A DNA stretch of 64,000 bases from Fodinisporobacter ferrooxydans (GTDB lineage Bacteria; Bacillota; Bacilli; Tumebacillales; MYW30-H2). The position numbers were made by a program, and so were the translations under genes. The first letter of the stretch is position 1; every line of letters starts with the position of its first letter. Shown here one piece after another: positions 1 through 64,000 of this stretch. The DNA lies in NCBI RefSeq assembly GCF_022818495.1, contig NZ_CP089291.1:797536-861535 (forward strand). The letters run 5' to 3'. The notes beneath the pieces are model-generated. The model worked only from the letters and a program-made list of their open reading frames with translations. It had not been told where the DNA came from and made no database searches.

Positions 1-280
1 GCCTCTTTTCGTATGTAGGTATTGTTCTGCGTCGAACGTTTCCTAGTATACAAGAGGTGCTTTTTTCGTTCAAAGCTTAAATTACTTCATTACAGGAATT
101 GCTCCTTATTTCTAAAATCATCTGTTAATGGCATATCAGGCAAACTAACCCATTTCACTAAGTTATTACTACCACATACTCGACATGTACTTCTATTAAC
201 AACCTTAACATCCATTTGTAGTAACCCCTTCTAAATTTTCACTCATTTTTACATACGATTTTAAGATTTGACAAAGTTAA
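1..280. other. AT-rich stretch without a recognisable gene
   Basis: This is the window edge downstream of rfbG. The only open frame here is a short plus-strand one, antisense to the direction of the whole island, with no recognisable family and no good ribosome binding site. I see no clear terminator hairpin. Further island genes may continue to the left of the window. Confidence 0.4.
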
Positions 281-1345
281 CTAAAAATTAAAGTATTCAA
301 TTATTTGATTGATGCTGATTTCTTTTAAATCGTTTTGTTCTTTATATGCATGCACCCATTCAACAACTTTTTCAACGGAATAATCAATGTTCCATTTAGG
401 ATACCAATTTAATCCCGATTTAGCTTTTGAGTTATCTAATTTAAGTATTTTGCTTTCATGTAGATGATCTTTTTTTTCAATTTTATATGTTGCTGCCCCC
501 CCCCATTGCTTATATAACTCTTCTACCATCCACTTAACTGTCTTTACATCATTATCATCAGGTCCAAAATTCCAAGCTCCACTAAATTTTTCCCCATTTT
601 CATACAACTTTTGAGCCAAAATTAAATAACCTTTTATTGGCTCTAAAACATGTTGCCAAGGTCTTGAAGATTCTGGAGATCTAATCACTATTTCTTTACC
701 CTCTAAAATTGAGCGAATACAATCTGGTATTAATCTGTCACTTGACCAATCTCCACCACCAATTACGTTTCCAGCACGAGCCGTAGCAATACCAACATGC
801 TTATTATTACTTTCTGAATTATAAAAACTCGATCTATAGGCAGCCGTAACTAATTCTGAACAAGCTTTACTACTGGAATAAGGATCATAGCCGCCAAGGT
901 TATCAATTTCTCTATATCCCCAAACCCATTCTTTATTTTCATAAACTTTGTCTGTTGTAACATTCACAACCGCCTTGACACTATTACATTTTCTTATTGC
1001 TTCTAATATATTTACAGTCCCCATAACATTAGTTGAAAAAGTTTCATATGGATCTAAGTAAGATTTTCTAACTAAAGGTTGAGCGGATAGATGAAAAATG
1101 ATTTCCGGTTTAAAAGAATTAATTTCAAATTCTACCTTCTCTTTATTTCTTATATCACCGTAAATGCTTTTAATTAATGTATTAATTCTACATAACTGAA
1201 AAAGCGAAGGTGTGGTTGATGGCTCTAAAGCATACCCTACAATTTCAGCGCCCATTAAATGCAGTGTAAGTGCTAACCACGATCCTTTAAAACCTGTATG
1301 CCCTGTAATAAAAACTCTCTTATTTTCCCAAAAATTTTTATCCAT
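281..1345 (-). CDS. rfbG: CDP-glucose 4,6-dehydratase
   Basis: A short-chain dehydrogenase/reductase-type sugar nucleotide dehydratase of 354 aa that converts CDP-glucose to CDP-4-keto-6-deoxyglucose in the cytoplasm. The N-terminus has the nucleotide-binding motif (FITGHTGFKGSWL), followed by LSAQPLVRKSY and the catalytic region with VTTDKVYE. I chose the ATG at 1345 because GGAG lies six bases upstream and family members start with a similar N-FW-x-x-K sequence. The frame stays open upstream to a TTG inside rfbF. It follows rfbF directly, so the two steps are coupled. The product is the precursor of 3,6-dideoxy or branched 6-deoxy sugars. The next enzyme (rfbH or a methyltransferase) is not in the window and may lie to the left. 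The DNA is AT-rich compared with the flagellar genes. Confidence 0.93.
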   Translation of the reverse strand: MDKNFWENKRVFITGHTGFKGSWLALTLHLMGAEIVGYALEPSTTPSLFQLCRINTLIKSIYGDIRNKEKVEFEINSFKPEIIFHLSAQPLVRKSYLDPYETFSTNVMGTVNILEAIRKCNSVKAVVNVTTDKVYENKEWVWGYREIDNLGGYDPYSSSKACSELVTAAYRSSFYNSESNNKHVGIATARAGNVIGGGDWSSDRLIPDCIRSILEGKEIVIRSPESSRPWQHVLEPIKGYLILAQKLYENGEKFSGAWNFGPDDNDVKTVKWMVEELYKQWGGAATYKIEKKDHLHESKILKLDNSKAKSGLNWYPKWNIDYSVEKVVEWVHAYKEQNDLKEISINQIIEYFNF

Positions 1346-1365
1346 TCTATTCTCCATTGTAGTGT

Positions 1366-2139
1366 TTACCATAATTTCCAAGGCGCTTCACCTAAATCCC
1401 ATAAAGATTCCAAATAATTTTTATCACGTAAAGAATCCATGGCATACCAAAAACCCTCATGTTTATAGGCAACTAACTCACCTGATTTGGCTAATTTCTC
1501 CAAAGGGTCCTTCTCTAAAATTGTATTATCATCCTCTAAATATTTAAATATTTCTGGTTCAAATACAAAAAATCCTCCACTTATCCATCCACCGTCACCT
1601 TTAGGCTTTTCTTGAAACCCAGTAACTTCATTAGTTTGATTTAATTCTAACGAACCAAATCTACCATTTGGTTGAACAGATGTAACAGTACAAGTTCTTC
1701 TGTATGAAAAATGAAAATCAATGAGTTTATGGATATTGATATTTGACACTCCATCTCCATACGTTAATAAAAACGGCTCGTTTCCGACATAATTTTTAAT
1801 TCTTTTTATGCGCCCCCCTGTCATTGTATCTAAACCGGTATTAACAAGTGTGACTTTCCATGGTTCAGCAGAGTGATTATGAATTATCTTTTGATTTTTA
1901 TTAGTAAAATCAAATGTTATATCAGATTCATGTAAAAAATAATGGTCAAAATATTCTTTAATATAATAGCCTTTATATCCTAAACAAATTATAAATTCAT
2001 TAAATCCATAATGGGAATATATTTTCATTATATGCCATAATATTGGCTTTCCTCCGATTTCGATCATTGGCTTCGGCCTTATATGTGATTCTTCAATAAT
2101 TCTTGTTCCATAACCACCAGCAAGAATAACTACTTTCAT
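1366..2139 (-). CDS. rfbF: glucose-1-phosphate cytidylyltransferase
   Basis: A 257-aa nucleotidyltransferase that makes CDP-glucose from CTP and glucose-1-phosphate. The start shows the signature VVILAGGYGTRI with RPKPMIEIGGKPILWHIM, and the middle carries LTYGDGVSNINI and GFQEKPKGDGGWISGGFFVF, all typical of RfbF. Length is that of the family. The ATG at 2139 has AGGTG six bases upstream. It sits 24 bp downstream of a GT2 gene and 20 bp upstream of rfbG, so these form one transcription unit. With rfbG it supplies CDP-4-keto-6-deoxyglucose for the surface or flagellar glycan. Confidence 0.94.
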   Translation of the reverse strand: MKVVILAGGYGTRIIEESHIRPKPMIEIGGKPILWHIMKIYSHYGFNEFIICLGYKGYYIKEYFDHYFLHESDITFDFTNKNQKIIHNHSAEPWKVTLVNTGLDTMTGGRIKRIKNYVGNEPFLLTYGDGVSNINIHKLIDFHFSYRRTCTVTSVQPNGRFGSLELNQTNEVTGFQEKPKGDGGWISGGFFVFEPEIFKYLEDDNTILEKDPLEKLAKSGELVAYKHEGFWYAMDSLRDKNYLESLWDLGEAPWKLW

Positions 2140-2163
2140 AAAATCACCTAAATTCTATATATT

Positions 2164-3522
2164 TTAGAAATCAAATACACTAATTATTTCTGACTTGAAA
2201 TTATGTTCATTTTTTATTTCTTTAATTATTTCCTTTGCATATTTTAATGATGCCACGAGAATAACATCTACAGGATTTTCCAACAAATATGAAGGAGATT
2301 GAATTTTAATATGAGTCGGACCAAAATTTTTATTAATTTTAGTTTTATCTTTATCAATTACTACTTTCAAATGGTCTAGTATAAGGTTAGATTCTAATAA
2401 ACTTAAACCTATTTCCCCACCACCCCAAATTGCTAAAGCTGAATTCTTCTTTATATATTTTCTTAATATTGTTTCGAAGAATTTATTTGTGAAATTATTG
2501 AATACCTCTTCATTTCTAGAGGGCAACTTCTTTCCCATCTCAGACATTAACGTAACGTAAAATTTTTGTTTAGAACCATATTTGTTAAATAGTTTATTAA
2601 AATCAACTTTTATTTCTGATTTATCCTCATCACAAATAGTCCTTATGACGTTTTTCGCTGATCTTTTTAAAAAATCATCCTTGCAGTATTTTATTAATTT
2701 CTTATCAATCCCTATTTGTTCGTAAAGTTGAATTAGCTCTTCAACTCTTTCCAACTCAATTTTTGTCAAATACTTTGACCACTCATGCGCACCGGTTCCA
2801 AATAATACACAAGGATCACCAATATAATATGAAGGTTTACCTTTCATCGCATGAGTAAGAATTATATTGTGCGGAAAAGTCGCCTCTAATGTTGAAAATC
2901 CGTTATTTATATGTTGCTTTATTAGATATGTATATTTATTCCATATTTGTCTTCTAAAAATATGACATCCTATGAAAGTGATTGATTGTGCAGGTAATGT
3001 ATTCTTAATCCCTAATATTTCTTCCCATGTATCCAAAACTTTATCATCTAAATCCTTCATAAAATATTCTTTGAACTTAGGTGAATATTTCGAGTCAAAA
3101 TTATCTATAAGAACATTTCTTTCTTTTACTGATTTACCAAAGAAATTAACAAAAAAGTAATCAATTTCGGAATAAGTCTTTATACAATCTAAAATTTTTC
3201 CCAATTTTCCATTTACAAGCATATCGTCGTCACCAAGCACCCAACAATATTCACCAGATGACAGTTCATGTGTTAATTTAAAGATGTTTTTTATTACTCC
3301 TAAATTTTCTATGTTTCTATGGAATTTAAAATCACCCATTTGCTGTGCCCATTTAACCACTTCTATCGTGTGATCATCCGACCCATTATCAGAAACAATT
3401 AATTCTACCTCATCACTAAATTCATTTACTTGAGGAATAATTGATTTTAATGAATATTTTAGGAGTTCTGCACGATTATAAGTTGGTATACATATCGATA
3501 AAATCGGTCTACTATTTTTCAT
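2164..3522 (-). CDS. GT2 glycosyltransferase with C-terminal Rossmann-like domain
   Basis: A 452-aa protein. Residues 1-250 are a GT-A family 2 domain: LSICIPTYNRAELLKYSL, then VSDNGSDDHT and the metal-binding stretch WVLGDDDML. The C-terminal about 100 residues start with ALAIWGGGEIGLSLLE and continue with VIDKD and VILVASLKYA, which looks like a small nucleotide-binding or methyltransferase-C-terminal-like module. Such modules occur at the C-terminus of sugar C-methyltransferases and of some GT2 enzymes. The donor and acceptor cannot be read from sequence. The ATG has AAAGGGG about nine bases upstream. It sits between glf and rfbF in the AT-rich part of the island. Confidence 0.8.
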   Translation of the reverse strand: MKNSRPILSICIPTYNRAELLKYSLKSIIPQVNEFSDEVELIVSDNGSDDHTIEVVKWAQQMGDFKFHRNIENLGVIKNIFKLTHELSSGEYCWVLGDDDMLVNGKLGKILDCIKTYSEIDYFFVNFFGKSVKERNVLIDNFDSKYSPKFKEYFMKDLDDKVLDTWEEILGIKNTLPAQSITFIGCHIFRRQIWNKYTYLIKQHINNGFSTLEATFPHNIILTHAMKGKPSYYIGDPCVLFGTGAHEWSKYLTKIELERVEELIQLYEQIGIDKKLIKYCKDDFLKRSAKNVIRTICDEDKSEIKVDFNKLFNKYGSKQKFYVTLMSEMGKKLPSRNEEVFNNFTNKFFETILRKYIKKNSALAIWGGGEIGLSLLESNLILDHLKVVIDKDKTKINKNFGPTHIKIQSPSYLLENPVDVILVASLKYAKEIIKEIKNEHNFKSEIISVFDF

Positions 3523-3695
3523 TAAGTTTCGCCCCTTTCTTTGTTATTAACAATAGGATTCTCCCAAAAAATTCAAAGCATATTTCAGGATCTTAGTATA
3601 TTGTAAGTATCAATATATCGTTTTACTCCACCTACAGGTTTGGAATACACTAATGCAACTTTCAATATTTTTCCTCCATAACTGTTACTAGAGTG
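3523..3695. other. AT-rich intergenic gap inside the sugar operon
   Basis: The 173 bp between glf and the GT2 gene hold no open frame of interest and no clear hairpin. This is the largest gap in the distal island, so an internal promoter for GT2-rfbF-rfbG could lie here, but no convincing -35/-10 pair was found. Confidence 0.35.
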
Positions 3696-4799
3696 TTAAA
3701 CAGAACCTGCCTCCAATAGTTTCTCCACAACTGATAATGCTGCTCCCACTACCTGATCCATATTGTAATATCTGTATTGTGCTAATCTGCCAACAAACGT
3801 TACATTTTTTTCTTCTTCAGCAAGAGATTTATATTTTTTATATAAAAATTCATTTTCAGATCTTGGGACTGGATAATAGGGGTCCCCTTCACTTTGAGGA
3901 TATTCCCGAACAATTGAAGTGCCTGAATGAGTTTGACCGGTCAAATGCTTAAATTCTGTAATCCTTGTAAAATCAAAATCATTTGGATAATTCACTGTTC
4001 CTGTTGGTTGACACTGTTGAATTGAATCATCATGTTCATGTTCGAAACGCAAAGAACGATACGGGAGTTTACCGAAACGATAATTAAAATATGTATCTAT
4101 AGGACCTGTGTATATGATATGAGAAGCTTGAACATAATCCTTAATTGCCTCAAAATCCGTTTCAAGCTTAAGTTCAATATTTGGAAGATCAATCATTTTT
4201 TTAAACATCTTTGCATATCCGTGTAATGGCATAACCTGATAAGTATCAGTAAAATAACGATCATCCCGATTTGTTCGAACAGGTATTCGCGCTGTTACAC
4301 TCGCGCTTAATTCAGATGGATCCATCCCCCACTGTTTTCGTGTATACCCTCTATAAAATTTCTCATATAAATCCCTACCAACTGTATTTAATACTACATC
4401 TTCACTTGTTCTTATGAATTCACGAGGTTCACGAACCTTTTCATAAAAATCTTTGAGACTTTCTTCATCCAGATCCAAATGATACAAACGATTTATCGTG
4501 TCAAGATTAATAGGAATCGGTAATAATTGATCATCAACTTTAGCAAGTACACGATGTTCATAATGATGCCATTCCGTAAATTTTGAAAGATACTTAAAAA
4601 TTTGCTCTGAATTGGTATGAAAAATATGCGGGCCATATTTATGGATCAAAATCCCATATTGATCAAACTCATCAAACGCATTACCACCAATATGGGGTCT
4701 TTTGTCTATAAGGAGAACTTTCTTACCGGAACTTGCAAGCCGCTCTGCCGTGACACACCCTGCAAAGCCGGCTCCCACAATTAAATAGTCGTATACCAC
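3696..4799 (-). CDS. glf: UDP-galactopyranose mutase
   Basis: A 367-aa flavoenzyme that interconverts UDP-galactopyranose and UDP-galactofuranose. The N-terminus has the FAD-binding motif YLIVGAGFAGCVTAERLA, then IGGNAFDE and GPHIFHT, the substrate-binding YTRKQWG and the C-terminal VGRLAQYRYYNMDQ, all diagnostic of Glf. I prefer the GTG at 4799 (GAGGT seven bases upstream), which gives the usual start MVYDYLIVGAG. An in-frame ATG exists five codons earlier. It lies between a GT9-like gene and a GT2 gene, which suggests that galactofuranose enters the glycan made here. Confidence 0.94.
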   Translation of the reverse strand: MVYDYLIVGAGFAGCVTAERLASSGKKVLLIDKRPHIGGNAFDEFDQYGILIHKYGPHIFHTNSEQIFKYLSKFTEWHHYEHRVLAKVDDQLLPIPINLDTINRLYHLDLDEESLKDFYEKVREPREFIRTSEDVVLNTVGRDLYEKFYRGYTRKQWGMDPSELSASVTARIPVRTNRDDRYFTDTYQVMPLHGYAKMFKKMIDLPNIELKLETDFEAIKDYVQASHIIYTGPIDTYFNYRFGKLPYRSLRFEHEHDDSIQQCQPTGTVNYPNDFDFTRITEFKHLTGQTHSGTSIVREYPQSEGDPYYPVPRSENEFLYKKYKSLAEEEKNVTFVGRLAQYRYYNMDQVVGAALSVVEKLLEAGSV

Positions 4800-4839
4800 A
4801 CTAAAACCTCGCATTCATTACTCGATTACGATTGTTCCC

Positions 4840-5337
4840 TTAATTGAAATTTGTCTTCTTTCTGATTGCTCTTAATTGAAGAGGTAAAAAAAACAAGGTG
4901 AAAATTGATAAAACAATCATCAAAAGAAACGAAATACTTGACGCCAATACATTTTTAATGCCTATACTAAAAATTTCAAACGTAGATATCTCCCAAATAT
5001 CCGAAACTAAATTACAAATATACCTTTTCCTAGTCTTAATAGATAGCGAAAAAAACAGAACATTAAAAAATCCAACTGCCGATATATTTGTAACAGGAAT
5101 AATCACAGCATCAAATCTCGTATTTACTAATTCTTTCACCTTGTTTCTAAATGAAAATCCTTCTTTGTAAGGATATACATAAATATTTTGAAGAGTTTTG
5201 TACTTCTTAGCCAGCTTTACTCCATGCTCATGTGTCAACATATGAATATTATAATCATTGAAAGTCTCCTCAATTATTTTCATATTCATATCCAACTGTT
5301 GAAAACCTGCTGAGCGAATGATTAGCACATCTTTCAT
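4840..5337 (-). CDS. GT9-like N-terminal domain protein with C-terminal membrane segment
   Basis: A 165-aa protein of uncertain role. Residues 1-110 resemble the N-terminal Rossmann half of heptosyltransferase-type (GT9) enzymes: VLIIRSAG at the start, IHMLTHEHG, a strand IYVYPYKEG and FDAVIIP. The C-terminal catalytic half of GT9 is missing. Instead residues about 125-155 form one long or two short hydrophobic segments followed by a basic tail. The ATG has GGGAG nine bases upstream. It may be a remnant, or a membrane-anchored accessory subunit for the neighbouring GT2 enzymes. I would not assign a reaction. Confidence 0.6.
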   Translation of the reverse strand: MKDVLIIRSAGFQQLDMNMKIIEETFNDYNIHMLTHEHGVKLAKKYKTLQNIYVYPYKEGFSFRNKVKELVNTRFDAVIIPVTNISAVGFFNVLFFSLSIKTRKRYICNLVSDIWEISTFEIFSIGIKNVLASSISFLLMIVLSIFTLFFLPLQLRAIRKKTNFN

Positions 5338-5385
5338 AACTTTATACTCCCACTATAAATTAATATTTTCTCCTTAAAAGACAAT

Positions 5386-6285
5386 TCATTTATAGAATGT
5401 AAATGAAAGATTGAATGGTATTCTTAAATTTTCTACAATATGTATTTGAACAGGTTTTCTCTTCCCTTTAATTTGGTTCATGTACAAAAACGCTGAAATC
5501 ATGGCTTTTATATAGATCCATGTACTCTGCTCCATCGAATGGTAAATACAATCATACATTAGATGAATTGTACTCCTAAGCGCAAAATAAAAAGGATAAT
5601 TTTTCCAAATTAACCAGAATGCATTTCTTGTATAGTAAAACGGTGCCCGCCAAGAAGCTCTATTTTTGGGGGAATATTTATGATAAGCTACAACGTCATA
5701 AAAGAACTGTATCTTATAACCACTATCAAGAATACGAAATGAAGTATCTTGCTCATTGCAATAAAGAAAAAACTCTTCCGGATAAAAACCTACTTTTTCA
5801 AAAACATCGCTTCGAACACCTGCACCTGCACCATTAAATGACATTATGTAATTATTGGAAACAATAGCTTTATTATTATCTATTTCGTCTATTTTCTTAT
5901 TTATAATTTCATCATATTGATAGTAGTTTCGGATATCAAAGGCAACAACGCCTAATTTTTCATCTTCTTCAAATTTTTCAACCATTCGCCCAATCGAATC
6001 TCTTCTTGGGAAAGAGTCATCATCAAGTATAACAATATATTTTCCCTTTGCATTTTTAAATCCAATATTATAAGCCTCAATCCCAATATTTTTAAACATT
6101 TTAATTAATTTTACCTCAGGAAATTGCTCTTCAATTGCAATTTGTGTTCCGTCAGTAGAGCAATTGTCTACAACAATAATTTCGATATTTTCATACTCGA
6201 TGTCTCTAATCCTTCTTAGGCTTTCAAGCACATCCTCTTTTCGATTCCAACATAATATAACAATACTTACAAGCGGAGTTATCAT
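5386..6285 (-). CDS. GT2 glycosyltransferase, rhamnosyltransferase-like
   Basis: A 299-aa family 2 glycosyltransferase. It starts with LVSIVILCWNRKEDVLESL, followed by IIVVDNCSTDGTQ and the metal-binding VILDDDSFPRRD. NGAGAGVRSDVFEKVGFYPEEFF and the HKYSP segment are typical of WcaE/rhamnosyltransferase-like GT2 proteins. No membrane segments are evident, so it should act at the inner face of the membrane. AGGAGG lies five bases before the ATG. It belongs to the minus-strand sugar operon; donor sugar unknown. Confidence 0.85.
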   Translation of the reverse strand: MITPLVSIVILCWNRKEDVLESLRRIRDIEYENIEIIVVDNCSTDGTQIAIEEQFPEVKLIKMFKNIGIEAYNIGFKNAKGKYIVILDDDSFPRRDSIGRMVEKFEEDEKLGVVAFDIRNYYQYDEIINKKIDEIDNNKAIVSNNYIMSFNGAGAGVRSDVFEKVGFYPEEFFLYCNEQDTSFRILDSGYKIQFFYDVVAYHKYSPKNRASWRAPFYYTRNAFWLIWKNYPFYFALRSTIHLMYDCIYHSMEQSTWIYIKAMISAFLYMNQIKGKRKPVQIHIVENLRIPFNLSFTFYK

Positions 6286-6324
6286 ACATTCCTCCTATAT
6301 TTCTACTCGCTAACATTTATTAAG

Positions 6325-7653
6325 TCAGATTGAGAGAATTGGAAAATAAATATTTTTAAACATCTTAAATATATTGTTATAATTTTCAAGTAAGATTCTA
6401 TCATCATTTGAACTTACAAAATGCAAATATTTATCGATATATACATCAACTTCATCAGACATTTCATTTCGAATAGCCGCAATATGCTCACACGTTTGAC
6501 AGAGTATATCAAATGAATCTAATTTTGCTTCTGTATACTCGACTATTTTAAAGTCCTCAAATTGGCATTTAAGAAACTCTCTTTCAAGATTTTTTGCAAT
6601 TAGGGTAATATCCACATCTTCATGGTTCTCCAGAATTGACTGAACGACATTTCTCAAAACCTGAATTTCATTACAATCTATAATACCTATATGTTTTTTA
6701 TTAAGAAAAACTGTTCTAAAATGATTCGGCAAAGTTTCCTTAACAAAAACTTTGTCTTCAGTAGCTTTCCTCCGTACAAGATTAAGCCCATCTCGTACAG
6801 CCAACAATATAGACTTCGCCACACTAAATTGCCCTTTATAATTGCAAAAAAAAGTAACCTTGTTTAAATCCTCAACTAAAACTGTATAAAAGCTTTCTAA
6901 TTGATCTTGACTGCAATATTTTTTAAAGAAATGGACTCGATTTCTCCACATAAAATAATTGCCGAACGTATCATTTCTGCCTTTTCCGCCGCCCTTGTGC
7001 CAAACCTTTGATTTAGCATAAGCCACAATTTTATATCCAGCTAACTGGATCCGATAACACCAATCGATGTCGTCCCAATACAGAAAATATTCCTCATCGA
7101 TTGTTCCGGCTTTCTTCACTGCACCCGCGCGGACAAGCATGGAACAAGCAGGTACATAATCACATTCCACAACTTCTGGAAGAGTTCCATCGTCTATATA
7201 TCTATAATAATTTAACTCCATATCAAATGTTTTCCAGTTAATTCTTGCTCCAATCTCCTGCACCAAATCAGGTTGATCCATTACATAGATCTTTGAACCA
7301 ACAACACCAACTTCTTCATGATTCTCTAAATATCGATAGAGTTCTTGTAAAGCCTCACTGTCTATAAACACATCATTATCCAAAAGATATAAATATTTGT
7401 AATCTTTCTTTAATGCCTCTTTAATTCCAGTATTGAAACCGCCGGAACCACCCTTATTTACCTCATTTTCAATTAAAATGACATCGTTTTTATATAATTC
7501 TCTGATTGCTTGTGCCGACCCGTCTGTTGAAGCGTTATCCACCACATACAGATCATAATTTGTAAACGTGGATTGTTTGACAGACTCAATACATTTTAAT
7601 ACGTAGTCTTTCTTATTCCAGTTGCATATAATAACTGCGACTTCTTTTCGCAT
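6325..7653 (-). CDS. GT2 glycosyltransferase with C-terminal extension
   Basis: A 442-aa GT2 enzyme. The first 280 residues are the GT-A domain (VAVIICNWNKKDYVLKCIES, VVDNASTDGS, YLLDNDVFI, and EYFLYWDDIDWCYRI, which supplies acidic residues near the acceptor site). The remaining 160 residues include IGIIDCNEIQVLRNVV and look like an additional small domain of unknown role. The frame is open 41 codons further upstream, but the ATG at 7653 has a perfect AGGGAGGTG seven bases upstream and starts exactly at the conserved fold, so the longer form is unlikely. It is 94 bp downstream of the polysaccharide deacetylase gene. Confidence 0.86.
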   Translation of the reverse strand: MRKEVAVIICNWNKKDYVLKCIESVKQSTFTNYDLYVVDNASTDGSAQAIRELYKNDVILIENEVNKGGSGGFNTGIKEALKKDYKYLYLLDNDVFIDSEALQELYRYLENHEEVGVVGSKIYVMDQPDLVQEIGARINWKTFDMELNYYRYIDDGTLPEVVECDYVPACSMLVRAGAVKKAGTIDEEYFLYWDDIDWCYRIQLAGYKIVAYAKSKVWHKGGGKGRNDTFGNYFMWRNRVHFFKKYCSQDQLESFYTVLVEDLNKVTFFCNYKGQFSVAKSILLAVRDGLNLVRRKATEDKVFVKETLPNHFRTVFLNKKHIGIIDCNEIQVLRNVVQSILENHEDVDITLIAKNLEREFLKCQFEDFKIVEYTEAKLDSFDILCQTCEHIAAIRNEMSDEVDVYIDKYLHFVSSNDDRILLENYNNIFKMFKNIYFPILSI

Positions 7654-7747
7654 TGTCAGACACCTCCCTATGCCAGCTTTCCCGAATTTCCTTATACTAT
7701 ATTTTTCAGCTATAAATGGCTGTTCAGTATTTATATCCGCTTGAACA

Positions 7748-8722
7748 CTAAAAGAATACCTTCCGTGTCCATACATTCATTTCCCCATTCCGGTCTTTCG
7801 GCAAGTCATTCGTGTCCAACCGGGGCAACGTTAAAGGATGATCCTTGTTTAAATCGGCAATCGCCACTAGCGTCGTCAAACCGACTTTACAACCCCGTTC
7901 CTTCAAAAGTTGCAGTAAAGATTCATTATAAGCGCCATATGGATAGCACATGACCCAATTATCCATGTCACAGCCGATTTGCCGCAGGAATTCCATGGAC
8001 AAATCGATTTCCTGCTTTTGCTCTTCACAACTTAATGTATCCAGCCAATAATGATCGTAGGAGTGACTTCCGATGAACATGCCATTACGTTTCATACACT
8101 GAATTTGGTCGAGATTCATATACAACTCTTTGGAAAACGTCAGTTCATCCTCATAAACAAACGTTTTGAACAACTCATCGGTAATGATATTGCGCAAGTT
8201 CTCCGGCAATCCCTTTTGCAACATCCGTTTAATGAAGACAACCTCTTTTGTATCAAAACGATTTGCTATTGCATAATTCTTTATGTATTCATTATCCGAT
8301 AACAGCTCATATTCCAGACGATAGGGTTCGATTTTTCTCAAAATTTGTTCTGCTAGTTTTGTTTTATCAAGAACAGAGGCTAAAATATAGTGGATTTTGT
8401 TTACATCCAAAACCTGATGTTCTGTCACAACTTTTGCAGGAGGAAAAAAGCTGCCCTGTATTTTTTTTTCATTTAATATGGGAAAGACATACTGGTAATG
8501 ATCCATATATCCGTCATCAAATGTTAATAACAATGCGTTGCTTGGCAACTTCATTTGCGGATCGGAAACTGCAGCAATCACTTCCTCCATTGTTACAACT
8601 GTATAATGTTTCAAAATGTATTCGATCTGCTCTTTAAACAGCTGCAATTCTAATCCTTTGATTTCCGGATAACGGGATTGCTTGAGTTCCCGCACGTAAT
8701 GATACATGACGATTGTTAACAT
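7748..8722 (-). CDS. polysaccharide deacetylase family protein
   Basis: A 324-aa NodB-homology (CE4) protein without a signal peptide. It starts MLTIVMYHYVRELKQS and carries the metal-site motifs TFDDGYMDHY and SHSYDHYWL (H-x3-H), then CYPYGAYNE. A helical insert of about 100 residues separates the first two motifs, as in other polysaccharide-operon members of this class. The ATG at 8722 is eight bases after GGAG; the longer frame would overlap the GNAT gene. Lacking a signal peptide, it probably acts on a cytoplasmic or lipid-linked sugar, removing an N-acetyl group from the glycan made here. Confidence 0.86.
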   Translation of the reverse strand: MLTIVMYHYVRELKQSRYPEIKGLELQLFKEQIEYILKHYTVVTMEEVIAAVSDPQMKLPSNALLLTFDDGYMDHYQYVFPILNEKKIQGSFFPPAKVVTEHQVLDVNKIHYILASVLDKTKLAEQILRKIEPYRLEYELLSDNEYIKNYAIANRFDTKEVVFIKRMLQKGLPENLRNIITDELFKTFVYEDELTFSKELYMNLDQIQCMKRNGMFIGSHSYDHYWLDTLSCEEQKQEIDLSMEFLRQIGCDMDNWVMCYPYGAYNESLLQLLKERGCKVGLTTLVAIADLNKDHPLTLPRLDTNDLPKDRNGEMNVWTRKVFF

Positions 8723-8744
8723 TTGTTTATCTCCAATCTTAGAT

Positions 8745-9935
8745 CTATCTCCAATCCTCCGCCAGCGGCCAGATATTTGGGCGATCCATGTCACAGTCGG
8801 ATTTTACAAAGTAAGTATCATTGGGATCGATCTGAATGGGTTCTTTACCAGATTGTTTAACTTTCCAGACAAAATTTATAGGGGTGACTCTATAGCGAAA
8901 GGGTTGAAATAAGCCGGCCAAACTGCAAATGTCAGGCAAATAATCAGCCTCTTGCTTGCGAAAACCTGCTTCAAATAGTGTAGATTCAAGTCGGCCCGTA
9001 CTGATTTGAAAATCTGCAGCCACGCATCCTTGATGTTTACCCCACATGCATACTTTACGAATTAAGTTTGTGAATAATGGATCTGTATGTCCATTCCAAA
9101 CATCCGTGCATTTTGGAATACACTCAATGATACGCAATACTTTGCGACCATCCATTTCGCTATTTTCGTTGTTTATGATTCGTTCAACACGAGCTACAAC
9201 AATCCCCTCTGCTTGTGGGTTGCCAAAAAAGAAATAACGATAACCGGGGCTGTTGAGGTATCTCCATTCCCAAAAATCCGCATCACGGTTTCTTGAAAAA
9301 ACTAATGAACGGCCAATACTTTCCCGGTACAAACTCTCAAGTTCGTGCAGGTTTATTTGCTCCGTTCGCGCTGCTATATGCAAATTTGCGTCATCCCTAC
9401 TTCCGAAAGTTTTTTCAATGGATCTTTGCCACCCTTGTATCGCTTCCGGTGCCACATCAGCAGAAAGCAGCTTCAAATACCCTTCCGGATCCAGTGGCAT
9501 CACATAACGATTAAGGCGTTCCAAATATGAGTACCCCATCTTCTTGTAGAGCGGGACAATCGCTGGATTGCAGCCAAGTGTCAGAGTTACCTCGTTATTT
9601 TTTTCTGTTTCACGTATTAACAGGATACCTAGACCACTATTTCGCAATTTTTCATCAATCACCCACATGGTCAGGGCTGCCCCATTTAATGCTTGTCCAT
9701 TCCAAATATATTGATTCGGTATAATTCCTAAAAAACCAACAATCTTGTCCTCTTTCAAAATCACAAGAGATTCTTGCTCTGATGCATGATTGATTCCCTG
9801 TTGTTGTTTTTGTGCTACCAGATATTGCCAGTCAAAAATTCTCTTGTCATACAATGCATGCGTTAGAGCCCAATTGGCTTGCAAAAACGAGATTACTTTG
9901 CCATAGTCCTCATTTGTATATTTTCGGATCAGCAT
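8745..9935 (-). CDS. GNAT family acyltransferase
   Basis: A 396-aa protein with a GNAT fold in the N-terminal part: IRKYTNEDYGKVISFL, then a strand IVGFLGIIPNQY and the acyl-CoA loop region RNSGLGILLIRE. The C-terminal half (from about residue 190) is a second, less clear GNAT-like or accessory domain. It overlaps the end of the VOC gene by 7 bp, so the two are translationally coupled. Placed just after an acyl carrier protein and FkbH-like gene, it is a candidate for transferring a carrier-bound acyl group to an amino sugar. That role is inference from context. Confidence 0.75.
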   Translation of the reverse strand: MLIRKYTNEDYGKVISFLQANWALTHALYDKRIFDWQYLVAQKQQQGINHASEQESLVILKEDKIVGFLGIIPNQYIWNGQALNGAALTMWVIDEKLRNSGLGILLIRETEKNNEVTLTLGCNPAIVPLYKKMGYSYLERLNRYVMPLDPEGYLKLLSADVAPEAIQGWQRSIEKTFGSRDDANLHIAARTEQINLHELESLYRESIGRSLVFSRNRDADFWEWRYLNSPGYRYFFFGNPQAEGIVVARVERIINNENSEMDGRKVLRIIECIPKCTDVWNGHTDPLFTNLIRKVCMWGKHQGCVAADFQISTGRLESTLFEAGFRKQEADYLPDICSLAGLFQPFRYRVTPINFVWKVKQSGKEPIQIDPNDTYFVKSDCDMDRPNIWPLAEDWR

Positions 9936-10336
9936 GAATCTTTACCACTTTCCAACAGTTCATACAGCCCCCAATTTGGATGGTACACCCAGGCAATTTT
10001 GCGCTGATTGAATGCTTCTGCAGGCACCGGTTTTTGAATCACTTTAAATGCGTTTTGTTCTGCTTGACGAAGCGCCTCGTCGAGATCATTCACTTCAAAA
10101 CAAATATGCATCAATTTATTCCCTTTTTTAATGCTGTTTCGAACAGGTGATTGCTCGCCAACCGGTTCAATGATCTCGACGCAACAGTCCCCCACCTGTA
10201 CAAAACCAACCTTTACTTTTTGTATCGGATCATGTGTCAAAAAAGTTGAGTCCAAATTGATCTTCGCGACATCTTCAATCCCTAAACCAATATGATGAAA
10301 CTTGGTATTTTCACCGAAAAAATGTAACTTCAGCAC
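9929..10336 (-). CDS. VOC (glyoxalase/bleomycin-resistance) family protein
   Basis: A 135-aa vicinal-oxygen-chelate fold protein. The N-terminus has FHHIGLGIEDVAK, then VQVGDCCVEIIEPVG and LMHICFEVNDLDEAL, closing with WGLYELLE. The pattern of His and Glu metal ligands (H, E, H, E) resembles methylmalonyl-CoA epimerase-type members. GTG start with AGAGGTG upstream. It sits between the ACP gene and the GNAT gene in the nonulosonate island, so a role in processing an acyl-thioester is possible but unproven. Confidence 0.75.
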   Translation of the reverse strand: MLKLHFFGENTKFHHIGLGIEDVAKINLDSTFLTHDPIQKVKVGFVQVGDCCVEIIEPVGEQSPVRNSIKKGNKLMHICFEVNDLDEALRQAEQNAFKVIQKPVPAEAFNQRKIAWVYHPNWGLYELLESGKDSC

Positions 10337-10378
10337 CCGAAATCACCTCTGAAATGAAGGTGTATTACTACTAATGTG

Positions 10379-10612
10379 TCATCCTAGTTTTTCTCCAACA
10401 ATACTTACGATATCTTGTACTGACTGAATACCGGCAATTTCTTCTATTGAAAATGAACATCTCAGTTCCGCTTCAATTTCCATAATCAAATTTAAGTGTT
10501 CTAAAGAATCCCAACGCTCGAAATCTTCTTTTTTTGAATCTACTTTTACTGCGGAGACATCAACTGCCATCACTTTTGCGACAATTTCTTGAATTTCATG
10601 AAAATAGTTCAT
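10379..10612 (-). CDS. acyl carrier protein
   Basis: A 77-aa stand-alone carrier protein with the phosphopantetheine attachment motif WDSLEHLNLIMEIE (Ser36) in the usual helix-2 position. Its start codon lies inside the last codons of the FkbH-like gene (17-bp overlap) with AAGGAG seven bases upstream, so the two proteins are made together. FkbH-type HAD proteins load a three-carbon unit from 1,3-bisphosphoglycerate onto such carriers. Here the carrier probably holds a small acid (glyceryl or a derivative) for decorating a sugar rather than serving general fatty acid synthesis. Confidence 0.9.
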   Translation of the reverse strand: MNYFHEIQEIVAKVMAVDVSAVKVDSKKEDFERWDSLEHLNLIMEIEAELRCSFSIEEIAGIQSVQDIVSIVGEKLG

Positions 10613-12371
10613 CTATTTGCTCCTTGTTGGTGTTATCAATACAAGTGATGTGGGAAGGAAAACCAGCCAAATTCATATCCAAAATAAAATCAGTGGTGTT
10701 TTCCATTTTCCCTGATCTTTGGTTTTTATATTTATTTTGTATAAAATCGAAAAACGGTTTATTTTTCTTTGTTTCACGATATATCGCTTTTACCCGTTGA
10801 ACACCCGCATCGCTGAGGTGGCGATATACGAATTGCAACATAGCGTCTTCAACGCCTTTTCCCATTACACGGCAGCTCATCACAAAATCTATCATTTCCG
10901 CTTCTTTTACACAGACTGCTTTTGTGTCGATTTCATCGATTTCATCGATTTCAGTCATTTCATATACTATGGCACTGACTAAACCAGTAATGCCCTGTTC
11001 GCCAAATCTATCCTGCACATGAAACAGATATACGTGATTATTGGGATTTTGAGACCAAAGCCAAAATTCTTCTTGACTTACTCTTCTGGTTGCCAGATTA
11101 AACTGGTTTGTTTTGTTTAGTAACTGTACGGCTCTTGCCAGATTGTTTCGATTTAATTGTAAAACAGTCACTTGCAACTCTAATGATTGCAGCCATTCAA
11201 CGATGGAAGATGCTGTTGAGAGATTGAATTTCCTTGCAGTCTCCTGATGGTACATAGTCGTCCGTTCCAAGTCTTCATAAGTAATATCGATTGTTTCAAA
11301 ACAATCCAACGTCTGTATAAAAACCGGATATTGAACAAAATCCTTCGGCAATTCGGGAGTATATACTTCCGGCAAAGCTTGTCGAATCCTTTCCCGTTCC
11401 GTCGGATTATCATCCAGAAAGACAATGGATTGCAATCCCAAGTTAAGTTCATTTGCAATCCCTATTATGTTTTCTGCTTTATCCTTCCAGTTAATTCTCC
11501 AGGCAACAAAATCTTCTTTCTTTAACACCATTTCAGGATGCGTTTCTATCATCTCAAAGGCAATCGGCTCTTCATTCTTACTGCAAATAGCCAACAGGAT
11601 TCCACGGTTTTTCAGGGCTTTTAAACCCTTTTGAAACGCAACAAAACTTTCCCCAATGGGATCAATTCCCCCCAGCTTGATCCCTTCCATTCCGTCATCG
11701 CCGATAACGCCACCCCATAACGTATTATCCAAATCACAAACAATCAGCTTCTTCGCTTGTCCGATAACACCAGGCAAAATGGCTTTTATTTCCTTTGCAG
11801 CCACGACAAAAAAATCTCGTGAATATTGGATTTTCCCAAGTGCATACATTTTTGCGTCATAACTTTGTTTTTGCAGTGCGGTATACCAATATTGAGAATC
11901 CAGCATGACAATATGCGGATAATTAACAAAGTGCTCTGCCAAGCGCAAATTCATTTGCATGACCACATTGGTAATTCCGATATTGTGTTTCCAAGCTAAT
12001 GTCTGAACCCAGCGATAATGCGGCGGCAATGACCAGGAAACGACAAAAGTAAATTTGCTGCGTTTCGATGCCTCTATGACCATAGCAGCAAATTGATCGA
12101 CATCATTCATAATTTGCTTTCGATCAGCCGGTTCAAATTGAAGCAATGAATCAAAGGATGGACTGATTCGCTCCGGTATTGTCCAGATGACGGCAACATC
12201 AGGAGTGTTGCTCCAAACCGGATGTGAATGATCCATTAATATTTGGTTGACCTGATTATATGGTGCGGTTATAGCATCTACGCTGAGAGAAGCTGTTTCT
12301 TCTTTAAGAAACCGAACGATCGGATCAACAATCGTATCGGATATAATAAGTGCTGACAATGTTTTCAACAC
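10596..12371 (-). CDS. FkbH-like HAD-IIIC protein with GNAT-like C-terminus
   Basis: A protein of about 591 aa with three parts: an N-terminal SGNH-like region (roughly residues 20-190), a HAD phosphatase-like domain with the nucleophile motif LIVCDLDNTLWGGVIGDDG, CSKN and FLDDNPTERE, and a C-terminal GNAT-like region (FGEQGITGLVSAIV, SCRVMGKGVEDAML). This is the FkbH architecture, known for loading glyceryl onto an acyl carrier protein. The start is uncertain: the frame opens with a TTG at 12431 with no ribosome binding site; the GTG at 12371 has AAGGA upstream and matches where relatives begin. Note a tandem Glu-Ile-Asp micro-repeat near residue 495, made of 9-bp DNA repeats. Confidence 0.85.
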   Translation of the reverse strand: MLKTLSALIISDTIVDPIVRFLKEETASLSVDAITAPYNQVNQILMDHSHPVWSNTPDVAVIWTIPERISPSFDSLLQFEPADRKQIMNDVDQFAAMVIEASKRSKFTFVVSWSLPPHYRWVQTLAWKHNIGITNVVMQMNLRLAEHFVNYPHIVMLDSQYWYTALQKQSYDAKMYALGKIQYSRDFFVVAAKEIKAILPGVIGQAKKLIVCDLDNTLWGGVIGDDGMEGIKLGGIDPIGESFVAFQKGLKALKNRGILLAICSKNEEPIAFEMIETHPEMVLKKEDFVAWRINWKDKAENIIGIANELNLGLQSIVFLDDNPTERERIRQALPEVYTPELPKDFVQYPVFIQTLDCFETIDITYEDLERTTMYHQETARKFNLSTASSIVEWLQSLELQVTVLQLNRNNLARAVQLLNKTNQFNLATRRVSQEEFWLWSQNPNNHVYLFHVQDRFGEQGITGLVSAIVYEMTEIDEIDEIDTKAVCVKEAEMIDFVMSCRVMGKGVEDAMLQFVYRHLSDAGVQRVKAIYRETKKNKPFFDFIQNKYKNQRSGKMENTTDFILDMNLAGFPSHITCIDNTNKEQIDELFS

Positions 12372-12477
12372 TGCATACCATTCCTTATTCAACACGAATG
12401 TATAGATTTTAAAAATGATTGTAAAAACCAAACAATCGAAAGACTATTCATCTATTAAACTAAATAACCCAGCAATC

Positions 12478-13182
12478 TTATGAATAAATCAATTCATTGC
12501 GCAAGTAAAAAGCAGCAATATCCAAATCCCGTTTTGTATCAATATCGATACTCTCTTCGTTCGACATCACAAAAGGATACGCCGGTTGTGCAAAAAACGA
12601 TTTCTTCTCTAAAAACAGAGACGTGTTCATCAGATAAATAGCTCCATTTTGCCTGTATACCTTGGGCAATAATTGCCTTGGCTGGCTTAGCGTTGCTTCA
12701 TCCCGAAATGGCTGCAAAGATTGTTCGTCATCCAGGAAAAACATTTTATACGGGTGATGCTCCGCTTCCGTAACACTGATGGCACAAGCAGCATCATGAG
12801 CGAAAAATTGCTCAATGCATGACTCGATATGGCTTGCGTTTCTAAGCGGAGATGTCGGTTGCAGCAATACAAAATAATCCGGCAATTCACCTTCTTGTTG
12901 CAGAACATCGAGTACATGCTCCACCACATCTTGTGTCAACGATACATCAGTAGACAAAGAATCCGGACGGTCAATGACCTCGGCCCCCCATTGCAAACTA
13001 ATATTTTTTATTTGCTCATCCTCTGTACTTACAATACATCGGTGGATGAATGGACAATGCAATGCAGCTTCAATGCTATAGGAAATCAGCGGACGTCCGT
13101 TTAAATCGGTCAAATTCTTTTTGGGAATCCCTTTCGATCCGCCACGTGCAGGTATAATGGCAACAAGATCTGCGGGAATCAT
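12478..13182 (-). CDS. neuA: acylneuraminate (nonulosonate) cytidylyltransferase
   Basis: A 234-aa enzyme that activates a nonulosonic acid (sialic, legionaminic or pseudaminic type) with CTP. Motifs: LVAIIPARGGSKGIPKKN at the N-terminus, then VSTEDEQI, LLQPTSPLRN and YRQNGAIYL, with IDIDTKRDL near the end. The ATG at 13182 overlaps the neuC stop codon (ATGA), which argues for coupling and against the 16-codon longer frame. With NeuB and NeuC next door it completes the route to a CMP-nonulosonate, the donor expected for Maf transferases. Confidence 0.93.
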   Translation of the reverse strand: MIPADLVAIIPARGGSKGIPKKNLTDLNGRPLISYSIEAALHCPFIHRCIVSTEDEQIKNISLQWGAEVIDRPDSLSTDVSLTQDVVEHVLDVLQQEGELPDYFVLLQPTSPLRNASHIESCIEQFFAHDAACAISVTEAEHHPYKMFFLDDEQSLQPFRDEATLSQPRQLLPKVYRQNGAIYLMNTSLFLEKKSFFAQPAYPFVMSNEESIDIDTKRDLDIAAFYLRNELIYS

Positions 13183-14315
13183 CGTTTCAATACGAGGTCG
13201 CGAAATTGTTTCTGCTTTGGCGTTTCCCATAACCGCTCCTCCTTTAATGCTTGGATAAAAAGCTCTGTACTTTTCCCGGTTCCAAAACTGTAGCAGGGTT
13301 TGCTGGGTGGAGCATATTGTACGTTATGGATGGCATGTAAAATATCCTGAACATTCGTTTTAACATTGATGATGGATGAATACTGAAATCGATTGTTTTG
13401 TCTGGTTCCTATATTAATGGAAGGCACCCCGTAAACAGGAGCCTCCCGCATGCCTACACTGGAATTTCCGATAATAAATTCCGAATGTTTTAATAAAGTC
13501 AAAAAGTACTCAAAGCGAATGGATGGATAAATTTTGAATCGTGTATTGTATCTAATTTTTTCGTAAGCCTTGAATATGTCCGAACTGCCTTCATCATTGT
13601 TCGGATATATGACAATATAATTTTTGTGGCTTTTTACCAAGGCGGTTACTAACGTATTTGCATATTGTTCGATGTAATCTTTCTCTGTCGTTACAGGATG
13701 GAAAAGCACAACGCCATACTCGTCAAAGGGTATTTCATAATATTCTTTCACATCTTGTAAATTCGGCAGATCCGGGGAAAGCATCACATCGATGTCAGGT
13801 GAACCAATACTATAAATACTTTCCGGACTCTCCCCCAATTGCTCAAGGCGATCCGCTGCTTCTTTGTTTGCAACAAAATGAATATGCGACAGCTTGGATG
13901 CAGAGTGCCGAATTAATTCATCGATCGTCCCTGAAATTTCCCCGCCTTCAATATGTGCAACCAAAATATTGTTTAAAGAACCGACAATCGCGCCTGCGAG
14001 CGCCTCCACACGATCCCCATGCACAACGATTAAATCCGGTTTGTACTCATTCACAAATCTGGATAAACCGCCAATGGTATTCGCAAGTATCAAATCCATC
14101 GGTTCGCCGTGAATTTGGTTCATGAACGTATGAATATTGGAAAAACCCGCTTTGTATACTTCCTCAACCGTGTAGCCGTAGCGAGAAAGTGTATGCATGC
14201 CGGTCACAAAAATACAGCACTCATACTGATCATCATGATCAACTGCACGCATTAACGGTTTTAATTTTCCAAAATCCGCGCGTGTCCCTGTTAAAAACAG
14301 AATCTTTTTAAGCAT
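13179..14315 (-). CDS. neuC: UDP-N-acetylglucosamine 2-epimerase, hydrolysing
   Basis: A 378-aa GT-B-fold epimerase. It starts KILFLTGTRADFGKLKPL, has VHGDRVEALAGAI and HIEGGEISGTIDELIRHSASK, and near the C-terminus the GNSSVGMREAPVYGVPSINIG motif region, all typical of NeuC/LegG-type hydrolysing epimerases. It produces ManNAc or its diacetamido analogue plus UDP. Whether the true substrate is UDP-GlcNAc or a 2,4-diacetamido sugar cannot be told from the sequence. Eight-bp overlap with neuB; GGGAG lies seven bases before the ATG. Confidence 0.92.
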   Translation of the reverse strand: MLKKILFLTGTRADFGKLKPLMRAVDHDDQYECCIFVTGMHTLSRYGYTVEEVYKAGFSNIHTFMNQIHGEPMDLILANTIGGLSRFVNEYKPDLIVVHGDRVEALAGAIVGSLNNILVAHIEGGEISGTIDELIRHSASKLSHIHFVANKEAADRLEQLGESPESIYSIGSPDIDVMLSPDLPNLQDVKEYYEIPFDEYGVVLFHPVTTEKDYIEQYANTLVTALVKSHKNYIVIYPNNDEGSSDIFKAYEKIRYNTRFKIYPSIRFEYFLTLLKHSEFIIGNSSVGMREAPVYGVPSINIGTRQNNRFQYSSIINVKTNVQDILHAIHNVQYAPPSKPCYSFGTGKSTELFIQALKEERLWETPKQKQFRDLVLKR

Positions 14316-15342
14316 CTACTTGCTCCCACTTGATTTGTGCGTTTTTCTGAATGTTCGCTTTTACTTTTTTCCCTAATAATTGATTGAAAGATCCCGCTTT
14401 GATCTCACCCGTTCCCGGACGCTTTACCCATATATTTTCTTCCGAAAATGTCTCGCCTGCCTCAATATCCTTGATGGCGACAACACAGGCATAAGCAAAA
14501 TCAATCGTCGGCTGTTCTTCCGGCAATATTTCTTTCTTTCCGCCTAAAGATTGAAAGATAATTTGACTACCTTCTACCAATTCCTTTAAATCTATAGGAT
14601 CCATAGAAATAGAAATATCAGGGCCTGGCCAGCTTTTGTCTGAAGCAAAATGTCTTTCCAAGATTCTGGCGCCAAGAGCTACAGCTCCCAGACAAGGATA
14701 GTTGGATAAAGAATGATCAGAAAGACCGATCACCGCATCAGGAAAGGAATTGCGCAAATCCTGCAAGGCTCCCAAACGAACCTTATCATAGGGAGTCGGA
14801 TACATGCTTGTACAATGCAGAACCGCATAAGGGATATTATATTTTCTTACTATATCTACGGATCGTTGAATACTTGAAAGATGATTCATGCCGGTACTTA
14901 GAATCACCGGCTTGCCAAATTTGGCTATGTGTTCGATTAAGGGGTAGTTATTGCATTCTCCGGAACCAATTTTAAAAGCAAGAACGCCCATTCGCTCCAA
15001 ACGATCGGCAGCTGCTCTGGAAAACGGAGTGCTTAAAAAAATCATACCCTTCGATTCCGTATATAACTTTAGTTTTTCTTCTTCTTCAGCAGTTAACGCA
15101 CAACGGCTCATGATGTCCCAAATGGATTCTTTTGCATTTCCTGGAATCACATCATTGGGAATCATTTCATCCTCAATCACATGGGATTGAAATTTTACAC
15201 ATTCACAGCCTGCTGCAGCAGCATCATCAATCATTCGAATCGCTTTCTCAAAACTTCCCTCATGATTGATTCCTATTTCTGCAATTACAAACGGAGGGTG
15301 GTTGTCCCCTATTTTCCTGCCGGCAATCGTTAGCTCACTCAT
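14308..15342 (-). CDS. neuB: N-acetylneuraminate/legionaminate-type synthase
   Basis: A 344-aa enzyme that condenses phosphoenolpyruvate with a hexosamine to a nine-carbon nonulosonic acid. The TIM-barrel part has PPFVIAEIGINHEGSFEKA, VKFQSH, FKIGSGECNN and GLSDHSL; the last 60 residues are an antifreeze/SAF-like domain (CVVAIKDIEAGETFSEENIW, KRPGTGEI). The ATG at 15342 has GAGGAG nine bases upstream; the 32-codon longer frame would be lysine-rich and unlike the family. First gene of the neuB-neuC-neuA set. Family members make neuraminic, legionaminic or pseudaminic acid; the NeuC partner argues against pseudaminic acid, so legionaminic or neuraminic acid is more likely. Confidence 0.93.
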   Translation of the reverse strand: MSELTIAGRKIGDNHPPFVIAEIGINHEGSFEKAIRMIDDAAAAGCECVKFQSHVIEDEMIPNDVIPGNAKESIWDIMSRCALTAEEEEKLKLYTESKGMIFLSTPFSRAAADRLERMGVLAFKIGSGECNNYPLIEHIAKFGKPVILSTGMNHLSSIQRSVDIVRKYNIPYAVLHCTSMYPTPYDKVRLGALQDLRNSFPDAVIGLSDHSLSNYPCLGAVALGARILERHFASDKSWPGPDISISMDPIDLKELVEGSQIIFQSLGGKKEILPEEQPTIDFAYACVVAIKDIEAGETFSEENIWVKRPGTGEIKAGSFNQLLGKKVKANIQKNAQIKWEQVDA

Positions 15343-15604
15343 ACGAATCGGCTCCTCAAAATTCATAAATATTTCTGTTTTAAACTTCATGTATTTTAAA
15401 AAATTCCTATATAATCCTATGTAATTTTTAATTCGCATCTATAAAGTTGGGCGAAATTCTATGCAAGACTAGAATGATATTGCTTCAGGCTGTTGCGCGA
15501 CAATGTACACTCACTCTTAATGTAAGCCAAGTATATCAACAGTTCCATGCAAAGACCAGAATTCAAATTTTAACAGCAACCATCTTGGAAGAGATGGCAT
15601 TCTT
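15343..15604. other. gap upstream of neuB, weak promoter and hairpin
   Basis: About 260 bp separate neuB from the FliT-like gene. On the minus strand a weak sigma-A-like pair (TTGCAT, 17 bp, TATAGA) lies about 90 bp before the neuB start, and a 6-bp stem (15580-15597) follows the upstream gene. Both are too weak to call firmly. The gap is the likely break between the flagellar unit and the sugar-biosynthesis unit. Confidence 0.3.
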
Positions 15605-16072
15605 TTATTTCTTGTCGTCAAAAAATCTGGATTGATCCGGAAACAGATACCCGAATCGCTTATTCTTACTGGCTTTAATATACTGTTTTTCAGCATTTTG
15701 TGTCCTTGAGATTAATTGAATCGAATCAATAATTTTCCGTTTTTTTTCATCTACAATAACTTGTATATAACTATCGCTTTTGAGAATGCGATCAATTTCC
15801 TTTTGAAATGCTTCACGATATGAGCCGATTGCTTCAACGATTTTACTATCGGTCTCAGGATCTCCTGTGAAAAGTTGTTCTTCCGCTTGCTGAAACTCCA
15901 CTTGCAATTCCCCAATCGTTGCAAATAGCTCATTTCGCTCTGACAAGATCGCTTGCAAGTCTATGCTTAGTTGTCCTGTCATAATCAATTGCTGTTTTTT
16001 CGAGAGATTGTACAGTTTTTTATAGCAGTCTACTAACTGTCCGGCCAACTCTTCAATTCGGGTTTCTCTCAT
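15605..16072 (-). CDS. small helical protein, FliT-like flagellar chaperone candidate
   Basis: A 155-aa all-helical protein (VDCYKKLYNLSKKQQLIM, then an LQAILSERNELFATIGEL helix) with the spacing seen in FliT/FlgN-type chaperones. I chose the ATG at 16072 because GGAAGG lies nine bases upstream; the frame also opens directly after the maf stop codon. It is immediately downstream of the second maf gene, in the position where fliT-type genes follow fliS in other Bacillales. Assignment to FliT is by length, helix pattern and context only. Confidence 0.5.
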   Translation of the reverse strand: MRETRIEELAGQLVDCYKKLYNLSKKQQLIMTGQLSIDLQAILSERNELFATIGELQVEFQQAEEQLFTGDPETDSKIVEAIGSYREAFQKEIDRILKSDSYIQVIVDEKKRKIIDSIQLISRTQNAEKQYIKASKNKRFGYLFPDQSRFFDDKK

Positions 16073-16093
16073 CAAGGAACGCCTTCCATTCAT

Positions 16094-17422
16094 TCAGGAA
16101 AATAATGCATCGATTCTTTTTGCAATTTCATATGTTTCGGAGAACAGCTCGGAGAACAGCCGGGTTGACATTAATTCTTCCAACGATCGTTCAACGGCTC
16201 CTGCTATCCGCGCCCCATGTGAGGCATTATAAAAATGTATGTCTTTATGGTTTCTGATAAATCTTTCGATCCATCTGCGGAAGATATTCCAACTCCGGCT
16301 TGTTTGAATCAATCCCCCACCAACAGCCTCTGCAAATAATCCATACTGTGACGTAATTTCATTTGCCGCCGAATGAATCGTTCCCTGCGCGTGCGATCGT
16401 CCATTGATATATGCAAGATCCTGGCCCACCAAAACGATTGGGTTGCACCCCATAAGGTCTAGAATCGACAAAGCTGCTGTCGCCACGGAACCGCCGCTGG
16501 ATATCACAGGAAAACCGTATCGATCAGCCAATGAAACAAGTTCATCATCGCCTTCCGGATATGCCCAAATCACGGGTCCTTTATAATGCAAAGTAAGCTT
16601 TGGACAAGCAGTGGGAAATGCGATGAGCGGAATGTCGCACTCCTTATCGGGAAATTGTCCTAAAACTGCTTCATCTCCCTCAATCACAACAATCAAGTCA
16701 GGGTCAACCCCATTTTGCAATAAGGGGGTTAGGGCCGTACCAACACATACAATCAACGCCCGCCCTTTCAATTGGGAAAGCAATCGTACCGAATGATTCA
16801 GAGAAGGACCAGCAGCTACCAAAATGGCAGGCATATGCAAAAATTTATCCTTCGCGATTCCGATATTCGGATTTTCGAGAAGAACATCCGCCACCATTTT
16901 CCGATTGTTTTCCAAAAGCGCTCGCTTTTTTTCAATTGTATGGATCCGAATCCGATACTCTTCCAGCAATTCTTTTACTTGCTCCATCTGTTTCGGGATA
17001 ATTTTGACGGATGAAGGGTGGATAAAAAACGCCCCTTTCCCCTCTTCTGCCAATTCCAAATATTGAACAAAATTCGAAAGAAAATCTTCCATTTCCGAGT
17101 ATACATGCAATTCAAACCGTTCATCTTCCAGAAGCGGAGAAAGTAATCCTTTTTTCGTTACCGAATGAACCAAATCCCGATTGCATTCAAATACAATCAT
17201 TTTTTGGGTTGGATGTAGTTTCTGCAATAGAGCTTGCAAATGATATCCGCATCCCAAACCGTACACGACAACGACACCATTATCAGGCACTTTCCAATCC
17301 CGAATCAACAAAAGCGCCTCACGTTCGGGCTCATACCGGCTATGCAGATAGATGGTTTGACCGTCCTCCGCAGTCCAACATGCAGTAAGACAACCCGTTC
17401 TGGTCGGTACGATTTGGATCAT
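16094..17422 (-). CDS. motility-associated Maf-type glycosyltransferase (MptE-like)
   Basis: A 442-aa protein with the Maf/DUF115 core: GLGCGYHLQALLQ in the N-terminal part, MPAILVAAGPSLNHSVRLL, VVIEGDEA, SSGGSVATAALSILDLMGCN and PIVLVGQDLAY in the middle, then a helical C-terminus. Maf proteins transfer CMP-nonulosonic acids (legionaminic or pseudaminic) to flagellin Ser/Thr. The ATG overlaps the stop of the upstream gene (ATGA). It is the second maf paralogue of this window, separated from the first by fliS and a hypothetical gene. Its N-terminal part is shorter than in the 630-aa paralogue. Confidence 0.88.
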   Translation of the reverse strand: MIQIVPTRTGCLTACWTAEDGQTIYLHSRYEPEREALLLIRDWKVPDNGVVVVYGLGCGYHLQALLQKLHPTQKMIVFECNRDLVHSVTKKGLLSPLLEDERFELHVYSEMEDFLSNFVQYLELAEEGKGAFFIHPSSVKIIPKQMEQVKELLEEYRIRIHTIEKKRALLENNRKMVADVLLENPNIGIAKDKFLHMPAILVAAGPSLNHSVRLLSQLKGRALIVCVGTALTPLLQNGVDPDLIVVIEGDEAVLGQFPDKECDIPLIAFPTACPKLTLHYKGPVIWAYPEGDDELVSLADRYGFPVISSGGSVATAALSILDLMGCNPIVLVGQDLAYINGRSHAQGTIHSAANEITSQYGLFAEAVGGGLIQTSRSWNIFRRWIERFIRNHKDIHFYNASHGARIAGAVERSLEELMSTRLFSELFSETYEIAKRIDALFS

Positions 17423-17988
17423 AGGATATGTTCTTCTCTTTGCTGTTTCATATACTCGATCCATTCTTGCATGCAAGGAATCAATTCATATTCCAACAAA
17501 TCCGCCACTGAAATATAATCCTGATTCTTCCATGCCATTAAAATTTCATTGAGAATTTCACCGTACCTGACAAACAAGCTTTGCAAGGTTTGCGTAGGCA
17601 AAAAAACCAGGCTGTTTTGAAATACTTGCGTATTCCAATTTAGACCGCCTTCCGCTTGTAAATAGAGTTTGACTCCTTCCCCTTCTGCCCCGCTTCGAAA
17701 ATGCTCGGAAATTTGGGATATTCCCTCAATGAGTCTTGGCAGATATTCGATCGCGGACTGAAATGTATCCAACAATAATTTTTGTGGACTCATGGTGTCA
17801 ACTTCAACTAACTCGACTTCGTTATAAGGGATATTGGTATTCTCGGTAAGCAAATCGCCATTTACCAATACTTGATGGATCAGGCGGTTTTGCTTCTCTA
17901 TCGTTTTGCGAATCTCTTCCCACAGAAGGTCGCCGGTTGTATTTGATAATTCTTTATACTCTACTCCATCAATCGTTACTCGCATCAT
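17419..17988 (-). CDS. hypothetical protein of the flagellar maf-fliS cluster
   Basis: A 189-aa protein I do not recognise. The first 65 residues are predicted beta-rich (RVTIDGVEYKEL, QVLVNGDLL, NEVELVEVDTM), and the rest is helical with LLDTFQSAIEYLPRLIEGI and a C-terminal amphipathic tail. It starts ATGATG, with GGGAG just before the first ATG. It follows fliS by 8 bp and overlaps the second maf gene, so it is part of the same unit. A role as flagellin or FliD chaperone, or as a Maf partner, would fit the position. Confidence 0.65.
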   Translation of the reverse strand: MMRVTIDGVEYKELSNTTGDLLWEEIRKTIEKQNRLIHQVLVNGDLLTENTNIPYNEVELVEVDTMSPQKLLLDTFQSAIEYLPRLIEGISQISEHFRSGAEGEGVKLYLQAEGGLNWNTQVFQNSLVFLPTQTLQSLFVRYGEILNEILMAWKNQDYISVADLLEYELIPCMQEWIEYMKQQREEHIL

Positions 17989-17996
17989 GACACTCC

Positions 17997-18380
17997 CTAC
18001 TTCCCGTTCCTGGATTGCGAAGCAATCAAAGCAGCTTGATTGAATGTATCTCTCAACTCAGTCGAATATTGGATGACCAGATCAATCAATTCCGGATTTT
18101 TCTCCATATTCGCCTGAATGAGGCGACGGTACATGAAATCATATAACCCATACAAATGGTCGCATAATTCCGGAGCTGCTTTCTTATTTAATGTAGTCAT
18201 CAATTCAATCAGGATATTTTGTGCCCGCAAAAGATTTGCATGAGCAAGTTCATACTTTTTTTCCCTCATCATTTGCTGACTCCAATTGCTGAATTTGATC
18301 AATCCGTCGAATAACATGATCAGCAATTTGCTTGGGCTTGTCTGTACCGCACTTTGTTGATACGCCTGAATCCCTTTCAC
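17997..18380 (-). CDS. fliS: flagellin export chaperone FliS
   Basis: A 127-aa helical chaperone that binds flagellin C-termini before export. It has the FliS pattern IQAYQQSAVQTSPSKLLIML-FDGLIKF and the C-terminal LRDTFNQAA. The start is a GTG that overlaps the maf stop codon (GTGA), which indicates translational coupling. Having fliS between two maf genes suggests that glycosylation of chaperone-bound flagellin and export are coordinated. Fits length and position downstream of fliD. Confidence 0.92.
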   Translation of the reverse strand: MKGIQAYQQSAVQTSPSKLLIMLFDGLIKFSNWSQQMMREKKYELAHANLLRAQNILIELMTTLNKKAAPELCDHLYGLYDFMYRRLIQANMEKNPELIDLVIQYSTELRDTFNQAALIASQSRNGK

Positions 18381-20269
18381 TGTTTATCTTCACCCTTCAT
18401 TCCCACTCGTTCACAGAATTGTTTCAAATATTTATCAAGGATTGAGTGAGATTGTATACATACCTCAAGCAATACAGATGCAAATGCAAAAGCTTGACGA
18501 AAAGATATAAGATCTTTTTCCTTTTGCGACAAATTCTCAAGCTCCAAAGAACGCTCTGTATTGATATCAGACAAAATCTCCCGATACGACACTGCATCAA
18601 TGAACAGCAATGCAAACTGGTATTTTAATATGTTCCGCTGCGACTCATGAATCGTACTCATACATCGCTCTATCTGAATTCGATCGATACTGTTTTGTTC
18701 AATATTTGCAATGATTTCCTGAGCCGTATTCATGATGACCTGCAGTTCATGAATCATGTGTCTCATCTGCGCCATGGTTTGGCGGATTTTTCGAATGATC
18801 CGCCGGCTCATATTTAACGATAAAGGTTTGGAGTTTGCCATGGAAAATATCTTTTGAATAGGGATCTCTTCCTGGCAATAGCGATCCAACACATCATGCA
18901 AAGTCATGATTTCCAATCCTTCTCGCAACGCTCCTCCTTCCGTTGCATTTACATGCGTCCGATTCCCTGTACGGATTCTCTCTTCAAACCAGCGAAGGTA
19001 TATGAGATAGTCCTCGGTTGTATAAACGGGTTGCCCATATATATCTTGCAACGGAATCAACTTTCGGTGTTTTTTAATTTCCTCAATGTTGCTTTGATCA
19101 TGAACGGCCCCTTGTGCATAAGCCTGTCCATCCGGGTAAGACAAATCTTGACCAATGAAAATGATCGGATCACATCCCAGATGTTCAATAATTGAAAATG
19201 CCGTACAGGAAACAGATCCACCAGTAGGCATGTAGGTAGGATTCAAGGGTTCTCCCAAAATCTTTTCAAGCCAAGGAGTCAATTCACGAACAGAGTGCAG
19301 CATAAGCTTTTTGCCTGTATGATTGGCGGCGATACTTTCATGAGCTGTCATTTCCATTACCAAAGGAATCCCGGAATACTCCACACCTTCAAAATCATGA
19401 GCATTGCTCTCACTCCCGTCTACTGAAACCAGCAAATGAGGTACGATTCCCTGGCGATAGAGAGAACGGTACGCCGTATCTACACAGACAATCAACGCCC
19501 GATCGCCTACTTCTTTTAACAATTGGATATTTTTATTCAGGGAAGGGCCGGCAGACACCAGAATCGCCGGCTTGCCGGAAAAAGCATGTAACAATTCCTT
19601 CAAATCTGCCGACTGCAGGATATACGGCAAATTGCCTAGTATATTCCTTGCCCACTGGTCGCCAAACCTGACTCTTGTTCCCATATCTGCAAGTGCTCCA
19701 CGATAGTTGTTTACGAGCAATTTTTTCGCCATATCGTAATACTCATGTGCCAGTTTGCACTCTACAGGATGTTCAATGATACAAACCTTTGGAATATAAA
19801 ACACGTCTTGCTTAAATTCAAATTCCAGCCGATCACTGACGTTTTCCAAACTTTGCCCAAGAAACAACTCTAATCTTGAATCGGCAAGAGTTTTTTTCAA
19901 ATCTCTGCATGTTAAAATCATGTGAAATAATTCGATATCATGGGCAATTACGAGTACTTTGTTTTTTTCACTGACTCGGTTTAGAACTTCCTCTATGTGA
20001 TAGAATCCTCCGATACCGAAAACAATGTACAGGTCACAATCATCCTGCCACTGCTTTTCCACTTGTATCGCCGCTTCCTGAATCGGATTGTATTTACTTG
20101 TCAACGCCTGCCACTTCCCGTTTGTCAGCAAGGAAAAGGCAGTCTCGCCATTTTTCGCCGGTTCGGCTTTATAAGATTCAAAAGGTTTAAGCAGTGGGCC
20201 AAAAAGATTCAATTGTTCTTTATTTGATATATTCAATGCAAAGAGGTTTTCCTCCAGTAATTGTGTCAT
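18377..20269 (-). CDS. motility-associated Maf-type glycosyltransferase, long form
   Basis: A 630-aa Maf/DUF115 protein. After an N-terminal domain (LYIVFGIGGFYHIEEVLNRV) it shows the core KPAILVSAGPSLNKNIQLL, LLVSVDGSESN, PTGGSVSCTAFSIIEHLGCD and PIIFIGQDLSY-PDGQAYAQG. A helical C-terminal domain of about 150 residues follows, absent from the shorter paralogue. The ATG at 20269 has GGAGGG about seven bases upstream. It lies between fliD and fliS, which places it in the flagellar filament unit. The predicted donor is the CMP-nonulosonate made by neuB, neuC and neuA downstream. Confidence 0.9.
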   Translation of the reverse strand: MTQLLEENLFALNISNKEQLNLFGPLLKPFESYKAEPAKNGETAFSLLTNGKWQALTSKYNPIQEAAIQVEKQWQDDCDLYIVFGIGGFYHIEEVLNRVSEKNKVLVIAHDIELFHMILTCRDLKKTLADSRLELFLGQSLENVSDRLEFEFKQDVFYIPKVCIIEHPVECKLAHEYYDMAKKLLVNNYRGALADMGTRVRFGDQWARNILGNLPYILQSADLKELLHAFSGKPAILVSAGPSLNKNIQLLKEVGDRALIVCVDTAYRSLYRQGIVPHLLVSVDGSESNAHDFEGVEYSGIPLVMEMTAHESIAANHTGKKLMLHSVRELTPWLEKILGEPLNPTYMPTGGSVSCTAFSIIEHLGCDPIIFIGQDLSYPDGQAYAQGAVHDQSNIEEIKKHRKLIPLQDIYGQPVYTTEDYLIYLRWFEERIRTGNRTHVNATEGGALREGLEIMTLHDVLDRYCQEEIPIQKIFSMANSKPLSLNMSRRIIRKIRQTMAQMRHMIHELQVIMNTAQEIIANIEQNSIDRIQIERCMSTIHESQRNILKYQFALLFIDAVSYREILSDINTERSLELENLSQKEKDLISFRQAFAFASVLLEVCIQSHSILDKYLKQFCERVGMKGEDKQ

Positions 20270-20340
20270 TAAATGCCCTCCAGCGCCCCTCATTCTGAAT
20301 TTCCCCAAAAAAGAATACGTTTATCTTGATTCTCCTGATT

Positions 20341-22215
20341 CTAGCCGATAAAACTGCTTAAAGATTTCCCTTGCGTTTGCAATTGGCTCAATACTTGGTT
20401 CATATTTGTAAATTCCTGAATCAATAGTTGTTTTTGTTGATCCGCCTGATCGTTCACCTGCTGAATTTGATCATTGATGTCGGTAATCATATTTGTATAC
20501 ATGGTGTTTTGTGAAGAAGCCAATCCGCTTACATTTGAAACATTTAACGTTGGATCATTCAATGAATTCGTCATTCCTGTTATGCCGGTCAATACATTGT
20601 TTAAACTAATGGACATTCCCTGCAGCAAATCATGCACCATTTGCGGATTTTGCTGAATTTGGGCAGTCAGTTGATTGCTGTCCAATTGCAAGCTGTACGA
20701 TGTACTGACGGCAGATCCGGGAGCTCCCGTTGAAATGCCAATGCCCATTACAGAATTATAAGGATAGGATGGCAATGGAATTGGATTGTTGTTCGAATCC
20801 CAACCGATTGTTTTCACTTGCTGTGTCACGGCAAGCATCATATTGGAACCCAAGTTCTGCAATATGTTGTCGCCTTGCAAATCTCCGCCGTTTGCAGTCA
20901 GATTATTAATTTGGGAGTACAGGGAATTAAACTGAGAGATAAAATTCTGCACAGCAGAAACGGCAGATGTCGTATCAGAAGCAACTGTCAGATTGACGGA
21001 ATTCTGTGTTTGGCCTGAAGGCACCGCAGGCGTATTTAAAACGTTGATCGTAAGGCCAGGAATCACATTAGTAAAATTCGGTGATGCACTGGAGTACGTA
21101 GTGCCATTATAATTCAATGTCCAGTTGCTCCCCGTTTTCTGTGTGCCAACGATACTGCCAGAACTATTTGTAAAATCCAGTACCTGTGTCAAATTCCCTC
21201 CATTCAAATCATTGACTGAAACTGGCTGTGCGGACTTCGATGTCAATACAATTTGATCCGTGCTTTGGTTATAGGCCGCTGTCACACCTGCAGACGATGA
21301 ATTGATCTTCGTCAGAATCGATGCAATCGAGTCTTGGGAAGTATCATAGGTAATTGTCACACCATTTACCTGGAACTGTCCGGTTGTTGCCGAGCTTCCG
21401 GACGGCGGTGTACCTACAGTCAATGTGCTGATGTTTGTTAAATTGGTAGAACCGCTATTTAAAGTCTCATTTATTTGTGCTTGTCCATTGATCTGTGTAG
21501 TCGCCTGATATGGTGTTGGAGTGTTAGTGCTATTTAATTGCAAGGTATCCATGCCCAAGACATGTGCAAAATTGCTGGTATCTCCCGACGAGCCGAAAGT
21601 CACTGGTTTACTGCCAGTATCAGAAAATGTAATGCTTCCATTTGAATTTACTGTATATGATATATCCGAAAAAGTGCTCGTAATCCGAGATAAAACGCTG
21701 CCAATCGTGTCACCGGATTGCACCTGTATTTGTTGGGTCACACCGTTATCCGTTACAGCAAATTGCCCCGTTGTAAGAAGCGCACTAAATTTGGTCGCCG
21801 TAATCGCATCGCTGGCTGACAACGCGTTTCCCAGCCTTCCGTTACTCGTCAAACTCCCATAGGATCCGGCATTTATATTGGTGAGCGTATATGTCCCCGG
21901 TGTTGCGCCCGATCCTCCAGTCGCTGTAACGTCTGTGGAATCAGAAGATGTAACGTTATAGGAATTAAAATTCGTTTGCATGAGCGTAGTCAATTGGTTT
22001 TGCAATGTCATTGCGCTATTGTTAATATTCTGCCAATCCGTTTGTTGCTGCTGCACTTTTGTAAGTTGAGATTCCAAGCCGCCCGGTTGATAGATTTGCT
22101 GACGGTTGACCATGTCAAGTTCTTGAATTAATGTATTTGTATCAATTCCACCGTTCATCTGTGTAAGCAATTGCATAGAGTTCAAACTTGAATAATTGGT
22201 CGAGTTGATGCTCAT
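20341..22215 (-). CDS. fliD: flagellar hook-associated protein 2 (filament cap)
   Basis: A 624-aa FliD, which caps the filament and helps flagellin subunits fold. The N-terminus has the FliD_N pattern (LTQMNGGIDTNTLIQELDMV), followed by low-complexity Thr/Ser/Asn-rich beta domains and the C-terminal FliD_C helix (VNDQADQQKQLLIQEFTNMN, then LSQLQTQGKSL). The many Ser/Thr residues are possible O-glycosylation sites. I place the start at 22215, where AAAGGAG lies nine bases upstream; a longer in-frame ATG has no such site. It is first in the fliD-maf-fliS unit. Confidence 0.93.
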   Translation of the reverse strand: MSINSTNYSSLNSMQLLTQMNGGIDTNTLIQELDMVNRQQIYQPGGLESQLTKVQQQQTDWQNINNSAMTLQNQLTTLMQTNFNSYNVTSSDSTDVTATGGSGATPGTYTLTNINAGSYGSLTSNGRLGNALSASDAITATKFSALLTTGQFAVTDNGVTQQIQVQSGDTIGSVLSRITSTFSDISYTVNSNGSITFSDTGSKPVTFGSSGDTSNFAHVLGMDTLQLNSTNTPTPYQATTQINGQAQINETLNSGSTNLTNISTLTVGTPPSGSSATTGQFQVNGVTITYDTSQDSIASILTKINSSSAGVTAAYNQSTDQIVLTSKSAQPVSVNDLNGGNLTQVLDFTNSSGSIVGTQKTGSNWTLNYNGTTYSSASPNFTNVIPGLTINVLNTPAVPSGQTQNSVNLTVASDTTSAVSAVQNFISQFNSLYSQINNLTANGGDLQGDNILQNLGSNMMLAVTQQVKTIGWDSNNNPIPLPSYPYNSVMGIGISTGAPGSAVSTSYSLQLDSNQLTAQIQQNPQMVHDLLQGMSISLNNVLTGITGMTNSLNDPTLNVSNVSGLASSQNTMYTNMITDINDQIQQVNDQADQQKQLLIQEFTNMNQVLSQLQTQGKSLSSFIG

Positions 22216-22365
22216 GTCTGATAACTCCTTTCGATTGATTGGCAAACTAATATATCTTCATTTCCTCTTTCAATTGAAAAACTCGTGAATTAGGTTGATG
22301 AAAAAGTAGAGTTTACGGTGTCGGTATAAAAGACGAACCGTCTGCACAAAATCTATGTAATGGTT

Positions 22366-22393
22366 ATATCGACATTTTCCGTCTATGAATTGA
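22366..22393 (-). promoter_or_regulatory. possible sigma-D promoter for fliD
   Basis: Reading the minus strand, TCAA is followed after 16 bases by GTCGATAT, which differs from the sigma-D consensus (TAAA, 15-16 bp, GCCGATAT) at one base in each box. It lies about 150 bp upstream of the fliD start. Confidence 0.45.
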
Positions 22394-22513
22394 TTACAGT
22401 TTTCTTTAAATTTAAGGAATAGATCAGCATAATCTGAACATTTCTTTCATTTTCTTTGTTTTTTATCTATTCATAAAAATGCCAGATCCAGCTCGTCGCT
22501 TCCGCAACTATAT

Positions 22514-22548
22514 AAAAAAGGGCCGACCGCTTCCATGGCCGACCCTTT
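22514..22548 (-). terminator. rho-independent terminator of flagellin
   Basis: On the minus strand a 9-bp stem (GGGTCGGCC with GGTCGGCCC, two G-U pairs, extendable by three A-T pairs) closes an 8-base loop and is followed by six T. It lies about 35 bp after the flagellin stop, so flagellin is monocistronic and separate from fliD. Confidence 0.85.
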
Positions 22549-22582
22549 GCAAATACACATCTGTTTTGTTTTTCAATAAATA

Positions 22583-23407
22583 TTAACCGAGCAGACGGAG
22601 AACCGCTTGAGGCGCTTGGTTTGCTTGCGCCAGCATCGCTGTGCCTGCTTGTACAAGAATTTGGTTCTTTGTGAAGTTCATCATTTCCGCAGCCATGTTT
22701 ACGTCTTTTACACGGGAGTTGGCGGCAGTCAGATTTTGTGAAGCGGTATTCAAGTTGTCAATGGAAAACTGGAGACGGTTTTGTACAGCTCCAAGATTCG
22801 CACTGTAACCGGAAACTGTGGAGATCATCCCATCCAAACTTGTGATTGCATTCTGCGCATTAGTCAATGTAGATACTGAAATTGAGTTGATCGCAGTACC
22901 GCCAATCGAACCTTTCACATTGTACATGGAAACAGTCATAGTTTGGCCATTATTGGCTCCAACCTGGAATGTAAGCGACGCATTCGAACCATCCAGCAAG
23001 TTCTTTTTGTTAAACTGAGTAGTTGAAGCGATTTGATTTAGTTCTGTTGCAAGCTGACTAATTTCTTTTTGTGTCTGGGCTCTGTCAGCAGTGGTGTTTG
23101 TATCACTCGACGCCTGTACTGCCAGCTCCCGCATCCGAGTCAAAATGTTGGTTACCTGAGTAAATGCACCCTGCGCTGTTTGAACCAAAGAAATAGCATC
23201 TTGCGCATTTCGTGCCGCTTGGTTCAAACCATTGACCTGATTCGACATTTTCTCGGAAATCGCCCATCCTGCAGCATCATCTGCGGCAGTATTGATCCGG
23301 TAACCGGAAGACAATTTTTCCATCGAATTTTGCTGTTGCAACTGATTAAAATTCAGGTTGTTCAGGGCGTTTAACCCCATCAGATTGTCTTGAATAATCA
23401 TCGACAT
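22583..23407 (-). CDS. hag: flagellin
   Basis: A 274-aa flagellin that polymerises into the filament. The N-terminal D0/D1 part has MEKLSSGYRINTAADDAAGW-AISEKM and the C-terminal part has ANSRVKDVNMAAEMMNFTKN with the end QAPQAVLRLLG. The central region is very short, so the variable D2/D3 domains are nearly absent, as in other Bacillales. The start at 23407 has AGGAGG nine bases upstream. The transcript appears to be sigma-D driven and CsrA repressed (see the promoter and the two CsrA sites). It is the expected target of the Maf glycosyltransferases downstream; the surface-exposed Ser/Thr residues of the middle region are candidate attachment sites. Confidence 0.96.
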   Translation of the reverse strand: MSMIIQDNLMGLNALNNLNFNQLQQQNSMEKLSSGYRINTAADDAAGWAISEKMSNQVNGLNQAARNAQDAISLVQTAQGAFTQVTNILTRMRELAVQASSDTNTTADRAQTQKEISQLATELNQIASTTQFNKKNLLDGSNASLTFQVGANNGQTMTVSMYNVKGSIGGTAINSISVSTLTNAQNAITSLDGMISTVSGYSANLGAVQNRLQFSIDNLNTASQNLTAANSRVKDVNMAAEMMNFTKNQILVQAGTAMLAQANQAPQAVLRLLG

Positions 23408-23411
23408 AGGT

Positions 23412-23423
23412 AACATCCTCCTT
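23412..23423 (-). promoter_or_regulatory. CsrA site 2 overlapping the flagellin ribosome binding site
   Basis: The minus strand reads AAGGAGGATGTT, in which the ribosome binding site AGGAGG is embedded in a GGATGT motif typical of CsrA binding. Binding here would block translation of flagellin. It lies about 20 bases downstream of the hairpin site, the arrangement known from the Bacillus subtilis hag leader. Confidence 0.65.
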
Positions 23424-23437
23424 GAATATGTATTCGC

Positions 23438-23451
23438 GCACATCCTTGTGC
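23438..23451 (-). promoter_or_regulatory. CsrA hairpin site 1 in flagellin leader
   Basis: The minus strand reads GCACAAGGATGTGC. It contains ACAAGGATGT, an exact match to the core of the CsrA consensus (RUACARGGAUGU), with AGGA displayed in the loop of a 5-bp GCACA/TGTGC stem. csrA and fliW are encoded directly upstream. Confidence 0.75.
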
Positions 23452-23498
23452 TTGATAAGATTTTTCGATCTACTTTCTTTCGATCTACTCAATCTATA

Positions 23499-23525
23499 AT
23501 ATCGGTCAATAGTTTTAAAAGATTA
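23499..23525 (-). promoter_or_regulatory. sigma-D promoter of flagellin
   Basis: On the minus strand TAAT is separated by exactly 15 bases from ACCGATAT, one mismatch in each box to the sigma-D consensus TAAA-N15-GCCGATAT. The start site would fall near 23490, giving a leader of about 85 bases that contains both CsrA sites. Confidence 0.8.
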
Positions 23526-23600
23526 AAGGAGATATATTGTTGAATTTACCAAATATACAACTATATCTTTCCAATGCTTTGAATATCTTTCTAATTCGAC

Positions 23601-23828
23601 TTATTTCATTTTTTTTAGCAAATCTTGCAATTTTTCTATTTGCGCTGTATTGGCTGCTTGTTTGTTTTCCTGAAGAATGGCAGAATAAATTTCTTTTCTG
23701 TATACTTTTACTTCATCGGGAGCCTTAATGCCCAAACGCACTTGCTCACCTTTTATTTCTATAATCTGCACTTCAATTTCCCCATTGATCACAATGGATT
23801 CACCGGTTTTTCTCGTCAGAACGAGCAT
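23601..23828 (-). CDS. csrA: carbon storage regulator CsrA
   Basis: A 75-aa RNA-binding translational regulator. It has LVLTRKTGESIVINGEIEVQ and VRLGIKAPDEVKVYRKEIY, the two RNA-contact strands of CsrA. The ATG overlaps the fliW stop by one base (TAATG) and has GGAGGTGGGG upstream, so the frame upstream of it is not used. CsrA represses flagellin translation; FliW sequesters CsrA until flagellin is needed. The flagellin gene next door carries matching sites. Confidence 0.95.
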   Translation of the reverse strand: MLVLTRKTGESIVINGEIEVQIIEIKGEQVRLGIKAPDEVKVYRKEIYSAILQENKQAANTAQIEKLQDLLKKMK

Positions 23829-24280
23829 TAAGACCCCACCTCCAACTCCTCCATCGATTGAAACGCGATGGGATGGCGGGTCATCAGACCTTTCAGCTTC
23901 TGCAGTATCACTTGCTCGCCAATGTGAAACTTCGTATGAATCAAAATGGGAGCCAAAAGATTGACAGTAATTCCTTCCTTCTCGGAAATCGTGGCAATTA
24001 CCCGTACCAGCAAGCGTTCCTTCTCCTCCATGGACCATCCCGCTTCTCCGGCTATCGTTTCCACATCAGGGAAACCGGTAAAATATTGATAAGGATTTAC
24101 CAGAAGAAACATCAAATCCGGTTCGTCAATCGATTGCATAAAGAGAAATGGTCGATATTCTTCCAGATCAATCATGACATACCGTTTCGCCTGCGGAAAC
24201 CCAGGCACACCTTTCGCAAAAAAGACGATTTGTGTTTCTTCTATCGCAAGAAGACCAAATTTGCTTGTTTGTACCTCCAT
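23828..24280 (-). CDS. fliW: flagellar assembly factor FliW
   Basis: A 150-aa protein that binds CsrA and flagellin alternately, forming a partner-switch that matches flagellin synthesis to export. Typical sequence: IVFFAKGVPGFPQAKRYVMI, then FLFMQSIDEPDLMFLLVNPY and the C-terminal HPIAFQSMEELEVGS. It starts with ATG, AAAGGG upstream. In Bacillus subtilis fliW follows yviE; here an IS element separates them. Only 46 bp of native sequence remain between the IS end and the start codon. Confidence 0.95.
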   Translation of the reverse strand: MEVQTSKFGLLAIEETQIVFFAKGVPGFPQAKRYVMIDLEEYRPFLFMQSIDEPDLMFLLVNPYQYFTGFPDVETIAGEAGWSMEEKERLLVRVIATISEKEGITVNLLAPILIHTKFHIGEQVILQKLKGLMTRHPIAFQSMEELEVGS

Positions 24281-24319
24281 TGTATGTATTCACCCTTTCC
24301 CTTTCGAATTAAAACTTTC

Positions 24320-24326
24320 CTTTCAA
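24320..24326. repeat. target site duplication of the IS element, left copy
   Basis: CTTTCAA directly abuts the left inverted repeat and is repeated exactly at 25692-25698 beside the right one, marking a simple insertion. Confidence 0.85.
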
Positions 24327-25691
24327 CTATAAATGAGCAAAAATACTTACAAATTTATACAACAAAAAAGTATAGACTGCCTCTAGGCCAGCTTTAATTG
24401 TTGCAAAACAGCTTCAATAGGTACTTGATTCTTTGCAGATTCATAAATCCATTGGACGTAGTCCACTTTTACTTGCTTTCGTACCATTATAAGTCCATCT
24501 CCAAATTTTGAAGGCTGACCTAAACCGATGGTGCAATATAAATGTGTCAGCGAAAGTAGTATCCAAAGTCGTTCTATTGCACGAATGGAACGAACTTGAT
24601 ATCCATCAAAACCTAGATTTTGTTTAGTTTGCCGAAAGAAAATCTCGATCGGCCAACGGCGACTATAATAATCAAGGATGGTTTGTGTCTCTAAGGATAC
24701 ATCTGTACACAGAAACGCATGTAATGCTTTCGAATTTTGAAACGCATCCAATGGCCAGCAAAGGAGTACCACCGCATTCTCAATGCCATTTAAAGCTCCT
24801 TCATATCGATACACCCAATAGGTAGATCCGTTTACGGTCACGAGGCAAACGTCCTGTTTGGTCACATACGATGCGAAGGTACTAATTGGAACTCGAATCC
24901 CTTTGGGATAGACAATGCGGTTTGTTTTGAGTGCACCAATTAAATGGTATCCTCGCTCTGCATAAGTATTCATAAGTTTTGGGCATGTATACCATGAATC
25001 GACCAATGCATATCCAGAATAAAGTGGAATCGGCATGGTTTTGGCCAAATCACAAGCGTCATCAATTTTGCTTTGGCTCGATTTATCATAACGGTGAATA
25101 TCATGAATGAGAGAATGTTCTCCACATTGAACAATCGTAGCCTGAACTTGATGACCCCAAACGGTTTTTCCTTTTAAGTGGGAATGATGGTAGTCTGTTT
25201 GTTCGATTGGGTGTTTTGCCTGTGACGAAGGCTTTGTCTTCTCACTAACAGTATCATCATGAATCACAAAAATAGGCTGTTCTGTTTGTTTGGCATGAGA
25301 CAAAACAAATGAAAGCGATTCTTGTTTTACAAGTCTTTGGATATACGATTCGTCCCAAACACCATCCGAGAGAAAGTGTCCAATGGATGTTCGATGACAT
25401 GAACTCCATTCCGCTATATCTACCACTTTACCACGATACCCTTTAGCGGTAGCTGCAATAAAAAATTCTTGAATATGCCGCAAGGCAGGCTTTGAAACAT
25501 ATAAGGATAGCCTACGGCTTTTTAAGAAATTGATTATTGCTTCGTGGTTTGGTATGGTAGTATTATGAGACATTTGTGAATCCTCCAGGTATGGTTTTGT
25601 GTGGTAACTTAATCTTATACCACAGGAGAGGACAAATGTCTCTATTGTTTTTAATTGGTAAAGAAATGGAAGCGAATTTGCTCATTTATAG
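24327..25691 (-). mobile_element. IS4-superfamily insertion sequence, 1365 bp
   Basis: The element is bounded by a perfect 15-bp inverted repeat (CTATAAATGAGCAAA at 24327-24341 and its complement at 25677-25691) and flanked by a 7-bp direct repeat (CTTTCAA). It holds one intact transposase gene on the minus strand, so it looks complete and recent. A 7-bp duplication would fit some IS4 subgroups (I recall 7-8 bp for the ISPepr1 group), but the subgroup needs a database check. It inserted between the flg-operon terminator and fliW. Confidence 0.9.
24383..25573 (-). CDS. IS4-type DDE transposase
   Basis: A 396-aa transposase. The first catalytic Asp is probably in FVIHDDTVSEK, the second in YALVDSWYT, and the Glu in YSRRWPIEIFFRQTKQ, which fits the IS4 signature Y-x2-R-x3-E-x6-K exactly. 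The N-terminal part (TSIGHFLSDGVWDESY) resembles the IS701/IS4-type DNA-binding region. The reading frame is intact from ATG to stop. The gene reads in the same direction as the fliW-csrA genes downstream. Confidence 0.93.
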   Translation of the reverse strand: MSHNTTIPNHEAIINFLKSRRLSLYVSKPALRHIQEFFIAATAKGYRGKVVDIAEWSSCHRTSIGHFLSDGVWDESYIQRLVKQESLSFVLSHAKQTEQPIFVIHDDTVSEKTKPSSQAKHPIEQTDYHHSHLKGKTVWGHQVQATIVQCGEHSLIHDIHRYDKSSQSKIDDACDLAKTMPIPLYSGYALVDSWYTCPKLMNTYAERGYHLIGALKTNRIVYPKGIRVPISTFASYVTKQDVCLVTVNGSTYWVYRYEGALNGIENAVVLLCWPLDAFQNSKALHAFLCTDVSLETQTILDYYSRRWPIEIFFRQTKQNLGFDGYQVRSIRAIERLWILLSLTHLYCTIGLGQPSKFGDGLIMVRKQVKVDYVQWIYESAKNQVPIEAVLQQLKLA

Positions 25692-25698
25692 CTTTCAA
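25692..25698. repeat. target site duplication of the IS element, right copy
   Basis: CTTTCAA, identical to 24320-24326. Confidence 0.85.
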
Positions 25699-25701
25699 AT
25701 T

Positions 25702-25726
25702 AAAAAAGGAGCAATAAGAAGCTCCT
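25702..25726 (-). terminator. terminator after yviE (end of the flg operon)
   Basis: On the minus strand AGGAGC, an 8-base loop, GCTCCT and six T. It lies about 40 bp past the yviE stop and immediately before the IS insertion point, so the IS separates this terminator from fliW. Confidence 0.75.
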
Positions 25727-25764
25727 GATGTTGCGACGAAAATTTTGCTATCGTTTTCGAACGC

Positions 25765-26334
25765 CTAAATTTTGGAATCGAACTGAGTACCCGCAACCTG
25801 TATTGTAATAGACGGATAACGAGCCATAGAAATCCGAACCTTTCCCAATTCCGTATGAAATCGCACCGGGTTTGGAGATGCATGGATTTGCGGATTGTTT
25901 GCCTGTACATCGATTTGGACAGGAGCCGACTTGTAGGAAATATGAATCGGTGTATTCGGTATCAGACCTACATTAAAATCATGCACAGGCGGTTGGGAGT
26001 TCTTGGCAGCCATATCCGCAATTGCATTTTTGTTTTTAAAATCGGATTTCAATTGATCGCCATCTGCTGCTGTTTTTGCAATATAGGCGAGCGCCGCGTT
26101 GTGCCCGTCTTGGGCTGCCTGTTTTTCCAATTGACCGGAAGACATAAGCCCTTCCTCTGCAAACTGCTCTGACTGGTCAATGGCCAACTGCCCCTCAGAC
26201 GCATGAATGCGCATTGTGGCAGGTTGTTGATGAATGGTCATGTTTGCAGGCAACTGCTGAATGTGTATTTTGGCAATCGTCTGATGAATCGCGATCAATC
26301 CGGATACCTGATGTATCTCCAGTTGGGGAACCAT
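25765..26334 (-). CDS. yviE: YviE-like flagellar-operon protein (DUF6470-type)
   Basis: A 189-aa protein between flgL and fliW, the position of yviE in Bacillus subtilis. It is built from imperfect beta repeats rich in His, Gln and Ile (LEIHQVSGLIAIHQ, IHIQQLPANMTIHQQ, ATMRIHASEGQLAIDQ) and a helical middle part. The ATG at 26334 has a GGGG-type site about seven bases upstream; a GTG two codons earlier is in frame. Function unknown; conservation of position suggests a role in filament-junction assembly or regulation. Confidence 0.82.
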   Translation of the reverse strand: MVPQLEIHQVSGLIAIHQTIAKIHIQQLPANMTIHQQPATMRIHASEGQLAIDQSEQFAEEGLMSSGQLEKQAAQDGHNAALAYIAKTAADGDQLKSDFKNKNAIADMAAKNSQPPVHDFNVGLIPNTPIHISYKSAPVQIDVQANNPQIHASPNPVRFHTELGKVRISMARYPSITIQVAGTQFDSKI

Positions 26335-26420
26335 CTGCACACCCCGTTTACGGTAGAACTGTTTAAATAGCAGGAAAATTTTAGTGCATGCATGAAATTT
26401 CTTATCGCACTATTATCGCA

Positions 26421-27323
26421 CTATTTTAGAAAGTCTACTAAAGTAGAAACGATAATACGTGAGCCAGCAGCCAACGCTGCCTGCTGCACATTCTCCGCCG
26501 TTTTTAAATTTGTTATGACTTTCGCCATATCCGCATCCTGGACATTTGACAGAAGCTTTGTCAAATTCAGCTTCGAATCTGATAAACGGTTTGTAATCAA
26601 CTGAACACGATTCAAGCGCGCTCCAACATCAGCGCTCGCATTGTTTATTTTGGAAATCCGTGAATCGATCAAACTCAAGGAATTTTCAGCAGCTGACTGT
26701 GCTGTAGTGGTGTTGCCGGATTTCAAAGCGGTTTCCAGATTCTGCAGGACAGTAAACACATTATCCGTTTCCGCCGATTTTCCAAATACATCTGCACCGC
26801 TCACGTTGACAGGAATTGTCGTATTTTCATCCACCTGATACTGAATGGTTCGCGTATCCGGATCTTTGGCAGTCGGATTGTTCGGATCATACGGTTGCTG
26901 ATTCACCATTTGGCCATTAAATACATATTGGCCGTCAAATTGTGAATTCCCGACTTGCACCAGTTGACCCTTCAACTGTTCCAATTCACTTCCGATCGCC
27001 GAAAACTCGTCCGCACTGTTTGTTCCATTGGCAGCCTGCACCGCGATCTCGCGAATTCGTTGCATGACAGTCGATACCTGACTCAACTGCGTGTCCGTAT
27101 TGTTTAACCAGCTTTGTGCATTGCCGGCGTTTTGCGTGTATTGATCATTTTGCGCCAATGCGGTCTTATATTGCAACACCAATCCCGTACCGACCGGATC
27201 ATCGGAAGGAGCATTCAATTTTTTCCCTGTAGAGAGCTGTTCCTGGTATTGAGCGAGTCGATTTGTGTTATTTTCCAAATTAAAAAGCATATTTTGATTT
27301 AACATGGTTTGTGTAATTCTCAC
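26421..27323 (-). CDS. flgL: flagellar hook-associated protein 3 (hook-filament junction)
   Basis: A 300-aa FlgL. The flagellin-like N-terminus has RITQTMLNQNMLFNLENNTN-RLAQYQEQLSTGKKL and the C-terminus has LSNVQDADMAKVITNLKTAE. It joins FlgK to the filament. GTG start with AGGAGG 11 bases upstream. It follows flgK by 30 bp and lies in the same operon. Confidence 0.94.
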   Translation of the reverse strand: MRITQTMLNQNMLFNLENNTNRLAQYQEQLSTGKKLNAPSDDPVGTGLVLQYKTALAQNDQYTQNAGNAQSWLNNTDTQLSQVSTVMQRIREIAVQAANGTNSADEFSAIGSELEQLKGQLVQVGNSQFDGQYVFNGQMVNQQPYDPNNPTAKDPDTRTIQYQVDENTTIPVNVSGADVFGKSAETDNVFTVLQNLETALKSGNTTTAQSAAENSLSLIDSRISKINNASADVGARLNRVQLITNRLSDSKLNLTKLLSNVQDADMAKVITNLKTAENVQQAALAAGSRIIVSTLVDFLK

Positions 27324-27353
27324 AGTTTGCTGAACCTCCTTGGCAACTCTGCG

Positions 27354-28982
27354 TTACTGCACCATACTATTGATCGTGTTGAACATCTGATCCATAACGG
27401 ATACCATTTTCGCTGCAGCGTTATACGATTGTTGGTATTTGATCATATTCGCCATTTCTTCATCAATCGAGACACCGCTGACAGATTGACGCTGGTTGCT
27501 AATTTGATTCACTAATGCCTGTTGATTCGTCACATTTTGGTTTGCTTGCTGCCCTTGAATCCCGATTTGATCGATAATGGCATTATAATAACCGGTGACC
27601 GTTCCTTGCGGATATGTAATTCCGTTCGCAGGGGCATTGGAAAAATCCAATACACTGCTGCCGAAATTGGATGCCATCGCGGCCAGATCGCCATTTCCCG
27701 CTACTGCTTGCAAATTCCCATTTGCGTCCGGTTGCGCTTGTGTTGTTGCAGCAATGTTCCGAATATCACTTGTAATAGCATCGCTCACTTTAATATTGGC
27801 AGCAGTAAAAGTAGAACTCCCGTCGGATGTCTGAAAAAAAGCAGGGGCATTTGTCGACGGGCTTTGCGCTGTATACCCTAACTGATGCAAACCGTTAAAT
27901 CCTGCTACTGTAATAGTTGTTCCAGTTGGCAATTCACCGTTATATTTTGCGGGAATATTTGAAACAGGATCACCTTTTGAAAGTTTCGTACCATCCGGCA
28001 ATACTGCATCAAACGGCATACTTGTCGTATTGGCCGGAAACGCATAAGTATTCGGCAAACTTACTTGTGCGTTTCCCTGTACAAAAGTATTGACCATTGT
28101 GTTTAACATGCTCTGATAATTGGTGACATTTGCAATCGAGTCAGAGTATCCCTTCAACTCCCCGCTCGCAACCGGAATAGACAGATTCCCGGAAGCATCC
28201 GCCGTTAGCTGTGTAACTGTCGGTGTTGCAGTACCGGAGGCATTGACAACTGTTTGCCCGCCAATTTTCACGGTATATGTACCGTTTCCTTCAGCAACAG
28301 TGACATCCGTCAATTTTGACAACTGATCCAACGCTTCATCCCGCTGGTCACGCAAATCATTGGCCTTATCGCTGCTGGATGCCTCTATCGTATTGATTTG
28401 CTGAGTTAAGCCGGAAATTTGCTGAAGATACACGTTTACCTGTTTTACATCCGCCTGCACCCCGTTCAGCAGATTTGTTTGTGTATCCTGCAAACTTTTC
28501 GCCGTACTATTCAGCGTATTTGTCAGTGTTTGAGCACGCTCCTGAACAACAGATCGGGCAGACGGATCATTGGAAGATTGCGGGTTTGCCAACTGTGCCC
28601 ACGCATTAAAGAATTGTGTCATAACCGTACTTATCCCCGTATCGGAAGGTTCATTGAAAACTGCCTGAATCTGATTCATCGTCGTTTGATTCTCCGTCCA
28701 TTGGCTTAGAGTGCTGTTATTATCCCTATACTGCTGATCCAAAAAGGAACTCCGAATGCGGGTAATATCGGACATCACTACACCTGTGCCGATTTGCCCG
28801 GCAGTCTCGGAGCGGGTCAGTCCCGGCTCAAACATGGGGGTATCTTCCGTAAGGTCGACGCGCTGGCGGGAATAGCCCGGCGTATTCGCATTTGAGATAT
28901 TGTGGCCGGCTGTATTCATCATTGCCTCATTGGCAAATAATGCGCGTTTTAATAATTCGAGTCCATGAAATGTTGAAATCAC
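27354..28982 (-). CDS. flgK: flagellar hook-associated protein 1
   Basis: A 542-aa FlgK. The N-terminus has STFHGLELLKRALFANEAMM and the rod/hook motif NTAGHNISNANTPGYSRQRV; the C-terminus has GVSIDEEMANMIKYQQSYNA, both diagnostic of hook-filament junction proteins. GTG start with AGGAGG 11 bases upstream. The length is close to that of other Bacillales proteins. Confidence 0.95.
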   Translation of the reverse strand: MISTFHGLELLKRALFANEAMMNTAGHNISNANTPGYSRQRVDLTEDTPMFEPGLTRSETAGQIGTGVVMSDITRIRSSFLDQQYRDNNSTLSQWTENQTTMNQIQAVFNEPSDTGISTVMTQFFNAWAQLANPQSSNDPSARSVVQERAQTLTNTLNSTAKSLQDTQTNLLNGVQADVKQVNVYLQQISGLTQQINTIEASSSDKANDLRDQRDEALDQLSKLTDVTVAEGNGTYTVKIGGQTVVNASGTATPTVTQLTADASGNLSIPVASGELKGYSDSIANVTNYQSMLNTMVNTFVQGNAQVSLPNTYAFPANTTSMPFDAVLPDGTKLSKGDPVSNIPAKYNGELPTGTTITVAGFNGLHQLGYTAQSPSTNAPAFFQTSDGSSTFTAANIKVSDAITSDIRNIAATTQAQPDANGNLQAVAGNGDLAAMASNFGSSVLDFSNAPANGITYPQGTVTGYYNAIIDQIGIQGQQANQNVTNQQALVNQISNQRQSVSGVSIDEEMANMIKYQQSYNAAAKMVSVMDQMFNTINSMVQ

Positions 28983-29001
28983 GAATCAGAAAGCCTCCTC
29001 A

Positions 29002-29499
29002 CTATGCCTTGAAATCATACAAAGATGTTTGTTGCTTGCCATAGCTGCCCGCATCTGCGGGTTGATATGTAACATCTTGCGGATCCGGATAGAGCAATTG
29101 CATCGTATGATGGACGAATTGCAACGATTGGTATAAAAGACGCGCATTCAAGTCATTTTTCTCTTTTAATTCTTGATAGATTTTTGGAAATTCATTGTTC
29201 AGGTGGTTCATTCGTTTTTTTTCGTCTTCGTTTCGTGTGAGTATTTGCAGTCTTGACAATGTAAGATCTTGCTCGGGGATTCGCTCTTGCATGGCTATAA
29301 ATTTCAACTCTTGCAGACGCTTTTGTTCAAGGGAAGACAGGAGTTTAAAATATCCCATTTCTTCTTGCACAATCCGATCCAATTCTTTTATATCGCCTTG
29401 AATCAATACATCTTTTTTCCGGTCAGCCAATTGCAACAATTCCACATGTGCATCATATAGTTTTTCAACTGTATCCAATAACAAGGCAAGTTGGCTCAT
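29002..29499 (-). CDS. flgN: FlgN-family flagellar chaperone (YvyG)
   Basis: A 165-aa helical protein that in other bacteria keeps FlgK and FlgL soluble for export. Pattern: LLDTVEKLYDAHVELLQLAD-RKKDVLIQGDIKELDRIVQEE, and LNDLNARLLYQSLQFV-type helix near the end. GGGGGAG lies seven bases before the ATG. Position between flgM and flgK equals yvyG of Bacillus subtilis. Confidence 0.88.
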   Translation of the reverse strand: MSQLALLLDTVEKLYDAHVELLQLADRKKDVLIQGDIKELDRIVQEEMGYFKLLSSLEQKRLQELKFIAMQERIPEQDLTLSRLQILTRNEDEKKRMNHLNNEFPKIYQELKEKNDLNARLLYQSLQFVHHTMQLLYPDPQDVTYQPADAGSYGKQQTSLYDFKA

Positions 29500-29554
29500 T
29501 TCTTTTCTCCCCCAATTGAACGGCTTGGCCGTACTATAGATCCATGCGTCATGT

Positions 29555-29722
29555 CATTAAAGAGGATGTTCAAAAAGTAGTCAAAACTCCACGGCGGATT
29601 GCTTTGCCGAATCCCAAAAAGGCTTACTCATGTACCAAACACGTACACTCCGTTGCCTTTTCGTGCTTCGGCTTCGCACTCCTTGTGTCTTACTTAACCA
29701 CTTTTTGAACACATACATTAAA
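29555..29722. repeat. 154-bp MITE-like element, copy 1, with flanking direct repeats
   Basis: The element core (29562-29715) has near-terminal inverted repeats (TGTTCAAAAAGTAGTCAA versus TGTTCAAAAAGTGGTTAA) and is flanked by CATTAAA at 29555-29561 and 29716-29722. A copy of the same length and nearly identical sequence lies at 33835-33988. It codes for nothing. It inserted between flgN and flgM, splitting that intergenic space to about 350 bp. Confidence 0.85.
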
Positions 29723-29854
29723 AAAGATCCATTTAGAAAAATAAATGAAAAAAGATCAATCAAAAATCGTTCAATTCCATTTGTTCGTTCGCTTCGTCCC
29801 GATTTATGGTTTGTCTTTCTATAAACTTTGGAACTATATCAATACATAAAAGTC

Positions 29855-30160
29855 TCAAGATTGAGATTGTGAAAATGCGTCATAGACCTTCCGTGCCACT
29901 TCCCGTGCATCCACGGCATATGTTCCATCTTGAATCGATGACTTTAAATCATGGATTCGGTTTTCCCGATTCGCACGTTCTGCTTGTTGTACTGCCGATT
30001 CCTCTGCATCCGGCGTCTGCGCCAAGTGAATCGCTTCTTCGGAAATCGACACTTGATCTGTCTTCCGTTCCGATTTTATCTGATTTGAGTCCCGACCGGA
30101 ATAGGAATGCTTCTGATATGGATTGACGCGCTGGACAGGCTGCGATTCATTGATTTTCAC
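29855..30160 (-). CDS. flgM: anti-sigma-28 (sigma-D) factor FlgM
   Basis: A 101-aa protein that holds sigma-D inactive until the hook-basal body is complete. The N-terminus KINESQPVQRVNPYQKHSY resembles Bacillus FlgM, and the C-terminal sigma-binding part has DQVSISEEAIHLAQ and RIHDLKSSIQDGTYAVDARE-VARKV. GTG start with GGGGGA about seven bases upstream. It controls the flagellin promoter found at 23.5 kb. Confidence 0.92.
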   Translation of the reverse strand: MKINESQPVQRVNPYQKHSYSGRDSNQIKSERKTDQVSISEEAIHLAQTPDAEESAVQQAERANRENRIHDLKSSIQDGTYAVDAREVARKVYDAFSQSQS

Positions 30161-30210
30161 AAATATTCCCCCTTGACCGTTCCTTCTTGATCTCTTGTGT
30201 TTATCCCAAA

Positions 30211-30251
30211 CAAAAATGCCGATCAGATCGTATTACATTCTGTATCGGCAT
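30211..30251 (-). terminator. terminator after yvyF
   Basis: On the minus strand ATGCCGAT pairs with ATCGGCAT around a 20-base loop and is followed by TTTTTG. It separates the comFC-yvyF unit from the flgM unit. Confidence 0.7.
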
Positions 30252-30356
30252 AGATTATTGAAATGGTAACGGGTAAATTCTTTTAATATGCGTTAAATTA
30301 ACTCGTTTCCTCAATTATGCTTCTCTTTTCATATAGTATCGTTACTTTTCTTACTG

Positions 30357-30782
30357 CTAAAATTTTTTATCAAAATCATTTTTTATATTCGAATAATAGC
30401 CGGATTTCGATTGATTATACATTTTCATTTCCCGATCTGCCGCTACTGCTTCTTTCAGTTTTTGCACATGCTGCAGCGAGTTTTTCATACAATCATCACA
30501 AATCTTGCCTTTTGTAATAGGTGCTCCGCAACGCTCGCATTCATAGTGCAGGCCCGGATAATGGTAAGCAATCAAACGGCCTTCCCGCACAAATTTGTAA
30601 ATCGTGCCAAGAGGAACCTCTGTCGCTTCCGATACCTCGTAAGGCTTGGCATTCTTATGTTCGCGCAGATAATCGCGAACGGTATGAAACGCTTCATCTT
30701 CCGCCCGAATGCAATCCGGACAGACATCCCGCAACGCTTTATTAAACAACTTCCCGCACAGAGGACAGTTTGCTAATGCCAT
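30357..30782 (-). CDS. yvyF: flagellar operon protein YvyF (zinc-ribbon type)
   Basis: A 141-aa protein with two Cys pairs at the N-terminus (ANCPLCGKLF, VCPDCIRAEDE), a helix-turn-helix-like segment (ATEVPLGTIYKFVREGRLI) and a second pair of Cys pairs (YECERCGAPI, ICDDCMK). This is the TIGR03826-like YvyF family found between comFC and flgM. I place the start at 30782, where the conserved part begins with GAGGAG upstream; the frame extends 54 codons further without support. Function unknown; it may regulate the flg operon. Confidence 0.88.
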   Translation of the reverse strand: MALANCPLCGKLFNKALRDVCPDCIRAEDEAFHTVRDYLREHKNAKPYEVSEATEVPLGTIYKFVREGRLIAYHYPGLHYECERCGAPITKGKICDDCMKNSLQHVQKLKEAVAADREMKMYNQSKSGYYSNIKNDFDKKF

Positions 30783-31115
30783 GATACACGTACACTCCTC
30801 TTGGTAAAATGTGATCCAAGCGTAAATGTGAGTCAAGTATATGTATGGAGAAACATATTCAACTCGTATGCGCATGGTTTGATTTGCACACGGCTTTGTT
30901 GTAGGAACCGATTCCACAATATGTTTCTCTTGTAAGTGTACCATGGTTTTGCAAATCTCACACTATGCTTTCCGTATTCAACGAATATCGGTTACGAATT
31001 CCAATAGTTTATACGATTGGGGTGTTACAAATCCGCTCGGTTCCCATTCTAGAAACATATCCATTTCCATTTCCATTATCTTAAACCACTCGCTTTTTTC
31101 AAGATCAAAATCAAT

Positions 31116-31892
31116 TCACCGGGCAACTGTCAACACCCATACACCTGTGCATCCCTTGTGCAACAATTCCTTGGTACATGCTTCCACCGTCGCACCGGTT
31201 GTAAAAACATCATCCACCAACAAAATATTTGCATTGCTAACCTTGTTATGAAATGTTTCCGAACATTGAAAAGCTCCTTCGAACGACCGCAAGCGCTCGA
31301 TGCGAGTTCGGGATGCTTGGCTGCTGCGCGTGGAAATGCGCTGGAGAGGCTCCAGAATAGGTATTCCGGAATATTCGCTAAGTTGCTTTGCCAAAACATA
31401 CGCTTGATTAAATCCGCGATGACGCAAGCGGTCTGGATGAAGCGGTACCGGTACGATATAGTCAAAAGGAATTTCGGCAAAATACCGGGTCCAAGCTTCA
31501 CACAGCCATATGCCTAACCAGTGAACCGCTTCCAGATTCCGTTCGAATTTTAAAATCCGGATCAGATCTTTCGCCGTATCTTTATAGCGAACCGCTGCAC
31601 GGGCAAAAACAAAGGGCCGCTCATGTTCCATGCATTCGGAGCAAACCAGCAAACCCGAGCGATTGTTTGAATCATTGTTTGAATCATTGTGATACGAGTG
31701 ATAATTAAAAACTTTTCCGCAAATGACACAGTCTACAGCTGTGATCGGATTTTTTCGACTTTGGCAGGCATGGCATAACCAGATGCGTGATTCCGGAATC
31801 TCTGATAGACCCATGTGTTTCAATTGTTCTTCGGATAATGAAGTTTCACAAACGAGGCATTTGCATAGAGTCGGATAGAGAAGATTGAGAAT
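31116..31892 (-). CDS. comFC: ComFC-like phosphoribosyltransferase, competence protein
   Basis: A ComF-family PRTase needed for DNA uptake in transformable bacteria. The PRPP-binding motif ILLVDDVFTTGATVEACTKE is intact, as is VPVPLHPDRLRHRGFNQAY. Cys pairs of the zinc fingers are CHAC, CVIC and CSEC. The first pair (CKCLVC) lies upstream of any ATG, GTG or TTG: the frame continues 23 codons above the TTG at 31823 with a normal ComFC N-terminus (LNLLYPTLCKCLVCETSLS). The only start matching the family is an ATT at 31892 with GGTGG six bases upstream. Either ATT is used, or the start codon is mutated and a truncated protein is made. comFA and comFB are absent beside it. Confidence 0.82.
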   Translation of the reverse strand: MLNLLYPTLCKCLVCETSLSEEQLKHMGLSEIPESRIWLCHACQSRKNPITAVDCVICGKVFNYHSYHNDSNNDSNNRSGLLVCSECMEHERPFVFARAAVRYKDTAKDLIRILKFERNLEAVHWLGIWLCEAWTRYFAEIPFDYIVPVPLHPDRLRHRGFNQAYVLAKQLSEYSGIPILEPLQRISTRSSQASRTRIERLRSFEGAFQCSETFHNKVSNANILLVDDVFTTGATVEACTKELLHKGCTGVWVLTVAR

Positions 31893-32171
31893 TGTATTCC
31901 ACCATGGAGCGATACATCTGAGTGCAGATTTATACGATTCTTTTAAGTGAGTTTTAATAGAATCAACAACTCCTGCTTATCTGAAATTGTTTGTATTATA
32001 CCATTCGCAAACTTAGAAAAGATAGACGATTCTCCAATTGCGAAAAATTTTCATAGAAATTTTCCAATATGATATCAAATCATTTGAAAACGCAGTAAAA
32101 TTTTCAAATAAGTAGACGATCCACATTTCGCAAGAGATGTGTCGCTAAATCTAAGAAAACTAGGGACCGTT
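31893..32171. other. AT-rich gap between comFC and degV
   Basis: About 280 bp. The comFC frame stays open for about 28 further codons without a standard start codon. The rest is AT-rich with several TTTTCA/TGAAAA segments. No hairpin or open frame is convincing. In Bacillus subtilis comFA and comFB occupy this place. Confidence 0.4.
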
Positions 32172-33014
32172 CTATGGCCTTTGATAATAAAATAAAGCCA
32201 AAATACCCGGACCGACATGTGTGCTAATGACCGGACTTAACTCATGAATTTCTGTAATAGCCCCCGGAAATTCCTCTGACACACGCTGTTCCAATTGCTG
32301 CGCTTCTTCCAGACGCCGCGTGTGGATCACATTGATTTGCAAATGGTCAGGGTCTATGTTTTGTTTGACCAATTCGATGATGCGATCGAGTGCTTTGCGC
32401 TTTGTTCGTACTTTTTCGAACAACTCAATTTTCCCATCCTGAACAGTCAGGATCGGTTTGATTTGCAAAAGGGAACCAAACAAAGCGGCCGCACCGCCGA
32501 TTCGCCCGCCTCGATGCAGATGATCCAGTTGGTCAACGACGAAAAATGCTTTTGCTGTACGGATCAATCTTTCCACATGTGCGAGAATCTCTTCCTTGTT
32601 TTTCCCGTCCCGTGCCATTGTCGCCGCTTCGATTGCCATGCGGGCCATCGGTTCGCTCGTGATTTGGGAGTCGATAACGGTGATATCACCCCCGACCATA
32701 TTGGCTGCAGTAACTGCGGAAGCGTATGTACCGCTTAATCCAGACGAAAGAAGAACCGCGATTACCTGATCATGTGCTGCAAGCGCTTTTTCAAATGTCT
32801 GAATCATATCTCCCACTGCCGGTTGGGATGTTGTCGGCAATATCGGCGCGCTTTCCAACAATTGAAAAAATTGATCTGTATGTATATCAATGCCTTCTTT
32901 AAAGCTGTCTTCCCCCAAATTTACAACAAGAGGCAGGATAAAAATATTGAGTTCCTGGGCAACTTCCGGTGGAATTGCTGCAGTACTGTCCGTGACAATC
33001 GCAATTTTGGCCAT
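32172..33014 (-). CDS. degV: DegV family fatty-acid-binding protein
   Basis: A 280-aa DegV/FakB-type protein that binds a fatty acid, delivering it to a fatty-acid kinase in organisms that have one. Motifs: KIAIVTDSTAAIPPEVAQEL at the start, TSQPAVGDM, VLLSSGLSGTYASAVTAA, DQLDHLHRGGRIGGAAALFG and the C-terminal HVGPGILALFY. The ATG at 33014 has GGAGGG six bases upstream; the 21-codon longer frame is not supported. Its place upstream of comFC matches yviA/degV of Bacillus subtilis. Confidence 0.93.
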   Translation of the reverse strand: MAKIAIVTDSTAAIPPEVAQELNIFILPLVVNLGEDSFKEGIDIHTDQFFQLLESAPILPTTSQPAVGDMIQTFEKALAAHDQVIAVLLSSGLSGTYASAVTAANMVGGDITVIDSQITSEPMARMAIEAATMARDGKNKEEILAHVERLIRTAKAFFVVDQLDHLHRGGRIGGAAALFGSLLQIKPILTVQDGKIELFEKVRTKRKALDRIIELVKQNIDPDHLQINVIHTRRLEEAQQLEQRVSEEFPGAITEIHELSPVISTHVGPGILALFYYQRP

Positions 33015-33263
33015 TGAATTCCCTCCAATCATACTGTAGAGACATCTTACCATATCATAAGCTGACTTGTGTAACATTCATTCCTTGTCAAACAAAAATC
33101 GCGAAAAAATAAGACCGCCTGCGCTTGGCTGACGATCCTAATTTAAAAAGGCGTTATTTTATACGTTGTTTTATACGTTATGTTTGACGTTATATTTTAG
33201 GGTATTTCGATTCGCATTCAGATATTGCGCCATTGTTGTTGCACCTTAGCTGATGCACTTGAG
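33015..33263. other. intergenic region between repeat protein and degV
   Basis: About 250 bp without a gene. On the plus strand it contains a short imperfect repeat of TTTTATACGTT (two and a half copies near 33155-33190). A loose stem (CGCCT/AGGCG around a long loop) followed by T-rich sequence could end the 33264 gene on the minus strand. No strong promoter was recognised. Confidence 0.35.
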
Positions 33264-33806
33264 TTATTGTACTTTTTGTTTCAGTACGTGTACGTCCAAT
33301 TGCAGGTTGCCAACGGTGTTATTTACAAACCGGATCGTATTGTCCAAGTCAATCACTCGCTTTTCCAACACGTTGACCTGAAATTTAACATCATCTACTT
33401 TTTCAGATATCGCATCCATATGTTTTACAACTTCCTGAAACCCGTCATTTACATATTTTTTCATTCGACCTTCTGATTCTTTCACAGATTGATCTACATG
33501 CTTCTGCATACGGCCTTCTGACTCTGCCAGAGATTGATCTACATACTTCTGCATCCGACTTTCAGACTCTATCAGAGATTGATCTACATACTTTTGCATC
33601 CGGCCTTCTGACTCTGCCAGGGATTGATCTACATACTTCTGCATCCGGCCTTCTGACTCTGCCAGGGATTGATCTACATACTTCTGCATCCGGCCTTCTG
33701 AGTCTTTTAGAGATTCATTCAATCTTCTTTCAAATGTTTCTCCCAGCCGCTTTTCACTTTCACGCAACAAATTTGCCATTTGTGAAAGCAAAATGTTTTC
33801 GTCCAT
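33264..33806 (-). CDS. coiled-coil protein with 15-residue repeats
   Basis: A 180-aa protein of unknown function. After a helical head (DENILLSQMANLLRESEKRL) it has five to six copies of a 15-residue unit (SEGRMQKYVDQSLAE) and a coiled-coil tail (VDDVKFQVNVLEKRVIDLDN). The units are encoded by 45-bp DNA repeats of which two are identical, so copy number can change. GGAG lies nine bases before the ATG. The pattern suggests an elongated fibrous or filament-binding protein, similar in style to Bdr-like or phage tail-fibre-chaperone-like coiled coils. Confidence 0.7.
   Translation of the reverse strand: MDENILLSQMANLLRESEKRLGETFERRLNESLKDSEGRMQKYVDQSLAESEGRMQKYVDQSLAESEGRMQKYVDQSLIESESRMQKYVDQSLAESEGRMQKHVDQSVKESEGRMKKYVNDGFQEVVKHMDAISEKVDDVKFQVNVLEKRVIDLDNTIRFVNNTVGNLQLDVHVLKQKVQ
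33466..33690. repeat. tandem repeat, five 45-bp units
   Basis: Five head-to-tail units of 45 bp starting at 33466, 33511, 33556, 33601 and 33646. Units four and five are identical; the others differ at several sites. A partial sixth follows. They code for the 15-residue repeats of the coiled-coil protein. Confidence 0.92.
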
Positions 33807-33828
33807 AATCTCACGCTCCATCAACAAT

Positions 33829-33994
33829 CTATAAGAGGATGTTCAAAAAGTAGTCAAAACTCCACGGCGGATTGCTTTGCCGAATCCCAAAAAGGCTTAC
33901 TCATGTACCAAACACGTACACTCCGTCGCCTTTTCGTGCTTCGGCTTCGCACTCCTTGTGTCTTACTTAACCACTTTTTGAACACGCACTATAA
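33829..33994. repeat. 154-bp MITE-like element, copy 2, with flanking direct repeats
   Basis: The core 33835-33988 is the same length as the copy at 29562-29715 and nearly identical, in the same orientation, with the same TGTTCAAAAAGT inverted ends. It is flanked by CTATAA at 33829-33834 and 33989-33994, a different target from copy 1, so the two copies transposed independently. It lies between the coiled-coil gene and the J-protein gene. Confidence 0.85.
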
Positions 33995-34045
33995 CGTACC
34001 CGGCGTTTGATGTTTCAGCGAAGATGCGTTCGGGGTTCTACCATG

Positions 34046-35308
34046 TCATTTGCCCAATCGTCGTCGGGCTTCACGGTTCAGGCCGGCTGTTTTCTCCTCA
34101 AACAATTGATCCCACTTGCTCTGATAGCGTCGATACACAATCGGATACCTCTTCTTCAGGCGATTGATGCCTACAGCCATTTCCTCATGCATGAATTCCA
34201 TTTCCTGCACAAGCTCCTTGGGAAGCATTTGATCATACATGGAGGAGGCATCAGAGTCGTCGAATTCATCCCAAAACCATTTCGAAGCCTTCATGAATAC
34301 CAACGGGAATAAATCCCTGTCGATGGCCATGCGATCGATTTCTTTTTGAATGCGGACCAGATTTTGCAAGTCCTTTCTTTCATCCAGTACCAACGGGTGT
34401 TTCGGATCCGAAAAATGAATCAGATCCATAAACAGTTCCGCTTCACGAAACATCGCAGCTTCAAAAAATCCTTCGTATTCATCAATCAGAGCGCTGATCA
34501 CCAACAGCTTATCATCTTCCGCCTGAATGGATTTTAAAAACTGCCGCACTCTTTTTTGAACTTTATCTTTGATCTGCCACTTTCCCGTTCGGACCATCGC
34601 ATTGATCCACTCGATAAACAGGAAAATGTGCTCAGGTTCCTGCGTTTCGACCGACGGCAATTCAGATTCAATCAGATTCCAAACTTCTTCCTCCCGCCCC
34701 AATGCCTGATACACATGAATATACAACCTCCGATACATGGTTGCGTATTCCGGGTATTGCTCCTGCAATTGCTGCAATACATCAAGGGCTTTTTCAGTAT
34801 GATCCTCATCAAGAAGGAATTTCGCCTTGATGACGAGTATCTTCACCTGATCCTCGATTGAGTCCGTTCGTTCCAAGAGCTGTCGGGATTGCCGCTCAAA
34901 CTGTTCCAAATCGCCTTTCAATATTTGCACATGCATGAGTCCAATACCTGCACCTAGCATGTTCGGAGAAATATCGAGAATTTGCGTTAATAATTTCTCG
35001 GCATCTGTCCATTTCTCCTGCTCCATATACTCCACGGCTTCATTTAGCATATTTTCAATGGAACCGCCGAATTTGCGCATCAAATCGTATTCCTGCCGTT
35101 TTGCAGGATCGCGCAACGTCTCGTAAGCTCTTCGAATTCGTTGAAATTCTTCGGGATACTGTTGGGGCGGGTACTGTTTTACCAGTTGAATATAACTTTC
35201 TTTGATTCTTTCCGGTCTGGCATTTGCACGTACGCCCAAAATCTTATAATAATTTTCGACCTTTGGCTTGCTCCGTCTTTTTCGCGTCGGTTTTTTTGTG
35301 GCTTCCAT
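34046..35308 (-). CDS. J-domain-like protein with TPR region, HPD missing
   Basis: A 420-aa protein. Residues 18-78 align with a J domain (ENYYKILGVRANARPERIKE, EEFQRIRRAYETLRDPAKRQ-EYDLM), but the HPD tripeptide that stimulates Hsp70 ATPase is replaced: the loop reads KQYPPQQYPEEF. From about residue 90 to 300 it is helical with TPR-like repeats (AVEYMEQEKWTDAEKLLTQI). It is the third gene of a GrpE/Hsp70/J set and probably a dedicated partner of the Hsp70 next to it. Loss of HPD suggests that it recruits or holds substrates rather than acting as a classical co-chaperone. Confidence 0.85.
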   Translation of the reverse strand: MEATKKPTRKRRSKPKVENYYKILGVRANARPERIKESYIQLVKQYPPQQYPEEFQRIRRAYETLRDPAKRQEYDLMRKFGGSIENMLNEAVEYMEQEKWTDAEKLLTQILDISPNMLGAGIGLMHVQILKGDLEQFERQSRQLLERTDSIEDQVKILVIKAKFLLDEDHTEKALDVLQQLQEQYPEYATMYRRLYIHVYQALGREEEVWNLIESELPSVETQEPEHIFLFIEWINAMVRTGKWQIKDKVQKRVRQFLKSIQAEDDKLLVISALIDEYEGFFEAAMFREAELFMDLIHFSDPKHPLVLDERKDLQNLVRIQKEIDRMAIDRDLFPLVFMKASKWFWDEFDDSDASSMYDQMLPKELVQEMEFMHEEMAVGINRLKKRYPIVYRRYQSKWDQLFEEKTAGLNREARRRLGK

Positions 35309-35334
35309 CGGAATACACCATCTGCTCCATTCGC

Positions 35335-37212
35335 TTAAATTTCTAAATCGATCAATTCATCTGCAGCTTCTTCAATCACCCGTTCCAATTGATAGATGTC
35401 TTCGTCTCGCAGCGCAAGATCCAATAAATCAATGACTTTTTGCGCCCGTTCCCGCCCTTTGGCATCCAGCTCGTCCATCAGTACAAAGGCACGCTCCCGC
35501 AGCTTCCTTGCCTCTTCGTGCAGCACGGTCGGTGCTGCCTCGTTATCTTCATCGATCTCTTCCAACTCAATATCATCCAATAATTCATCTAAGGTTTGGA
35601 AATCGATATCTTCCAAATCCTCTGCCTCTTCATCAGCTTCAACCAAGGATGCATTCTGCCATAAGCTGTCCAGCCGTTCCATACTTTCTTGGAACGCAGC
35701 TTTGGAATCCCGATTCAATGCGTCTTGTACTACGACACTCATTTGCTTCCCGGTGGAAAGGCACATCGCCGACACTTCCAGGATTCCATTTAAGTTATAA
35801 CGAAACGTTACTTCTATTTTTTCCTGTTTTTCAAAATTGGCGGGGATGCCTCCCAATAAAAACTCCCCTAATCTATGGTTATGTTTCACCCAATCATGCT
35901 CACCCTGATAAATCTCAATCGCTACCTCGGTCTGTCCCGGCACGGAAGTATAGAATGTTTGCGACTTAGTTACCGGAATCGTGGTATTCCGAGGAATGAT
36001 CGGAGCAAACCCGCCCGGACGTTCGGCAACTCCTTTCCATTCTTTTACGACGGCGATCCCCATGGAAAACGGAGCCACATCTGTTGCGACAAGTCCGCTG
36101 TCGGATAAAGCTCCTGATTTCAAACCGGCCTCGACTGCTGCACCTAACGCAACCGCTTCGTCCGGATTTATATCCGTGCGCGGATCTTTATCGAATATTT
36201 GCCGGATCAGTTCCCGCACTCTGGGAATTCTTGTGGATCCCCCAACCAAGAGCACTTCATCGATATCATCTGGATGCAATTGGGCATCTTTGAGCACGCT
36301 GCGGACGCTTTCGATCGTTTCCAGCAACATATCGTCAATCAATTCGACAAATTGATCGCGCGAAAAATCTACTGACAGTCCGACCGGTTTATTATCTTTC
36401 ACTGTCACCAATGGCAAATCAACAGAAACGACTGCTTCCTCACTCAATGCTTTCTTTATTTTTTCCGCTTCTTCTTTCAGCAACGCACGCGCCCGCAGAT
36501 CTTCCCTGGGGTCCAGCTTACTCTGGGCAATGATTTTTTCCGACAGCCAATCAACGATTTTCCAATCGAAATCTTCCCCACCCAAATGGCGGTTCCCGGT
36601 AGATGCCTTGACTTCCAGTATGCCGCTCATCATCTCAACGACAGATACGTCGAACGTACCACCGCCCAAGTCATATACAAGAAAATGCCGATCTTCATCC
36701 ATATGGTCTAGCGCAAAAGCGAGAGCCGCTGCAGTTGGTTCGTTAATAATACGCTCAACGATAAATCCCGCCAATTCCCCTGCTTCTTTCGTTGCTCTGC
36801 GCTGCTCATCCGTGAAATAGGCCGGTACTGTAATGACCGCTTCCTTTTCTCCCTCTCCATACAGATCGTCAACATATGATTTGAGTTCTTTTAAAATAAG
36901 GGCGGAAATCTCCTGTGGAAGCAAGGCTTGTCCGGCAATCGAAACAGGTTCTTGCGATCCCATTTTGCGCTTGATGGCGGCAATCGATCGGTCAGGCATT
37001 GCAACAAGAGCGTCTCTTGCTTCATTGCCGACTATGACGTTGTCCCGCAAATCGATAAGAACAACAGAGGGGATGATGCGGTCGCCATTTGGTGACGGAA
37101 TGATTTCGGGACTTCCATTATGGATATAGGCAACTGCTGAATTTGTTGTACCTAGATCAATCCCGACAATAGGTCGAAACGCATGTTCATTCTTTTCATT
37201 ATAAATTGTCAT
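35335..37212 (-). CDS. accessory Hsp70 (DnaK-like) chaperone
   Basis: A 625-aa Hsp70. The ATPase domain is intact: [35 protein letters not shown] and [17 protein letters not shown]. The substrate-binding domain follows ([16 protein letters not shown]...). The C-terminal part differs from canonical DnaK: it is very acidic ([28 protein letters not shown]) with a helical end and no EEVD-like tail. The ATG at 37212 has AAGGAG seven bases upstream. It overlaps the grpE-like gene by 14 bp. Being neither next to hrcA nor preceded by CIRCE, it is probably a second, specialised system. Confidence 0.92.
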
Positions 37213-37867
37213 CGAATTTCTCCTTTTCCAAAGTGATAACCTGCGCCTTTCGCAACAATGATCCGTCTTTCCAGACAAACCCTCGTTTTACGACTTCAAT
37301 GACTTGGTAGGGAACATCAGCTTGTCCGCTTTCAGCCAGAATCAAGTGTGCTCTTGCGTCAGTTTTCGGAACGGTGCCGATCGATTCTGCGAATCGCGGA
37401 TCAAAACTGTTTCCGAGAACCTGCATTTCGTGAATGTCCAATTTGTCAAGCACGTGCAAAATCTGTTCGCTCCACTGCTCAAATAATCGATTCCATGCCG
37501 CCTGTTCTTCACTCTCCGTGCGGGAACGAACCAAATCCAGATCATCGAGCCAGCGGATCAATGCTTCCGCCGTTTCTTTCAGTTTCGTTTCGGTCTGAAT
37601 GTTGCGTTCTTTTTCAGCAGTATCTTGAACTTCCTGCCATTGAATAACCGTTCCGATCGACTCATTTAGATTTTGCAATTTTCCCAGTATATCGTTACCG
37701 GTTTTATATTGCAGACGTGTCAGCTTGCTCAGCTGTTCTTCCAGCAACCGCCCTTGTTCTTCCAACGATTGATTTTGTTCACTTATTTGTTCAATTATTT
37801 GTTCACTCAATGGATGTAACGTTTCTTTTACAGAAGAAGTGATTCTTCCAATCAACCAATTCAACAT
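37199..37867 (-). CDS. GrpE-like nucleotide exchange factor
   Basis: A 222-aa protein with a long N-terminal coiled coil ([20 protein letters not shown]) and a C-terminal GrpE beta domain ending [26 protein letters not shown]. The central dimer part is present, but the overall sequence is divergent from housekeeping GrpE. The ATG at 37867 has AAGGAG nine bases upstream; a TTG six codons earlier is in frame. It precedes and overlaps the Hsp70 gene, as expected of its exchange factor. No CIRCE element is visible upstream. Confidence 0.85.
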
Positions 37868-37948
37868 AACTGAGAACTCCTTCAAAATACTAAATCCTAT
37901 AAACTATTGTACGGATGTTTAAATCTTCCGATACCCTCTGCACGATCT

Positions 37949-39450
37949 TTAGGAGGAGATTTTTAAAGCAGCATTGTCGGAATTCCCCATCAAAAAATGT
38001 TCAAACCGCTGTTTAGAAACTGGAGGGCCGAAAAAGTATCCTTGTCCATAATCACAGTTTTGCTTTTGCAAAGCAATGGCTTGTTCTTGTTTTTCGATTC
38101 CTTCCGCAATCACTTGCAGATTTAAATTATGTCCTAACGTAATAACTGCATTGGCAATAGAAGCATCCGACAAAACATCGCTTACGAAAGATTTATCAAT
38201 CTTTAAACAATCGATAGGGAAACGCTTGAGATAGTTTAAGGAAGAATAACCCGTTCCAAAATCATCAATCGATAAATGAACCCCCAAATTTTTCAGTTGA
38301 TGCAATGTTTGCACAGCTTCCTCTACGTTTATCATCAGCATACTTTCTGTAATTTCTAATTCGAGCCACTGTGGAGCTAATCCTGTTTTATCTAGAATTT
38401 TCTTCACAGTAGCAACCAAATTGTTTTGAAATTGACGAGCGGATATATTAACAGAGACTCGTAACGGAACAAAGCCGGCATCCTGCCACTCTTTATTTTG
38501 TTTACAAGCAGTATACAACACCCATTCTCCAATGGGGACAATCAGGCCTGTCTCTTCTGCAACGGATATAAATTTTAGGGGAGGAATCAACCCACGATTC
38601 GGATGCTGCCAACGGATCAATGCTTCCATTCCGATTATCGTGTTCGTCTTCAAATCTATCCGCGGTTGATAATATAAAAGAAATTCATTTTTTCAATTGC
38701 CTTATGCAAATGCTTTTCCAGTTCCAAACGTTCCAATGTGTCTGCATTCATTTCCTCAATATAAAATTGATACTGATTTTTCCCTTGTTGTTTCGCCCGA
38801 TACATGGCAGTATCCGCCTTGGCAATCAACTCGTTGATATCTTGCCCATGATCGGGACTTTGACTGATTCCGATACTTACGGTCAGATACAGTTCGTTTT
38901 CTTCAAGGAAATATGGGGTTGACAATGCGCGCAGGATCGCCTCTACTTTATTTTTAATCTGATCCGACTGCGCTTCGTACAATACAAAAACAAATTCGTC
39001 GCCTCCGATACGTGCGACAATATCCCGTTCATCCGCATATACTTTCAGTCGTTCTGAAACGCATGTAAGGATTTGGTCTCCAATGTGATGTCCTAAAGAA
39101 TCATTGATCAATTTAAAGCGATCCAAGTCAATATAAAGAATGGCGACTCCGATTTCTTTTTTGTAAAGTCGGGAATTTTTCATGCTATTTTTCAAGCTTC
39201 TGTGAAAAAGTTTTGAGAACTTATCATAAACAAATCGTCTATTATAAAGCCCTGTCAGAATATCTTTTTCAGAATAGAATTTGGCTTTATCATACTGTTT
39301 TCCTAGAAACCAACCAATTGTTGCATATATAATCAAAAGAATGATTTGAGAACCGGATAGATTTCCATATTTAATAACATGTCGAGTGCTCCAACCAATC
39401 GAACTACTGATCATAGCCAATAAAGCAATTATTCTGCCTGTATATTTCAT
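37949..39450 (-). pseudogene. GGDEF-EAL protein split by a -1 frameshift
   Basis: Two adjacent frames together form one c-di-GMP enzyme. The first (38656-39450, 264 aa) has two hydrophobic segments and a GGDEF domain (RIGGDEFVFVL) and ends early in IEKMNFFYIINRG. The second (37949-38653) contains the EAL domain (EALIRWQHPNRG, DDFGTGYSSLNYL). In the other frame the junction reads NEFLLYYQPRIDLKTNT, the conserved linker of GGDEF-EAL proteins. The shift falls at an A6 run (38688-38693); one extra A restores the frame. It may be a pseudogene, a phase-variable switch, a slippery site or a sequencing error. The first frame alone could still act as a diguanylate cyclase. Confidence 0.88.
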
Positions 39451-39652
39451 TCCATCACCATTCCAGACCAATAGATAATTGGATGCCAATTATTTTTATT
39501 GTACAAGAATTTGACAGATAAGAATATATTTTTCGCTTTACAGTTTCTTGCATTCATGTCTTCGAATACATACTGTTCAGAGCCTTGTGGACGGACTCCT
39601 CATTTTTTACCAGCTTTTAAATGGCTTATAACTATTATATACTAGTAACTAT

Positions 39653-39668
39653 CATATACTAGTATATG
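39653..39668. promoter_or_regulatory. 16-bp perfect palindrome upstream of mqo
   Basis: CATATACTAGTATATG is a perfect palindrome; ATATACTAGTA occurs again at 39637-39647. It lies about 150 bp upstream of mqo and looks like an operator. Confidence 0.5.
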
Positions 39669-39681
39669 TTTAAATCTATAA

Positions 39682-39702
39682 ATAATAGTGATACACTATT
39701 AT
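39682..39702. promoter_or_regulatory. inverted repeat (9-3-9) upstream of mqo
   Basis: ATAATAGTG, three bases, CACTATTAT: a perfect 9-bp inverted repeat with a 3-base spacer. Its size fits a dimeric repressor operator; the short loop makes an RNA role less likely. Confidence 0.5.
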
Positions 39703-39819
39703 CAGGATATAATTGATCCAGAAAAGGTGTGTGATCAGATTGCTTCCCGGCTTGCTGTGACACCTAAGCAGGAGCGTCTGCATCCTTTCTGCAAATCATA
39801 GGATATAAGGACGGTAAAA

Positions 39820-41340
39820 ATGGGCAACAGACAAACTAGAACAGACGTTATCTTAATTGGTGCCGGAATCATGAGTGCGACTTTGGGTTCGCTGCTGAAA
39901 GAATTAGTACCGGACTGGGAAATTACAGTGTTTGAGAGGCTCGCAAACGCAGGTGAGGAAAGCTCTAACGAATGGAATAATGCGGGAACGGGGCATTCGG
40001 CACTGTGCGAGCTTAACTACACCCCCGAAAAACCGGACGGATCCATAGATATTAGCAAAGCTATAAAAATTAATGATCAGTTTCAGGTTTCAAAGCAGTT
40101 TTGGTCCTATCTTGTAAACAGCAATCTGATACGTAATCCGCGTGACTTTATCATGCCATTGCCTCATATGAGTTTGGTACAAGGGGAAAACAATGTAGCG
40201 TTCTTGAAAAAACGTTTTAAAGCACTTTCAAACAATCCTCTGTTCCAGGGGTTGGAATTTTCTGATGATCCGAAAAAATTGAAGGAATGGATTCCGCTTA
40301 TTATGGAAGGCCGCACATCGAATGAACCTATAGCGGCAACAAAAATCGACTCAGGAACTGATGTCAACTTTGGCGCTTTAACACGCATGTTGTTTGACCA
40401 CTTAAAGAGTAAAAACGTCGATATAAAATTCAAACATAATGTTGATGATATAAAACGTACCAGCGACGGCTCATGGGAATTGAAAGTGCGGAATATCGAT
40501 AGCGGCACCGTCGAACGCGTGACTTCAAAATTCGTCTTTATCGGCGGCGGTGGAGGAAGCCTGCATTTGCTGCAAAAATCCGGTATTCCTGAAGGGAAAC
40601 ATATTGGAGGATTCCCGGTAAGCGGACTATTTATGGTGTGCAATAATCCGGATGTTGTAGCGCAGCATCATGCAAAAGTATACGGTAAAGCTAAGGTTGG
40701 TGCTCCTCCAATGTCTGTTCCGCATCTTGACACAAGATTTATCGACAATAAAAAATCGTTGCTCTTTGGACCGTTTGCCGGCTTCTCGCCAAAGTTTTTA
40801 AAAAACGGTTCAATGTTTGATTTGTTAACTTCCGTAAAAACGGATAATCTCGTAACTATGTTGGCAGCAGGCGCAAAAAACGTTCCATTGACAAAATACC
40901 TGATCGAGCAAGTTATGTTATCGAAAGAAAAACGCATGGAAGAGTTACGGGATTTTGTCCCGAACGCCAAAAGCGAGGATTGGGATATAGTGGTAGCGGG
41001 CCAACGTGTGCAAGTTATCAAAGATACTGCTGCCGACGGCAAAGGAACGCTTCAATTTGGTACGGAAGTCATTAGTGCCGCTGATGGCTCGATAGCTGCA
41101 TTGCTTGGCGCTTCTCCGGGTGCTTCTACCGCCGTTTTCGTCATGCTTGAGTTAATAAAAAAATGCTTCCCGCAACATATAAAAGCGTGGGAACCGAAAA
41201 TAAAAGAAATGATTCCTTCTTATGGCGTGTCACTATTGAAAAACCCGGAGCTTTTCCACGAAATTCATAGTTCAACAACGCGGACGCTTGGTCTAAGCAA
41301 AAACTTGCCGTTACAGATAGCACGCCGAAGCGTATCATAA
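39820..41340 (+). CDS. mqo: malate:quinone oxidoreductase
   Basis: A 506-aa FAD enzyme that oxidises malate to oxaloacetate and passes electrons to quinone at the membrane, replacing or complementing NAD malate dehydrogenase. It starts [20 protein letters not shown] and has the family stretches [56 protein letters not shown] and [22 protein letters not shown] lies before the ATG. It is the only plus-strand gene between 0 and 56 kb and is convergent with phoR, with just 8 bp between their stop codons and no visible terminator. Confidence 0.95.
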
Positions 41341-41348
41341 GTAACGGC

Positions 41349-43136
41349 CTACACCCGCGGCAACGTAAAGGAAAAATCGCTGCCTTTGCCATAGACGCTG
41401 TACACATGTACCTTGCCTTTATGGGCTTCGACGATATGTTTTACGATCGCCAGACCAAGTCCTGTTCCGCCGGATTTGCGGGAACGGGTCTTGTCTACCC
41501 GGTAAAACCGTTCAAATAGACGGGGAATATCACTCTCTGGAATCCCGATGCCCGTATCTTTGACGTGAACCGTATACGTATCCGGCTGCTCTTCGATCCA
41601 CACCTCAATCGAGCCGCCTTCACCCGTATATGCGATTGCATTGCTGATCAGATTGATGAGGACTTGGGAAATGCGGTCGGGATCCACATGCACACATACA
41701 TCGGATTCGAGCGATGTGTCTGATGAAGCGCGCCCCAAAACGCCTCGATATGCAAGCGCGATGCCAGCCCGCTGCGCATGATGCTCCAGCTTGTAAACAG
41801 TATCTTCAATCAATTGCTCCAGATTGATCGTGACTTTATCGAGGATCGTCTGTTTCGATTCGATTCTCGACAGATCCAGCAAATCTGCAATCAACCGGGT
41901 CATGCGTTCCGACTCATCGTTAATGATCGTAATGAATGCTTTTGCTGTCTCCGGGTCATTGAGCGCTCCATCCAGCAACGTCTCTGCGAATCCTTTCACT
42001 GCTGTAACCGGCGTTCGCAATTCATGAGAGACATTTGCCACGAATTCGCTGCGCATCCGTTCCATCCTGCGCCACTCGGAAACATCATGCAAGACGACCA
42101 CCGCAGCGATTACATTTTGATAGACGTCCAGAATCGGCGTAATGTTCACTTCCACCGTCCGGTCGGATGGTACATGAAAGTGGATCTCCTGCTTGTGATG
42201 GCGGGCATAGAGAATGGCATCATCGACCAATGAACTCATGCCGTAATTGTGGCCGACTTCCCAATGCCATTTGTTGTTCAAAAAAACGACAGAATATCCG
42301 AACATGTTGGCGGCCGACTCATTGGCGTATGTGATTCTGCCCGAGCGATCCACGACGATGACACCTGCGACCATGCTGCTTAAAATGCTTTCCAATTTTG
42401 TTTTTTCGTATGTGACCGTTTCCAGCTGTTCACTCAAACGTGCAGCCATGTGATTGACCGCTTGCGCAAGTGTCGCGAGTTCCCCTTTGCCCCGATAGCG
42501 GACACGCTTGGACAAATTGCCTTCCGCGACTTCCTTCGCCACATTGGTGATGTCTTCAATCGGCTTCGCGATCACATAGGCCACCCGCCATGTCATGAAA
42601 ATCGCCAACACCGCCACAACGAATGCACCCAAACCAACCCGCTCCGTCAACCGCTGCAACTGCAAATGAATGGCATCAACCGGAGTGGAGATTTGGACAT
42701 ACCCGTTGATATGACCATCGATACGAATCGGAACCGCAACATACAGTGCTTCCACATTGGACTTTGGGACAAACCGGATCGCCGAACCGTAAGAATGGGA
42801 TTTGGCTTCCACGACTTCCGGATTTTTGGCATGGTTTTCTCCGTCCATTTGGACAGGATACGTGCTGTTCATCACATTCCCATTCGCATCGAGGATGGTG
42901 ACATCTTCATTTGTCTTGTTCTTCAGCCGCTGCACCAACTTGGTCAAACTATCCGATTTGTCCTCCGGCGTGATCGCCGATGAAATGAATAACGCTTCCT
43001 GGCGCAAATGATCTTTGACTGTATCCATATACATACTCTCTAAAAACTGCATGACATAGATGCCGAAGATGCCGAGTGCGATTAAAATCACGACAATATA
43101 GGTGAACATGACTTTTGAGCGAATCCCGCGAATCAT
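41349..43136 (-). CDS. phoR: phosphate-response sensor histidine kinase
   Basis: A 595-aa kinase. Order: membrane segment (residues about 10-30), extracytoplasmic sensor domain, second membrane segment (about 170-190), HAMP, PAS (about 250-350), HisKA with the phospho-acceptor in FVANVSHELRTPVTAVKGFA, and an HATPase with NLISNAIAYT, DTGIGIPESD and SGGTGLGLAIVKHI. The closest types are PhoR and WalK/ResE-like kinases; linkage to pst and phoU argues for PhoR. It starts 12 bp after phoP. Confidence 0.92.
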   Translation of the reverse strand: MIRGIRSKVMFTYIVVILIALGIFGIYVMQFLESMYMDTVKDHLRQEALFISSAITPEDKSDSLTKLVQRLKNKTNEDVTILDANGNVMNSTYPVQMDGENHAKNPEVVEAKSHSYGSAIRFVPKSNVEALYVAVPIRIDGHINGYVQISTPVDAIHLQLQRLTERVGLGAFVVAVLAIFMTWRVAYVIAKPIEDITNVAKEVAEGNLSKRVRYRGKGELATLAQAVNHMAARLSEQLETVTYEKTKLESILSSMVAGVIVVDRSGRITYANESAANMFGYSVVFLNNKWHWEVGHNYGMSSLVDDAILYARHHKQEIHFHVPSDRTVEVNITPILDVYQNVIAAVVVLHDVSEWRRMERMRSEFVANVSHELRTPVTAVKGFAETLLDGALNDPETAKAFITIINDESERMTRLIADLLDLSRIESKQTILDKVTINLEQLIEDTVYKLEHHAQRAGIALAYRGVLGRASSDTSLESDVCVHVDPDRISQVLINLISNAIAYTGEGGSIEVWIEEQPDTYTVHVKDTGIGIPESDIPRLFERFYRVDKTRSRKSGGTGLGLAIVKHIVEAHKGKVHVYSVYGKGSDFSFTLPRV

Positions 43137-43148
43137 CGTTTATCCCCT

Positions 43149-43844
43149 CTACTCGTGTTCTACCAATTTATAACCGACGCCCCGTACGGTTTTTATAAAG
43201 ATCGGATTGCGGGGGTCCCGTTCCACTTTGTCGCGCAAATGGGAGATATGCACATCTACGATTCGGGTATCTCCCGCGAATTCATAGCCCCATACTTTAT
43301 CCAACAACAAATCGCGGCTTAACACGCGGCCCATATTCTTGGCCAAATACAACAATAGTTCAAATTCCCGCGGCGTCAGCTCGATATGCTTGCCGTATGC
43401 CATCACTTCATATTTGTTGGCGTCTACTACAATATCCCCGCATTTTAAAATGCCATTTTTGACATTTGCCTCCGTATCTCCGGATCGGCGCAGCACCGCT
43501 TTCACCCGTGCCACCAATTCCCGCGGACTAAAAGGCTTTGTCACATAATCGTCCGCACCCATCTCCAGACCGAGAACGCGGTCGATCTCATCGTCTTTGG
43601 CCGTCAACATGATAATCGGCACATTGATTCCCTCTTTGCGCATCCGCCGGCACAATTCCATCCCATCGATTTCCGGCAGCATCAAATCCAAAATAATCAG
43701 ATCCGGCTGTTCCTGCTTTACAATCTCCATTCCCTGTTTTCCGTTATCTGCTGTAAAGACTTCAAATCCAGCTTGCTGAAACGTGTAAGTAATCAACTTT
43801 ACAATAGATTCTTCATCATCAACGACAAGAACGCGATTTGCCAT
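43149..43844 (-). CDS. phoP: phosphate-response regulator (OmpR family)
   Basis: A 231-aa response regulator: receiver domain with VLVVDDEES, the phospho-acceptor in LIILDLMLPEIDG and the KPFSPREL segment, then a winged helix with ELTPREFELLLYLAKNMGRV and VRGVGYKLVE. The ATG at 43844 has GGAGGT nine bases upstream; 18 further in-frame codons upstream are not needed. PhoP of Bacilli binds 11-bp-phased TTAACA-like hexamers, and such repeats occur upstream of pstS and pstB here. It is transcribed with phoR. Confidence 0.94.
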   Translation of the reverse strand: MANRVLVVDDEESIVKLITYTFQQAGFEVFTADNGKQGMEIVKQEQPDLIILDLMLPEIDGMELCRRMRKEGINVPIIMLTAKDDEIDRVLGLEMGADDYVTKPFSPRELVARVKAVLRRSGDTEANVKNGILKCGDIVVDANKYEVMAYGKHIELTPREFELLLYLAKNMGRVLSRDLLLDKVWGYEFAGDTRIVDVHISHLRDKVERDPRNPIFIKTVRGVGYKLVEHE

Positions 43845-43869
43845 TCCAGCATGACCTCCATCATTTTTC

Positions 43870-46056
43870 TTAACATTCTCTCCGCAATCGTTCGGCAAGA
43901 TTGGTGTAGCGGTGTGCGATTTTCGATGTGGCGATTGCCCTTTTCACGGCTGCCTCCTGCCCGACGATGACGGCAAGCCGGCGCGCCCGCGTCAGAGCTG
44001 TATAAAACATTTGCCGCTGCAAAAGAATGGCATGCTCCATGACCATCGGCAAAATCACGATCGGATACTCACTGCCCTGACTTTTGTGAATCGTCATTGC
44101 ATACGCATGCTGCAACATGTCAAACTCGTGCTGTTCATATTCGACCGTTCGCTGATCCGGGAAAAGAACTGTCATCCGCCCATCTTCCGCATCCACATCG
44201 ACAATTCTGCCAATATCGCCATTGAACACGTCTTTCTCGTATTCGTTTTTGGTTTGCAATACTTTGTCTCCGATCCGAAAGGTGATCCCTTGTGCGCGAA
44301 TTTCCCTTTTCCCATGTGCGAACGGATTGATCGCTTCCTGCAGCAAATGATTGAAACGTTCCACACCAAACCGCCCTTTGCGCATCGGCGCCAACACCTG
44401 AATGTGTTCATAACTGTCATAAGGATCATCCAATTGTAAAAAGGCCGGCAAGCGAGTACGCACCAGTTCAAGCAGCAGTTGTTCCATTTGATCCAGATCA
44501 TGGACCGGCAGAAAAAAACAGTTATCCTCCCTGCCGCCCTTCCGAATCATCTGTCCATGTAAAACGCGATAGGCATTTTCCACAATTAGACTTGCCTGCG
44601 CTTGACGAAATACTGTCGTAAGTGTGACGGAAGGCACTGTTTTCGAATCGAGCAAATCCTTTAAAATCTGGCCGGGACCTACCGACGGCAGTTGGTTTTG
44701 ATCGCCGACCAACAACAAGCGGCCATGTGGCGGCAGGGCCCGCAAGAGATAATAAAACATCTGCAAATCAAGCATGGATACTTCATCGATGATGAATAAA
44801 TCGCCATCAAGAGGATGATTGGCATGGCGGGCAAATTGTCCCCCCGCCCCTTCTACTTGTCCATACTCCAAAAGCCGGTGGATCGTCTTTGCTGGGGCCC
44901 CTGTCGTCTCCGTCAAACGCTTGGCTGCCCGTCCGGTCGGAGCCGCCAAAACGGTCTGCCAGCCCAATTGCAGGGCCACCTGCAGGATCGCCCGGATCGT
45001 GGTGGTTTTTCCTGTCCCAGGTCCGCCTGTCAAAATCAGCACAGGTGTGGAAAATGCCTCTGTGACTGCCTGCATTTGCTCGGAAGACAAAAGAGATTCC
45101 ACGGATTGATCGTGTTGTATGCATTCCGCACCGGCAAATCCCTGGCCTGGTCCCTGGATTTTATCGAAAAACCATTGTGCCACATATTCCTCCATCGCCA
45201 GATAGGGCCGCAAATATACAGAAAGCCGACCGGTTGCGTCCCGCTCGACTGCTAACTCTTTGATTTGTTGCATGAGGGAAAACGCCTCATCCGCGTGCAA
45301 GTGGGGGACTTGCAATTCTGTACGAACCTTGGCAAACAAGCTATCAAAGGGCATACATACATGACCGTCATCCAGCGCTTGTTGCAGCAAATACGCGATT
45401 CCTGCCCGAATCCGCTCAGGCGAATCATGTGGAATGCCAAGTGTCTTGGCGATTTTGTCTGCAGTCCGAAAGCCGATGCCGCTGACATCTGTCGCCAACC
45501 GGTAGGGTTGATGCTGCAAAATACGGATCGCTTCTTCGCCATACGTTCGGTACAATTTCAACCCAAGCGCCAAGCCAATCCCATAGGATTGCAAAAACAC
45601 CATCAAGCGCTGCACATGCTGATGTTCTTTGTAGCTTTGTGCAATCTTCTCCCCTTTGGCTGGGCCGATTCCCGGGATGCTCTGCAAGTCCTGCGGAGAA
45701 TGCTCCATTACTTGAAACACGCGCTCGCCAAATGCGGCCATCAACTTTTTTGCGGTTGACGGGCCGACTCCGCGCAACAATCCGCTAGCCAGAAACTTTT
45801 CCATGCCTTCCTGTGTGGAAGGCGGCAAAAATTCCAGCGAACAAGCTTCAAACTGCTTCCCGTATTGGGAATGCTGCACCACCTTGCCGACAAATCAGTA
45901 CTCCTGTCCTACCAACACATCGGGCAATGTACCCACGACTGCTATTTCTTCCCTGGAGCCGCTCTGCTGTACTTTTATTACACGATAACCCGTTTGCGGA
46001 TTCTCAAACGTAATCCGGATGACTGTTCCTGCAACAGATTCCATTTCACCTGCCAT
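43870..46056 (-). pseudogene. recD2: RecD2-type helicase with in-frame TGA at codon 54
   Basis: A 5'-3' DNA helicase of the RecD2 group: helix-hairpin-helix repeats (LRGVGPSTAKKLMAAFGERV, LQSIPGIGPAKGEKIAQ), Walker A (LTGGPGTGKTTTI), Walker B (FIIDEVSMLDLQMF), VGDQNQLPSVGPGQ and the C-terminal TIHKSQGSEYP. The frame starts properly at 46056 (AGGAGG seven bases upstream; MAGEMESVAGTVIRITFENP), but codon 54 is TGA (45895-45897) in VGQEY*FVGKVVQHSQYGKQ. TGG would fit the context. The rest (43870-45882) is intact and could start at a GTG just after the stop, lacking the OB-like N-terminal domain. A point mutation or sequencing error is most likely; readthrough or reinitiation is possible. Located between phoU and phoP. 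Confidence 0.88.
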
Positions 46057-46108
46057 CCGGATTCCTCCTTTTACGAGTAAACGTCATTTCCTGTTACGGA
46101 TTCAGATC

Positions 46109-46771
46109 TTACTGATTCAAATCTTCTCGCACACCTGTCGCAATATAGACAACACTTTCACCGATATTGGTGGCATGATCGGCAATTCGCTCGATGTAGC
46201 GCCCGGCGAACAACAATTGCATAAATTGTTGCGCATGTGCGGCCTGTTTTGGAACGGCTTCAAGGATTTCGCCGACGATATGTTTGTACATTTTGTCCAC
46301 TTGATGATCATCTTCGCACATTTTTTTCGCCAACCGGATATCTTCATCAATATACGCGCGAATACTGTCGCGAATCATTTGCTGGGCAATCCGCGCCATA
46401 TTGGGGATATCCACCAACGGTTTGACAAGTGTCTCCCCGTCCAGCCGCTTCGTCACTTTGGCAATATCGACAGCCAAGTCGCCAATTCGCTCCAGGTCGC
46501 TTGCGATGCGGATGGCTGAAATAATCTTGCGCAGATCTGTGGCAACCGGCTGCTGTGTCGCGATTAATGTAGCACATTGGCTGTCGATCTCCTGCTCCAT
46601 TTTATTGACCAATCGGTCATCGGCAATAACTTCCAAAGCAAGGGGAACTTGCAGCTCTTTTAATGATTGTGTTGCTTTTGCCAGTGATTCTTCAACGAGA
46701 ACACCCATTTTTGTCAAATTTTGCTTTACGTCACGCAATTGTGCGTCAAAGTGTTGGCGGTTGCTGATCAT
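46109..46771 (-). CDS. phoU: phosphate transport regulator PhoU
   Basis: A 220-aa all-helical protein with two PhoU repeats. The pattern MGVLVEESLAKATQSLKELQ and SDLERIGDLAVDIAKVTKRL in the first, YIERIADHATNIGESVVYIA in the second; the E/D-x3-D motifs bind metal clusters. It dampens Pho regulon signalling when phosphate is plentiful, by acting on PstB and PhoR. Start at ATG with AAGGGG upstream; 19 bp after pstB. Confidence 0.95.
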   Translation of the reverse strand: MISNRQHFDAQLRDVKQNLTKMGVLVEESLAKATQSLKELQVPLALEVIADDRLVNKMEQEIDSQCATLIATQQPVATDLRKIISAIRIASDLERIGDLAVDIAKVTKRLDGETLVKPLVDIPNMARIAQQMIRDSIRAYIDEDIRLAKKMCEDDHQVDKMYKHIVGEILEAVPKQAAHAQQFMQLLFAGRYIERIADHATNIGESVVYIATGVREDLNQ

Positions 46772-46790
46772 TCCAAGTACCCCTTTCTCA

Positions 46791-47543
46791 TTAGCCGAAA
46801 CGGCCTGTAATGTAATCTTCTGTACGTTTGTCTTGCGGACTTGTAAACAGATCTGTGGTTTTGCCGTATTCGATCAATTCCCCATTTAAGAAAAACGCCG
46901 TTTTATCGGCAATCCTTGCTGCCTGCTGCATATTGTGCGTGACAATGACAATCGTATAATCGCTTTTCAATTGATCTACTAATTCTTCAATCCGTAATGT
47001 CGAAATCGGGTCAAGGGCGGATGCCGGTTCATCCATCAATAATACTTGCGGTTCGATCGCCAAGGCGCGGGCAATGCACAACCGCTGCTGCTGGCCTCCC
47101 GACAAGCTCATGCCGCTGGCATGGAGACGGTCCTTGACTTCTTCCCACAAAGCTGCCATGCGCAAACTTTTTTCCACCCGCTCCTGAATTTCCGATTTGT
47201 TGCGAATGCCGTTGATTTTCAAACCGGCAGCCACATTTTCAAAAATCGACATCGTGGGAAACGGATTCGGTTTTTGAAAGACCATGCCAATCGTACGGCG
47301 TACATCGACAGGATCCAATGAATAAATGTCCTGATCGCCCAACTTGACATCGCCGGTAACCTTGGTGCCGCCAATGGATTCATGCATCCGATTTAAACAC
47401 CGGATGAATGTTGACTTGCCGCAGCCGGACGGTCCGATGATGGCGGTCGCCTCATTTGCCGCAATATCCATGGAAATACCTTTTAATATATGCAAAGCCC
47501 CATACCAGGCTTGTAAATCACGCACAGTAATTTGTCGTTCCAT
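46791..47543 (-). CDS. pstB: phosphate ABC transporter ATP-binding protein
   Basis: A 250-aa ABC ATPase: Walker [22 protein letters not shown]-loop [16 protein letters not shown], signature [20 protein letters not shown], Walker [21 protein letters not shown] and [13 protein letters not shown], all characteristic of PstB. ATG at 47543 with GAGG six bases upstream. It is separated from pstA by a chemoreceptor gene and about 580 bp of non-coding DNA that contains possible PhoP boxes, so it may have its own promoter. Confidence 0.96.
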
Positions 47544-47650
47544 AATCCACCTCGAATAAAAAAGTACGATCATTGAGTCAATTTGAAGTATGCTGCAAGA
47601 AACCCGGGATTGTGCTATCTTAGCATAACCGTTTATATATTGTCCTATTT

Positions 47651-47800
47651 TTAAATGGTTGCGTATCCTCCGGAATTTCTTATTTTTAAACGTACCATAA
47701 ATATTCGGAGAATGGAACTTCGCAGATAAAATCCGTCATTTTCATTGTGGTGAAACCGACAAGAACATTCATTTGCACACAGGTCATTTGCTTCTAACAT
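47651..47800 (-). CDS. possible small Cys-rich protein
   Basis: A 49-aa frame with ATG preceded by AAGGGGGC six bases upstream. It has [14 protein letters not shown], three Cys and two His close together that could bind a metal, and a basic C-terminus. No family is recognised. It lies alone between the chemoreceptor and pstB. It could be spurious. Confidence 0.3.
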
Positions 47801-47850
47801 GTATCTGCCCCCTTGCAGTAGTAAAATCCTTTCATCCATTCATACAAACC

Positions 47851-47894
47851 ACACGACAAGCACGGAGATCTGCCCCTCCCCGTGCTTGTCGTGT
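47851..47894. terminator. perfect 15-bp hairpin between chemoreceptor and pstB
   Basis: ACACGACAAGCACGG and its exact complement CCGTGCTTGTCGTGT enclose a 14-base loop. There is no T run on either side, so it is not a standard intrinsic terminator; it may be a weak terminator, an RNA processing site or a protein site. Confidence 0.55.
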
Positions 47895-48083
47895 ATCTTC
47901 GAAAATTCCCAACAAAACTATATCATGTTTAAGCATATTGTGTTTAAGCATTCTACCGAAATTTTTTAGGATTCTATCAAAAACTTTACGCATTCCATCA
48001 AAACGCAGTAAAATCGTCCTATCACATAACCAGCCTATACGATCACAAATTTTAAGATTGTCCTTTTTATCGTACTATGCAAA

Positions 48084-48122
48084 TGTCAAGAAAATATGTT
48101 GATATTGTTAACGAATTGTAAA
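48084..48122 (-). promoter_or_regulatory. possible PhoP boxes upstream of pstB
   Basis: On the minus strand TTTACA (48117-48122), TTAACA (48106-48111) and TTGACA (48084-48089) lie in 11-bp phase (11 and 22 bp), matching PhoP hexamers TTNAYA. They overlap the end of the chemoreceptor gene. They could drive pstB-phoU-recD2-phoPR separately from pstSCA. Confidence 0.5.
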
Positions 48123-48127
48123 TTGCT

Positions 48128-49909
48128 TTATTGCACTTTGAAGCGACCGGTCAAATTTTGCAGTTGTTCTGCCATTTCACTCAGGGATGAAGCGGATAAA
48201 GCAATCTCTTCCATGGAAGCGGATTGGCCTTCATTGGAAGCGGACAAGGCCTGCATGGCTTCCGAAGAAAGTCTGGATACATTGGTGATTGTATATGTCC
48301 GTTCCTTTAGCTGTTCGGTGCTTAACGACATTTGCTGCAAGGCTGCCGAAACTTCCCGGATCTCGCCAACCACCACTTGAACTCCCCGCTTGATCCGTTC
48401 AAATGAATCTCCGGCTGCGTTCACTCTGTTTAAACCTTCCGCGACTTCCTTTGTGCTGATTTCTGTCGATTTCACAGCTTCTCGCGTTTCTTCCTGAATC
48501 ATATGTATGATGGCAGAAATCCGTTTTGCAGATGATACCGATTGTTCCGCGAGCTTTCTCACTTCCCCTGCCACCACGGAAAATCCACGCCCGCTATCTC
48601 CTGCCCTTGCCGCCTCAATCGCCGCATTTAGAGCAAGCAGGTTTGTTTGATCCGCAATACTCGTGATGACATCGACAATCTGCCCAATCTCGATGGAACG
48701 CTTGGACAGATCCTGAACCGTACTTGCCAATCCCGCCACACTTTGATGAATGGAATGCATTTGCTGTATGACAAGCTGGATCGACATATTTCCATTAAAT
48801 GCGATTTCGGATGCTTCCGTTGCAGATGACGATACAATTTGTGAATTCTGTGCAATTTTCTGGATTTCGTTCTTGATATCTGTAACAATCTGCACCACTT
48901 TCTCAAGATTTTGCACCTGACGTTCTGCACCAGAAGCCGTTTCCTGAATGGTTGCTGTCACTTGTATGGCAGTTTTGCTGTTTTCCTCCGCAATCGCCGC
49001 CAACTCTTCCGATGATGCCGCTACTTGGTCTGACACGCCGCTAATTTCGGATATTAAAGTTTTCAATGAGAGCACCATTTCATTAAATGCACTGCCAAGT
49101 TTTCCGATTTCATCCTTTGTGCGTATTTCTTCCAATTTTGTAAAATCTCCCGCACCAATGCGTTCGGCATTCCCCACTAGTCTCTTCAGCGGCTTCACCA
49201 TTCGTCTTGTCAATATCCACCCTGCCAAAAGCGCGACAAGAAGCAACAGTCCGCCGATTGCAAAGGATTCATTGCGCAAGGCGTTTTCCTGGGCCACAAG
49301 ATTGCTTACCGGAACCCCGACAAACCACATGCCGATAATCTTTTCCTGACCATCCTTGATCGGTTCATACGCCGTCTGATAAATATGTCCGGCGATCGTC
49401 GCTTGACTGATATAACTTCTGCCTTGCCGCAATACCGCCTGTACAACCTCCGGCGGCGCTTTGATGCCTGTCGCATAGTTCCCGGCATTTGTGCGAATCG
49501 TAGTGGCAATTGCGGTATTCCCTTGATACACGGCGATGGAATCCCCAATTTCCTGCCCGAGCATGTTCACTACAGAATCGTTATTGTTAAATACAAAATC
49601 TCCCTTCCACAATTTCCCGCCAATGATGCTCCAATTGCCATTGTACTGATTATTGATCAAAGTCAGTCCCACTTTGACATCTGACTGCAGTTTGGTTAGG
49701 CTGGACTCTGTAATCACCTGATTGATCCTTGTCAAACCGAGAATGCTTAATGTAATTGTAATAACAATCGCCATGATGCATAACATTCCCAGCACCTTAA
49801 ACTCCATGCCGAGAGTCATAAACCCTTTCCAAGCACCCATAAACTTCATTCGTCCACGCAATCGAGCCGGAATGTTTCGCAATACTTCTACTATTTTTCG
49901 TTTCAACAT
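48128..49909 (-). CDS. methyl-accepting chemotaxis protein with Cache-type sensor domain
   Basis: A 593-aa chemoreceptor. Two membrane segments (about 38-60 and 225-245) bracket an extracellular domain of about 160 residues resembling a single Cache fold ([11 protein letters not shown]-like region, [31 protein letters not shown]). A HAMP domain and a signalling helix follow, with [20 protein letters not shown] as the tip. There is no CheR-type C-terminal pentapeptide. The ATG at 49909 has GGGGTGG upstream. Its place between pstA and pstB hints at a link between phosphate status and taxis. Confidence 0.93.
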
Positions 49910-50128
49910 GTGTCCACCCCTTAATGAAGCAATGTCTGACCACCCGGAACACCAGCATCTCCATTGTGTTGCAGCAAATCTCATCAACAAACATTGTCAA
50001 ATGTCATCGTAACATGTACAGATTGTATTACCGTAAAGCAATATTAAATTTTGTGTAAAGAGAAACGCGATCGGATAAAGAGAACCTTGAATCAGGTGGA
50101 GTTTTTTGCTATCGGATAAAAAATAAGA
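49910..50128. other. region upstream of the chemoreceptor
   Basis: About 220 bp between the pstA terminator and the chemoreceptor start; it should contain the chemoreceptor promoter, but no clear sigma-D or sigma-A pair was found. ATCGGATAAA occurs twice (50072 and 50111). Confidence 0.4.
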
Positions 50129-50165
50129 AATGGCGTGAAAATTGACAGACAATTTACACGCCATT
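50129..50165 (-). terminator. terminator of the pstSCA unit
   Basis: A 15-bp stem (AATGGCGTGTAAATT with one mismatch) around a 7-base loop, followed on the minus strand by TTCTTATTTTTT. It lies about 60 bp after pstA and separates it from the chemoreceptor gene. Confidence 0.8.
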
Positions 50166-50226
50166 CCTCATACGATTATAGGTTGTCTCAAATATATCTA
50201 TTCTACTATTATTTTAGCAGTAGTTG

Positions 50227-51078
50227 TTATTTCATCGCACCTGAAGAGCGGTTCACCAATGTTCGAACTACCAGATGAATCAACAGAATGATCACCAACA
50301 GCACAAAGGCAGCACTATATGCCAATTCTCTCGCCTGCGGGTATGGCTGATCAATATATGTCCATACTACATATGTGAGATATCCCACCTGATGGCCTGT
50401 CAGTTGTCCGGACGGATTAAAGGAAGACCAACCGGCTGTGTATAAGAGCGGAGCCGTTTCCCCCATCCCGATCGCCACAGCCAAAAGCACCCCGGTAGCG
50501 ATGCTGCCTCCGACCGGTTTCCAGACAACGCGGGAAATTGCCTGAAATTTCGTCATGCCAAGCGCCCATGCGCCTTCTCGCAATGCAAGAGGAACCTGCT
50601 GCAAGCTGGATTCTGTCGTACGCAAGATATACGGCAGCATGATGATCGTCAGTGCAATGCCGCCGGCCAGCGCAGAGAAACCCCAGCCCCATCTCAGCAC
50701 CATCAGCAGGTAGCCAAAATAACCGATCACAATGGAAGGCACGCCCGACAGTACTTCCGTCAAAAAACGAATGACGTTTGCCGTCTTTCTGCGAGCAAAT
50801 TCGGACACATATATGCCTCCCAGAATCCCCAAAGGTGCGGCAATGATCGTCGAGATGATAATCAGTTCAAATGTTCCCAAAATCGCGTTTTGCAGTCCGC
50901 CGGCGATTCCGTGTGTGACAGTTGTCAGCATATCCGGCCGGAACGATATGACGCCTTTGTAAAGAATGGTTCCCAATATATCAAGAAGTCCAAATAATAC
51001 GAATGCGGTTGCCAGCCATGCGAATGACCAGCCGATCTTCGAACTCCACTTCCTTCGTTTCGAATATGTCGATATCAT
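50227..51078 (-). CDS. pstA: phosphate ABC transporter permease PstA
   Basis: A 283-aa membrane protein with six segments. Typical sequence: GILGGIYVSEFARRKTANVI-RFLTEVLSGVPSIVIG, then IIMLPYILRTTESSLQQVPL-ALREGAWALGMTKFQ (the EAA loop) and GETAPLLYTAG. It forms the channel with PstC in the membrane. Its ATG overlaps the pstC stop (ATGA), so they are translationally coupled. Confidence 0.95.
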   Translation of the reverse strand: MISTYSKRRKWSSKIGWSFAWLATAFVLFGLLDILGTILYKGVISFRPDMLTTVTHGIAGGLQNAILGTFELIIISTIIAAPLGILGGIYVSEFARRKTANVIRFLTEVLSGVPSIVIGYFGYLLMVLRWGWGFSALAGGIALTIIMLPYILRTTESSLQQVPLALREGAWALGMTKFQAISRVVWKPVGGSIATGVLLAVAIGMGETAPLLYTAGWSSFNPSGQLTGHQVGYLTYVVWTYIDQPYPQARELAYSAAFVLLVIILLIHLVVRTLVNRSSGAMK

Positions 51079-52085
51079 GCTTTTACCCCCATGCCGATTT
51101 TGCTGCCCCGACTTTTACGATTCACAAGCAACCGGGCAGTCAGGTTGGTAATCAGCGTCAACGCCATAAGTATGAGAGCCAATTCCGAGAGCGCATAAAC
51201 CGCCATATGAGATGCATCCGTAAGTGCGCTGTCCAATTGATCGGCAATGATCGCAGCCATCGTGGATATAGGGCTATAGATATTATGCGGCAAATAGTTG
51301 ACCGCACTGCCGCTGACCATAAGTACCGCCATGGTTTCCCCCATTGCTCTTCCCCAACCGAGTGCAATGGCGCCAATCAAACCTTCTTTGATATATGGGA
51401 CACAAATGAGCCGGACGACTTCCCAGCTCGTCATGCCAAGACCGATCCCCCCTTCACGGTACAAAGCGGGCACTTGCAACAACAAATCCCTTGTGGTAGC
51501 GGTAATGATAGGAATGATCATCAGCGCGAGGACGAGCCCGCTTGTCAAAAGTCCCATCCCGGTTCCTACAGGCCCTTTAAAGAACGGAAGAATGGTACCA
51601 AGATTGATCAATATGGGACCCAATTGACGGCTTACCCATGGAGCCAATACAATAATCCCCCACAAACCGAATACGACACTCGGTATGCCGGAAAGCAATT
51701 CCACTACGATCGACAAGGCAGACCGCATGATTCCCTGAACTTTGTATGCCAAAATCACTGCTGTGAGTACAGAAATCGGGACGGCAATCACGAGTGCGAT
51801 TACAGACGAAAAAATCGTACCGACAATAAACGGCAGCGCCCCATAGGATGCCCCGGCAGGTGCTGATACACCGTTTTTTGTCATCATTGCACCATACATA
51901 TTCCCCATATTCCATGTGATTCCTGTAATAAAATGCCATCCCATCAGACGTATGCTGGGAATCGACTCAATAAAAACCATGACACCGATGGCCACAAGAA
52001 ACAGAACTGGGCTACCGGCACATATGCCGGTAGCCAATCGAAACAGCTTGTCTGCTATCTTGGAGCCTGATTTAACCTTAAACAT
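51075..52085 (-). CDS. pstC: phosphate ABC transporter permease PstC
   Basis: A 336-aa membrane protein. Six segments; motifs VVELLSGIPSVVFGLWGIIV, ALMIIPIITATTRDLLLQVP-ALYREGGIGLGMTSWEVVR (EAA loop) and GRAMGETMAVLMVSG identify PstC. The N-terminal extension before the first segment is short. The ATG has GGGAG upstream. It is 49 bp downstream of pstS. Confidence 0.95.
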   Translation of the reverse strand: MFKVKSGSKIADKLFRLATGICAGSPVLFLVAIGVMVFIESIPSIRLMGWHFITGITWNMGNMYGAMMTKNGVSAPAGASYGALPFIVGTIFSSVIALVIAVPISVLTAVILAYKVQGIMRSALSIVVELLSGIPSVVFGLWGIIVLAPWVSRQLGPILINLGTILPFFKGPVGTGMGLLTSGLVLALMIIPIITATTRDLLLQVPALYREGGIGLGMTSWEVVRLICVPYIKEGLIGAIALGWGRAMGETMAVLMVSGSAVNYLPHNIYSPISTMAAIIADQLDSALTDASHMAVYALSELALILMALTLITNLTARLLVNRKSRGSKIGMGVKA

Positions 52086-52134
52086 CCTATCAGCTCCCGA
52101 AAAACGTATGTTTCTATTATATAGGATCTATATA

Positions 52135-53271
52135 TTAACCGCCAATTTTTTCGATTTGCGCCTTGCTCTTCGGTTCAACACTAGCAGGAAGCGGCAAGAA
52201 TTGAACTTTTGTCATATATTCCGCTTTGTTACCGCCTTTTGTATCGATCGCCCAGTTCAAGAACTTCTTCAATGCCGCTGCCATATCTGCAGGCTGTTTT
52301 GTGTTCACGATCGCGTATTCGAAGTTGATGATCGGATAGGATGTAGCTCCCGGTGCATCGATCAAGGAAATCCGCTCGTCATCAGGCACTTTGCTTACCA
52401 TCGCATTGACTGCCGACTGAATATTTGCCGATGTAGGAAGCACGAACTTGCCATCTTTGTTTTGCAAACTTGCATATCCCAATCCCTGTTGCGTTCCTTT
52501 GTCCAACCAGCTGATACCTACATAGCCGATGCTGTACTTGTTGTTGGCAAGCTGTTGAACGACTCCGTCGTTGCCTTTTGCACCGATTCCGCCTTGTACG
52601 GATGGCCAGGAAACGCTCGTTCCAAAGTTGACTTTTTGTTTCCAGGTGCTGTTCGTATCTGTCAAATACTGTGTGAACAAGAATGTATCGCCGCTGCCGT
52701 CAGAACGATGGACAGGAATGATTTGCTCGTGCGGCAATTTTACTCCTTTGTTCAAATCTGCGATCGCAGGGTCATCCCAATATTTCACTTGACCGAGGAA
52801 TATTTTCGCCAATACATCGCCGCCCAAATTGAGGTGTTGGTCTTTTCCCATGCCAGGAAGATTATACATGATCTGTTGCGCAGAAATTGCCAAAGGTATG
52901 TTAAGTATGGAAGGATTTTGTTTCATTTGAGCATCAGACATAAAAGCGTCGGAAGCACCGATTTGTACAGTGCCGGCGATTGCTTGCGAAATGCCTGCAC
53001 CGCTCCCCGTAGATGCAGCAGAAATGCTCACATTCGGATCTACGGATTTATATGCGCTGATCCATTGTCCGTTAAATAAAGGATAGAGTAAGGATGATCC
53101 CGTTTCGTTGATCGTTACAGCCGCTGACTTGCTTCCCGTTGCAGCGCCTTGTTTCGTCGTATCTGCTTGTTGACCTTGATTTTGTGTTGCTGCGCCGCAT
53201 CCGGCAGTTGCTGCAACAGTTGTAAGAACTAATGCAACTTTGACCCACTTTGCTACACGATTCGACTTCAT
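52135..53271 (-). CDS. pstS: phosphate-binding lipoprotein PstS
   Basis: A 378-aa solute-binding protein. It has a lipoprotein signal peptide (VALVLTTVAATAGC, lipobox TAGC) and the phosphate-binding segments GSSLLYPLFNGQWISAYKSV, STGSGAGISQAIAG, HRSDGSGDTFLFTQYL and KGNDGVVQQLANNKYSIGYV. The ATG at 53271 has AGGAGG 11 bases upstream; the 19-codon longer frame adds only polar residues. A Pho-box array sits just upstream. Confidence 0.96.
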   Translation of the reverse strand: MKSNRVAKWVKVALVLTTVAATAGCGAATQNQGQQADTTKQGAATGSKSAAVTINETGSSLLYPLFNGQWISAYKSVDPNVSISAASTGSGAGISQAIAGTVQIGASDAFMSDAQMKQNPSILNIPLAISAQQIMYNLPGMGKDQHLNLGGDVLAKIFLGQVKYWDDPAIADLNKGVKLPHEQIIPVHRSDGSGDTFLFTQYLTDTNSTWKQKVNFGTSVSWPSVQGGIGAKGNDGVVQQLANNKYSIGYVGISWLDKGTQQGLGYASLQNKDGKFVLPTSANIQSAVNAMVSKVPDDERISLIDAPGATSYPIINFEYAIVNTKQPADMAAALKKFLNWAIDTKGGNKAEYMTKVQFLPLPASVEPKSKAQIEKIGG

Positions 53272-53352
53272 ATGATTTGTTTCCTCCTCATCTCCGGTTG
53301 AATTGTTTTTCTGTTCTAGTGTGTCCAACCGTAATTAGAGTATCAGTTTTTT

Positions 53353-53390
53353 ATGAAAGTGTCGTAAACCTAACGTAAAGGTTTTGTAAA
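53353..53390 (-). promoter_or_regulatory. PhoP-box array at the pstS promoter
   Basis: On the minus strand TTTACA, TTTACG and TTTACG (starting at 53390, 53379 and 53368) are spaced 11 bp apart, and TTTCAT follows 10 bp on. This matches the TTNAYA direct repeats bound by PhoP in Bacilli. It ends about 80 bp upstream of the pstS ATG. Confidence 0.75.
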
Positions 53391-53448
53391 TTTATTTGCG
53401 TACACAAATACAATTCATGATTTTATTGCTTCGACTGCAATCGTCTGT

Positions 53449-55791
53449 TTACCGCACCAGACTCAGACTGCGTTTTTGCAAATTGCCAAACAACTCCGCC
53501 GTGCCGTCAAGCCCCTGATATAACAATGTGCTTCCTGCATACTGTTTGACCATTTTCTTTAAACCGGCCGCCTGTTCACTGATTTGCAAATGATTTTGAA
53601 TCAACTGCGGATTACACGTTAATGCGGCCAATGCGATCGACACATGCTCCGCTGTATGTTTGTTCAATTCCTGCCGCTTTAAAAAAAGTTTGGCCCGTTC
53701 AAATTGCCGGATAACCGCTTTGCCGACACATTTGCCGGCATTTGCGGAAACGACGATCATATAATCATCCCCGCCGATATGCCCGACGAAATCTTCCGGA
53801 TGTCCGCATTCCCGTATAGCTCGCTGCAAAATCCGCGCCGTCAATAATATCAGCCGATCGCCTCGTTCAAATCCATATTTGTCATTGAACGCCTTGAATG
53901 CATTCAGATCCGCATACAACACGTCAAAGGGAACGCCGCTGTCGAGCCGATGCCGCAATTCTTCCTCAATCCTGACATTTCCCGGAAGTCCGGTCAGGGG
54001 ATTGGCATATTTGGCAAGTTCGATCTGGATCCGCGACATCGATTGCAGAATGTGGTGGACCGTCACAACGCCATAATAATACTCGCCATCCATTACAATC
54101 ACATCATCGTACATTTTCTGTTTGCTGCGTTCCGTCGCATAGGACGCCGCCCGTTCGACCGAAGTGCGGCGGTCAAGCATGAGTGGCGTATCATCCATCA
54201 CTTCATCGATGGTTTTATTAAAATACAGCGGCACTCCATAGCGCCATCCCAACATCCGGAACAGATGTTGACGCGTCACCATGCCGATCGGTTTCGTCCC
54301 TTCCATCACGACAACACTTGAAATATCGCGCTGTTGTTCGAATAACTCATGCAACGCCCGCACTTCTGTGCTGCGGGAAATTGTATAGGTACGGGAGCAA
54401 ATATCGCCGATTTCCGCTGTCTGTCTATGCCTGTACTGGAGTTTGGCTGCCGACCGCTTTGATAAAAGATGCAAGGCTCGCCCCGGGACTTCCATTTGCT
54501 GCCTGGCATCGGGCCGCCCCAGAAGATAGCCTTGTCCAAACTGCACGCCCAGGCGTTTGATCATGCGCAATTCTTCATCTGTCTCAATGCCTTCCGCCAA
54601 CAATTTGCAGTTTACTTTATTGGCGATCGTCACAAATGCTTCCAGGATCGCCTGGCGAATGGGGTCCTGGTCAATATTGCGAATCAGCGACATGTCCATT
54701 TTGATGATATCAGGCGCCAACTCCACAATGGATTGCAGATTGGAATAGCCGGCGCCTACGTCATCCACCGCAATCAAATACCCCTGATCCCGGTAATGAT
54801 TTAACGCGCGGCGAAAGGAATGAAAATCCCGGATGCTGTTCCGTTCGGTAATCTCAAACACAACTTGATCCGGTTTGATATTCCGCTGTTGCAAGATTTG
54901 CTTGGTCCAGCCGGCCGAAAATCTGGCATCGTCAATCATTTTTGGATTCATATTCAAAAAAAGCTTTCGATCACGGCCGAGCTGCTGCAAATTCGTAATG
55001 GCAGCTTCCCGGCAAATTCGTTCCAACGTATACAAATCTCCGTATTCTTCGCCACTGGCAAACAGCACATCCGGCCGTTCAAAATACGATCCTTTGGGTC
55101 CGCGGGACAACGCCTCCCAGCCGATCACTTGCGAGAGCTCCAAATCTACGATCGGTTGATAGACACTGCGAATATCCCTGCGCAACAAAATGGATTGAAA
55201 TTCCCCGTACAACAAAGAGGAACGGGCATTGTCGCCCTTTTTGGCCATACGCATCGCCTGCTTGATGCAGACATATAACTGTTTTTCCAAGATCCCGCGG
55301 TCCTGGTACATAATCGCATATCCGACATGCAAGTCCACTTGCAGCCCCAACGTCTGCACGGTCTCCTGATTCATCTGATAGGAAATGTCCCGCCGCAATG
55401 CGTTGGACAACTCGTATATTTGCTGTTCGGTCGGATTCTGCGCTGCGATGCAAACCAGAAAATCATCCGCCCAAAAATTTTCAATCGATAAAATGTCCTT
55501 TCTCGGCAACGTGGCATGAAGACACACTTGAATCGCATCGGAAAGAATTTGAATCAGCTTTGCCGACAGCTCATCACCCACGCGGCTTTCGATTTCTTTC
55601 ATCTTTACAATATCGACATAAAGCAATACAATCGCTTGATTGTGATCCAATGCCGTCTGCAATTGTCTCGCTAACGGATGATAGCGGATCAGTTCATTTA
55701 CAATACTCGGCGGAGGCTGAAATTTCCCTCTCCCGAAGTGAATCATTTTGCCGACTTGAAAAAGCCAGCGCGAAAACGGATGGTTCCCCAT
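53449..55791 (-). CDS. multi-domain cyclic-di-GMP protein (GGDEF-EAL-CBS-GGDEF)
   Basis: A 780-aa protein. Order: an N-terminal degenerate GGDEF-like domain (IENFWADDFLVCIA), an EAL domain (GWEALSRGPKGSYFERP, FEITERNSI, AVDDVGAGYSNLQSI, LLAEGIETDEEL), a CBS pair (about residues 470-590) and a C-terminal GGDEF-like domain reading FVGHIGGDDYMIVV (GGDDY instead of GGDEF). The EAL domain may be a phosphodiesterase; CBS suggests sensing of adenine nucleotides. ATG with AAGGAG upstream. It lies upstream of pstS on the same strand, separated by 177 bp. Confidence 0.88.
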   Translation of the reverse strand: MGNHPFSRWLFQVGKMIHFGRGKFQPPPSIVNELIRYHPLARQLQTALDHNQAIVLLYVDIVKMKEIESRVGDELSAKLIQILSDAIQVCLHATLPRKDILSIENFWADDFLVCIAAQNPTEQQIYELSNALRRDISYQMNQETVQTLGLQVDLHVGYAIMYQDRGILEKQLYVCIKQAMRMAKKGDNARSSLLYGEFQSILLRRDIRSVYQPIVDLELSQVIGWEALSRGPKGSYFERPDVLFASGEEYGDLYTLERICREAAITNLQQLGRDRKLFLNMNPKMIDDARFSAGWTKQILQQRNIKPDQVVFEITERNSIRDFHSFRRALNHYRDQGYLIAVDDVGAGYSNLQSIVELAPDIIKMDMSLIRNIDQDPIRQAILEAFVTIANKVNCKLLAEGIETDEELRMIKRLGVQFGQGYLLGRPDARQQMEVPGRALHLLSKRSAAKLQYRHRQTAEIGDICSRTYTISRSTEVRALHELFEQQRDISSVVVMEGTKPIGMVTRQHLFRMLGWRYGVPLYFNKTIDEVMDDTPLMLDRRTSVERAASYATERSKQKMYDDVIVMDGEYYYGVVTVHHILQSMSRIQIELAKYANPLTGLPGNVRIEEELRHRLDSGVPFDVLYADLNAFKAFNDKYGFERGDRLILLTARILQRAIRECGHPEDFVGHIGGDDYMIVVSANAGKCVGKAVIRQFERAKLFLKRQELNKHTAEHVSIALAALTCNPQLIQNHLQISEQAAGLKKMVKQYAGSTLLYQGLDGTAELFGNLQKRSLSLVR

Positions 55792-56023
55792 GTTCTGAAC
55801 TCCTTAACGATCCGACTCTGCATCGTCCCTGGACTGGATACGTTCCCACTTGATGATTCCTATTGTACTGTGCGAATTTTGCGGAATCGTAAACAAACGA
55901 TGTTGGAATTGTAAATGCGGATAGATTTACAATTTCTTTAAATGATCTTTAAAAATCCTAAAACTGAATGGGTTATACTACAAATCAAGCAAAAGAATCT
56001 CTGGATGCCTGGGGGTAGTTTCC
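55792..56023. other. divergent intergenic region
   Basis: The 232 bp between two divergent genes should contain both promoters. It is AT-rich in the middle (TTTACAATTTCTTTAAATGATCTTTAAA near 55925), with TTTACAA-like segments but no convincing promoter pair or operator. Confidence 0.35.
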
Positions 56024-56509
56024 ATGAACGGTCAGCACGGACAGTATTATGTGGTACCATCAGAAAAACGCGGTTCTTGCATCATCGATCGCAACCGGAT
56101 TCCATATATCATCGGCTGCAACCTGCCAAACATATGTACAAGTCAGTTGCAAAAGGCACAGACCCAAATGATCTCCTCCATTGTACAGCAGGAACAGGCA
56201 GTTGCTCTCTTGTTAGACATATACTTCCTGCTGGATACGGGCAGTTGCTCCTTGTCCATTTGCTTATTCCAACAGGACCACCCTTCATTCTTTGCAGACT
56301 TGGAAGAAGCCCAGGCATTATACCTGTTGCCAGAGGGAACGAATCCATTGATTCATAACAATCCTTCAGTTTTTATGACTTGTCTGAACCAAAAAGGAAT
56401 CGGCGTTGCCATTACCGAACAGCTGCGGCAAACCATATGTGTCATGCGCCAAACATTCCCGCTGCCGAACGTTTTTATTCCTGCATCTGCCCCCGGTTTC
56501 TCTCTGTAA
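56024..56509 (+). CDS. hypothetical protein, short
   Basis: A 161-aa soluble protein of unknown function. No domain is recognised. It has a hydrophobic stretch (VALLLDIYFLLDTGSCSL) and a C-terminal ITEQLRQTICVMRQTFPLPN. The ATG has GGGGGT about nine bases upstream and a strong terminator follows 35 bp after its stop, so it is likely a real gene. It stands alone between the c-di-GMP protein and an HTH-TPR regulator. Confidence 0.6.
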   Translation: MNGQHGQYYVVPSEKRGSCIIDRNRIPYIIGCNLPNICTSQLQKAQTQMISSIVQQEQAVALLLDIYFLLDTGSCSLSICLFQQDHPSFFADLEEAQALYLLPEGTNPLIHNNPSVFMTCLNQKGIGVAITEQLRQTICVMRQTFPLPNVFIPASAPGFSL

Positions 56510-56543
56510 TCCTCTCGATTCTGCCCCGGGAGAAACCATTTTC

Positions 56544-56579
56544 AAAGAACCTTTTACTTTCTGTAAAAGGTTCTTTTTT
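56544..56579 (+). terminator. intrinsic terminator
   Basis: A perfect 14-bp stem (AAAGAACCTTTTAC with GTAAAAGGTTCTTT), 5-base loop and a T tail. It ends the 56024 gene. Confidence 0.9.
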
Positions 56580-56728
56580 AACCTGAAATTTCAAAACATT
56601 CTTTCATCCAAAGGATTGACCCTTACCTATATCACCTGTACAATGAAATCTAACAATAGATTGGACGCTCTTGCATGGAAATCTTCAAAGAATTCGGCAG
56701 AAGAGGAAGTAATTGGGGGAACCGTGGG

Positions 56729-58021
56729 ATGAAAGCTACAGTTGGCAGTAAAATCCGCGAAGTTCGCATGCGCAAGGGAATTACCCAGACCGAACTTGCA
56801 AACGGACTTGTGACACCAAGTATGATCAGTCAAATAGAAGCTGACAAGGCGAATCCATCGTACAGCTTATTGTATGCAATCTCTGAACGTCTTGAGACGC
56901 CATTGGAGTATTTTCTTACTGACGTGCAAAATCAATTAGAAAAAACAAGTGCGTTTCGTATTGCCATTGCGTATATCAACTGCCAACAAGACGAAGAAGC
57001 CATACCGTTCTTGCAGCGGTTGCTGGAAGATGATCCGCCTGTGATACCGATTCTCGATGTCACATACTATCTGGCAGTGGCCTTATTGCATACGGGCAAG
57101 ATCCATGAAGCGCACGCCAAATTTGAATATGTGCTGGAAAATGCTTTATTGCAAAAAAATACGGAGCGCATCATCCAGTGCTATATAGAATTAGGAAATT
57201 TGGAATTCCAGGAACATGACTATCCGACGGCTATCCATCACTGGAGGCGCGGATATGCACAGGCAAAAGAAAGAGAGTTGACCGATCGGTATCAACTGGC
57301 GCAAATTTGCCGCTTGCTTGCGTTAGCCTATGATAAAATCGGCGATCTCGATGCTTGCCATCGGTATTATACGGAAGCGCACCAATATGTATCGACACCG
57401 GAAACCCATCGGGAAGTTGCCGATACGTATCGCCGACTGGCAACTCAGGCACATGAAGAAGGCCAATTTGATGTGGCGATCGAGTATGCGATGAATGCTT
57501 CCATCTTAAGCCGTCAAGCCGATTTGCAGAAAGACATTCTCACGATACAAATCGCTTATGGCAAGCATATCGGGGAAAACAACCAAACAGAAGAAGCGAT
57601 TCAGCTTTTGGAAAATACGGCAAAGCAGGCACAAGTATATGGAGAAGAAGAAGAAGCAGGAAAAGCTCACATTGCCATTGCCGAATTTCTTTTCGATACT
57701 CACTGCGAGGAGCTAGCATTGCAGTATGCGATCAACGCATTGCAGGCAGTACCCAAACGCACGGTCATGCAAGCTGATACATTGTACCTGTTGGCAAATA
57801 TTCACCAAAAATCCGGTGAACTGAATAAGGCGTTGGAGATGTATCAACAAGCCATGCTCATATATCGGGATCTCGATCACGCGCAAGGGTTGATGAAATG
57901 CCATTCCAATCTGGGGATCGTTTACAGCAATCTGGGAGATTTTCGCCATGCATCGGATAGTCTGGAGCAGATGCGTTCAGCCCTTGAGCAAATGTTGCAT
58001 GAACGCAGAGTCATATCCTGA
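56729..58021 (+). CDS. HTH-type transcriptional regulator with TPR domain
   Basis: A 430-aa regulator of the XRE/Rap-like class. Residues 3-60 are a helix-turn-helix (IREVRMRKGITQTELANGLV-TPSMISQIE). The rest is a solenoid of TPR repeats (YYLAVALLHTGKIHEAHAKF, CRLLALAYDKIGDLDACHRY, DTLYLLANIHQKSGELNKAL). Such proteins bind a peptide or partner through the TPRs and control DNA binding; no peptide gene is visible nearby. The ATG at 56729 has GGGGGA about nine bases upstream; a longer frame upstream is unlikely. Confidence 0.88.
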   Translation: MKATVGSKIREVRMRKGITQTELANGLVTPSMISQIEADKANPSYSLLYAISERLETPLEYFLTDVQNQLEKTSAFRIAIAYINCQQDEEAIPFLQRLLEDDPPVIPILDVTYYLAVALLHTGKIHEAHAKFEYVLENALLQKNTERIIQCYIELGNLEFQEHDYPTAIHHWRRGYAQAKERELTDRYQLAQICRLLALAYDKIGDLDACHRYYTEAHQYVSTPETHREVADTYRRLATQAHEEGQFDVAIEYAMNASILSRQADLQKDILTIQIAYGKHIGENNQTEEAIQLLENTAKQAQVYGEEEEAGKAHIAIAEFLFDTHCEELALQYAINALQAVPKRTVMQADTLYLLANIHQKSGELNKALEMYQQAMLIYRDLDHAQGLMKCHSNLGIVYSNLGDFRHASDSLEQMRSALEQMLHERRVIS

Positions 58022-58084
58022 TGCCGGTTTGTGTGAAGCACATGAAAATCATTCACCTGTGACGGCTTCGTGAAAAAATTTTTT

Positions 58085-58112
58085 AGCGTTTGCGTTCACG
58101 CAAACGCTTTTT
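58085..58112 (+). terminator. intrinsic terminator after the HTH-TPR gene
   Basis: A 10-bp perfect stem (AGCGTTTGCG with CGCAAACGCT), 4-base loop and TTTTTCC. It separates the convergent genes and may act in both directions. Confidence 0.85.
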
Positions 58113-58131
58113 CCGTTTATTCATTTGCTCG

Positions 58132-58572
58132 TTATTTCCCGCACAACCCGCTGATTGCCATGACGATTTCATGAGGATTTCGGATGGTTCTCAGATCCAC
58201 GACGCAAACCATATCTTCCGATTCATGAAGCATTTGCAGAAGAAATGCATCCGCTTCCTGCCGCGATACGGTATTAAACCGGAACCATGTGTGCCGTTTT
58301 GCCAACTTCTCTAAAATACCGCCTGTAGCATCCGTTGATTCCATATTTACAACTGTAATACTCAACTTTCGTTTTAACAGCGTTGCACCGCGCAACAAAG
58401 GATCGATGCATCCTTCTACGTATTCTTCCCCGTTCTGTACCAAAAACAGCACATGAACACCCGTTTTGAATGTTTGACTCTTGTTCCAAATCGCCATCAC
58501 CACATGCCATGCAGCAAGAACTGCTCCGTAGATTGCCAACAGCCAGAGTACGAGGGTAAGCACCGCCAACAC
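58132..58572 (-). CDS. membrane protein with truncated GT2-like fold
   Basis: A 146-aa protein with an N-terminal membrane segment (LTLVLWLLAIYGAVLAAWHVV). The rest, VHVLFLVQNGEEYVEGCIDP-LL and ITVVNMESTDATGGILEKLA, resembles the first half of a GT2 glycosyltransferase, but the DxD and later parts are missing. Function unknown. It may be a degenerate GT2, or a small sensor derived from one. The ATG has GGGAGG upstream. Confidence 0.65.
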   Translation of the reverse strand: MLAVLTLVLWLLAIYGAVLAAWHVVMAIWNKSQTFKTGVHVLFLVQNGEEYVEGCIDPLLRGATLLKRKLSITVVNMESTDATGGILEKLAKRHTWFRFNTVSRQEADAFLLQMLHESEDMVCVVDLRTIRNPHEIVMAISGLCGK

Positions 58573-58773
58573 CTCCCTGTGTTGACACTATATGCGTATA
58601 CCTACATGACGGTGCGGAGAGAAATGTGAAAAGGCAGAGCCTGCACAGTAGCTCTGCCATTAAAATGGGGTAGGGTGATATAATATACAATTCGAAGGGC
58701 ATCTGTTGTTTATGCGGGTTGTTGACAGCCGTTTTTAATGATGTGAAAATTTGATGGCTGAAAACCAAATGAA
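58573..58773. other. gap between the GT2-like gene and the tiny YjcZ-like gene
   Basis: About 200 bp that holds the terminator at 58628-58660 and no other recognised feature. Confidence 0.45.
58628..58660 (-). terminator. terminator after the tiny YjcZ-like gene
   Basis: On the minus strand GGCAGAGC, a 10-base loop, GCTCTGCC and TTTTC, about 115 bp after its stop. Confidence 0.65.
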
Positions 58774-58875
58774 TTAGGCTCCTGCACCGCTATAAGGAAC
58801 CAGCAAAATAAACAATACGAAAATAATCAAAAACACAACTGCCCAACGCGTATATCCACCAAATGTTCCGTACAT
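58774..58875 (-). CDS. tiny membrane protein, YjcZ-like sporulation family
   Basis: A 33-aa protein: MYGTFGGYTRWAVVF followed by the hydrophobic LIIFVLFILLVPYSGAGA. The Gly/Tyr-rich head and the FVLFILL core match the Bacillus tiny transmembrane (YjcZ/TIGR01732-type) proteins that are made in spores. AAAGGGG lies nine bases before the ATG. It is shorter than usual ORF cut-offs and easily overlooked. Confidence 0.8.
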   Translation of the reverse strand: MYGTFGGYTRWAVVFLIIFVLFILLVPYSGAGA

Positions 58876-58953
58876 GTGTACACACCCCTTTCTAACCAGT
58901 ATACATCATTAGATGCAAGAGATTAGAAATGTGGAAGGTACAAACGCCTGATC

Positions 58954-60150
58954 CTATAATCCCGCTTCTTGCCGCAAGAGATCCGCTTTATCCGTTTGCT
59001 CCCAGGGAACATTCAAATCTGTACGTCCAAAGTGTCCGTATGCAGCAGTCTGACGATAGATCGGACGGCGCAAATCAAGGGACTTGATAATGCCGGCCGG
59101 ACGCAGATCAAAATGTTTATTCACAAGTTCAACCAGAATATCTTCGGAAACTTTTCCCGTTCCAAATGTATCGACCATGATCGAGACAGGACGGGCAACT
59201 CCGATTGCATACGCCAATTGAACTTCACATTTATCCGCCAATCCCGCTGCCACGATGTTTTTGGCAACGTAGCGAGCCGCATATGCAGCAGAACGATCCA
59301 CCTTCGTCGGGTCTTTTCCGGAGAACGCACCGCCGCCGTGCCGTGCATAACCGCCATACGTATCCACAATAATTTTACGGCCTGTCAGACCTGCATCCCC
59401 TTGTGGTCCACCGATGACAAAACGGCCTGTCGGGTTGATGAAATATTTGGTGTGTTCATCCAATAGATTCGCAGGAACTACCGGCTTGATGACGTATTCC
59501 ATCAAATCGTTTTGAATCGTTTCCAACGTCACTTTTTCGGAATGCTGTGTGGAAATGACAATTGTATCGACACGTACCGGCTTGTCTCCATCATACTCGA
59601 TCGTTACCTGTGTTTTCCCATCCGGACGCAAATAGGACAGCGTTTTGTTCTTGCGTACTTCCGACAAACGGCGAGACAAACGATGCGCCAACGAAATCGG
59701 CATCGGCATCAATTCTTCCGTTTCGTTGCAGGCAAATCCAAACATCAATCCTTGATCGCCGGCGCCTGTTGCCTCAATCTCTTCTTCTGTCATTTCACCT
59801 GTACGGGCTTCCAAGGCTTTGTCCACACCCATTGCAATATCAGGCGATTGTTCATCAATCGAAGTAATGACTGCACATGTATCTGCATCAAAACCAAATT
59901 TCGCGCGGGTATAGCCGATTTCGCGGATCGTATCACGCACCACTTTCGGAATATCCGCATAACAGGATGTCGTGATTTCTCCAGCTACCAATACCAGACC
60001 TGTGGTAACAGATGTTTCACAAGCGACGCGCGCCATCGGATCTTTGGCTAAAATCGCATCCAGAACCGAATCAGAAATTTGGTCACATATTTTATCGGGA
60101 TGTCCCTCGGTTACTGACTCTGATGTAAATAAGTACTTACGTTTTGCCAA
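58954..60150 (-). CDS. metK: S-adenosylmethionine synthetase
   Basis: A 398-aa enzyme that makes S-adenosylmethionine from methionine and ATP. Diagnostic segments: [35 protein letters not shown] (family signature), [20 protein letters not shown] and [23 protein letters not shown] start with AAGGAGG upstream. A sigma-A promoter is visible but no S-box leader, so it is not riboswitch-controlled here. Confidence 0.97.
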
Positions 60151-60189
60151 ACAGAACCCCTCCTTGTCCTCCGCAAAAAATCAAAGCTA

Positions 60190-60218
60190 ATGTTAGTACA
60201 TTTCTATATATATGTCAA
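60190..60218 (-). promoter_or_regulatory. sigma-A promoter of metK
   Basis: On the minus strand TTGACA, exactly 17 bases and TAACAT, about 40 bp before the start. The short leader leaves no room for an S-box riboswitch. Confidence 0.65.
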
Positions 60219-60277
60219 TGAAAGATGTAGAATTATGTAGATTTTTGCACATTTTTAAATGTTGCAACGGAATAATA

Positions 60278-60307
60278 GGGTTAGGGAGTGTATATACACC
60301 CTAACCC
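60278..60307. terminator. hairpin between metK and SASP genes
   Basis: GGGTTAGGG and CCCTAACCC form a 9-bp stem around a 12-base loop that is itself self-complementary. On the plus strand a CTTTTT run follows; on the minus strand (the SASP direction) there is none. Confidence 0.55.
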
Positions 60308-60342
60308 TGCTTTTTAGCCTATATTCTTTTGAAAATCTTGAA

Positions 60343-60561
60343 TTACTGATTTTGCTGCTGCAACGCCTGTTCAGCAAAGGCTACCAGCTTTTTGGTCATA
60401 GATCCACCGACGGAACCGGCTTCGCGTGTGGTGACATGTCCCCAATAATCTTCACTGCCTTGGTACACATTAATCCCCAGTTCAGCGGCAATTTCATATT
60501 TCATATCATCGAGAGCTTTATGTGCCGATGGTACAAGTTGTGATCGTTTACGGTTCGCCAT
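60343..60561 (-). CDS. alpha/beta-type small acid-soluble spore protein
   Basis: A 72-aa DNA-binding spore protein that protects DNA in dormant spores. It has KYEIAAELGINVYQG, including the GPR protease cleavage region (E-I-A), and TTREAGSVGGSMTKKLVAFA, the conserved DNA-binding C-terminus. GGGGAGG lies seven bases before the ATG. It shows that the organism forms endospores; expression would be in the forespore (sigma-G). Confidence 0.95.
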   Translation of the reverse strand: MANRKRSQLVPSAHKALDDMKYEIAAELGINVYQGSEDYWGHVTTREAGSVGGSMTKKLVAFAEQALQQQNQ

Positions 60562-60653
60562 TGTTCTGCCTCCCCATTTGAGTTTGTAATGTTAGTGTGG
60601 TTCATTTGCTCAGGATCCACACTAGCAAATCGATGGAGCGGCTAACAGGGATT

Positions 60654-61427
60654 TTAAGATCTGGAAGTATCTTCAGGCCACCGAGTGCGTTTGCCAAAAC
60701 GGGTGTCCCGCAGAACTTTCCAGGCAAATTGCGGCAAGACCAATTGCCGCCGCCAGCGGCTCGGTTGGCTCACCAAGCGATAGAACCATTCGGCTCGCAA
60801 ATTTTGAAACAGCCTGGGCGCTCGTTTGACGGTACCTGCCCATATATCGATACAACCGCCAATGCCGATCATTAACGGAACTTGCAATTGCTCCTGATAT
60901 TCTGCAATAAACAACTCCTGTTTCGGCATACCCAAACCCACGAGTAAAATATGTGGTCGAAATGTACGGATTTGCTCCAAAATCAGCGGCAATTGATCCC
61001 CAAAATAACCATGATGGCCTGCCAAACGAAGATTTGGGTATTGGATTTTCAAGTTGTCCAATGCTTTTTGATTCGATTCCGGCGATGCTCCCAGAATAAA
61101 TACAGACCAGCCTTCCTGTTCCGCTTCCTTTAATAATAGGGGTGTCGTATCCGCGCCTGTGACGCGTTCGGAAATGGATCTTCCATAATATTTGGATGCC
61201 CAAACAATCCCGATGCCATCCGGGGTAATTTGTGCAGCACGTTGAAAAATTTTATACAGCCTTTCGTCAGTCAATGCCATCATCACAGCTTCCGGATTTG
61301 CCGTAATGATATGCTCCGAGCCGCCGCTTTGAATCAAAAGCTTCCAATAACTGACGGTTTCCTTTGTCGTATATAAAGAGAACGGAATTCCCAAAATGTT
61401 TACGGTAGGCAGAATGCCCTGGTTCAT
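60654..61427 (-). CDS. tagA: WecG/TagA/CpsF family glycosyltransferase
   Basis: A 257-aa enzyme that adds N-acetylmannosamine (or a similar sugar) to lipid-linked GlcNAc in teichoic or secondary cell-wall polysaccharide synthesis. Motifs: ITANPEAVMMALTDERL, ITPDGIGIVWASKYYG, RVTGADTTPLLL, ILLVGLGMPKQELFIAEYQE and GIGGCIDIWAGTVKRAPRLF. The ATG has AGGATGGTG about seven bases upstream. Divergent from csaB, with which it probably builds the pyruvylated wall polysaccharide. Confidence 0.93.
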   Translation of the reverse strand: MNQGILPTVNILGIPFSLYTTKETVSYWKLLIQSGGSEHIITANPEAVMMALTDERLYKIFQRAAQITPDGIGIVWASKYYGRSISERVTGADTTPLLLKEAEQEGWSVFILGASPESNQKALDNLKIQYPNLRLAGHHGYFGDQLPLILEQIRTFRPHILLVGLGMPKQELFIAEYQEQLQVPLMIGIGGCIDIWAGTVKRAPRLFQNLRAEWFYRLVSQPSRWRRQLVLPQFAWKVLRDTRFGKRTRWPEDTSRS

Positions 61428-61443
61428 GTTTGTACACCATCCT

Positions 61444-61504
61444 ACATGAATATCCTATCATGAATTTCCTTTTTTCCACATGAATATCCTATCATGAATT
61501 TCCT
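61444..61504. repeat. 27-bp direct repeat in the tagA leader
   Basis: ACATGAATATCCTATCATGA followed by ATTTCCT occurs at 61444-61470 and exactly again at 61478-61504. On the minus strand each copy carries two AGGA-N5-ATG units that resemble ribosome binding sites plus start codons ahead of tagA. Confidence 0.85.
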
Positions 61505-61615
61505 GTATCAATGAGTCGAATACACCGAGGAGCCGCAGGGCTCTTCCAAAGGCAGTGTAACACAAAAAATGTAAATGCAACACAAAAAAATCAATCGGAC
61601 CCGATCAGATCGACT

Positions 61616-61695
61616 CCATGTTTACAAATTCATCTCCAAGTTTGCAAATTCATCTCCAAGTTTGCAAGTTCATCACCATGTTCACAAAACCATAC
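61616..61695. repeat. 20-bp tandem repeat upstream of csaB
   Basis: Three units of CCAAGTTTGCAAATTCATCT type (61616, 61636, 61656) with one to four differences, plus a fourth more diverged unit at 61676. Confidence 0.8.
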
Positions 61696-61833
61696 AAGCT
61701 GCCCCAGATCGATTCCGTCGATATGCGTGCCTAATATACATGCCTTTCCAATGCGGGGGGAACCTGCTATACTGTATAAAGCCTGTCGTATTTTGTTTTT
61801 TGGTCAGATTGGTAAGAAAGGAAAGGGACGGAT

Positions 61834-62976
61834 ATGCCAAGCATCTTGATTTCCGGTTATTACGGATTCGACAATCTAGGCGATGATACAGTCCTATATG
61901 GTATTTTGTCCGGCCTGCGCAAATTACGTCCTACGGCAACGTTTACCGTTTTATCCAATCAGCCCAAACGAACCGAAACGCTATTTGGCATCCGCGCTGT
62001 TGACCGATGGAATCTTGGGACGATTTTCCGCGAATTGAGGAAAACAGACTTATTGGTGATGGGCGGCGGCAGTTTATTGCAAGATGTCACAGGTCCGCGC
62101 AGTATTTTGTATTATCTCGGCATTGTCGCTTTGGCCAAATTTTTGGGCAAACCTGTCGTTTTTTACGCCCAAGGGATTGGACCTGTCAACAAGCCCCTCA
62201 GCAAACGATTGATCAAGTCGATTGTCAACCGGGTAGATCTGATTACCGTGCGCGATGACAAATCCCATGATGATCTGCAAAGCTTCGGCGTCATTCGACC
62301 GCCTGTGCACGTAACGGCAGATCCCGCTTTGGCCATTGAACCGCTCTTGTTCCAACCGGAAACAGGACAGGCAATTTTTCATGAATTTCACATTTCCCCG
62401 ACAGAAGATCGTTCCCGCCAGGTGATTGGCATTGCCATTCGCAAATGGAATGCGGCGGTTCCTTACATAGACATTCTCGCAAAAGCGGCAGACCGATTGG
62501 TGCAGCAGGGCTATCAAGTGGTATTTGTGCCGATGCAGTTTCCCCGGGATGTAGAAATATCACGGGAGATCGCCGATCATATGGTTCAGCCTTCCGTTGT
62601 ATTGGACAGGCAATTTTCCTTTCGCGAAATCGCCAGCATTATCGCAAATTTGGATATCATGGTTGGCATGCGGCTGCATTCGCTAATTTTGGCGGCGATT
62701 TGCAATATTCCGTTTGTTCCCATTTCCTACGATCCAAAGATCGATCGATTTATCCACCGCATGGGAATGGGCAAAGCAATCCATGTCAATCAGCTGGATG
62801 AAGAAACTCTTGTCGCGCAAATTCTGGCATGTCAAACACAATTCCGGGAAAATCAGCCACATCTGCAGCATGCATTGCAAGAATTGCGGAAAGAAGCAGA
62901 GAAAAGCGGAGAACTGGCTGTCCACTTTTTAAAATCCGCCGAACCCGAAAACGGATGGATAGCCAATCAAAAATAG
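61834..62976 (+). CDS. csaB: polysaccharide pyruvyl transferase CsaB
   Basis: A 380-aa enzyme that adds pyruvate to secondary cell-wall polysaccharide, creating the anchor for SLH-domain S-layer proteins. Typical sequence: ILISGYYGFDNLGDDTVLYG, LLVMGGGSLLQDVTGPRSIL, VVFYAQGIGPVNKPLSKRLI and DIMVGMRLHSLILAAICNIP. The ATG has GGAAAGGGA upstream. It suggests that this organism displays pyruvylated wall polymers and S-layer proteins. Confidence 0.95.
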   Translation: MPSILISGYYGFDNLGDDTVLYGILSGLRKLRPTATFTVLSNQPKRTETLFGIRAVDRWNLGTIFRELRKTDLLVMGGGSLLQDVTGPRSILYYLGIVALAKFLGKPVVFYAQGIGPVNKPLSKRLIKSIVNRVDLITVRDDKSHDDLQSFGVIRPPVHVTADPALAIEPLLFQPETGQAIFHEFHISPTEDRSRQVIGIAIRKWNAAVPYIDILAKAADRLVQQGYQVVFVPMQFPRDVEISREIADHMVQPSVVLDRQFSFREIASIIANLDIMVGMRLHSLILAAICNIPFVPISYDPKIDRFIHRMGMGKAIHVNQLDEETLVAQILACQTQFRENQPHLQHALQELRKEAEKSGELAVHFLKSAEPENGWIANQK

Positions 62977-63185
62977 GTAGACAATACATTGAAAGTACAT
63001 AGACAATCGACTGACAATGGATAGACAATCGATCAATTGCGAATGGAAACGGATCCTGTCGCGAACCCCTTTCGACACGGATCGCCAAATGACACAATCG
63101 CCAAATTGAGGCAAAATTTTTTTGTAGTCAAAGAGGCTTCTGGCATTCTATAATGGCGTTGGAAGCTATCTTTGAGGTGATAGAG
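62977..63185. other. short imperfect repeats downstream of csaB
   Basis: The segment 62985-63035 has four loose copies of TAGACAATCGA/TGACAATGGA. No terminator with a T run is obvious until the TTTTTTT at 63117. The deacetylase promoter may lie at 63120-63170. Confidence 0.4.
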
Positions 63186-64000
63186 TTGGTCAATTGGAGG
63201 AAACATCTCGTACCATCCGTTGTTGCAGCAGTCCCTTTATTTTTCATAGGAGCCAATATTTCCGGATGCGGCGTTGGGCAAACAGCACCCGCTTCCACCG
63301 TATCAACATCTCCAGAGAAAGCAGGCGTGAGTCGGAACCTGCTTGCGAATCAAAATAAATTGGAATCATCCCACAGAATACACCCGTTGGTTTTTGGTCC
63401 GGCGATGCCTGCTGCGCCTGTACTCGCCAAGATTCAGAGCTATGCTGCGACACAGACCGCTCCACAAGAAATCCCGATTCTCATGTACCACTCGATTTCC
63501 AATCATCCGAAAAATACTTTGTGTGTAGCACCCGCCCGGTTCGCGGAAGAAATGAAACACCTGTATGAGGCCGGTTACCATCCCATCGGTTTTAACGACC
63601 TGAATCAAGCATGGCTTCAGCACCAGCCGTTGCCGAAAAAGCCGATTTTGATCACATTTGATGATGGATATGAAGACAACTATCAGGCGGCGTATCCCGT
63701 TTTGAAAAAATATAACTTTCGCGCAACCATTTTTATTGTGACAAACTTTGTCGGGCGTCCCAATATGCTGACATGGGATCAAATTCATTTTCTTGATCAA
63801 GACGGTCTTATTCAATTTGGCAGTCATACACTGGATCATCTGGATTTGGCCCACATGTCTGTCGAACAGCAAAAACGGCAAATTTTTGCGTCCAAACAAA
63901 TACTGGAACAAAAGTTGGGACATCCCGTTCCCGCATTCTGTTTTCCTTCCGGCCGCTATAACTCTACTACCCTGCAGCTTTTGCAGCAAGCAGGATACGA
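63186..64000 (+). CDS. polysaccharide deacetylase lipoprotein (3'-truncated by window end)
   Basis: The frame runs from a TTG at 63186 (GAGGTGA about six bases upstream) to the window end, 271 codons. The N-terminus has a hydrophobic signal (VPSVVAAVPLFFIGANISGC) ending in a lipobox-like ISGC, then a linker and a CE4/NodB domain: IPILMYHSISNHPKN, ITFDDGYEDNYQAAYPVLKK, FGSHTLDHLDL and CFPSGRYN. It should be secreted and act on cell-wall glycan. The stop lies beyond the window. Upstream ATG codons are absent, so the TTG is probably real. Confidence 0.85.
   Translation, partial: MVNWRKHLVPSVVAAVPLFFIGANISGCGVGQTAPASTVSTSPEKAGVSRNLLANQNKLESSHRIHPLVFGPAMPAAPVLAKIQSYAATQTAPQEIPILMYHSISNHPKNTLCVAPARFAEEMKHLYEAGYHPIGFNDLNQAWLQHQPLPKKPILITFDDGYEDNYQAAYPVLKKYNFRATIFIVTNFVGRPNMLTWDQIHFLDQDGLIQFGSHTLDHLDLAHMSVEQQKRQIFASKQILEQKLGHPVPAFCFPSGRYNSTTLQLLQQAGY

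Follow-up and report, generated by a model that had tools for sequence, protein, structure and literature searches.

An FkbH-acyl carrier protein cassette among sialic acid and Maf genes of Fodinisporobacter ferrooxydans: a candidate route to an N-glyceryl flagellar nonulosonate

Gene content of the island

This study analyzed a 64,000-nt stretch of DNA from Fodinisporobacter ferrooxydans (GCF_022818495.1, contig NZ_CP089291.1, positions 797,536-861,535 of the forward strand), hereafter referred to as the window. From 20308 to 6325, the minus strand carries, in this order, maf, fliS, an unknown gene, a second maf, a FlgN-like gene, neuB, neuC, neuA, and the genes for an FkbH-like protein, an acyl carrier protein (ACP), a VOC protein, a GNAT protein, a NodB-type deacetylase, and a GT2 glycosyltransferase (Table 1). 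The five genes from FkbH to the deacetylase (PDA) constitute the cassette; all reading frames are open, and the genes overlap or are closely spaced, with overlaps of 17 bp between FkbH and ACP, 7 bp between VOC and GNAT, and, farther upstream, 8 bp between neuB and neuC. FliS/FliD-like ORFs and flagellin lie farther upstream; FliD and FliS were identified by comparison and position, and flagellin was identified by HMM. The Maf proteins carry the MptE-like/DUF115 domain, and their genes are located beside those for flagellin, FliD, and FliS. These results confirmed the arrangement described in the original prediction, in which an FkbH gene overlapping an ACP gene, with VOC and GNAT genes behind it, immediately follows neuB-neuC-neuA and a pair of maf genes; all of these are present on the minus strand with open frames. 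The interval assigned to the set, 10379-12371, was however too short, because the conserved cassette also includes the deacetylase gene (7748 to ~8722).

Table 1. Features of the flagellar and nonulosonate island (window coordinates)
Feature	Position	Strand	Evidence
FkbH-like glyceryl transferase/phosphatase	10596..12371	-	TIGR01686 261.7 bits (curated cut-off 146.65); PF21211 just below cut-off
Discrete acyl carrier protein	10379..10612	-	PF00550 24.1 bits (cut-off 20.8); PDB ACP matches
VOC, glyoxalase/methylmalonyl-CoA-epimerase-like	9929..10336	-	PF13669 57 bits
Two-domain GNAT, candidate glyceryl transferase	8745..9935	-	PF13508/PF00583 above cut-off
NodB-type polysaccharide deacetylase, candidate N-deacetylase	7748..8722 (approximate start)	-	PF01522 80.8 bits
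neuA, CMP-nonulosonate cytidylyltransferase	12478..13230	-	PF02348 96 bits
neuC, hydrolysing UDP-GlcNAc-type 2-epimerase	13179..14315	-	TIGR03568 417 bits (cut-off 236)
neuB, N-acetylneuraminate synthase, Neisseria meningitidis type	14308..15438	-	PF03102; 439 bits to N. meningitidis NeuB
Maf flagellin glycosyltransferase, short form	16094..17476	-	PF01973 122 bits and PF20157
Maf flagellin glycosyltransferase, long form	18377..20308	-	PF01973 147 bits
Flagellin, presumed acceptor	22583..23443	-	PF00669 155 bits at window 22982-23395 (contig 820517-820930)
GT2 glycosyltransferase abutting the cassette	6325..7776	-	PF00535 92 bits

The FkbH ORF extends from 10596 to 12431, with a likely GTG start at 12371 behind an AAGGA site, as read from the sequence. 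A genome profile search revealed that it is the sole FkbH gene of the 4.86-Mb genome. The protein comprises an FkbH_N-like N-terminus, an HAD-IIIC domain with DLDNTLWGG, and a C-terminal region with an invariant SCRV, and an alignment with two distant FkbH proteins showed D233, D235, and S519-C520-R521-V522 (ORF numbering) to be invariant. In polyketide pathways, the transfer of glyceryl from 1,3-bisphosphoglycerate onto an ACP has been established for the FkbH family (PMC3679948), and the window FkbH very likely loads the ACP in the same manner, a function well supported by its family. The phosphopantetheine serine of the ACP (Ser36, within a DSLEH site) is intact.

In the VOC protein, H15, E54, H77, and E126, the four metal ligands expected for the family, are kept, and the partner proteins of Brevibacillus and Aneurinibacillus have them unchanged; the protein matches the solved VOC structures 2qh0, 3hdp, and 3rmu. 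The GNAT protein contains a CoA-type RxxGxG motif. Its predicted model was poor (pLDDT 56), and Foldseek returned weak fold matches (TM ~0.25) to tandem-GNAT N-myristoyltransferases, a hint that the protein may consist of tandem GNAT domains. The deacetylase exhibits a TFDDG motif and an HxxxH pair (H244/H248), both invariant across five cassette members; its start was set by alignment (the ORF extends to 8794), and the enzyme has no evident signal peptide and is presumably cytoplasmic. Profile searches of the stretch from neuB down to 6325 identified no methyltransferase gene; the nearest one, for a C-methyltransferase, lies beyond the left edge of the window. ORF inspection and profile searches of the island revealed no gene for a ketosynthase, an acyl-CoA dehydrogenase, or an FkbI-like protein, and no full-length DUF4910 match was present anywhere in the genome.

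Several additional features of the region were observed. Leftward, the island (window 281-2139 and 3696-4814; L024 3937-7730) contains a CDP-glucose-type dehydratase, a nucleotidyltransferase, UDP-galactopyranose mutase, a split transketolase pair, and a C-methyltransferase, a set that suggests a branched-chain or modified CDP-sugar. Insertion elements flank the island: an IS110-type transposase gene is located at the left window edge (L024 8232-9530), and a DDE transposase ORF (24383-25573) lies between fliW and a DUF6470 gene within the flagellar cluster. A small gene of no assigned family adjoins fliS or maf in the window (17419-17988), in Brevibacillus porteri (L131 4223-4819), and in the Bacillota genome G153 (L135 13776-14132), with 24-26% identity; it perhaps encodes a flagellar chaperone or a Maf partner. 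A short ORF at 33264-33827 consists of near-identical 13-residue repeats (MQKYVDQSLAESEGR) and lacks a Pfam match.

Occurrence of the cassette in other genomes

A genome-collection scan yielded at least 588 FkbH pattern matches, and the best 80 loci formed our sample. The nearest relative of the window FkbH among the best 80 listed was that of B. porteri (~57% identical). In B. porteri (L025, L131), FkbH, ACP, VOC, GNAT, and deacetylase genes occur in the identical order, followed by a TylF-like methyltransferase gene, in a legionaminic acid/Maf island encoding Maf, LegB, LegC, LegG, LegI, PtmE, LegF, FliD, and FliS; no glycosyltransferase was recognised in the sequenced flanks of this cassette. 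The B. porteri island thus resembles the window in its five-gene order and its flagellar genes but differs in carrying legionaminic acid genes instead of Neu5Ac genes and in the extra methyltransferase. Across the 73 loci with a readable FkbH among the best 80, an ACP gene lay within 700 bp of FkbH in approximately 50 and a VOC gene within the same distance in 17, with just three VOC matches farther away. GNAT homologues were located within 650 bp of FkbH in all five loci possessing one. The recurrence of the five-gene order in Brevibacillus and the repeated proximity of ACP and VOC genes to FkbH show that this gene neighborhood is not due to chance.

Related sets with other gene complements were also identified. 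Aneurinibacillus terranovensis carries flagellin, a methyltransferase, an AAC(3)-type acyltransferase, DUF4910, FkbH, ACP, VOC, Maf, and pse genes; G153 has the order DUF4910-AAC(3)-ACP-FkbH-Maf-Maf-FliS; and a further Bacillota genome (G281) has DUF2920, ACP, FkbH, and methyltransferase genes inside a Pse/Maf island. An Omnitrophota locus (L042) combines pse genes with DUF4910, FkbH, ACP, and AAC(3), and a Desulfobacteraceae MAG (L035) has neuB-neuC-neuA-FkbH-GNAT-deacetylase in a capsule-like locus. At L034 and L084, FkbH-GNAT-deacetylase occurs without neuB or other nonulosonate genes; no ACP was found at the L034 and L035 loci. Full-length DUF4910 genes were located beside FkbH in G122, G153, and G534. 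Full sets mostly contain a single candidate deacylase, either of the NodB type or DUF4910, together with a single candidate acyltransferase, either a GNAT or AAC(3).

The genome search proposed with the original prediction, for FkbH-ACP together with neuB or maf, revealed such co-occurrence: FkbH-ACP is present in the maf islands of five Bacillota genomes, which have three nonulosonate pathways between them. The pair is therefore not always beside polyketide or siderophore genes, the outcome named as speaking against the prediction. In a sample of 398 Bacillota genomes, 14 had an FkbH above the cut-off and 97 had an MptE-like/Maf match. Both were present in four genomes besides that of the window and lay within 10 kb of each other in two of these four, for which random placement (window genome set aside) gives a probability of ~4e-4. 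FkbH within a maf island was rare in this sample (3 of the 97 maf genomes, window included), and the island type occurred in 1 of 26 Brevibacillus genomes. Its distribution among relatives is patchy, and genus-wide conservation in Brevibacillus was not found. These findings demonstrate that the FkbH-maf link is real yet not general, most Bacillota FkbH genes not being near maf.

In a quick FkbH tree, B. porteri grouped with the window (99), Aneurinibacillus and G153 fell into a second group, and G281 branched separately. This separation suggests that FkbH in a maf/nonulosonate context probably arose more than once.

Two other FkbH arrangements were observed. FkbH lies directly beside VOC, with or without ACP, outside flagellar loci in Acidobacteriota, Planctomycetota, Asgard archaea, and others (L043, L044, L045, L056, L058, L061, L062, L080, L088, L090); we know of no described role for this pair. 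At L029 (4850-6289) and L032 (3852-5282), an FkbH of the window's clade, with no ACP detected, lies beside an ORF that by eye resembles an MBOAT-like O-acyltransferase, an arrangement that hints at the transfer of glyceryl as an ester with no separate carrier protein.

The flagellar sugar and comparison with known systems

We compared the window NeuB with other synthases. In addition to its match to N. meningitidis NeuB, it scored 183 bits to SpsE and 148 bits to PseI, whereas the control, B. porteri LegI, scored 164 (NeuB), 192 (SpsE), and 174 (PseI). Against TIGR03569, the window NeuB reached 364 bits, below the equivalog cut-off of 400. Two solved hydrolysing epimerases with different substrates matched NeuC equally well, and NeuC therefore does not decide the sugar. 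Full-length DegT aminotransferase matches numbered only two in the genome, both within other sugar clusters. Maf enzymes of Clostridium botulinum and Geobacillus kaustophilus accept CMP-Neu5Ac (PMC11339370). Legionaminate was considered less likely as the window's sugar on the basis of the far closer match to N. meningitidis NeuB and the location of both DegT genes. The NeuB class and the placement of the DegT genes elsewhere suggest that the flagellar sugar is probably Neu5Ac, with CMP-Neu5Ac as the likely donor, and not legionaminate or pseudaminate.

The original prediction held that no FkbH-ACP system for flagellin sugars had been described. This statement requires correction, because an ACP and an FkbH-domain gene were already annotated in the flagellin locus of Campylobacter jejuni. 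Cj1299/AcpP2 is annotated as the ACP of the locus for O-linked glycosylation (PMC3749442), Cj1300 as a methyltransferase of the flagellin glycosylation locus (PMC2764114), and cj1302 as an FkbH-domain gene, with cj1301 annotated as an epimerase (PMC7099621). Cj1295 is required for di-O-methylglyceroyl-Pse, and Hitchen and colleagues proposed that it removes the C5 acetyl (PMC3068675). The glyceric acid is present as an amide, and 389-390 Da was reported for the modified residue (PMC3068675), in agreement with the mass of 390.16 that we computed for a di-O-methylglyceroyl-for-acetyl swap on Pse. A 2026 legend gives Cj1296-Cj1310 as not involved. Within the open-licence literature, we found no paper assigning the C. 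jejuni FkbH/ACP genes to di-O-methylglyceroyl-Pse synthesis, and only a passing mention joins FkbH with flagellin glycosylation.

The published annotations, on which the likeness is based, indicate that the C. jejuni locus shares with the window an ACP, an FkbH-domain gene, and a nonulosonate/Maf setting; it also has an epimerase-annotated gene, and the sugar made there is a nonulosonate that bears glyceric acid in amide linkage. By contrast, C. jejuni uses pseudaminic acid, the methyltransferase Cj1300, and Cj1295, which we take to belong to a DUF4910-type family, whereas the window has neuB-neuC-neuA, a NodB-type deacetylase, and a GNAT, with no pseudaminic acid pathway, no DUF4910, and no methyltransferase accompanying the cassette. 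FkbH/ACP genes in a flagellin-sugar locus are hence already on record; the window departs from the C. jejuni case in its Neu-type sugar, in its use of NodB and GNAT proteins, and in having no methyltransferase.

Other known systems resemble the window in part. The FkbH/OzmB-type enzymes of methoxymalonyl-ACP and tetronate pathways likewise combine an HAD-IIIC FkbH domain with a neighboring discrete ACP, but those pathways involve dehydrogenases, ketosynthases, and polyketide synthase, whereas in the window the companion genes encode a VOC protein, a GNAT, a deacetylase, and nonulosonate enzymes. The methoxymalonyl-ACP hallmark of acyl dehydrogenases and an O-methyltransferase by FkbH was absent from the island genes of the window. 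The viosamine islands of Pseudomonas aeruginosa and P. syringae and the tetronate of Vibrio cholerae O1 represent ACP-dependent acylation of flagellar or O-antigen amino sugars. These systems also place a discrete ACP for acyl supply in a surface-glycan island but draw the acyl group from ketoacyl-synthase, reductase, or ligase genes, whereas FkbH would be the source in the window.

Proposed pathway and alternative readings

We propose, at roughly even confidence, that the cassette gives the flagellar nonulosonate a different N-acyl group, the result being an N-glyceryl sialic acid carried on flagellin. By family, FkbH would take the glyceryl of 1,3-bisphosphoglycerate, strip the phosphate, and charge Ser36 of the ACP. 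The VOC protein may then act on the glyceryl thioester, perhaps by inverting its alpha carbon; this speculative step is the least certain, epimerisation being a guess from the resemblance to methylmalonyl-CoA epimerase. The deacetylase would remove the N-acetyl group of the NeuB-NeuC-NeuA sugar; the likely site is C5 of Neu5Ac itself, of its CMP form, or of a precursor. The GNAT would then place the ACP-bound glyceryl on the amine so exposed. By family, NeuA would activate the sugar and Maf would attach it to flagellin. This pathway would yield 5-N-glyceryl-neuraminic acid, which corresponds in the Neu series to the C. jejuni (2,3-di-O-methylglyceroyl)amino-pseudaminic acid and is expected to be unmethylated because the cassette has no methyltransferase. 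We infer the glyceryl transfer, its acceptor, and the order of the steps. In favor of the proposal, a deacylase and an acyltransferase are what an N-acetyl-to-N-glyceryl swap requires, a reaction that Hitchen and colleagues proposed for Cj1295 (PMC3068675), and the catalytic residues of FkbH, ACP, VOC, and deacetylase are intact. Against it, the GNAT has a CoA-type motif and a poor model, and the L034 and L035 loci suggest that the GNAT may not need an ACP of the window type. The central claim of the original prediction, attachment of a carrier-bound C3 acid to a flagellar nonulosonate, gained support from the FkbH-ACP genes in the five Bacillota maf islands, but the attachment to the nonulosonate itself is a step that we infer.

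With unchanged FkbH-ACP chemistry, glyceryl could be placed on another sugar of a longer flagellar or envelope glycan assembled by the sugar genes that come after the cassette, leaving the nonulosonate plain, a reading that we consider unlikely but of some weight. The window operon continues after the cassette, on the same strand, into GT2, glf, glucose-1-phosphate cytidylyltransferase-like, and CDP-glucose dehydratase-like genes, and the sets without neuB at L034 and L084 indicate that such enzymes also occur independently of nonulosonates; both points favor another sugar and weigh against the nonulosonate. In B. porteri, however, the cassette and its methyltransferase are part of a legionaminate/Maf island whose sequenced flanks contain no recognised glycosyltransferase, and at L035 neuB-neuC-neuA directly precedes FkbH-GNAT-deacetylase.

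Alternatively, glyceryl might be esterified to a hydroxyl of Neu5Ac with the N-acetyl group kept, the deacetylase having another target. Neu5Ac is already N-acetylated and O-acylation is common in bacterial sialic acids, which, together with the MBOAT-like ORF read by eye beside the FkbH at L029, would suit an ester. The deacetylase, superfluous for such a route, is nevertheless linked to the cassette in the window, L025, L034, L035, and L084, and in the C. jejuni precedent the glyceric acid is amide-linked (PMC3068675); we regard the ester as improbable.

Most characterised FkbH proteins act in small-molecule pathways (PMC3679948), and FkbH adjoins ketoacyl-synthase-type genes, as judged by eye, at L006 and L007, which belong to the window's class and order. 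An FkbH-ACP that builds an oxidised or extended unit of the methoxymalonyl-ACP or tetronate style, with its island position incidental, is nonetheless very improbable, considering that the island lacks the ketosynthase, acyl-CoA dehydrogenase, and FkbI-like genes, that the window FkbH clades with Brevibacillus and apart from L006/L007, and that linkage to maf and nonulosonate genes is repeated; the polyketide or small-molecule role was dropped because no genes support it. A decaying or silent cassette without present function would fit the patchy occurrence of the island-type FkbH among relatives but is highly unlikely with five open frames, catalytic residues kept, and genes overlapping or tightly spaced.

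Returning to the N-glyceryl nonulosonate, we tentatively extend it, with less than even confidence, to a wider picture in which FkbH-ACP-VOC with a deacylase/acyltransferase pair would be a widespread, swappable N-acetyl-to-N-glyceryl cassette that here yields 5-N-glyceryl-neuraminic acid on flagellin, like logic making the di-O-methylglyceroyl-Pse of Campylobacter. The presence of FkbH-ACP by maf/nonulosonate genes in unrelated Bacillota, with two deacylase/acyltransferase pairs, leads to a concrete pathway and to the prediction of exact flagellin masses. Related sets by flagellar sugar genes in several bacteria offer a testable answer to how decorated sugars are made. Under this pathway, a sialic acid with a variant N-acyl group is to be expected in bacteria, and the enzymes involved could be used to remodel sialic acids. 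If the proposal is true, 5-N-glyceryl-neuraminic acid would be a bacterial analogue of Neu5Gc, made without the animal hydroxylase.

Follow-up and report, generated by a model that had tools for sequence, protein, structure and literature searches.

A probable MITE of an IS1182-like transposon group, with a conserved folded core, between flgM and flgN of Fodinisporobacter ferrooxydans

The 155-bp repeat that separates flgM from flgN in Fodinisporobacter ferrooxydans is, with a probability of about 0.88, a miniature element (MITE) of an IS1182-like group, which would be mobilised by a DUF772 and DDE transposase encoded elsewhere, and whose interior is a conserved folded core. This assignment, made from comparison of sequences, follows from the finding that transposase-bearing relatives share the ends of the element and its 5-bp target duplications; the IS1182-like group is thus probably what moves the MITE. 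The element is of a known kind, newly placed with this group, and the unusual conserved core is the more interesting part.

The element and its copies in the genome

The window (the whole stretch of 64,000 nucleotides that was analysed, positions 797,536 to 861,535 of contig NZ_CP089291.1) contains two copies of the element, which are 97% identical and lie 4273 bp apart, start to start (Table 1). The original prediction of a MITE-like, non-autonomous element between these two flagellar genes, with a same-length copy nearby at a different target repeat, is borne out by Pfam identification of both genes, by the TATAA found on both sides of the second copy, and by the number of copies, their target duplications and the transposase-bearing relatives described below. 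Its details need some amendment: the element is real, but its length is 155 rather than 154 bp, and the CATTAAA noted on both sides is indeed present, but is not itself the duplication, which is 5 bp long genome-wide and is seen here as TTAAA, with an extra A on one side. The leading C of the right-hand CATTAAA is the last base of the element. The ends are inverted, as was proposed, but they are not identical: in the consensus they read GAGGA-TGTTCAAAAAGT and GTGCG-TGTTCAAAAAGT, an asymmetry confined to the outer 5 bp, and at the 5' end of its minus strand copy 1 has GTATG in place of GTGCG.

Table 1. Features of the flgM-flgN locus and of the second copy (window coordinates)
Feature	Position	Strand	Details
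MITE copy 1, 155 bp	29562-29716	minus (better-folding strand)	
Left target duplication, TTAAA	29557-29561		inside CATTAAA 29555-29561
Right target duplication, TTAAA	29718-29722		inside CATTAAA 29716-29722; follows extra A at 29717
Folded core of copy 1	29584-29695	minus	covariance model R1, 35.0 bits, E 1.1e-6 (window)
Tip hairpin motif GGAGTGTACGTGTTTGGTACATGAGTAA	29624-29651 (genome 827159-827186)	minus	
MITE copy 2, 155 bp	33835-33989	minus	TATAA duplication at 33830-33834 and 33990-33994
R1 match in copy 2	33857-33968	minus	31.5 bits
flgM	29855-30160	minus	Pfam PF04316; upstream of element
flgN	29002-29499	minus	Pfam PF05130; downstream of element

The gap between flgM and flgN is 355 bp, and would be 195 bp without the element and one duplication. 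No gene is housed in the element; the open reading frames of the window that run across the copies are of 60-64 aa and extend beyond the element ends. The better-folding strand of copy 1 is the sense strand of flgM-flgN, and a consensus scan of 28900-30400 found no terminator-like site there and one promoter-like site, fewer than shuffled sequence gives. In this position copy 1 would add a stable hairpin to any read-through mRNA, and flgN and the downstream genes that, from their sequence, we take to be flgK and flgL would be expected either to be unaffected or to show slight polarity or altered processing. Elsewhere in the window lie an IS701-family transposase gene (24383-25573, minus strand; 210 bits against a cut-off of 150) and, beside MITE copy 2, a coiled-coil-like open reading frame (33264-33827) with tandem 45-bp repeats, each of 15 residues, at 33402-33761.

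The source genome is complete (4.86 Mb), and the count of copies and target repeats that had been proposed as a check yielded 94 core copies: the interior motif, with up to three mismatches allowed, occurs 45 times in forward and 49 times in reverse orientation, and its control not at all. A search for the exact ends gave 194 matches, while the reversed pattern gave 0, so neither ends nor motif are a chance finding; the 40 of these 194 candidates that were scored were all at least 98% identical. Examination of the DNA around all 94 core copies revealed two recognisable ends in 89, of which 82 are exactly 155 bp long. A perfect 5-bp target duplication flanks 72 of the 89, and 85 have one with at most a single mismatch. 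The perfect duplications all begin with T and have A or T as second base, while 67 of the 72 end in A; since 40 of them are also preceded by C and 42 followed by G, the target is CTWWWAG-like. The duplication is accordingly of a TWNNA-like type, often within CTWWWAG. The median distance of the 82 full 155-bp copies from their consensus is 2 bases (range 0-10), which argues for a recent burst, and such a burst would have left the approximately 94 core-bearing copies in this genome. Shorter derivatives that lack the core, and yet keep the ends and the duplication, are common when judged by eye, and insertion can therefore probably proceed without the core. In genome G000, ends-only derivatives (for example at L069, L072, L084, L086 and L092) have their joints at short shared sequences, which suggests repeated internal deletion.

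A probable transposase-bearing partner

The original prediction had left the family open and proposed a search for a transposase with matching ends; that search led to IS1182-like elements, and the family can now be named. There are 36 matches to DDE_Tnp_1 in the genome, 30 of them with loci, and a matching end was present at one locus: among 31 transposase loci scanned for the element ends, it was L209 that led to the insertion sequence (IS). The partner transposase is encoded by an intact open reading frame of 438 aa with the Pfam domains DUF772 and DDE_Tnp_1. Its best NCBIfam model is that of the IS1182 family (NF033551), but the score of 99.6 bits is below the cut-off of 270, and the group is for this reason called IS1182-like rather than assigned to IS1182. 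The element holding this one intact frame has lost its right end. A second long copy in the genome, of 1632 bp, is frameshifted and has the ends GAGCCTGTTCAAAAAGC and GAGTCTGTTCAAAAAGG, of the form GAGCC/GAGTC-TGTTCAAAAAG, with TTTAA and TATAA as flanks; the ends of the IS and of the MITE in this genome thus differ at their outer bases.

A scan of GTDB genomes located 50 related IS loci, with 1.6-kb elements ending in GAGNN-TGTTCAAAAAG, in Alicyclobacillus fastidiosus (many copies), Halalkalibacterium halodurans, Paenibacillus, Aquibacillus, Lysinibacillus, Aneurinibacillus and others; the H. halodurans entries of 1780 bp span an assembly gap. Both ends and both flanks could be read in 30 copies, and the 5-bp duplication is perfect in 26 of these; almost always it has the form T...A, the exceptions being ATATA and TTTAT. 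Resemblance between IS and MITE ends within single genomes is illustrated by Aquibacillus salsiterrae, where the IS ends are GAGCG/GAGGA and the MITEs end in GTGCG/GAGG[AT] (GTGCG ends are present at seven loci, and the tip motif at five of the seven), and by genome G252, where GAGGTTGTTCAAAAAG is common to an IS end and to MITE ends, and GAGGT is found on both. The DUF772 and DDE transposase would, on this evidence, recognise ends of the form GNGNN-TGTTCAAAAAG, insert at CTWWWAG-like sites with a 5-bp duplication, and mobilise the MITE in trans.

Co-occurrence across genomes gives no statistical support to this pairing, since close relatives of the transposase (E <= 1e-60, 8 of 398 genomes of the class) and the tip motif (44 of 398) are found together in 2 genomes, those with the two highest motif counts (85 and 69), when about 0.9 would be expected. 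IS-rich A. fastidiosus gave one match to the end pattern and no MITE, and its own IS ends themselves fail the pattern used. Two other candidate parents were rejected: a Tn3-family transposase gave one short match only, and no transposase was seen at solitary ends considered as parent ends.

The folded core and its relatives

The whole element folds as a single rod, at -66.7 kcal/mol on the minus strand (z -8.4) and -47.5 on the plus strand, and in 10 of 11 family representatives the corresponding strand is likewise the lower in energy. Consensus folding by RNAalifold gave 49 pairs for a first set of 11 sequences and 51 for a set of nine 178-bp elements. Pairs with double changes number 11 in the first set (mean of shuffles 4.8), 15 in the 178-bp set (8.0) and 7 in the tip (4.6), while cells with double changes number 21 (5.9), 34 (10.8) and 30 (10.3), the last in the tip region, for which 15 sequences were aligned, and in all three sets the covariation score was reached by none of 500 shuffles. 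A further measure, of additional pair types, was equalled by 496 of 500 shuffles in the tip and by 146 of 500 in the first set, and so did not stand out in either; in the 178-bp set it exceeded the shuffles weakly (20 of 500 equalled it). Adjoining the tip is an asymmetric internal loop in which GGA faces GA, and all 15 sequences of alignment A3 have a G-U pair after it; at the same place the Aquibacillus elements, by eye, have A-U. A search against Rfam 15 gave no gathering match in the window and none up to E 5 in six element loci, and the 10 matches in further loci were to rRNA, tRNA, a ylbH leader and a T-box that holds an inserted core. The original prediction had set a conserved structural RNA against a mobile element; the interior is indeed conserved and folded, yet it lies inside a mobile element. 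The rod-shaped hairpin with its GGA/GA loop is common to related MITEs in other genera and is probably older than the burst.

In a search of 61 genomes (its own and relatives) the window element had matches in its own genome and, with 76% identity over the full length, in G003, but in no other; collections of plasmids and phages gave no element of the window type. Of the 398 genomes of the class, 28 have the end pattern. Two other families of the class, and Paenibacillus records, have 178-bp elements in which these two types of end enclose a different interior. Several related genomes of one family carry, at the same site, a hairpin remnant of about 60 bp with these ends (L111, L112, L115-L117 and L121); one MITE of this kind (L285) lies between 5S and 23S rRNA in a locus ordered 16S-5S-23S; and in several genomes cores form head-to-tail arrays with a spacing of about 181-203 bp (L309-L313 and L317).

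The tip motif, GGAGYGTASN{3,8}STACRTGAGYA, is found in the Bacilli in 13 of 145 genera, with 669 matches (counts added by hand) against 1 for the reversed control. The covariance model R1, built from 12 cores of other genera, matched all 16 element-type loci, with 19 matches up to E 1, whereas the 16 IS loci and the 4 loci of other transposases gave none. In 40 further loci it matched only two, both with full copies, and missed a diverged copy in L053. In L298, a T-box leader upstream of proB has received a related core, near 1461-1566 on the minus strand, where R1 scores 79.9 bits and the T-box itself 86.8 against a gathering score of 93; R1 scores 51-53 and 34 bits on 5S-like units behind rRNA genes. 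These units (L287, L314-L316 and L286) are tandem, of about 309 bp, and join a 5S-like 3' half to the core. As the T-box and 5S-like loci were found by the motif, which is itself part of R1, it is the comparison of flanks with the motif left out, using six elements, that supports the T-box and L287 cases: the flanks of the T-box insertion and of L287 match those of L278, L285 and L284 above all 1000 shuffles, that of L286 does so for L278 only, and three type-B flanks gave no clear match.

In viral contigs, many of them GC-rich, the motif occurs at 27 loci. By an estimate the pattern could give roughly a dozen chance matches there, so these loci were judged by R1, which contains the motif and which matches 23 of them at E 1e-4 or better. 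Eight of the viral contigs were without an Rfam match at gathering level. DNA similar to two of the viral-contig cores comes from Sphingobium, Shinella, Agrobacterium and Pseudomonas plasmids. In the GC-rich viral contigs L336, L338, L344, L345, L354, L355, L357 and L359 the core lies next to the end of a gene that, by eye, seems to be the same in all. Elements of about 138 bp at L348 and L343 have ends near GGTCTGTACGAAA and a related tip, with similar DNA on Pseudomonas plasmids, and CTAG stands beside the ends of that in L348.

The nature of the core

It is tempting to suggest, as a tentative reading and one well short of an even chance, that the core is an undescribed, widely distributed structured module of single-stranded RNA or DNA with a GGA/GA hairpin, which is carried by MITEs that differ in their ends, in Firmicutes as in Proteobacteria, which has found its way into a T-box leader, into 5S-like units and into phage genomes as well, and which is a bacterial counterpart of a SINE head, spread by borrowed transposases and with a fold advantageous to the mobile lineage. 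Changes at paired positions among the 82 copies comprise 16 distinct G-U and 16 distinct A-C events, so that the present copies give no sign of RNA-level purifying selection, while between families the mismatches of symmetric loops, in folds limited to Watson-Crick pairs, are G-U 13 times and A-C 4 times (p 0.049, with related sequences). Taken together, the two counts would place selection on the mobile lineage and not on each copy; the fold would then be maintained, as single-stranded DNA or RNA, in the lineage as it moves. On the first count, a host RNA gene was rejected as the main explanation. The reading in which the repeat is mainly a functional RNA of regulation or processing, its mobility is incidental, and the host retains operon copies for the use it makes of their hairpin, draws on the strong minus-strand fold, on its recurrence on the same strand in most family representatives, on the excess of double-change pairs in all three sets and on the related core in the proB leader. 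It is nevertheless improbable, given the neutrality of pairing changes and the lack of a significant sense bias: between co-directional genes the two orientations number 35 and 27 (p 0.37), or 21 and 12 when longer open reading frames are used (p 0.16).

MITEs are palindromic by nature, and the fold could therefore be a by-product of DNA palindromes that serve in cruciform formation or transposase binding, rather than of an RNA or single strand. The equal numbers of G-U and A-C changes among present copies agree with this, but it is made doubtful by the G-U pair kept beside the asymmetric GGA/GA loop throughout alignment A3 (although in the Aquibacillus elements, by eye, this pair is A-U), by the much better folding of one strand in most families, and by the preponderance of G-U over A-C between families. 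That the element is a classical MITE, an internal deletion derivative of an IS1182-like element with its interior taken from the parent, would fit its ends and target, which are those of the IS. This is very improbable, because the tip motif is absent from 300 kb of IS loci, R1 finds nothing in the 16 IS loci, and the non-coding regions of the IS have no visible similarity to the MITE interior. The core itself, being missing from IS loci, probably did not come from the IS.

With MITEs in general the present element has in common its short length, the absence of genes, many near-identical copies, inverted ends, a duplication of fixed length and a matching transposase-bearing IS; it differs in its interior, a conserved folded core that recurs in several genera and seems not to derive from the IS. 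REPs, to our knowledge, have neither target duplications nor IS ends, both of which are found here. Like REP/BIME palindromes (see PMC3733652), the element is a small intergenic hairpin in many copies. The bcr1-bcr3 repeats (PMC6542083, PMC3446304, PMC2267715) are of about 150 bp, in tens to 130 copies with a TTTAT motif; they are described as MITE-like repeats that can fold, that often lie within UTRs and that are limited to the Bacillus cereus group, and by these descriptions they resemble the present element in size, copy number, TTTAT and folding. The open-licence papers searched contained no description of the element or of its core.

For F. ferrooxydans, the finding gives a family name to a repeat that accounts for about 94 insertions in the genome, and links it to a transposase that can be tested. 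If the conserved core reflects real single-strand biology, it would explain why MITEs of distant bacteria that are otherwise unlike one another keep the same fold; a defined motif, a covariance model and a genome list are now available for testing this.
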